Source: a virus
Length of the DNA stretch: 23,349 nucleotides
Reading direction: 5' to 3' (one strand)
IMG/VR virus record: IMGVR_UViG_3300040960_003708
Span: 1 to 23,349 of that record
Shown: positions 1 through 23,349 of the stretch, one piece after another
Layout of the letters: each line of letters opens with the position of its first letter
How positions within the stretch are numbered: position 1 is the first letter of the stretch
The notes under the pieces: model-generated
The model's database searches: none
The model's input: only the letters and a program-made list of their open reading frames with translations
Told to the model about the DNA's origin: nothing
Position numbers and translations under genes: made by a program

Positions 1-711
1 TTAGTTAAGTGGGACACTTCCCCAAATAGTGTTGATGTCGTTAGCCATTACGCCAGCAATGTATGATTTGCCTTCGTATTCAGCCGTTGCTACAACACCT
101 TCATACACGCCATTTAGATCTGCGTCTTTACAGTTACTTGCTTCTACTCGATCGATTGTGTAGTAAGCACCGCTTCGTGTTAGTTTGCCGTAAAGCTGAC
201 AAATGCCATTTACCGAAAGATTGCCTACTTCGTCGATTGTCCACACTGTGCCGTCATTAGTATCAGTGTATGTACCAACAAGTTCGTTCAACGGCTTACT
301 GTCAGCTGCTTTTGCAAGACTGTAGTTCTCTAGCTTATTGTTGATGGTTGCCGTAAGCGTTACACCGTTACTATCGAAGTTAGCTGTCGCCTCAAATGTT
401 GAGTCGCCTAGCTGTGTGAGCGTGTCCACGTATGACACGCCTTTAACGGTCATTGTGTGTTCGGTTGTCGTTGCGCTTTGCACTGCTAATACAGCGTTTG
501 TTTCAAAGTCGCCAACAATAAGAGGCGACGTTTTACTTTTGCTGTCAACCACCATCAAAATTTGGTCTTGGGTATTGGCGTAGATGCCATTATGCGCGAA
601 TTCTTTAACGGCTGGAGTCGGAGTCGCGCTGCTACTTGAGCCGCCACCGCCGCCACATCCCACTAAAGCCATGGTTGTCACCACACTTACAACTGCGAGA
701 TACTTTTTCAT
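1..711 (-). CDS. Putative outer-membrane or periplasmic lipoprotein
   Basis: This 236-aa protein begins with a lipoprotein signal peptide: MKK, a hydrophobic stretch, then the lipobox L-V-G-C with Cys19 as the predicted lipidated residue. A Gly/Ser/Pro-rich linker (about residues 20-34) follows. The rest is beta-rich and contains a GTYTDTNDGTVWTI segment and two further cysteines, typical of small Vibrio surface lipoproteins of unknown function. An AAGGA Shine-Dalgarno lies 9 nt before the ATG. It has its own promoter and is separated from the phage late operon by a terminator, so it is not co-transcribed with the virion genes. It could be a lysogenic-conversion cargo gene or simply flanking DNA. 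The function is not recognised. Confidence 0.8.
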   Translation of the reverse strand: MKKYLAVVSVVTTMALVGCGGGGGSSSSATPTPAVKEFAHNGIYANTQDQILMVVDSKSKTSPLIVGDFETNAVLAVQSATTTEHTMTVKGVSYVDTLTQLGDSTFEATANFDSNGVTLTATINNKLENYSLAKAADSKPLNELVGTYTDTNDGTVWTIDEVGNLSVNGICQLYGKLTRSGAYYTIDRVEASNCKDADLNGVYEGVVATAEYEGKSYIAGVMANDINTIWGSVPLN

Positions 712-752
712 TTTATATTTCCTTATTTATATAGGTGATTAATCGCTATGCA

Positions 753-780
753 ACTATACGTAAATTATAAAATTCAGCAA
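753..780 (-). promoter_or_regulatory. Sigma70-like promoter of the lipoprotein gene
   Basis: Read on the minus strand, TTGCTG (775-780) is followed after 16 nt by TATAGT (753-758). Transcription would start about 35 nt upstream of the lipoprotein ATG at 711. A second -10-like TATAAT lies at 764-769. This supports independent expression of the lipoprotein. Confidence 0.5.
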
Positions 781-786
781 GATACA

Positions 787-816
787 TAAAAGCCCGTTAG
801 AGATAACGGGCTTTTA
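787..816. terminator. Bidirectional rho-independent terminator after the late operon
   Basis: TAAAAGCCCGTTA and TAACGGGCTTTTA form a perfect 13-bp stem around a GAGA loop, with A/T tracts on both sides. It sits 19 bp after the last gene of the minus-strand operon and upstream of the lipoprotein promoter, so it closes the virion and lysis operon. Confidence 0.85.
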
Positions 817-834
817 TGGTTTGGTCTCGTTCGC

Positions 835-960
835 TTATTTTCGCTTTTTACGTGTGGAGCGACGCTTTGTTGTGGTAGCTGCTTTCACAACACGACCGCC
901 TTTTGCGTATCGATAACCTTTCTTTAGTTGACCATTCGTTTTTACGCCGACTTTAGCCAT
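835..960 (-). CDS. Small highly basic protein (41 aa)
   Basis: This ORF encodes MAKVGVKTNGQLKKGYRYAK followed by GGRVVKAATTTKRRS and a basic tail ending KKRK. About one third of the residues are Lys or Arg and there is no hydrophobic segment. It overlaps the end of the preceding gene in the arrangement AATGGCTAA, so it is probably translationally coupled. Small basic proteins in membrane-containing phages often neutralise packaged DNA or sit in the capsid. That role is an inference here. It is the last gene of the operon. Confidence 0.7.
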   Translation of the reverse strand: MAKVGVKTNGQLKKGYRYAKGGRVVKAATTTKRRSTRKKRK

Positions 961-1084
961 TCTTTTTTCCTTGCAAGACAGTTTCTATGATTGTTAAACG
1001 CTTATCTTGTTTCCAAAGCACGACAAGCAGCGCAATCCAAGTCGGGGATAGCCCCATGTTGTTGAGTGATACTAGGAATTCCAC
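953..1084 (-). CDS. Small protein with a short hydrophobic segment (43 aa)
   Basis: A GTG start overlaps the stop of the holin gene by one base (TAGTG), and its stop overlaps the next ATG, so it is embedded in a tightly coupled string. The hydrophobic stretch PTWIALLVVLW is followed by a charged tail (KQDKRL...QGKKNG). It lies between the holin and a basic protein, so a lysis accessory or minor membrane role is possible. The family is not recognised. Support comes from gene packing rather than homology. Confidence 0.5.
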   Translation of the reverse strand: MEFLVSLNNMGLSPTWIALLVVLWKQDKRLTIIETVLQGKKNG

Positions 1085-1494
1085 TATTTACCCCTAAATT
1101 TGTGAGAGAAGAACTCCAGCAAGTAACGGAGCATGGCGCGCATACCTAGCGTATCGATAACGACAGCACCAACCACGTACCAGTAGGGTTCTGGAATGTT
1201 GCTCAATGCCTTAAAGCCTTGCTCGACGTACAACGCATAGTGAGGAATAAAGCTCAGTAATAGGGGAATGAACACCACTAATAAAATAAACTCATCTTTC
1301 CAGCCGCGGCTTTTGATACTCAATTCATCAAGACTCGCTGCGTTTTGCTCACCTTTCTGGATGCGCTCTAAGTTCTTGGTGTGTTTGGCCTGTTCGATTT
1401 CGTCTCTACGCTTATCTGACTCGGCTTTTAACGCTTGTCGTTTACTGAAGTAACCCAAGCCCATTGAGAATATTTGCGTGATGACCCCAATCAT
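1084..1494 (-). CDS. Holin, 3-TM (GTA-holin-like) family
   Basis: This 136-aa protein has a short N-terminal hydrophobic helix (about 1-16), a long charged coiled coil (about 17-60), then the motif SRGWKDEF leading into a TM helix (FILLVVFIPLLLSFIP, about 69-85). A third hydrophobic helix (WYVVGAVVIDTLGMRAML) follows. The W-K-D-E-F entry into the first strong TM segment and the GFKALSNIPEPYWY linker are characteristic of the 3-TM holin family known from gene-transfer agents and tailed phages. It would open the inner membrane at lysis. It overlaps the muramidase-like gene (ATGA-type) upstream, forming a lysis cassette. Confidence 0.75.
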   Translation of the reverse strand: MIGVITQIFSMGLGYFSKRQALKAESDKRRDEIEQAKHTKNLERIQKGEQNAASLDELSIKSRGWKDEFILLVVFIPLLLSFIPHYALYVEQGFKALSNIPEPYWYVVGAVVIDTLGMRAMLRYLLEFFSHKFRGK

Positions 1495-1973
1495 GCCGCA
1501 ATACCTGCCAGTTTTGCGCCTTCGACAACCGTCTCCATATCGAGGTACTGACCATTTTCGTGCTTAATCATGTGGTAAAGCAGATTTGGAATATCAGACT
1601 CTAATATTGGCTCGTAAGGGCTAACACCTAGCTTATGCGCTACGTGCTCAACATAAGCATAAGTATTGTTTTCGTTATTCGGTGCCCAACGATTAATGAT
1701 GTCGTGCACCGACTTTAGGCCGTAACGACGCATATAGTTTTGCACCAACTTTGCCGCGGCTCTGACGCCATATTTCATTGATGAGAAGCGTGCGAAACGA
1801 GGGTTGCTTACGCCTTGCTCTAAACCAAGTTGACCATCCCACTGATTGGCTTTGTTGTAGTCAATGTTCAGTGGGTTATTGTTTCGAAAGCCACGAGGCT
1901 GCATTTTATTGTTCATCCAAATTGCTCCTATTATCGCTAGGAAGAGAAGTAGTAGCTTGCTGCTCTTTAACAT
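1491..1973 (-). CDS. Virion-associated muramidase-like protein (RNNNP type)
   Basis: The 160-aa protein starts with a membrane anchor (KLLLLFLAIIGAIW) followed by RGFRNNNPLNI. This R-G-x-R-N-N-N-P-x-N-I motif is typical of small phage lysozyme-like structural proteins that cut peptidoglycan during entry or lysis. The domain continues with an aromatic/Gly segment and a helix around YGVRAAAKLVQNYMRRYG. The start at 1973 is chosen because GGAG lies 9 nt upstream. A longer reading to 2030 would run further into the preceding gene. It lies next to the holin. The catalytic activity is inferred, as the active-site Glu cannot be assigned with certainty. Confidence 0.7.
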   Translation of the reverse strand: MLKSSKLLLLFLAIIGAIWMNNKMQPRGFRNNNPLNIDYNKANQWDGQLGLEQGVSNPRFARFSSMKYGVRAAAKLVQNYMRRYGLKSVHDIINRWAPNNENNTYAYVEHVAHKLGVSPYEPILESDIPNLLYHMIKHENGQYLDMETVVEGAKLAGIAA

Positions 1974-2112
1974 CGTAGAAAGCTCCGTCTTTGTATTGCT
2001 TGCCGATGATGGAGGAATCATAAGTGGCAAGCTGCTGTTGTTCTGGTGAAACAGGGTCGAATGACGTCACCGTAGTGACGACGTTGTTTTCATCAGTGGT
2101 AAAACTAGGCAT
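1906..2112 (-). CDS. Hypothetical hydrophilic protein (68 aa)
   Basis: This acidic, polar ORF begins MPSFTTDENNVVTTVTSFDP and ends SNLDEQ. A good AGAGGTG Shine-Dalgarno lies within the end of the preceding gene, and the start overlaps that gene's stop by 8 bp. Its 3' end overlaps the muramidase-like gene by 68 bp in another frame. The segment VTTVTSFDPVSPEQQQLATYD has normal soluble-protein composition. Family unknown. It is probably a minor structural or fibre-adjacent protein judging only by position. Confidence 0.6.
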   Translation of the reverse strand: MPSFTTDENNVVTTVTSFDPVSPEQQQLATYDSSIIGKQYKDGAFYDVKEQQATTSLPSDNRSNLDEQ

Positions 2113-2689
2113 ATTCGATCACCTCTATTGCAATATCGATTGGCAACGAATTCGTAATAGCGAGCTTCGTACTACTTTTGAGTGTCACGACACGTTCGGC
2201 TGTTACGAGGCCATACGCACCATTTTTACCCGCGGCAGCGCCCACACTCGCCACATTAATCACGGTCTTATTGACGTTCACGGCAGGAATAGTGACTTCC
2301 GTTGTGTACTTGGAAACGGTGACACGGTGGATTTTTCTAATCGCGCTCAAGCTCTTAGCATTCACGGTTGATTTAATTCGGCCTTCTGACGTGCTCATCG
2401 CTTGCTTAATTTCTGTCGCCGCACTGGTGGTATGTGTATTAATCGCTTGAACTTCGGTGCTGATTGCGCCGTTCACAGTGGTTAAGTCGTCCACGTCGGC
2501 TTTCACCGTCGCAATGTCTGCCCGAACCGCTTGCGCCTGTGCTTCAACATCCACTTTTACCGCGGCAACACCTTCGCGTGTTGCTTTGGCTTCGGCTTGT
2601 GTTTGCGCCTCTAATGCGCTGCGCATCGCATTCAATAGGGGCGTGATTTCCCCGACGAGGTCAGGGGATTGGTTAATACTGATGGTCAC
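2105..2689 (-). CDS. Putative spike or fibre protein with coiled-coil stalk
   Basis: The 194-aa protein has an N-terminal alpha-helical, Ala/Val/Glu-rich region (about 10-115) rich in coiled-coil heptads. A C-terminal beta-rich domain (about 118-194) follows, with repeated short strands (VTIPAVNVNKTVINVASV, AERVVTLKSSTKLAITN). A stalk plus beta head is the usual build of trimeric receptor-binding spikes in icosahedral phages. It overlaps the upstream beta-rich structural gene by 4 bp. The spike role is inferred from architecture and late-operon position. No family motif is recognised. Confidence 0.6.
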   Translation of the reverse strand: MTISINQSPDLVGEITPLLNAMRSALEAQTQAEAKATREGVAAVKVDVEAQAQAVRADIATVKADVDDLTTVNGAISTEVQAINTHTTSAATEIKQAMSTSEGRIKSTVNAKSLSAIRKIHRVTVSKYTTEVTIPAVNVNKTVINVASVGAAAGKNGAYGLVTAERVVTLKSSTKLAITNSLPIDIAIEVIEYA

Positions 2690-3318
2690 TTTGCCACCTC
2701 CATGACACTGACGGTTGCCTCTTCGCCAGACTCGTTAAACGCCCAGAGTTCGCCACTTGTTTCAATCGGCATAGAACCAGGCGCAGACATTGAACCGGCC
2801 AACACCACACCGCGCCCATTTGAGACGGTCGAATCACCAAGGCGAAGCTGCGTTCTCGAGGAAGAGATAACTTGAACCAATAACGCTTTGCGCTCTAAGT
2901 TCAGGCTAGACAAGCGTTTCGCTTGTCCTGCTTCAATGGTGACATCGTCACTTGTTGAAAGGTTTGCACCACTGATGACGTGCATAGTCCCGTTTTCAAC
3001 GGTTGCTGATGCCGTGACTTTGATTGGCTCTTTGATGCGATCAAGTTCGCCACCAGAGAGCGCGATTCGACTCGCATCTACACCCGCGGCAAAAGGCACG
3101 TCAGACGACAATAATTCAATGTCTTCGCAGTCACTTTCATTCGTGATAGTGACTTGTGAAAAGGATTCACCAAAATCGAACACGTAGCCGCGTAGCAGGG
3201 TGACCGCTCGGTCAACCGCTACGGCTTGCACTTGCTCTCCCTTGGTTAACATCAAGTAACGGCCTGTCATTTGAATCACTTCATTGTGTCCGTTACGTAG
3301 ACGAGTTTCTGATAACAC
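2686..3318 (-). CDS. Putative beta-rich capsid or vertex protein
   Basis: The 210-aa protein is almost entirely predicted beta strand and turn, with no TM segment or signal peptide. A GTG start is used, with GAGAGG 8 nt upstream. Beta-rich proteins of about this size form pentons or spikes in membrane-containing phages, and this one lies between the long coiled-coil membrane protein and the stalk/fibre candidate. The C-terminus (GELWAFNESGEEATVSVMEVAK) resembles the edge strands of jelly-roll or immunoglobulin-like virion proteins. The penton assignment is an inference. Confidence 0.55.
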   Translation of the reverse strand: MLSETRLRNGHNEVIQMTGRYLMLTKGEQVQAVAVDRAVTLLRGYVFDFGESFSQVTITNESDCEDIELLSSDVPFAAGVDASRIALSGGELDRIKEPIKVTASATVENGTMHVISGANLSTSDDVTIEAGQAKRLSSLNLERKALLVQVISSSRTQLRLGDSTVSNGRGVVLAGSMSAPGSMPIETSGELWAFNESGEEATVSVMEVAK

Positions 3319-3322
3319 GGTA

Positions 3323-4102
3323 TTAGCCTCTCATTCCAAAAATCAGCACGACAACCACAACCAGACCAATCACCATGTAGAGCGTTTTTTGTGTGTCTAG
3401 CACTTCGGTTGCGCCCCCTGAGTTGTCATTACGAATGGTGCGTTGAATGCCTTCTAACAACTTAAAGTTATTGCTGGCCTGCGTGCTTTGAAGCCCTGAC
3501 AGGGCATTTAAGCCTTTGCTGTTCTGCTCGGACATTTTGTTTAACGCATCACCAATCACCGTTTGGTTCGCTTTGAGCGATTGGTTAGACAGCGTATCGA
3601 ACGATTCAAGCGCACCGCTAATGACTCGCTGATTGGACTCAAACGCTTGACTGGATTGACGATTGAACGAATCAAACGCCTCATCCACCACTTGCGCGTT
3701 CTTCTCAAGTGCCAACCTTGACGTGTCTTGGTTGGCGTTCAGGGCATCCTTGAACGCCTCTAAGCCACCATCGAGCGCACGAGTGGTTACCGCTTCGTTG
3801 CTTTGCACCGCTTTATCAACGCTACCTAGTGCTTTATCGATAACATCGGTATTGCTCTCTAACGCCGCTTTGGTTACGTCAACATTGCCTTCAATCGCCG
3901 ATTCAGACACGTTTGTGTTGCTTTTTAACGCATCACTGGCAACGCCACTGCTCGCTTTAAATGCACTGTTGGCACTGTCAAACGCTTCACCCGCAATGCC
4001 TTCGGCAAAGCGAAAGCTTTCTTTGATAGCGTCACCGTCCAATACATTATTGATGTTGGTATTGGTAACGGAGCTGCTTTGGGAGCTTTTAGAACGACTC
4101 AT
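3323..4102 (-). CDS. Long coiled-coil membrane protein with 11-residue repeats
   Basis: The 259-aa protein has a polar Ser/Asn-rich N-terminus, then from about residue 25 to 205 a series of near-11-residue units of the form A-(L/I)-x-S-N-x-x-V-x-x-x (ALKSNTNVSES, AIEGNVDVTKA, ALESNTDVIDK, AVQSNEAVTTR and others). Eleven-residue (hendecad) periodicity gives a straight or right-handed coiled coil. A single C-terminal TM helix (LYMVIGLVVVVVLIFGMRG) ends the chain, so the rod would project from a membrane. It is coupled to the previous gene by ATGA overlap. A role as a virion membrane-to-vertex connector or DNA-delivery rod is plausible but inferred. Confidence 0.7.
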   Translation of the reverse strand: MSRSKSSQSSSVTNTNINNVLDGDAIKESFRFAEGIAGEAFDSANSAFKASSGVASDALKSNTNVSESAIEGNVDVTKAALESNTDVIDKALGSVDKAVQSNEAVTTRALDGGLEAFKDALNANQDTSRLALEKNAQVVDEAFDSFNRQSSQAFESNQRVISGALESFDTLSNQSLKANQTVIGDALNKMSEQNSKGLNALSGLQSTQASNNFKLLEGIQRTIRNDNSGGATEVLDTQKTLYMVIGLVVVVVLIFGMRG

Positions 4103-4479
4103 GCGAAGCCCTCCAAGTTGACGCGATACGCTCCAGTGTCAAAACCTTCACCCTGTATTTCTACTGGTTGGTATTTACGCCAGAATCGAACAATGGCACG
4201 TTCATCGTCTGCCACATGAAAGCGCATCGTTTTCGCACCGGCACGCTTTGCAATGGAGAGAATGTGCTCCACATGCTTATGAACCCCTGCGCCCAATGAG
4301 GCCATCCAAACCAACTCAACACCATCTGAACGAATCACGACAATTAAACGGTCAAATTGCCATGCTTCGCCTAATGCGGTCAGCTCTTGGATAATGGCAG
4401 GGGTAAAGCCTGCCTTTTTAAATTGACTCACCAGTGCGTCAGACCATGGCAAATGCTTAGGAACTATCGTTTTAGCCAT
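4099..4479 (-). CDS. Hypothetical phage protein (126 aa)
   Basis: This soluble alpha/beta protein begins MAKTIVPKHLPWSDALVSQF. It has a central strand pair (RLIVVIRSDGVELVWMAS), a helix (KHVEHILSIAKRAGAKTMRF) and a C-terminal RAIVRFWRKYQPVEI segment. The helix followed by a basic R-F-W-R-K-Y loop faintly recalls acetyltransferase folds, but no acetyl-CoA loop is visible, so no activity is assigned. It sits between two small membrane virion proteins, overlapping the upstream one by 16 bp and the downstream one by 4 bp. This suggests co-translation in the structural operon. Confidence 0.6.
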   Translation of the reverse strand: MAKTIVPKHLPWSDALVSQFKKAGFTPAIIQELTALGEAWQFDRLIVVIRSDGVELVWMASLGAGVHKHVEHILSIAKRAGAKTMRFHVADDERAIVRFWRKYQPVEIQGEGFDTGAYRVNLEGFA

Positions 4480-4682
4480 AACACCCCCAGAATCAGAACC
4501 ACAGCCAGACCAGCAAAAATCACTTTGTTGGAGCCGCTTGAGCCTTGGTTATTGTTAAAGGTGACTTGGCCACCGGAGCCGCCACCCGTGAAATCTCCGT
4601 TTTTGGCAGAAGATGGACCACCTGAAATGCCACCGCCGCCAGTGTTAACACCACCACCGATACTTGGGATCATTTCAGCCAC
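4464..4682 (-). CDS. Gly-rich small virion membrane protein (72 aa)
   Basis: A Gly/Ser/Asn-rich N-terminal two-thirds (GGGVNTGGGGISGG, then GDFTGGGSGG) is followed by a single C-terminal TM helix (VIFAGLAVVLILGVLWL) and a basic end. The start is GTG at 4682, overlapping the preceding gene. An ATG at 4676 is an alternative. Small one-TM proteins with flexible exposed tails line the inner membrane of PM2-type capsids, and this fits that class. Confidence 0.65.
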   Translation of the reverse strand: MAEMIPSIGGGVNTGGGGISGGPSSAKNGDFTGGGSGGQVTFNNNQGSSGSNKVIFAGLAVVLILGVLWLKR

Positions 4683-4846
4683 CCCTTACGCCATGCAACG
4701 AACAAGGCCACCGCTACGACGATAAGAGCAAGGTAGGGCGGTCTACCTTCTTCACCACCCGTTACCGCTTCCACGGTTTCCTTAGTCCACCATGCGCCCG
4801 TTGCACCGCCAGCCAAGAAAAGGAGAGGGTAAATAAATAAAGGCAT
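4670..4846 (-). CDS. Small two-TM membrane protein (58 aa)
   Basis: This ORF begins MPLFIYPLLFLAGGATGAWW, has a charged loop (TKETVEAVTGGEEGRPP) and a second TM helix (YLALIVVAVALFVAW) ending RKGWLK. A strong AAGGAG Shine-Dalgarno lies 6 nt upstream of the ATG. It is flanked by other membrane virion genes and overlaps the downstream gene by 13 bp. The probable role is a component of the internal virion membrane. Confidence 0.65.
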   Translation of the reverse strand: MPLFIYPLLFLAGGATGAWWTKETVEAVTGGEEGRPPYLALIVVAVALFVAWRKGWLK

Positions 4847-4855
4847 ATCCGCTCC

Positions 4856-5140
4856 TTAACTCTTAAAGATGATGACCAGCAACAGGAGAACAAACGCCGC
4901 TGCACCCCCATAAATCATCATTTTTTGCTGCGAACTTTCACGTTGAGCCTGTTGCTCTTGACGGGTAGCCGCATCGATGCGCGCTTGTTCGGTGACCGTC
5001 GCGTTTTCTTTCGCTTTTGCTGAGGCGTTGGCTTCTGCTTCGCGACTGTTGTAATAAGACGTTGCACCGTTAACAAGGTCGGAGCCAAACTCACCTAAAT
5101 TGTCAGTGAAGCCGTCCCACCAATTGGATTGTTTTTCCAT
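4856..5140 (-). CDS. Tail-anchored virion membrane protein (94 aa)
   Basis: The N-terminus is aromatic and acidic (NWWDGFTDNLGEFGSDLV), the middle (about 30-72) is an Ala/Glu/Gln-rich helix, and the C-terminus is a single TM segment (MMIYGGAAAFVLLLLVIIFK). It lies 9 bp after the major capsid gene. Genes next to the P2-type capsid gene in PM2-like phages usually encode membrane proteins that link the capsid shell to the internal bilayer. The role here is inferred from topology and position. Confidence 0.65.
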   Translation of the reverse strand: MEKQSNWWDGFTDNLGEFGSDLVNGATSYYNSREAEANASAKAKENATVTEQARIDAATRQEQQAQRESSQQKMMIYGGAAAFVLLLLVIIFKS

Positions 5141-5149
5141 GATGCCCCC

Positions 5150-6046
5150 TTACACCGCTGGCAATTGCTCCACTTCGATGTAATCCATGAACACGTCAAT
5201 CGTGCCTGTGGTGCTCTTTTCAATCACGAGCTTGAGACTTGCTGCAGCGACAGGGATAAACGCTTGTTCGTTGGCAAAACCAGTGCTAACAAAATCAATC
5301 CAAACGCCTTTATCCGGTGCTTTTTCTTCGGTGAATCGTTCCATGTCAAAGCGCATGTCTTCGACATCGTGTTCCCAAATCACTTCGTTATCACGACGGA
5401 TAGAGATACGTGTAATGTCGTCGTTTTCACTTTCTAGCAGCATTGAACGCAGACGCACGTTTTGACCAACGATTGGGAACTCGTGACGTTCTTCACCCGT
5501 TTGGTTTTGAACAATTTGCGTTTCGGTATAACGCTGCTGAAAGAAACGCGTACCTTGGTAATCAACGGCTCGTGCTCGTGCGCTGAATTCCGGCACATCT
5601 GGATCACCTGACGCTTTCGGCTTAACGCCGATTTTCAGTACCAGTGTTTCGCCTGCTTGGTGAACCAATTCACCGCGGCGAATGCCTTGCAGTGTTCGCA
5701 TGGTTTCATCCGCAAACGGGATGATTAAGCGTGTTTTGCTTGCGCCATTGATGCCTTTGTTTTGGACGGGTAGACCTTTCTTGGTATCGCGTTTGTGGAA
5801 GAACGACGCATCGATACCAATGATCTCTTTGTTGTTGCGTTCAAGTGAAACACGGCCTAGACGTTTAAGCGGTAGGTCGGTTAACACTTCAATAGACGCA
5901 AACGCGTGAAGCTCTTTGATTTCCAAGATAGCTTTCTTGCCATACACGGCACTTGAGCGAAATGGGTCTAAATCAATAGGACGAACGTTGAACGCGCCTT
6001 TTACTGCTGCAACGATTGCAGCCATTTGTGCAGTTGGAGCTGCCAT
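5150..6046 (-). CDS. Major capsid protein, P2-like double jelly roll
   Basis: The protein is about 298 aa, compared with roughly 269 aa for PM2 P2, and mostly beta strand. Its C-terminal half carries a pattern I recognise from PM2 P2: an aromatic FF-x-Q segment, polar loops, a V-E/I-R-x-D-x-x-x-W hairpin, and a final S-L-K-L-V-I-E-K...T-I-D-V-F-M-D-Y-I-E-V strand pair resembling the last strands of P2. It lies in the late operon with a packaging ATPase upstream and small membrane proteins downstream, as expected for a membrane-containing icosahedral phage. The start at 6046 is chosen because GGGAG lies 9 nt upstream. An in-frame ATG at 6052 lies only 3 nt from it. The assignment rests on remembered similarity plus context. 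Confidence 0.75.
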   Translation of the reverse strand: MAAPTAQMAAIVAAVKGAFNVRPIDLDPFRSSAVYGKKAILEIKELHAFASIEVLTDLPLKRLGRVSLERNNKEIIGIDASFFHKRDTKKGLPVQNKGINGASKTRLIIPFADETMRTLQGIRRGELVHQAGETLVLKIGVKPKASGDPDVPEFSARARAVDYQGTRFFQQRYTETQIVQNQTGEERHEFPIVGQNVRLRSMLLESENDDITRISIRRDNEVIWEHDVEDMRFDMERFTEEKAPDKGVWIDFVSTGFANEQAFIPVAAASLKLVIEKSTTGTIDVFMDYIEVEQLPAV

Positions 6047-6066
6047 AGTCATGTACTCCCGATGAA

Positions 6067-6207
6067 TTAAAGACGGCCGCTATCCAAACCAAGCGCATCG
6101 CGTGGTTTGTCTAGTGCATCGACGTTTGCAATGACGGCAATAACAATCAGTGTTACCGCTACGGCAACACCGACGACTTTCCAATTTGCCTTAGATAAAT
6201 TAGGCAT
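6067..6207 (-). CDS. Small one-TM protein upstream of the capsid gene (46 aa)
   Basis: The ORF begins MPNLSKANWKVVGVAVAVTL, continues through a hydrophobic IVIAVIANV segment and ends with a polar DKPRDALGLDSGRL tail. AAGGG lies about 9 nt before this ATG, so I prefer it to the longer upstream reading (to 6303), which would run through the promoter/operator region. It is the first gene after the operator gap and immediately precedes the capsid gene. It is likely a virion membrane protein. Confidence 0.6.
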   Translation of the reverse strand: MPNLSKANWKVVGVAVAVTLIVIAVIANVDALDKPRDALGLDSGRL

Positions 6208-6338
6208 AGTTTCTAACCCTTTAGTAATGAGTAAATTAAATGCAATGTTGAACATGCCAACCTCTGTTGTTGTTCGGCATTTACGGTTAACAGGAGTCAT
6301 CACTATGGATAGGGAGGATTTGAGAGAGAAGGGGCTTT

Positions 6339-6370
6339 AACCTATAGGTTGAACGGGTAACCTATAGGTT
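6339..6370. promoter_or_regulatory. Twin perfect palindromes, candidate operator
   Basis: AACCTATAGGTT occurs twice (6339-6350 and 6359-6370). Each copy is a perfect 12-bp palindrome, and the centres are 20 bp apart, close to two helical turns. Flanking bases extend the pair to a 15-bp inverted repeat. No T-run follows on either strand, so a simple terminator is unlikely. The site lies just after the ATPase gene and upstream of the capsid genes, where a late promoter would be expected. A cooperative dimeric regulator is the likely ligand, possibly the small HTH protein at 11031-11303. Confidence 0.6.
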
Positions 6371-6385
6371 AAAATGTGAGGTGAA

Positions 6386-7159
6386 TCAGCGGTAATTGAG
6401 GGTAAGTTTCTTACCTGTTAGGCAGTTAAACGCCTTGTGTTCGACGTTGCCTATACCGTCACGGACAAGCATATATTCCGCAATGGGTTTACCAATCCGT
6501 TTCTTGTTGACCTTGGCAGAGGTTAACCCTGCGATAGTATTGAGGTCTATGCCTCGTTTATCCGCAAGCCATTCAGCATCAGCCAAAGTGTTAAGCGCAC
6601 CGATAAACCAAGTCGATGATTGAGACGTCACGGTTTTCGGTACTTCTTGGCCTTTTTGAAATACGGTATGGACAATCAATCCATACTGACGCCCACCACG
6701 CAAAAGTTCACCTGCTCGGCCTGATAACTTGCCGGAAGTTTCGACACAAGACGCCAGTTCTTCTATCACCACATGCAACTGCGGTGCGTTCCCGTTGCCA
6801 ACCGCCCAAACAACGGAACTGAAAAATTCCAGTTCTTCTCCCGTTGCTCCATCTTTCGGGAGGTAGGCCAGCTTGAACGGCTTACGCGCTTTACGCGCCG
6901 CGACCAATGATTTGATAAAGACCACCCGTGAAGATGTGCCGTGACATTGTTGGCCTTGGAACTTACCGCCAGCATAGTTTTGGTAAGGGTCGAAGAACAC
7001 CGCTTGCGAACCTTTCGAAACAAGCCCTAAATGTTTAACGGCGGAAGTCTTACCGCCGCCAGTACCCGCCACATAAATCGTATGTTCGGCATCGAGAGAT
7101 GGGTTTGAGTTGACAGGGTTAGGCAAGGGGAGTTTAGGCTGCTTCTTTTTCGCCATCAT
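6386..7159 (-). CDS. Genome-packaging ATPase, P9/HerA-FtsK type
   Basis: The 257-aa P-loop protein has a clear Walker A (GTGGGKTS, residues 32-39), a Walker B-like strand with acidic pair (LHVVIEE, about 128-134), and a conserved region R-Q-Y-G then F-Q-K-G-Q-E-V-P (about 157-174). The last matches the glutamine/sensor region of packaging ATPases of PRD1, PM2 and relatives. These enzymes pump DNA into a preformed membrane-containing capsid. The size fits the short P9-type ATPases. SD AAAGGGGG precedes tandem ATGs, and the 5' end overlaps the preceding gene by 26 bp. With the double-jelly-roll capsid gene it forms the hallmark pair of this virus class. Confidence 0.85.
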   Translation of the reverse strand: MMAKKKQPKLPLPNPVNSNPSLDAEHTIYVAGTGGGKTSAVKHLGLVSKGSQAVFFDPYQNYAGGKFQGQQCHGTSSRVVFIKSLVAARKARKPFKLAYLPKDGATGEELEFFSSVVWAVGNGNAPQLHVVIEELASCVETSGKLSGRAGELLRGGRQYGLIVHTVFQKGQEVPKTVTSQSSTWFIGALNTLADAEWLADKRGIDLNTIAGLTSAKVNKKRIGKPIAEYMLVRDGIGNVEHKAFNCLTGKKLTLNYR

Positions 7160-7583
7160 CGCCCCCTTTGTCGGCTTCCGCTTGTTTGATTGCCTTGGCG
7201 TTTTTAACGGTGATACGCGTTGAAATCACAAGGCCAATCACAGCAATGACAAGCGTTGCTTCCTCTAGATATTGGAAGCCCTCCAACGCAACGGAACCAT
7301 ACTTTTTAAGGACGGGCACCGATGCTTGGATCACTTCATCTTTGCCTCTTTCGTCAAAGCTAAACTCAATCTCATTTAGAGAGCTAATCGCCTGTTCAGT
7401 TAGGTTAAACATGCTCGATAGGAGTAACTCGATCGTTTCGCTAGAATCGACTTCAACCGTTTCTTGTGTTTCGGTTTCTTGCGATTCAGTGCTTTCCTGT
7501 TGCTCTAGCTGTTTGATCACGTTCCCGAAGTCACCCCATTCACTGTCGTTCGCTGCTTCAGCAATCAAGTTTGATTCATCCAT
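7134..7583 (-). CDS. Membrane protein with acidic Glu/Thr-rich region (149 aa)
   Basis: Start at 7583 is chosen because GAGG lies 6 nt upstream. A longer reading to 7691 lacks support and overlaps the preceding gene. The chain has an acidic repeat-like segment (QQESTESQETETQETVEVDSS, about 28-48, written in part), amphipathic helices, one TM segment (ATLVIAVIGLVISTRITV) and a charged tail. Its start overlaps the zinc-ribbon gene by 8 bp and its end overlaps the ATPase gene. A virion membrane or packaging-portal role is possible. The family is not recognised. Confidence 0.6.
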   Translation of the reverse strand: MDESNLIAEAANDSEWGDFGNVIKQLEQQESTESQETETQETVEVDSSETIELLLSSMFNLTEQAISSLNEIEFSFDERGKDEVIQASVPVLKKYGSVALEGFQYLEEATLVIAVIGLVISTRITVKNAKAIKQAEADKGGDDGEKEAA

Positions 7584-8103
7584 GGCTAACCTCAGCTTGC
7601 TCTTGTGGTTGTTGTGGGCGAGGTTTGAGTCTTTGCCATATCCAAACCAGAAACAGCAGCACTCCAAACGCAATGGCAATGCGCTTACCACTCAAAAAGG
7701 GCGTTTTTGTGTCGGTTTCTTCAACGGTTGTTTCAGTGCTTTCAACCTTATCGGGCAAGGCTTGAGGCTCGTTTTCGCTAATCGTTAAAGGCTCGCTAAG
7801 AACCAGGGACTCTTCGGTTGAATCAACCGTTACTTCAACACTGGGCTCAATGACTTCCAACTCAGTAGTGACTAGGTTGGAGTCCTGCGTAACGTGCTTC
7901 TCAACAAAAGAATGCACTTCCTTACTCATTGGGCTGTTACCACATTTAGGGCACTTGTAGTAAAGCAAACCTAGGTTTCGGTTGTTCTTTGGCGGTTCGC
8001 CTAGTTCAATGAGTTTACCTTCACCGACTTGGTGAACGGTTGCCACGGATTGGCAAACCGGACAACCCAAGTAACCGCGCACTGGATTGGCAACTTTAGC
8101 CAT
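7576..8103 (-). CDS. Membrane-anchored zinc-ribbon protein (175 aa)
   Basis: An N-terminal zinc ribbon is defined by C14-P-V-C17 and C51-P-K-C54. A long acidic Glu/Thr/Val-rich linker (about 75-135) follows, then one TM helix (IAIAFGVLLFLVWIW) and a Pro/Gln-rich tail. Four-cysteine ribbons in phage proteins bind nucleic acid or stabilise a protein contact. A membrane-tethered ribbon just upstream of the packaging ATPase suggests a part in DNA packaging or genome attachment to the virion membrane. That role is inferred. It overlaps the upstream gene's stop (AATGGCTAA) and so is probably translationally coupled. Confidence 0.65.
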   Translation of the reverse strand: MAKVANPVRGYLGCPVCQSVATVHQVGEGKLIELGEPPKNNRNLGLLYYKCPKCGNSPMSKEVHSFVEKHVTQDSNLVTTELEVIEPSVEVTVDSTEESLVLSEPLTISENEPQALPDKVESTETTVEETDTKTPFLSGKRIAIAFGVLLFLVWIWQRLKPRPQQPQEQAEVSHG

Positions 8104-8410
8104 TATTCACCTCCTGTGCTGCGAATAGCTCGGCCTTGTCTGACTCAACGCGCTCACGGTATTTGCTGCGCGCTGTCGTGTTGATTTTCTCCAAGGATTT
8201 AATGTGATTGATAATGTCAGGTGATAGGCCAAGCGCCTCAAGTGAGAATTTACCCGTCATGAGCATCTTTGTTGCTTTGCCAATGATCTCTTTTGGATCG
8301 ATGTTTTCTAGCTTCTTCAAATCATTTTGAATCGCGTTAGATAGTTGGTCTGCTGCATCCAGTGCAGCCAGCGAGTTATCGCACTCTTGAATAGAAAGTA
8401 GTTTTGTCAT
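8096..8410 (-). CDS. Hypothetical helical protein (104 aa)
   Basis: This soluble, mostly alpha-helical, charged ORF contains AADQLSNAIQNDLKKLENID and LGLSPDIINHIKSLEKINTT. The leader before its ATG, including the AGAGG Shine-Dalgarno, is a near copy of the leader of the next gene upstream (19 of 20 bases). It has no TM segment and no recognised family. It is the second gene of a group of small genes preceding the packaging module and may be regulatory or assembly-related. Confidence 0.6.
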   Translation of the reverse strand: MTKLLSIQECDNSLAALDAADQLSNAIQNDLKKLENIDPKEIIGKATKMLMTGKFSLEALGLSPDIINHIKSLEKINTTARSKYRERVESDKAELFAAQEVNNG

Positions 8411-8415
8411 TTTGT

Positions 8416-8435
8416 CCTCTATCTCTCGACTGTGG
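8416..8435 (-). repeat. Leader repeat, copy 1
   Basis: Minus-strand CCACAGTCGAGAGATAGAGG lies 5 nt before the ATG at 8410 and includes the Shine-Dalgarno AGAGG. Its 5' part also encodes the last codons and stop of the 80-aa gene. The partner is at 8667-8686 with one mismatch. The equal placement relative to two start codons suggests duplication or a shared translational control site. Confidence 0.6.
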
Positions 8436-8661
8436 AATATTTGTAAGTCATTTTGGCAAGCGCATACTTTAAATCGATCACATCAGAAGGTGTGACTCGG
8501 TAGTCTTCTGTTGTGGCGTACATGACAATGGCAACTTCTATCATGCAGCATAAGAGCTTCACATCACGGTCACAGACTTGCTTGCGCCACTTGCGTTTTA
8601 TTTGTTTACACAGAGTAAGGCGTACCTTTTGTAACTCGCAATTATTGAGGTTTCTAGTCAT
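8419..8661 (-). CDS. Hypothetical Cys-containing basic protein (80 aa)
   Basis: This small basic helical ORF begins MTRNLNNCELQKVRLTLCKQ and continues with IKRKWRKQVCDRDVKLLCCM. Five cysteines fall in the N-terminal half, with no clear metal-ribbon spacing. The leader with AGAGG 5 nt before the ATG repeats before the following gene. A DNA-binding or regulatory role is possible because of the basic N-terminus, but no HTH is evident. Family unknown. Confidence 0.55.
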   Translation of the reverse strand: MTRNLNNCELQKVRLTLCKQIKRKWRKQVCDRDVKLLCCMIEVAIVMYATTEDYRVTPSDVIDLKYALAKMTYKYSTVER

Positions 8662-8666
8662 ATTTC

Positions 8667-8686
8667 CCTCTGTCTCTCGACTGTGG
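8667..8686 (-). repeat. Leader repeat, copy 2
   Basis: Minus-strand CCACAGTCGAGAGACAGAGG lies 5 nt before the ATG at 8661. It starts directly after the stop of the 50-aa gene, so here it is non-coding, unlike copy 1, which doubles as coding sequence. Confidence 0.6.
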
Positions 8687-8839
8687 TTAGTTGCTTAGAA
8701 CAGCACTGAATACGCCAACAAACGCCCACGCGTAGACAATTGCAGGGACGTTCTCAAACAACCTTGGGTTTTTGTTCATATCTCGCCCCATCCAGTAGCC
8801 AGCTACGAACATTACAAACATGCCAATTTTCCATTCCAT
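8687..8839 (-). CDS. Small two-TM membrane protein (50 aa)
   Basis: The start at 8839 gives MEWKIGMFVMFVAGYWMGRD, then a polar loop (MNKNPRLFENVP) and a second hydrophobic helix (AIVYAWAFVGVFSAVL). The longer in-frame reading (to 8953) overlaps the upstream gene throughout and is less likely, although the Shine-Dalgarno at 8839 (AGG) is weak. The protein is probably a virion or host inner-membrane protein. Family not recognised. Confidence 0.5.
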   Translation of the reverse strand: MEWKIGMFVMFVAGYWMGRDMNKNPRLFENVPAIVYAWAFVGVFSAVLSN

Positions 8840-8849
8840 GGATAGCAAC

Positions 8850-9053
8850 CTAATAAAGTGAATCGTTGGCGGCTTCCAACGGTGTAAGTTTGTGAAGAAC
8901 TTGAACGTTAAGCGCGTGCTGTTCTCCAGTGAGCTGGCTCGCGATACGTACAAAGCTAAAGGTTTGAGTTTGGGAGGTAGGAGGCAAAACCGCTTTTTGA
9001 TAAAGCGTGAGTTTGCTGCCTTGGTGATCTAGTTTTTGTTGGAGAATAGACAT
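8850..9053 (-). CDS. Hypothetical protein, first gene of the main operon (67 aa)
   Basis: The ORF starts MSILQQKLDHQGSKLTLYQK and ends ANDSLY, and contains a strand-rich QTQTFSFVRIASQLTG segment. AAGGA lies 7 nt before the ATG at 9053, favouring this start over one 30 nt upstream. A -10-like TATACT lies about 60 nt upstream. It opens the minus-strand gene series that leads through the packaging and capsid genes. Function unknown. Confidence 0.55.
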   Translation of the reverse strand: MSILQQKLDHQGSKLTLYQKAVLPPTSQTQTFSFVRIASQLTGEQHALNVQVLHKLTPLEAANDSLY

Positions 9054-9618
9054 TACTTGTTCCTTAACTGACGTTAGAAACAAGTCGGGAGGTATTACGA
9101 AATCATCGGTTCAAAGTATACGGACTTCCAACAGACACTGAAAGCGCGTTTTTTCATCTGTCCTAAAATCTCGCCTCTTCTTTCTGCCAGAATCGTCGCG
9201 CAGCGACAGTGTTTTAGAATCACGTCCAATTCACTTCTAGATGTAGAGTATCCATCCTTGCGCTGTGGTGGTGGTGCGCACCAATGAAGTAGCCCCTAGC
9301 TCTGCTAGGAAATGGCACTTCTATCCCCATAATCCCCGATTTTGAGGGGATTAAATATAAGATCTTTATTATAATTTATTAGTTAGGTAGAAAGGTAATG
9401 CGCTAATTCTCTCGTGCTATGCAATAAACCTATAAACTCCGTATGCACTAACAAATAATAAGTGCTTAGAACGCTGCACGTCCTGTAGATAATTTTTGAA
9501 TAATGAGAAAATATCAGTGGGGAAAACCGCCTTGTTGACAGTTCATTGCACACATAATAAACAGTGTTTTGCTTTGGAATTCGCGTAAGGCTCCGGAGCT
9601 AACCGGATAGACTGGAGA
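9054..9618. other. Non-coding region, candidate replication origin
   Basis: No plausible gene lies in these 565 bp. The region follows repA directly, where IncFII-type plasmids keep their origin. It holds a 12-bp palindrome TGGTGCGCACCA (9272-9283), a CCTAGC-TCT-GCTAGG hairpin (9295-9309), a 7-bp stem AATCCCC/GGGGATT (9331-9352), an adjoining A/T-rich stretch (9350-9385) that could serve as an unwinding element, a half-match AACCTATA (about 9427) to the late operator, and a GCTCCGGAGC palindrome (9590-9599). I found no perfect DnaA box. The origin assignment is an inference from position and structure. Confidence 0.4.
9114..9143 (-). promoter_or_regulatory. Candidate promoter of the main minus-strand operon
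   Basis: Minus-strand TATACT (9114-9119) is preceded after 18 nt by a weak -35 (TTTCAG, 9138-9143). Transcription would begin about 50 nt before the ATG at 9053. The weak -35 suggests a need for an activator. Confidence 0.35.
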
Positions 9619-10428
9619 TTATGCGGAGAATCCGCAGGAAACGAGCCTCGCATTGACCATACGATCTAGTTCGTTCCCATTTAATAGGAGGTGTTCACCG
9701 CGCTTTTTCATGCGGTTAAAGATGATTTGAACGGCTCTAGAGCGGTCGGTTATCTTTGATATCGTACGCTTCAAGCAACCTTGCGTGATGTTTTTCGTTC
9801 TACGCTCAATTGTGCCTTCCCACAATGTATTTCGAACCGTTAGCAAGCGTTCGTGAAGGTTCCAACCCGTATTAGCAAACGCTTTTTCATCAGCCTTTCT
9901 AAACGCACTTTCAAGTTTCATTCCGGCAGTTGGTCCAGCAAGATACCCAAAATCGTCCTCAACCTTATAGACTTGGTTATAAGGTAAGCCTTGTTCATCA
10001 AATACTAATCCGGCCTTGGGTTCTGTTGGATCTTTATCGCCAGTGAAAGCGGGAGTAATTACACGCATTTTAACCATAAGAGCGAGTAAGCGTGAAACCG
10101 TAGATTGATCAACACCAATCATTTCCGCTATTTGTCCTTGTGTGCCATTACTTGAAAATGTGCGCGTTTCTAAACAGACATTTGCAGCAATCCACATACA
10201 AAGACGCTTAAAGTTGTTACGGCGGTTCTGTTTTACGAATGTTTCGATACCATGATCGGCTTTGAGACGGTTTATAATGGAAGGATGGGATAGGGCGCCG
10301 TGCTTCATAAATACACGGAAAACGTCGGATTTGCCCTTGTGAAGATATGGTTGCTTACCATTAGCCGCAGCTTCTGCCGCGGCTTTGTTGTATTTGGTAA
10401 CAAGTTCTAAGTAATCCGACTGACTCAT
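9619..10428 (-). CDS. repA: Replication initiator, IncFII RepA-like
   Basis: The 269-aa protein has a basic N-terminus and a winged-helix segment (about 97-130, core TQGQIAEMIGVDQSTVSRLL) similar in layout to the DNA-binding domain of IncFII/IncB RepA plasmid initiators. A basic C-terminal half (RRTKNITQGCLKRTISKITD, then RMKKRGEHLLL) follows. Such proteins bind the origin and start theta replication. The Shine-Dalgarno is weak and the start lies 5 nt after the stop of the upstream gene, suggesting translational coupling, as known for tap-repA in IncFII plasmids. PM2 itself uses a rolling-circle initiator, so this is a different replication module attached to a PM2-type virion module. The family call is by remembered pattern. 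Confidence 0.6.
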   Translation of the reverse strand: MSQSDYLELVTKYNKAAAEAAANGKQPYLHKGKSDVFRVFMKHGALSHPSIINRLKADHGIETFVKQNRRNNFKRLCMWIAANVCLETRTFSSNGTQGQIAEMIGVDQSTVSRLLALMVKMRVITPAFTGDKDPTEPKAGLVFDEQGLPYNQVYKVEDDFGYLAGPTAGMKLESAFRKADEKAFANTGWNLHERLLTVRNTLWEGTIERRTKNITQGCLKRTISKITDRSRAVQIIFNRMKKRGEHLLLNGNELDRMVNARLVSCGFSA

Positions 10429-10433
10429 GGATG

Positions 10434-10778
10434 TTAAGCTGCCTCGCTAGTTTCAAGCAGCTTGTCTAACTCAGCATTGGCAACTTTGAAGAAGTCTACG
10501 ATTTCATTGATATCATCATCTAGACAGATCCCACTAATGACATGCAAATCGTATTTTTTCTCGATTTCAGTTGGGTTTCGTCGAATGTAACTCGGAAGAA
10601 CTGACTTATCGTAGCCGTCTATGTAGATAGACAAACCTACATGGTTTACATGCCCAGAGTAATCAAACAACACATCATGCTTAGTAGTGTTCGTAATATC
10701 GATTGAACGTTGCAGCAAATCTGATGTTAGGGCTCTGACTTTTTCTTGTTGGCGAGGGCTTTTACGTGCATTTGACAT
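10434..10778 (-). CDS. Hypothetical protein co-transcribed with repA (114 aa)
   Basis: The protein starts MSNARKSPRQQEKVRALTSD with a basic N-terminus. The middle is beta-rich (HDVLFDYSGHVNHVGLSIYIDGYD) and the C-terminus is an acidic helix (NEIVDFFKVANAELDKLLE). AAGGA lies about 9 nt before the ATG. It is encoded directly upstream of repA with a 5-nt gap and downstream of a long hairpin, so it may help control or assist replication. No family recognised. Confidence 0.6.
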   Translation of the reverse strand: MSNARKSPRQQEKVRALTSDLLQRSIDITNTTKHDVLFDYSGHVNHVGLSIYIDGYDKSVLPSYIRRNPTEIEKKYDLHVISGICLDDDINEIVDFFKVANAELDKLLETSEAA

Positions 10779-10823
10779 GATGATGATCCTTTGTTGATGA
10801 GTCTGGTCAATACTTAGGGTTCG

Positions 10824-10889
10824 GAAACATTCTTTTCAGACAGCCCCCAGAAGCGCTTCGAATCACTAAGGGGGCTTAAAGGATGTTTC
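10824..10889. promoter_or_regulatory. Long imperfect inverted repeat in the repA operon leader
   Basis: GAAACATTCTTTT and AAAGGATGTTTC form an outer arm with one mismatch, and AGCCCCC/GGGGGCT forms an inner 7-bp arm. A 5-nt bulge lies on one side and the loop contains the palindrome GAAGCGCTTC. It lies in the leader of the minus-strand 114-aa/repA operon. Such hairpins in IncFII-like plasmids are targets of antisense RNA controlling copy number. No T-run follows on either strand, so a simple terminator is less likely. It could also bind a protein. Confidence 0.5.
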
Positions 10890-10967
10890 GTGAAGTCTCC
10901 CGACTTGACGTTGTTCGAGTTTTTAGATCCAAACCTGAACGGAACAGATTAAAGATCATTTGAGTAT

Positions 10968-10996
10968 CTAGTGTCTAGTAGATGCTAGCTACCTAG
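10968..10996. promoter_or_regulatory. Cluster of four CTAG sites, candidate operator
   Basis: CTAG occurs at 10968, 10975, 10985 and 10993, within 29 bp, and a TAGCTA-type symmetry lies around 10985. CTAG is normally rare in enterobacterial and Vibrio DNA. The cluster lies 35 bp before the start of the HTH gene, in the divergent intergenic region shared with the repA operon. It could be an autoregulatory operator. Confidence 0.3.
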
Positions 10997-11030
10997 GAAC
11001 TGCGTTATGCTTAGTTGTGGAGGTAAAAAC

Positions 11031-11303
11031 ATGATTACCACGAGAGACTTACTAAACCGATTAATGGTTGAAAAACAATTGCTTAGCTTGCGTGAGGTTT
11101 CAAGATTCTTAGAAGTTAGCCATGGTACCGTTCATTTGTGGAGCAAAGGCGGAACAATGAGTGATGATATGGCTTGTGAAATCGCGGAAATGCTTGGTTT
11201 AGATGTAGAACTTACAATGTTAGCAATTATCGCTGAACGCTCTAAAAATCAGGGAGCAATTAACGCTTTAAGACGTCTGACAGATGATAAAAAGATTGCC
11301 TGA
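11031..11303 (+). CDS. Small HTH regulator, DUF3693-like phage protein
   Basis: The 90-aa protein begins MITTRDLLNRLMVEKQLLSL and contains a helix-turn-helix (about 22-45: LREVSRFLEVSHGTVHLWSK), then a helical region (SDDMACEIAEMLGLDVELTM) and a basic tail. This build matches the DUF3693 family of small phage DNA-binding proteins found in Vibrio phages. The start is set by GGAGGT 6 nt before ATG at 11031. It is divergent from the repA operon and ends in a strong terminator next to the inovirus junction. It is likely the repressor or lysogeny switch of the capsid-encoding element. Confidence 0.65.
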   Translation: MITTRDLLNRLMVEKQLLSLREVSRFLEVSHGTVHLWSKGGTMSDDMACEIAEMLGLDVELTMLAIIAERSKNQGAINALRRLTDDKKIA

Positions 11304-11311
11304 ATTATGGG

Positions 11312-11367
11312 GCAAAAAGTAAAGGTAACTGATTGATTCATATGGCTTAGTTACCTTTCTTTTTTGC
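11312..11367 (+). terminator. Long hairpin terminator at the end of the HTH gene
   Basis: GCAAAAAGTAAAGGTAACT pairs with AGTTACCTTTCTTTTTTGC, 17 of 19 positions, with an 18-nt loop. The inner 10 bp are perfect, and CTTTTTT follows the core stem. It ends 7 bp before the Xer site at 11375 and so forms the last recognisable feature of region A. Confidence 0.8.
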
Positions 11368-11374
11368 CTCCCTT

Positions 11375-11406
11375 GGTGCGCATTATGGGTGAGTGTTATG
11401 TTGAGT
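11375..11406 (+). other. XerC/XerD dif-like attachment site, left junction
   Basis: XerC arm GGTGCGCATTA (11375-11385), a 10-nt centre TGGGTGAGTG, then XerD-like arm TTATGTTGAGT (11396-11406), which matches the usual TTATGTTAAAT at 9 of 11. The first base of the XerC arm (G) differs from the A between the two copies, as expected if this arm came from the recipient replicon. Confidence 0.8.
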
Positions 11407-11509
11407 GGTTTGCCAACGGCCTAGAACGCCGAAAAGGTGGGCGGTGCGAACTGGCTCAGCCGAACTTGTTCGTGGTGCAGATGAGAGAGAATCGTTTTCA
11501 AGCGATAGC

Positions 11510-11538
11510 CCGTAACATAACACACATAATGCGCCACT
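11510..11538 (-). other. Inverted dif-like partner site (attP2-like)
   Basis: On the minus strand this reads AGTGGCGCATTA, TGTGTG, TTATGTTACGG: an XerC arm with one inserted G, a 6-nt centre and a XerD-like arm. It is inverted relative to the site at 11375-11406, with 103 nt between. On single-stranded phage DNA the two pair to form a stem with a 4-nt bulge in the central region. This is the arrangement used by CTXphi for Xer integration. Confidence 0.75.
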
Positions 11539-11541
11539 TTG

Positions 11542-11579
11542 AAAATGACATACCAGAGCTTCTAGTATGTCATTTTTTT
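11542..11579 (+). terminator. Terminator of the inovirus late operon
   Basis: AAAATGACATAC and GTATGTCATTTT form a perfect 12-bp stem with an 11-nt loop followed by a T-run. In the circular phage, and at the copy boundary, it lies downstream of zot and the mini-ORFs, so it ends that transcript. Confidence 0.85.
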
Positions 11580-11584
11580 ACGTA

Positions 11585-11751
11585 CCGAAATGTTCTGAAC
11601 GTGTTGCAGCGAGCATTTCGGGGAGGGGCCCGCTTGCGGGAGGGACCTCGAAAGCGCAGCAAAACCCCCGTCTAGTATTACGGGGGTAAATTCCACTGAA
11701 TCATCAGTGTTCGCCGTGTATTCGCAAGCGTAGCGCGCCAGTGTTTGAGCG
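11585..11751. other. Inovirus intergenic region, origin and packaging hairpins
   Basis: A series of hairpins: CCGAAATG/CATTTCGG (11585-11621), CCCGC-TT-GCGGG (11629-11640) and ACCCCCGT/ACGGGGGT (11664-11687), plus a TAGCGC/GCGCTA stem near 11733-11752. On the minus strand the C/G hairpin is followed by TTTT and may end the repressor transcript. In filamentous phages such hairpin clusters hold the strand origins and the packaging signal. Which hairpin does what cannot be told here. No gene is supported. Confidence 0.55.
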
Positions 11752-12102
11752 CTAGCGAGTCTTATCTGCTGAGAAGTTGTCTCTTGCTTTGTTACTTTGA
11801 TTTCTTAGGTACAAACCTTCTACCATTATCGAGAGTGACTCGATCTCTGATTCATTAAAGTCTCCAATTGCTGAACTTATTTTCTCTATTAGTCTTTCAT
11901 GTGGGCTTTGTTCCGTTCCCAGGACTTCATTTATTGAAACACCTAGCCGTTTAGCGATCATCATTAGCTCTGATGCCTTTGGTTCTGTCTTTCCTGATTC
12001 CCAGTTCATTACTGTTTTTGCTGATGCTCCGACTGATTTTGCCATCTCCAGCTGTGTGACTCCTTTTTCCTCTCGGAGTCTCTTAATGTTCTCGTTTAGC
12101 AT
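11752..12102 (-). CDS. rstR: RstR-like phage repressor, copy 1
   Basis: The 116-aa protein has an N-terminal XRE/HTH_3 domain (MLNENIKRLREEKGVTQLEM, then AKSVGASAKTVMNWESGKTEP) with the classic Q-x-x-x-A and W-E-x-G motifs. A C-terminal helical oligomerisation region follows. It is transcribed away from rstA and represses the divergent rstA promoter, giving immunity to related phages. Start 12102 is chosen because GAGGGG lies 7 nt upstream. An upstream GTG (12135) would lie before the transcript start predicted from the -10 at 12136-12141. Confidence 0.85.
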   Translation of the reverse strand: MLNENIKRLREEKGVTQLEMAKSVGASAKTVMNWESGKTEPKASELMMIAKRLGVSINEVLGTEQSPHERLIEKISSAIGDFNESEIESLSIMVEGLYLRNQSNKARDNFSADKTR

Positions 12103-12135
12103 GTTAAACCCCTCATTGAGTCCATGTTTTTTCAC

Positions 12136-12141
12136 ATTATA
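12136..12141 (-). promoter_or_regulatory. -10 element of the repressor promoter, copy 1
   Basis: Minus-strand TATAAT, exact consensus, about 34 nt before the repressor start. The -35 at 17-nt spacing (ATACTG) is weak. Confidence 0.45.
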
Positions 12142-12165
12142 AGGAGTGTTTTTTCATACAGTATC

Positions 12166-12211
12166 TTGACAAGGTAAATTTATTTACCCAAGATATGCAA
12201 TAAATTTACTC
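12166..12211 (+). promoter_or_regulatory. rstA promoter with repressor operators, copy 1
   Basis: A perfect -35 TTGACA (12166-12171) is followed by the palindrome GGTAAATTTATTTACC (12173-12188; 7-bp arms, 2-nt centre) in the spacer. A weak -10-like CAAGAT lies 17 nt after the -35. A related site GAGTAAATTTATT lies on the other strand at about 12199-12211. Repressor binding between -35 and -10 would block initiation, consistent with RstR control. Confidence 0.6.
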
Positions 12212-12231
12212 TTGACAGGTTTTCAGGGAAC

Positions 12232-13311
12232 ATGAAAAAACAGGTATTCACACCAGAAGAATTGCAAATCGACACTGAAGCAAGTCCGTTTGTGTTTGTG
12301 GACTACCTTTCGTGGACTATCCCTTATTCCTCACTTCGTCATGCTCATAAATCTGACCTTTCATCTGTGTCATGGGCTCCAATTCCTAAAGCTAACTACC
12401 GCATGGCAAAAACTCCTGAGCAGAAAGAAAAGCTAATCGAGCGTTACAAGCAACAGTGGAACGTTGCCATGATGGAGCGTTTGGAAGTTTTTTGTCTTCA
12501 CGTTCTTGGCCTTCGCATGTCTCCTTGGCGTGGTAAAGGTTTGTACGGTTATGAAGATTCATGTCACTTGATGACTAAACATTCAAATAAGCATGTCGGA
12601 TTTGTTGCTCTAGGTGGTAACCGTGGAACCTGTTATTTCCAAATTGAGGGGCTAGGGTGCAAACACCTTTTTGACCACACAAGCGCGTTCCGCTTGCATT
12701 GGTGGTTGGATCTTCTTGATTGCAATCGCCTTTCACGTATCGACCTTGCGGTCGATGACTTTCATGGTTTGTTCGGTCGTGAGTATGCGAAAAAAGCTTA
12801 TGCAGATGACGCTTTTAGAACATCTGACCGTGGTTGTGGCCCTAGTGCCGGTGAACGCTTTTTCGCAGAACCATCTGGAAAAGTTATCAATGAATCCTTT
12901 GAAGTTGGCAATCGTAAATCTCGAATCTACTGGCGTATCTATAACAAGGCCGCGCAGCTTGGCTTGGATATGTTTTGGTTTCGTAGCGAGTGCGAACTTA
13001 AAGAAATGCCGCTCGATGTTCTTTTGAATATCAGTGGTTATTTTGCGGGAATCTGCGCTTATAGCGCATCAATCGTGTCCAGCTCGCCAGTCAAGGTGGT
13101 CACAAAAAAGAAACAAGTCGCGCTCGATATGCACGGGCGCATTCGTTGGGCTCGTCGTCAAGTAGGTCGTACCTTAGCGGATATTGCTAAGTACTTAGAC
13201 GGTGATTTAGAGAAAGTTTTCGGGATGCTTGTTTCAAAGGATCTCCATGATGACTTATTGGATCTTCCCGACACATATAAACACATAATCAAAGAGATAA
13301 TGGAGAATTAG
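12232..13311 (+). CDS. rstA: RstA-like rolling-circle replication initiator, copy 1
   Basis: The 359-aa protein belongs to the replication initiation factor (Rep_trans, phage RstA) family. Key elements are S-R-I-D-L-A-V-D-D-F-H-G (about 168-179, metal-binding acidic pair), Y-W-R-I-Y-N-K (about 233-239, Tyr237 a candidate nicking residue) and F-R-S-E-C-E-L-K (about 250-257). It would nick the plus-strand origin of the double-stranded form to start rolling-circle replication. AGGGA lies 6 nt before the ATG. It is expressed from the RstR-controlled promoter and followed 1 bp later by the rstB-like gene. Confidence 0.88.
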   Translation: MKKQVFTPEELQIDTEASPFVFVDYLSWTIPYSSLRHAHKSDLSSVSWAPIPKANYRMAKTPEQKEKLIERYKQQWNVAMMERLEVFCLHVLGLRMSPWRGKGLYGYEDSCHLMTKHSNKHVGFVALGGNRGTCYFQIEGLGCKHLFDHTSAFRLHWWLDLLDCNRLSRIDLAVDDFHGLFGREYAKKAYADDAFRTSDRGCGPSAGERFFAEPSGKVINESFEVGNRKSRIYWRIYNKAAQLGLDMFWFRSECELKEMPLDVLLNISGYFAGICAYSASIVSSSPVKVVTKKKQVALDMHGRIRWARRQVGRTLADIAKYLDGDLEKVFGMLVSKDLHDDLLDLPDTYKHIIKEIMEN

Positions 13312-13312
13312 C

Positions 13313-13651
13313 ATGGCTGTTCGTTACGTTTTAACAGGTGGCACTTATTCAAAAGGTGTTGGTAAATCATCAGGTAAGCAGTACGAAATTGGTCGTTTGT
13401 TTGCGGGTAAAGCTCTTAAGCCTTGGCAAAATGATAACGGTGCTCAAATTGCTTTTGGCATTGAGTCTGTTGAAGTTCCTTTTATGCCTAATCCAACACT
13501 CTTGGCAAAGTTCGAGACGACAATGTGTCCTTGCTTAGTTGAGTTCGAGTACGAACCTGACCCAGAAGATCCACGCCGTAATCTTGTTTGTGACTTCAAA
13601 GTCATTCGTAGTCTTTTCGATAATCCAGTAGAAAACGAAAAATCAAAGTAG
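13313..13651 (+). CDS. rstB: RstB-like ssDNA-binding protein, copy 1
   Basis: The 112-aa basic, beta-rich protein begins MAVRYVLTGGTYSKGVGKSS and has G-K-Q-Y-E-I-G-R-L and V-E-V-P-F motifs typical of inovirus gpV/RstB-type proteins. These proteins coat the newly made single strand and hold it ready for assembly. It directly follows the initiator gene, the standard position for this protein. Function is by family position and pattern. Confidence 0.7.
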   Translation: MAVRYVLTGGTYSKGVGKSSGKQYEIGRLFAGKALKPWQNDNGAQIAFGIESVEVPFMPNPTLLAKFETTMCPCLVEFEYEPDPEDPRRNLVCDFKVIRSLFDNPVENEKSK

Positions 13652-13658
13652 GTGACGT

Positions 13659-13895
13659 ATGGCTGCATGTGTGAATTTTACATCAGAAGGTTTTCTCAAA
13701 AGAACCGACGCGACCACATGCAAAGCTTACGTTCTTGTCAGTTCTTCGGAGTACAACGATTTATCAGCACATAAGTCGGTGTCTCCAGCAGAAGCATCCG
13801 CGGCTATTGGCTTTGGTTTCGCTGTTGTCTTTGGCCTTGGATATTTAAGCACTTACGCAGTTGGTGTAAGTAAACGTGTAATAAAAAAAATCTAG
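13659..13895 (+). CDS. Small membrane protein before the coat gene, copy 1
   Basis: The 78-aa protein has a Cys-containing polar N-terminus, a single TM segment (AAIGFGFAVVFGLGYLSTYA) and a basic C-terminus (SKRVIKKI). No cleavable signal is evident. The arrangement resembles a small coat or pVII/pIX-like protein, and its basic C-terminus parallels that of the major coat protein. It lies 8 bp before the major coat gene. Minor coat protein is the likeliest role. Confidence 0.6.
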   Translation: MAACVNFTSEGFLKRTDATTCKAYVLVSSSEYNDLSAHKSVSPAEASAAIGFGFAVVFGLGYLSTYAVGVSKRVIKKI

Positions 13896-13903
13896 GTAAC
13901 ATT

Positions 13904-14122
13904 ATGAAAAAATTCAATCTTAAACGCGCTTTAGCAGTTGCGGTTCTTCTTGGTTCAACTTTTCCAGCTTTCGCAGAAGGTTTTGATATTGGTACGTACT
14001 TCGGTGCTATCAACCTTGCGGGTGTTGCGGCTGCTATCGGTGGTATTGGTATTGTTGTTGTTGGTATCGCTATGTCTGAGAAAGGCATCACCATTGCTAA
14101 GCGTGTAATCGGTAAAGCGTAA
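13904..14122 (+). CDS. cep: Major coat protein pVIII (Cep-like), copy 1
   Basis: The 72-aa precursor has a signal peptide ending A-F-A (residues 22-24), giving a mature chain of 48 aa: acidic N-terminus (EGFDIGTYFG), a 20-residue Gly/Ala/Val helix (LAGVAAAIGGIGIVVVGIAM) and a basic C-terminus (KGITIAKRVIGKA). This is the standard build of filamentous-phage major coat proteins, where the basic end faces the DNA. It sits after the replication genes and before a terminator. Confidence 0.9.
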   Translation: MKKFNLKRALAVAVLLGSTFPAFAEGFDIGTYFGAINLAGVAAAIGGIGIVVVGIAMSEKGITIAKRVIGKA

Positions 14123-14133
14123 GGCTCTTAATT

Positions 14134-14226
14134 ATGGTTTTCGCTTTATTCGACATGCAGCTAACAATTTATGTTCTACTTGGTGGCATGGCTGGATTTA
14201 TAGCGTCTCTCAATTTCAGAGGTTAA
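14134..14226 (+). CDS. 30-aa mini-ORF after the coat gene, copy 1
   Basis: The ORF starts MVFALFDMQLTIYVLLGGMA and ends GFIASLNFRG. It is almost entirely hydrophobic with a short polar tail. AAGG lies 9 nt upstream, and the ORF starts 11 nt after the coat stop, before the terminator. The size and topology fit pVII/pIX minor caps, which sit at the end first extruded. The assignment is inferred. Confidence 0.55.
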   Translation: MVFALFDMQLTIYVLLGGMAGFIASLNFRG

Positions 14227-14239
14227 CCAATAATATAAA

Positions 14240-14262
14240 AGGGGCTTCGGCCTCTTTTTTTA
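14240..14262 (+). terminator. Coat-gene terminator, copy 1
   Basis: AGGGGC-TTCG-GCCTCT stem with a stable TTCG loop, followed by a T-run. It lies between the coat module and pIII, as in other filamentous phages, where it keeps coat transcripts abundant relative to the downstream genes. Confidence 0.85.
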
Positions 14263-14273
14263 TAGGTGTTTCT

Positions 14274-15650
14274 ATGACTTCAAATAAATACGTTTATATA
14301 TTATTCACCTTGCTTTTTTTATCTTTCGACTCTTTGGCGGAAATTCGTAAAATAGTTAGTAGTGGTCGTAACTCCAATATTGTTGAAGAGTGTCTTGGTT
14401 ATACAATTGGTGATTATTTTGATACTGGATCATTGCCTAGCGTTACGGGTAAGAAATATCAAAGTGGGAATTATTCATTTGAGTGTATGAGTTCTCAATA
14501 TAATGGAGGAACACTTTCTGTTAATGTCCTTCGTGATGACCGTAGATGGTTTTCTGGTTCGTTTTCCACTAATGGCGCAGCTAGTTGTCCTGATGGTCAG
14601 GAAATTAACCCCACTACGGGGAAGTGCGAGGATAAACCATGTCCAGAGGGGCAGCATAGAGATGAGGAGGGTCAATGTACTTGTAATGATGGCAGTAAAC
14701 CAAATATGTTAGGCGTCTGCGATGATTACTGTAATTCAGAAGAATACCAGCAATTGCGTCGGGAGAAGCTTATTATGTGCAGCAATACTGGCGGTAAGTT
14801 TTCTTCTCAATGTAATAGCCGAACCGATGTGACTTTTAGTTGTGATAAAAAAAGTGATCCCGACGGTGGAGGTGATGACGGTGATGGTGGTGACGGAACT
14901 GGCGGTGGTACTGGTGACGGTGGTGACGGAACGGGCGGTGGTTCTGGTGATGGTGGTGACGGAACGGGTGATAATCAGGATTTTGGTCAGGTTGTTAATG
15001 CCATTGATAACATGAGAACGGATAACAACACTCGTCTTGATAAGTTGCTTTCTAGGCTCGATGTTAACTCATCCAATGAGGCTAAAAGCTTAGACGGTAT
15101 TAGTGATTCGATTGCAGCGGCCAGTGATAAGAATGAGCAGTCGTTAGACCAAATTAATAGCTCTATCGGTAATCTAAATAATACTCTTAGAGACTCAAAT
15201 AATATTGCTCGCGAGCTTTCGTCTAATGAGGTTTCAGCGATTGATGGTGTTAATAGTTCTATTGGTCGTTTAGATAGTACGTTGAAAGGTCTTGCCGATG
15301 ATATTACATCCACTAATTCTAGTAGTGTAGGGGTGGGGGTTTGTGGTGTTGGAACTTGTGAATCCTTTTATACAGCTAAATATCCAGAAGGTGTTCAAGG
15401 CGTTATAAGTGCGCATTACAATTCTATTTCCGGAACGGTTACCAGTGGGATAAAGAATGTATTCGGAACGGTTAATTTAAGTGGCGGTTCACGTCCTGCT
15501 TATTCTGCTAGTCTTGATTTTGGCTTTGCTAACTATGGCACTTTCGATATTTATCGAGAGGCTCATTTAAATGTTGTATTTACATTTCTCAGAGCTTTCT
15601 TTTTGGTTTGCTGTATTTTCTACTGTCGCAGCTTAGTATTTGGAGGTTAA
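14274..15650 (+). CDS. orfU: Adsorption protein pIII (OrfU-like), copy 1
   Basis: The 458-aa protein has a signal peptide (about 1-22) and a Cys-rich N-terminal region with 12 cysteines between 40 and 190, including an EGF-like run C-P-D-G...C-E-D-K-P-C-P-E-G...C-T-C. A Gly/Asp-rich linker (about 195-234) contains three 11-residue repeats GDGGDGTGGG(T/S). A helical repeat region (about 240-345) follows, with units such as SLDGISDSI and AIDGVNSSI. A C-terminal TM anchor (HLNVVFTFLRAFFLVCCIFY) completes it. This is the N-domain, glycine linker and membrane anchor layout of filamentous adsorption proteins, which bind a pilus or receptor and TolA and release the virion. AGGTG lies 5 nt before the ATG. 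Confidence 0.85.
   Translation: MTSNKYVYILFTLLFLSFDSLAEIRKIVSSGRNSNIVEECLGYTIGDYFDTGSLPSVTGKKYQSGNYSFECMSSQYNGGTLSVNVLRDDRRWFSGSFSTNGAASCPDGQEINPTTGKCEDKPCPEGQHRDEEGQCTCNDGSKPNMLGVCDDYCNSEEYQQLRREKLIMCSNTGGKFSSQCNSRTDVTFSCDKKSDPDGGGDDGDGGDGTGGGTGDGGDGTGGGSGDGGDGTGDNQDFGQVVNAIDNMRTDNNTRLDKLLSRLDVNSSNEAKSLDGISDSIAAASDKNEQSLDQINSSIGNLNNTLRDSNNIARELSSNEVSAIDGVNSSIGRLDSTLKGLADDITSTNSSSVGVGVCGVGTCESFYTAKYPEGVQGVISAHYNSISGTVTSGIKNVFGTVNLSGGSRPAYSASLDFGFANYGTFDIYREAHLNVVFTFLRAFFLVCCIFYCRSLVFGG
14880..14978 (+). repeat. 33-nt repeats in the pIII linker, copy 1
   Basis: Three imperfect 33-nt units encode GDGGDGTGGGT, GDGGDGTGGGS and GDGGDGTGDN. They make the flexible linker of pIII. Tandem units of this kind expand or shrink by slippage. 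Confidence 0.7.
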
Positions 15651-15653
15651 GCA

Positions 15654-15965
15654 ATGGATTGGTTAATTAATGCTTTCAATAGGATTCTGGCTTTTCTTTA
15701 TAGTCTTGTTTTAACTATTATCGACGCAATTAGTGATATTTTTGCTTATTTATTTGATTCTATGTTGAAAGCGGTTGATTTGATAATTTCCGCTGTAATG
15801 ACTTCTTTGTCCGCTATTCCTATTCCAGATACTGTCCCTTTGCCTAGTGGCGTTGCGTGGGTTGCTTCTCAGCTTGGCGTTCCTCAGATGCTTGTGATGA
15901 TTACGGCATGTTTGGTTATTCGTGTTGGTCTGCAATTGATCCCGTTTGTGAGGTTAGGCTCATGA
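15654..15965 (+). CDS. ace: pVI-like minor coat protein (Ace-like, DUF2523), copy 1
   Basis: The 103-aa protein begins with a hydrophobic helix (MDWLINAFNRILAFLYSLVL), has a second (IDAISDIFAYLFDSMLKAVD), a Pro-rich loop (IPIPDTVPLPSG) and a C-terminal helix (MLVMITACLVIRVGLQLI). This three-segment pattern with a P-rich loop is the DUF2523/pVI family. It joins pIII to the filament end. GGAGG lies 8 nt upstream, inside the pIII stop region, and its end overlaps zot by 4 bp. Confidence 0.8.
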   Translation: MDWLINAFNRILAFLYSLVLTIIDAISDIFAYLFDSMLKAVDLIISAVMTSLSAIPIPDTVPLPSGVAWVASQLGVPQMLVMITACLVIRVGLQLIPFVRLGS

Positions 15966-17107
15966 TTTACGCTTTGGTTGGTCGTCCACGTTCTGGCAAG
16001 TCTTACGAGTCTGTTGTTTTTCATATCATTCCAGCGGTTAAAGCGGGTCGCAAGGTCATCACTAACATTCCTCTTAACATCGAGAAGTTTAGAAAGGTGT
16101 TTGGTGATTTATCTGATTTGATTGAGGTTCGTGAGTTTCGATTTGATGATTTTGGACAAGCTGAACGTCCTTTCAGTAAACCAGAAGATTACCTTTGCGA
16201 ATGGCGTGATGAAAATGGTGTCGGTCCCTTGTATGTCATCGATGAGGCACATCTAGTTTTACCCCGACAATGTCACGTTGAGATTCTAGAGTTTTACTCG
16301 ATGCATGGTCATTACGGTATCGATATTGTTTTGTTGACTCAGAATCTTCGTAAAGTTAACCGTGATATTCGTGACATGGTGGAAACAACGCACCAGTGTA
16401 TTAAGAACACGCATCTTGGTACAGACAAGACGTATACCAAGAAAATGTATTTGGGTAATGAGACTCGCGGCGAACCTGTGAGCCAAACACCAAGGAACTA
16501 CGATAAGAATTACTTTGGTTTCTATAAGTCTCACACTGCCAGTTCTCAAGCGGTTATCGAGGCTCAAGCGCAGGATGTGAAAAGCGTAAAGGATCATTGG
16601 TCAGTAAAGTTCGGTAAGGTTTTTATCGTCGGTGGTTTGATTTATTTGGTAGGCGTTTACTTTTTCATGTTTCGTGGTGATTCCGAGGAAGATACAGCAC
16701 CAGAACCAGAGCAGGCCGAACAAGTCGAAATCGCGGAGGCTAAATCTAAGTCTCAGGAACGTGAGCAAAATCCTAGTTCATTTGGCTTGCTTGCTGATTT
16801 CCAGTTTTACATTTCGGGTTGGTCTAAGCAGCTGGTGCAGACGAATGGCCAGTTCAATAGTGATTTGAGTTTCTATCGTGTTTACGTGGATGTTTACACC
16901 AATGAAACTTATGAATTCACATTAGAGCATACGGATTTGATAAAGCTTGGTTACGCTTTTAAGCAGCTATCCGAATGCGTTTACCAGGTTAAGTATTACG
17001 ATTCTAGCCGGATAGTTACTTGCAAGTATCGTGATGAAAACCAGTTGGATGAACCGGAGGATACGAGTCTTGATGTTCTTGCTTCAGTTCCAAGTGTATC
17101 AATATAG
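15962..17107 (+). CDS. zot: Zot/pI assembly ATPase, copy 1
   Basis: The 381-aa protein has Walker A GRPRSGKS (7-14), Walker B LYVIDEAH (90-97), the conserved L-L-T-Q-N-L region (about 124-129) and a single TM helix (about 219-237). A Glu/Gln-rich periplasmic linker and a C-terminal domain with two cysteines follow. This is the Zot/pI family that exports ssDNA and assembles the filament at the inner membrane. The start at 15962 overlaps the pVI gene by 4 bp (ATGA-type). The earlier in-frame codon at 15857 would lie inside pVI. I see no zonula-occludens receptor-binding octapeptide as in V. cholerae Zot. Confidence 0.88.
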   Translation: MIYALVGRPRSGKSYESVVFHIIPAVKAGRKVITNIPLNIEKFRKVFGDLSDLIEVREFRFDDFGQAERPFSKPEDYLCEWRDENGVGPLYVIDEAHLVLPRQCHVEILEFYSMHGHYGIDIVLLTQNLRKVNRDIRDMVETTHQCIKNTHLGTDKTYTKKMYLGNETRGEPVSQTPRNYDKNYFGFYKSHTASSQAVIEAQAQDVKSVKDHWSVKFGKVFIVGGLIYLVGVYFFMFRGDSEEDTAPEPEQAEQVEIAEAKSKSQEREQNPSSFGLLADFQFYISGWSKQLVQTNGQFNSDLSFYRVYVDVYTNETYEFTLEHTDLIKLGYAFKQLSECVYQVKYYDSSRIVTCKYRDENQLDEPEDTSLDVLASVPSVSI

Positions 17108-17179
17108 ATTGTTTCCCCAATTGATACCGCTCGCCGCAGCTCGAATAAGCGAAGCGTCTGAGAGTGAGGAAGCGGAATA

Positions 17180-17221
17180 ATGTATGAAGTTGATTTTTGG
17201 TGCGTTCACACCGGAGCTTAA
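17180..17221 (+). CDS. 13-aa mini-ORF after zot, copy 1
   Basis: MYEVDFWCVHTGA with a GAGGAAG Shine-Dalgarno-like sequence about 9 nt upstream. It may be a leader peptide or chance. Listed because the spacing is good and it precedes two further mini-ORFs. Confidence 0.25.
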   Translation: MYEVDFWCVHTGA

Positions 17222-17224
17222 TTT

Positions 17225-17317
17225 ATGGAATGGATGCGCGATGCGTTTGATTGGTTTATGTTGATAGGTTTTATAGTGTTGGTTCTTGGTTTGGTTGGAG
17301 GTCGAGCGAGTGATTGA
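17225..17317 (+). CDS. 30-aa mini membrane ORF, copy 1
   Basis: MEWMRDAFDWF followed by the hydrophobic MLIGFIVLVLGLVGG and a polar tail RASD. One TM helix with a charged N-terminus, the size of pVII/pIX. GGAG lies about 10 nt upstream. It overlaps the next mini-ORF by 8 bp. Confidence 0.55.
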   Translation: MEWMRDAFDWFMLIGFIVLVLGLVGGRASD

Positions 17318-17408
17318 TTTTATTGTTGAGCATCTTTACGAGATTCTAGGTCTTTGGGTGTTTGGTCTGGTTATTGTTGCTAATGGTTTCAAAAAGCAGC
17401 TGCCTTAG
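17310..17408 (+). CDS. 32-aa mini membrane ORF ending in the attachment site, copy 1
   Basis: GTG start, then IDFIVEHLYEILGLWVFGLV and IVANGFKKQLP. One TM helix with a basic C-terminus, again pVII/pIX-like. SD-like GGAGGTCGAG lies upstream within the previous ORF. Its TAG stop is formed by the first bases of the XerC arm (17407-17408). A second minor coat protein, or an internal membrane peptide, are the options. Confidence 0.5.
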   Translation: MIDFIVEHLYEILGLWVFGLVIVANGFKKQLP

Positions 17409-17438
17409 TGCGCATTATGGGTGAGTGTTATGTTGAGT
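17407..17438 (+). other. XerC/XerD attachment site between the two copies
   Basis: AGTGCGCATTA, a 10-nt centre TGGGTGAGTG and TTATGTTGAGT. The XerC arm is identical to the V. cholerae dif1 arm as I remember it. This is the phage's own version, differing at base 1 from the left junction. Confidence 0.8.
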
Positions 17439-17541
17439 GGTTTGCCAACGGCCTAGAACGCCGAAAAGGTGGGCGGTGCGAACTGGCTCAGCCGAACTTG
17501 TTCGTGGTGCAGATGAGAGAGAATCGTTTTCAAGCGATAGC

Positions 17542-17570
17542 CCGTAACATAACACACATAATGCGCCACT
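17542..17570 (-). other. Inverted dif-like partner site, copy 2
   Basis: Same sequence as 11510-11538, with 103 nt separating it from the site at 17407-17438. Confidence 0.75.
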
Positions 17571-17573
17571 TTG

Positions 17574-17611
17574 AAAATGACATACCAGAGCTTCTAGTAT
17601 GTCATTTTTTT
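17574..17611 (+). terminator. Late-operon terminator at the copy boundary
   Basis: Same 12-bp stem and T-run as 11542-11579. It ends the transcript of copy 1's zot and mini-ORFs and so insulates the second copy. Confidence 0.85.
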
Positions 17612-17616
17612 ACGTA

Positions 17617-17783
17617 CCGAAATGTTCTGAACGTGTTGCAGCGAGCATTTCGGGGAGGGGCCCGCTTGCGGGAGGGACCTCGAAAGCGCAGCAAAACCCC
17701 CGTCTAGTATTACGGGGGTAAATTCCACTGAATCATCAGTGTTCGCCGTGTATTCGCAAGCGTAGCGCGCCAGTGTTTGAGCG
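17617..17783. other. Origin/packaging hairpin region, copy 2
   Basis: Identical hairpin series to copy 1 (CCGAAATG/CATTTCGG, CCCGC/GCGGG, ACCCCCGT/ACGGGGGT). Two origins in direct repeat mean that initiation at one and termination at the other can release a complete single-stranded phage genome. Confidence 0.55.
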
Positions 17784-18134
17784 CTAGCGAGTCTTATCTG
17801 CTGAGAAGTTGTCTCTTGCTTTGTTACTTTGATTTCTTAGGTACAAACCTTCTACCATTATCGAGAGTGACTCGATCTCTGATTCATTAAAGTCTCCAAT
17901 TGCTGAACTTATTTTCTCTATTAGTCTTTCATGTGGGCTTTGTTCCGTTCCCAGGACTTCATTTATTGAAACACCTAGCCGTTTAGCGATCATCATTAGC
18001 TCTGATGCCTTTGGTTCTGTCTTTCCTGATTCCCAGTTCATTACTGTTTTTGCTGATGCTCCGACTGATTTTGCCATCTCCAGCTGTGTGACTCCTTTTT
18101 CCTCTCGGAGTCTCTTAATGTTCTCGTTTAGCAT
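17784..18134 (-). CDS. rstR: RstR-like repressor, copy 2
   Basis: Same 116-aa XRE repressor as copy 1, with the same GAGGGG-supported start. Two expressed copies would double repressor dose and strengthen immunity. Confidence 0.85.
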   Translation of the reverse strand: MLNENIKRLREEKGVTQLEMAKSVGASAKTVMNWESGKTEPKASELMMIAKRLGVSINEVLGTEQSPHERLIEKISSAIGDFNESEIESLSIMVEGLYLRNQSNKARDNFSADKTR

Positions 18135-18167
18135 GTTAAACCCCTCATTGAGTCCATGTTTTTTCAC

Positions 18168-18173
18168 ATTATA
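18168..18173 (-). promoter_or_regulatory. -10 element of the repressor promoter, copy 2
   Basis: Minus-strand TATAAT at the same relative position as in copy 1. Confidence 0.45.
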
Positions 18174-18197
18174 AGGAGTGTTTTTTCATACAGTATC

Positions 18198-18243
18198 TTG
18201 ACAAGGTAAATTTATTTACCCAAGATATGCAATAAATTTACTC
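18198..18243 (+). promoter_or_regulatory. rstA promoter with repressor operators, copy 2
   Basis: Same TTGACA, palindromic GGTAAATTTATTTACC (18205-18220) and secondary site as copy 1. Confidence 0.6.
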
Positions 18244-18263
18244 TTGACAGGTTTTCAGGGAAC

Positions 18264-19343
18264 ATGAAAAAACAGGTATTCACACCAGAAGAATTGCAAA
18301 TCGACACTGAAGCAAGTCCGTTTGTGTTTGTGGACTACCTTTCGTGGACTATCCCTTATTCCTCACTTCGTCATGCTCATAAATCTGACCTTTCATCTGT
18401 GTCATGGGCTCCAATTCCTAAAGCTAACTACCGCATGGCAAAAACTCCTGAGCAGAAAGAAAAGCTAATCGAGCGTTACAAGCAACAGTGGAACGTTGCC
18501 ATGATGGAGCGTTTGGAAGTTTTTTGTCTTCACGTTCTTGGCCTTCGCATGTCTCCTTGGCGTGGTAAAGGTTTGTACGGTTATGAAGATTCATGTCACT
18601 TGATGACTAAACATTCAAATAAGCATGTCGGATTTGTTGCTCTAGGTGGTAACCGTGGAACCTGTTATTTCCAAATTGAGGGGCTAGGGTGCAAACACCT
18701 TTTTGACCACACAAGCGCGTTCCGCTTGCATTGGTGGTTGGATCTTCTTGATTGCAATCGCCTTTCACGTATCGACCTTGCGGTCGATGACTTTCATGGT
18801 TTGTTCGGTCGTGAGTATGCGAAAAAAGCTTATGCAGATGACGCTTTTAGAACATCTGACCGTGGTTGTGGCCCTAGTGCCGGTGAACGCTTTTTCGCAG
18901 AACCATCTGGAAAAGTTATCAATGAATCCTTTGAAGTTGGCAATCGTAAATCTCGAATCTACTGGCGTATCTATAACAAGGCCGCGCAGCTTGGCTTGGA
19001 TATGTTTTGGTTTCGTAGCGAGTGCGAACTTAAAGAAATGCCGCTCGATGTTCTTTTGAATATCAGTGGTTATTTTGCGGGAATCTGCGCTTATAGCGCA
19101 TCAATCGTGTCCAGCTCGCCAGTCAAGGTGGTCACAAAAAAGAAACAAGTCGCGCTCGATATGCACGGGCGCATTCGTTGGGCTCGTCGTCAAGTAGGTC
19201 GTACCTTAGCGGATATTGCTAAGTACTTAGACGGTGATTTAGAGAAAGTTTTCGGGATGCTTGTTTCAAAGGATCTCCATGATGACTTATTGGATCTTCC
19301 CGACACATATAAACACATAATCAAAGAGATAATGGAGAATTAG
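18264..19343 (+). CDS. rstA: RstA-like rolling-circle initiator, copy 2
   Basis: Identical 359-aa protein to copy 1, with the same acidic, Tyr and R-S-E motifs. It could act on either origin of the tandem pair. Confidence 0.88.
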   Translation: MKKQVFTPEELQIDTEASPFVFVDYLSWTIPYSSLRHAHKSDLSSVSWAPIPKANYRMAKTPEQKEKLIERYKQQWNVAMMERLEVFCLHVLGLRMSPWRGKGLYGYEDSCHLMTKHSNKHVGFVALGGNRGTCYFQIEGLGCKHLFDHTSAFRLHWWLDLLDCNRLSRIDLAVDDFHGLFGREYAKKAYADDAFRTSDRGCGPSAGERFFAEPSGKVINESFEVGNRKSRIYWRIYNKAAQLGLDMFWFRSECELKEMPLDVLLNISGYFAGICAYSASIVSSSPVKVVTKKKQVALDMHGRIRWARRQVGRTLADIAKYLDGDLEKVFGMLVSKDLHDDLLDLPDTYKHIIKEIMEN

Positions 19344-19344
19344 C

Positions 19345-19683
19345 ATGGCTGTTCGTTACGTTTTAACAGGTGGCACTTATTCAAAAGGTGTTGGTAAATC
19401 ATCAGGTAAGCAGTACGAAATTGGTCGTTTGTTTGCGGGTAAAGCTCTTAAGCCTTGGCAAAATGATAACGGTGCTCAAATTGCTTTTGGCATTGAGTCT
19501 GTTGAAGTTCCTTTTATGCCTAATCCAACACTCTTGGCAAAGTTCGAGACGACAATGTGTCCTTGCTTAGTTGAGTTCGAGTACGAACCTGACCCAGAAG
19601 ATCCACGCCGTAATCTTGTTTGTGACTTCAAAGTCATTCGTAGTCTTTTCGATAATCCAGTAGAAAACGAAAAATCAAAGTAG
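19345..19683 (+). CDS. rstB: RstB-like ssDNA-binding protein, copy 2
   Basis: Identical 112-aa protein to copy 1, 1 bp after the initiator gene. Confidence 0.7.
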   Translation: MAVRYVLTGGTYSKGVGKSSGKQYEIGRLFAGKALKPWQNDNGAQIAFGIESVEVPFMPNPTLLAKFETTMCPCLVEFEYEPDPEDPRRNLVCDFKVIRSLFDNPVENEKSK

Positions 19684-19690
19684 GTGACGT

Positions 19691-19927
19691 ATGGCTGCAT
19701 GTGTGAATTTTACATCAGAAGGTTTTCTCAAAAGAACCGACGCGACCACATGCAAAGCTTACGTTCTTGTCAGTTCTTCGGAGTACAACGATTTATCAGC
19801 ACATAAGTCGGTGTCTCCAGCAGAAGCATCCGCGGCTATTGGCTTTGGTTTCGCTGTTGTCTTTGGCCTTGGATATTTAAGCACTTACGCAGTTGGTGTA
19901 AGTAAACGTGTAATAAAAAAAATCTAG
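19691..19927 (+). CDS. Small membrane protein before the coat gene, copy 2
   Basis: Identical 78-aa one-TM protein to copy 1, likely a minor coat component. Confidence 0.6.
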   Translation: MAACVNFTSEGFLKRTDATTCKAYVLVSSSEYNDLSAHKSVSPAEASAAIGFGFAVVFGLGYLSTYAVGVSKRVIKKI

Positions 19928-19935
19928 GTAACATT

Positions 19936-20154
19936 ATGAAAAAATTCAATCTTAAACGCGCTTTAGCAGTTGCGGTTCTTCTTGGTTCAACTTTTCCAGC
20001 TTTCGCAGAAGGTTTTGATATTGGTACGTACTTCGGTGCTATCAACCTTGCGGGTGTTGCGGCTGCTATCGGTGGTATTGGTATTGTTGTTGTTGGTATC
20101 GCTATGTCTGAGAAAGGCATCACCATTGCTAAGCGTGTAATCGGTAAAGCGTAA
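19936..20154 (+). CDS. cep: Major coat protein pVIII (Cep-like), copy 2
   Basis: Identical 72-aa precursor to copy 1, signal cleavage after A-F-A and a 48-aa mature chain. Confidence 0.9.
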   Translation: MKKFNLKRALAVAVLLGSTFPAFAEGFDIGTYFGAINLAGVAAAIGGIGIVVVGIAMSEKGITIAKRVIGKA

Positions 20155-20165
20155 GGCTCTTAATT

Positions 20166-20258
20166 ATGGTTTTCGCTTTATTCGACATGCAGCTAACAAT
20201 TTATGTTCTACTTGGTGGCATGGCTGGATTTATAGCGTCTCTCAATTTCAGAGGTTAA
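20166..20258 (+). CDS. 30-aa mini-ORF after the coat gene, copy 2
   Basis: Identical hydrophobic mini-protein to the copy 1 ORF at 14134-14226. Confidence 0.55.
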   Translation: MVFALFDMQLTIYVLLGGMAGFIASLNFRG

Positions 20259-20271
20259 CCAATAATATAAA

Positions 20272-20294
20272 AGGGGCTTCGGCCTCTTTTTTTA
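20272..20294 (+). terminator. Coat-gene terminator, copy 2
   Basis: Same TTCG-loop hairpin and T-run as in copy 1. Confidence 0.85.
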
Positions 20295-20305
20295 TAGGTG
20301 TTTCT

Positions 20306-21682
20306 ATGACTTCAAATAAATACGTTTATATATTATTCACCTTGCTTTTTTTATCTTTCGACTCTTTGGCGGAAATTCGTAAAATAGTTAGTAGTGGTCG
20401 TAACTCCAATATTGTTGAAGAGTGTCTTGGTTATACAATTGGTGATTATTTTGATACTGGATCATTGCCTAGCGTTACGGGTAAGAAATATCAAAGTGGG
20501 AATTATTCATTTGAGTGTATGAGTTCTCAATATAATGGAGGAACACTTTCTGTTAATGTCCTTCGTGATGACCGTAGATGGTTTTCTGGTTCGTTTTCCA
20601 CTAATGGCGCAGCTAGTTGTCCTGATGGTCAGGAAATTAACCCCACTACGGGGAAGTGCGAGGATAAACCATGTCCAGAGGGGCAGCATAGAGATGAGGA
20701 GGGTCAATGTACTTGTAATGATGGCAGTAAACCAAATATGTTAGGCGTCTGCGATGATTACTGTAATTCAGAAGAATACCAGCAATTGCGTCGGGAGAAG
20801 CTTATTATGTGCAGCAATACTGGCGGTAAGTTTTCTTCTCAATGTAATAGCCGAACCGATGTGACTTTTAGTTGTGATAAAAAAAGTGATCCCGACGGTG
20901 GAGGTGATGACGGTGATGGTGGTGACGGAACTGGCGGTGGTACTGGTGACGGTGGTGACGGAACGGGCGGTGGTTCTGGTGATGGTGGTGACGGAACGGG
21001 TGATAATCAGGATTTTGGTCAGGTTGTTAATGCCATTGATAACATGAGAACGGATAACAACACTCGTCTTGATAAGTTGCTTTCTAGGCTCGATGTTAAC
21101 TCATCCAATGAGGCTAAAAGCTTAGACGGTATTAGTGATTCGATTGCAGCGGCCAGTGATAAGAATGAGCAGTCGTTAGACCAAATTAATAGCTCTATCG
21201 GTAATCTAAATAATACTCTTAGAGACTCAAATAATATTGCTCGCGAGCTTTCGTCTAATGAGGTTTCAGCGATTGATGGTGTTAATAGTTCTATTGGTCG
21301 TTTAGATAGTACGTTGAAAGGTCTTGCCGATGATATTACATCCACTAATTCTAGTAGTGTAGGGGTGGGGGTTTGTGGTGTTGGAACTTGTGAATCCTTT
21401 TATACAGCTAAATATCCAGAAGGTGTTCAAGGCGTTATAAGTGCGCATTACAATTCTATTTCCGGAACGGTTACCAGTGGGATAAAGAATGTATTCGGAA
21501 CGGTTAATTTAAGTGGCGGTTCACGTCCTGCTTATTCTGCTAGTCTTGATTTTGGCTTTGCTAACTATGGCACTTTCGATATTTATCGAGAGGCTCATTT
21601 AAATGTTGTATTTACATTTCTCAGAGCTTTCTTTTTGGTTTGCTGTATTTTCTACTGTCGCAGCTTAGTATTTGGAGGTTAA
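20306..21682 (+). CDS. orfU: Adsorption protein pIII (OrfU-like), copy 2
   Basis: Identical 458-aa protein to copy 1, including the three linker repeats. Even this slippage-prone part is unchanged between copies. Confidence 0.85.
   Translation: MTSNKYVYILFTLLFLSFDSLAEIRKIVSSGRNSNIVEECLGYTIGDYFDTGSLPSVTGKKYQSGNYSFECMSSQYNGGTLSVNVLRDDRRWFSGSFSTNGAASCPDGQEINPTTGKCEDKPCPEGQHRDEEGQCTCNDGSKPNMLGVCDDYCNSEEYQQLRREKLIMCSNTGGKFSSQCNSRTDVTFSCDKKSDPDGGGDDGDGGDGTGGGTGDGGDGTGGGSGDGGDGTGDNQDFGQVVNAIDNMRTDNNTRLDKLLSRLDVNSSNEAKSLDGISDSIAAASDKNEQSLDQINSSIGNLNNTLRDSNNIARELSSNEVSAIDGVNSSIGRLDSTLKGLADDITSTNSSSVGVGVCGVGTCESFYTAKYPEGVQGVISAHYNSISGTVTSGIKNVFGTVNLSGGSRPAYSASLDFGFANYGTFDIYREAHLNVVFTFLRAFFLVCCIFYCRSLVFGG
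20912..21010 (+). repeat. 33-nt repeats in the pIII linker, copy 2
   Basis: Same three units as copy 1 (14880-14978), with the same repeat number. Confidence 0.7.
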
Positions 21683-21685
21683 GCA

Positions 21686-21997
21686 ATGGATTGGTTAATT
21701 AATGCTTTCAATAGGATTCTGGCTTTTCTTTATAGTCTTGTTTTAACTATTATCGACGCAATTAGTGATATTTTTGCTTATTTATTTGATTCTATGTTGA
21801 AAGCGGTTGATTTGATAATTTCCGCTGTAATGACTTCTTTGTCCGCTATTCCTATTCCAGATACTGTCCCTTTGCCTAGTGGCGTTGCGTGGGTTGCTTC
21901 TCAGCTTGGCGTTCCTCAGATGCTTGTGATGATTACGGCATGTTTGGTTATTCGTGTTGGTCTGCAATTGATCCCGTTTGTGAGGTTAGGCTCATGA
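21686..21997 (+). CDS. ace: pVI-like minor coat protein (Ace-like), copy 2
   Basis: Identical 103-aa protein to copy 1, overlapping zot by 4 bp. Confidence 0.8.
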   Translation: MDWLINAFNRILAFLYSLVLTIIDAISDIFAYLFDSMLKAVDLIISAVMTSLSAIPIPDTVPLPSGVAWVASQLGVPQMLVMITACLVIRVGLQLIPFVRLGS

Positions 21998-23139
21998 TTT
22001 ACGCTTTGGTTGGTCGTCCACGTTCTGGCAAGTCTTACGAGTCTGTTGTTTTTCATATCATTCCAGCGGTTAAAGCGGGTCGCAAGGTCATCACTAACAT
22101 TCCTCTTAACATCGAGAAGTTTAGAAAGGTGTTTGGTGATTTATCTGATTTGATTGAGGTTCGTGAGTTTCGATTTGATGATTTTGGACAAGCTGAACGT
22201 CCTTTCAGTAAACCAGAAGATTACCTTTGCGAATGGCGTGATGAAAATGGTGTCGGTCCCTTGTATGTCATCGATGAGGCACATCTAGTTTTACCCCGAC
22301 AATGTCACGTTGAGATTCTAGAGTTTTACTCGATGCATGGTCATTACGGTATCGATATTGTTTTGTTGACTCAGAATCTTCGTAAAGTTAACCGTGATAT
22401 TCGTGACATGGTGGAAACAACGCACCAGTGTATTAAGAACACGCATCTTGGTACAGACAAGACGTATACCAAGAAAATGTATTTGGGTAATGAGACTCGC
22501 GGCGAACCTGTGAGCCAAACACCAAGGAACTACGATAAGAATTACTTTGGTTTCTATAAGTCTCACACTGCCAGTTCTCAAGCGGTTATCGAGGCTCAAG
22601 CGCAGGATGTGAAAAGCGTAAAGGATCATTGGTCAGTAAAGTTCGGTAAGGTTTTTATCGTCGGTGGTTTGATTTATTTGGTAGGCGTTTACTTTTTCAT
22701 GTTTCGTGGTGATTCCGAGGAAGATACAGCACCAGAACCAGAGCAGGCCGAACAAGTCGAAATCGCGGAGGCTAAATCTAAGTCTCAGGAACGTGAGCAA
22801 AATCCTAGTTCATTTGGCTTGCTTGCTGATTTCCAGTTTTACATTTCGGGTTGGTCTAAGCAGCTGGTGCAGACGAATGGCCAGTTCAATAGTGATTTGA
22901 GTTTCTATCGTGTTTACGTGGATGTTTACACCAATGAAACTTATGAATTCACATTAGAGCATACGGATTTGATAAAGCTTGGTTACGCTTTTAAGCAGCT
23001 ATCCGAATGCGTTTACCAGGTTAAGTATTACGATTCTAGCCGGATAGTTACTTGCAAGTATCGTGATGAAAACCAGTTGGATGAACCGGAGGATACGAGT
23101 CTTGATGTTCTTGCTTCAGTTCCAAGTGTATCAATATAG
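21994..23139 (+). CDS. zot: Zot/pI assembly ATPase, copy 2
   Basis: Identical 381-aa protein to copy 1, with the same Walker motifs and TM helix. Confidence 0.88.
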   Translation: MIYALVGRPRSGKSYESVVFHIIPAVKAGRKVITNIPLNIEKFRKVFGDLSDLIEVREFRFDDFGQAERPFSKPEDYLCEWRDENGVGPLYVIDEAHLVLPRQCHVEILEFYSMHGHYGIDIVLLTQNLRKVNRDIRDMVETTHQCIKNTHLGTDKTYTKKMYLGNETRGEPVSQTPRNYDKNYFGFYKSHTASSQAVIEAQAQDVKSVKDHWSVKFGKVFIVGGLIYLVGVYFFMFRGDSEEDTAPEPEQAEQVEIAEAKSKSQEREQNPSSFGLLADFQFYISGWSKQLVQTNGQFNSDLSFYRVYVDVYTNETYEFTLEHTDLIKLGYAFKQLSECVYQVKYYDSSRIVTCKYRDENQLDEPEDTSLDVLASVPSVSI

Positions 23140-23211
23140 ATTGTTTCCCCAATTGATACCGCTCGCCGCAGCTCGAATAAGCGAAGCGTCTGAGAGTGAG
23201 GAAGCGGAATA

Positions 23212-23253
23212 ATGTATGAAGTTGATTTTTGGTGCGTTCACACCGGAGCTTAA
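23212..23253 (+). CDS. 13-aa mini-ORF after zot, copy 2
   Basis: Same as 17180-17221. Doubtful as a gene. Confidence 0.25.
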   Translation: MYEVDFWCVHTGA

Positions 23254-23256
23254 TTT

Positions 23257-23349
23257 ATGGAATGGATGCGCGATGCGTTTGATTGGTTTATGTTGATAGG
23301 TTTTATAGTGTTGGTTCTTGGTTTGGTTGGAGGTCGAGCGAGTGATTGA
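23257..23349 (+). CDS. 30-aa mini membrane ORF, copy 2
   Basis: Same pVII/pIX-sized one-TM protein as 17225-17317. Its stop is the last codon of the window. Confidence 0.55.
   Translation: MEWMRDAFDWFMLIGFIVLVLGLVGGRASD
23342..23349 (+). CDS. Start of the 32-aa mini membrane ORF, copy 2 (partial)
   Basis: Only the GTG start and five further bases are in the window. By comparison with 17310-17408 it should end in the next XerC arm. Confidence 0.4.

Follow-up and report, generated by a model that had tools for sequence, protein, structure and literature searches.

How did two unrelated viruses come to lie end to end in a single virus record? The record analysed here, 23,349 bp in its full length and henceforth called the window, holds a tailless PM2/NO16-like prophage in its left 11.4 kb (region A) and a CTX-type inovirus in two copies in its right half (Table 1). 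Our answer is that two unrelated prophages were very probably stacked by two successive Xer integrations at one dif, most likely a chromosomal one. Stacks of this kind have been described before in marine Vibrio; here one is resolved at the level of single bases. Both ends of the record fall exactly on stop codons, that of a minus-strand ORF at position 1 and that of a small ORF at position 23349; prophages trimmed out of longer contigs should look like this, and closed circles should not. The left attachment site and the distal inovirus junction lie beyond the record ends, our search of the window found no left dif-like site inside it, and the flanking genes are known from relatives alone.

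Table 1. Features of the window, with the matches or remarks belonging to each
Feature	Position	Strand	Match or remark
Lipoprotein-like accessory gene, left end of tailless prophage	1..711	-	
Tailless (PM2/NO16-like) prophage body: late/structural operon and early genes	836..10778	-	Pfam P2_N/P2_C; PHROG packaging ATPase, endolysin
Endolysin-like protein	1491..2030	-	phrog_873, E 4e-49
ORF	5150..6052	-	PF25513, 1.5e-15; PF18628, 1.4e-11
Packaging ATPase (P9-like)	6386..7159	-	phrog_2666, 5.8e-54
269-aa winged-helix protein, likely an exchangeable replication initiator (putative function)	9619..10428	-	HTH matches only
Small HTH repressor-like gene marking the right end of the tailless prophage	11007..11303	+	phrog_4441/phrog_638
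Conserved terminator-like hairpin between repressor and Xer site	11309..11370	+	RNA fold -28.9 kcal/mol, z -6.2
XerC arm GGTGCGCATTA of the recipient (the right-hand arm of the tailless prophage)	11375..11385	+	Abuts inovirus attP
CTX-type inovirus prophage copy 1: repressor, RstA-like, pIII-like, Zot	11376..17406	+	PF02486, 1.6e-16; PF05707, 4.6e-30
Inovirus attP1: 10-bp centre; degenerate D-like XerD arm TTATGTTGAGT	11386-11395; 11396-11406	+	
Inovirus attP2 GTGGCGCATTA-TGTGTG-TTATGTTACGG	11510..11537	-	Inverted relative to attP1
Inovirus own XerC arm AGTGCGCATTA, tandem junction between copies	17407..17417	+	
Inovirus copy 2	17407..23349	+	Record end cuts the copy ~90 bp short of the unit end

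Region A encodes both a double jelly-roll capsid protein (P2) and a P9-type packaging ATPase, the pair by which we place it among the PM2-like viruses (Vinavirales), and the prophage body is syntenic with a prophage on chromosome 2 of the Vibrio genome G113. The initial annotation had credited region A with a plasmid initiator and with no integrase. The second statement holds, as no recombinase family was found among the region-A proteins scanned. The first does not: the 269-aa protein matches winged-helix-type/HTH DNA-binding domains only and no replication-initiator family, and it has no match in the PDB or in viral contigs, plasmids or phages. Homologues (65-77%) stand at the same place in G154, G220, G070 and G122, and another module stands in its place in G103, G039 and G116; on the basis of this position and module exchange we regard it as a likely initiator. 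The lipoprotein-like gene at the left end has homologues in 22 of 228 Vibrio genomes, several of which adjoin dif or the left end of a P2 prophage (e.g. in G033, G130 and G135). The gene recurs in many species beside dif or P2 prophage ends, as if it were a shared cargo of dif-using elements.

The right half of the window encodes an RstA-type initiator and a Zot/pI ATPase and carries inverted attP sites, two in number and dif-like, which base-pair with each other in the (+) strand; these are the features by which we class it as a CTX-type inovirus. Its RstA matches that of V. anguillarum VAIphi (VAI1/VAI2) at 92.8% and that of CTXphi at 78%. In the (+) strand DNA fold, attP1 (together with the arm abutting it, 11375-11406) pairs with attP2 at a z of -3.0. 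The two copies stand head to tail with a spacing of 6032 bp and show only two in-register differences over 5950 bp. As placed by eye, one difference (11370/17402) lies upstream of the unit, while the other (11375/17407) is the first base of the XerC arm. Since the copies differ at this base, the left arm comes from the recipient, as the initial annotation had read from the contrast between the left arm and the arm between the copies.

What, then, was the recipient site? By itself, the 11-bp arm is not significant (27 matches at two or fewer mismatches vs 22.9 expected), and a perfect arm also occurs by chance at position 15408, within the minor-coat-like gene. The arm counts as more than chance because of its position. 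We searched the 228 Vibrio genomes with the repressor, read the sequence downstream of each of its 16 close relatives, and found a Xer site after the repressor stop in 15 of them, at 73-75 bp in 14 and at 84 bp in one, G026 being the sole relative without it. The arm in the window lies at the same distance (~75 bp), the sequence preceding it aligns closely with that of the relatives, and the terminator-like hairpin is kept in them with some compensatory changes. The site is an intact dif-like site with no inserted element in 13 of the 16, and in two others an XerC arm with a 7-bp spacer is followed by another element. The right ends of this family of small tailless prophages can therefore be recognised simply by a repressor with a Xer site 75 bp behind it.

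The site entered by the inovirus had been described as non-standard, but GGTGCGCATTA-N6-TTATGTTAAAT is present in 20 of the 228 Vibrio genomes, where GGTGCG is a common chromosomal dif allele. A tailless prophage in G225 has GGTGCGCATTA as its arm on the right and AGTGCGCATTA at its left junction, which means that in this genome GGTGCGCATTA arrived with the phage. Dif-region chromosomal genes flank all seven tailless-prophage loci that we examined, with DUF2861/TraF-like genes on the left and SUI1 on the right in six of them. Intact sites are followed on the right by SUI1, DUF3319 and a recombinase-like gene, and the prophages are preceded on the left by TraF-like and DUF2861 genes; we take these SUI1/DUF3319 and TraF-like/DUF2861 flanks as the dif region of the second chromosome. 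On chromosome 2 of G113, a region-A relative (P2 69%) has a dif-like site on either side, the two being 11.4 kb apart. Such sites mark both prophage borders in G225 as well, and also in G220, G122 and G033, where the left one has a 7-bp spacer. G116 has two copies, of which the one on contig 1 occupies a dif-like site and the other lies on contig 2. Among 72 P2 loci, 15 lie within 20 kb of a dif-like site (41 on a contig with such a site), and dif is thus not the sole target at which P2 prophages integrate but one among several.

Xer-like sites also appear in other settings. At G116:C2:380159 (L154), a tailless prophage of the same family occupies a secondary site, AGTGCGCATTA-TTCCTA-TTATGTTAAAC, away from dif; similar sites are found in G016, G181, G206 and G025, and sites with a TTCCTA centre, such as GGTGTTCATTA-TTCCTA-TTATGTTAAAC, recur in several Vibrio genomes. 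An inverted TTATGGTAAAT half-site in ATTTACCATAAAATACCTAATAATCAG context is conserved ~110-190 bp to the right of most Vibrio dif sites; it is found with many of them, on either chromosome as well as on two large plasmids (e.g. G220:C2:897330, G080:C1:1387263 and L051-L057). On a 199-kb conjugative plasmid of V. nigripulchritudo (L118), a P2-type prophage stands between a dif-like site and a variant with a 7-bp spacer (9489 and 21375), an arrangement that suggests Xer integration into a plasmid dif.

The stack of tailless prophage end, Xer junction and filamentous phage is repeated in two genomes (G103 and G039) and two IMG/VR records (L147 and L148). G103 runs from chromosome-2 genes through a tailless remnant (rep and repressor), the junction AGTGCGCATTA-TGCAGAC-TTATGTTCAAT, an inovirus and an intact dif to SUI1. 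G039 matches this stack as far as the intact dif, L147 is the same element as G103, and in L148 the tailless end is followed by a Zot-bearing inovirus. The inovirus of G103, G039 and L148 belongs to another subfamily and has a 7-bp-spacer junction. The exact junction of tailless end and CTX-type attP occurs in none of the 228 Vibrio genomes, so that this inovirus type in this precise site is unrepeated there. G154 contains two tailless prophages in tandem; at the junction between them, GGTGCGCATTA follows the first repressor by 74-75 bp. In G130:C2 (~805-832 kb) the order is opposite to that in the window, with two inovirus-like attP1/attP2 units immediately to the left of a tailless prophage.

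Among the alternatives, the same stack might sit on a large dif-bearing plasmid or chromid instead of the main chromosome, as P2 prophages are found near dif-like sites, with the same flank, on the 199-kb V. nigripulchritudo plasmid and on a 336-kb V. europaeus plasmid, the dif-like site of which reads GGTGCGCATTA-CGTGCA-TTATGTTAAAT. We give this reading a slim chance, for the relatives that share the cassette of rep, repressor and site (G154, G220, G070, G122 and G033) lie on contigs of 1.1-2.0 Mb by terminus-type genes. A slimmer one goes to the reading that the initial annotation had preferred, a free plasmid-prophage in which region A is circular and self-replicating and has a multimer-resolution (cer/psi-like) site of its own that the inovirus occupies. 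The inovirus has indeed entered a Xer site where a capsid-encoding element ends, and this part of the proposal stands. A free plasmid as the recipient would agree with the lack of an integrase among the region-A proteins and with a P2-type relative that is an 11.9-kb circular plasmid in V. gazogenes, but that plasmid is without a dif-like site, the GGTGCG start is shared with chromosomal dif sites, and the record ends on stop codons on both sides, as cut-out prophages do. Moreover, those relatives sharing the right-end cassette whose flanks were read sit integrated beside chromosomal dif genes. Genes typical of the terminus region on both sides had been named beforehand as speaking against a plasmid; relatives have them on both sides, and the window stops short of its own flanks. 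Serial Xer integration at dif, which the initial annotation had held in reserve, is the better reading, since relatives with the geometry of repressor, 75 bp and site sit at chromosomal dif. An assembly chimera, in which an abundant inovirus replicative form was artificially joined to the end of region A, would fit the identity of the two tandem copies and the abruptness of the change at the site, but it is scarcely credible. The change coincides with the boundary of XerC cleavage and comes with an arm base specific to the recipient, the shared arm of only ~11 bp is too short for a mis-join, and real recombination is favoured by two tandem copies with distinct arms and by the recurrence of this layout in G103, G039 and L148.

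For stacking by two successive Xer integrations, we propose the following course of events. The tailless phage, having no integrase gene, would first have integrated through XerCD at dif, leaving at its right end a composite site made of the phage XerC arm and the host centre and XerD arm. The CTX-type inovirus would have come second, its (+) strand folding the two inverted attP sites into one XerC substrate, and would have entered this right-hand site; such folding has been described for CTXphi, the integration of which is irreversible (PMC4246890). Recombination at dif leaves the XerC arm of the recipient on the left of the newcomer and that of the newcomer on its right, so that entry into the tailless right-hand site would account for a left junction that keeps GGTGCGCATTA and for AGTGCGCATTA between the copies. 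A working dif, consisting of AGTGCGCATTA, the host centre and the XerD arm, is predicted just right of copy 2. The left junction of a CTX-type prophage is no substrate in double-stranded DNA (PMC4246890). A newcomer would therefore enter the right-hand site, from which we infer that the tailless phage arrived first and the inovirus second.

The same proposal has consequences for excision. The spacer of attP1 is too long for a double-stranded reaction, so we expect the inovirus to be inserted irreversibly and to use its tandem copies for producing phage. The inovirus divides the site at the right end of the tailless prophage, whose excision would now require its left site and the distal dif; this prophage could then leave only with the inovirus copies, or not at all. 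Hybrid excision has been reported for VGJphi::CTXphi (PMC4246890). In relatives, the tailless prophage has a single VGJphi-like left junction with a 7-bp spacer; that it can still excise here with the distal dif and carry along the otherwise irreversible inovirus seems unlikely to us. If it did, a double-stranded tailless phage and a filamentous one, members of two viral realms, would move together as a hybrid. Dif is a landing place common to viruses from different realms, and the resolved arms point to their order of arrival. A CTX-type inovirus in the tailless right junction is predicted to split the exit site, and one virus may trap the other or ride along with it.

Tailless and filamentous prophages are known to share Vibrio dif sites, with at least 30 co-occupancies across Vibrionaceae (PMC11630473). 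In the published V. cyclitrophicus case the tailless phage interrupts the filamentous one (PMC11630473), whereas in the window a CTX-type inovirus lies in the tailless right junction; in addition, the dif-targeting tailless phages of that study regularly carried integrases, and we found none in region A. NO16 prophages, temperate tailless vibriophages of the 'Asemoviridae', resemble region A in their PM2-like capsid and ATPase genes, their dif-like sites and their proposed integration by XerCD (PMC9966536). The region-A capsid probably belongs to a different branch, all its P2 matches in the phage collection being less than 30% identical. CTXphi and VAIphi (PMC4246890, PMC7412436) share with the inovirus of the window the order of RstA and Zot, the inverted attP pair, the dif-like integration sites and the tandem copies, but the centre of attP1 is 10 bp here instead of 12 and the recipient is the junction of a tailless prophage. 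VGJphi::CTXphi (PMC4246890) offers a parallel in arrangement, for there too an irreversible CTX-type prophage has a working dif on one side and, on the other, the att site of a Xer element that is reversible; in our case the outer element would be a tailless double-stranded DNA phage.
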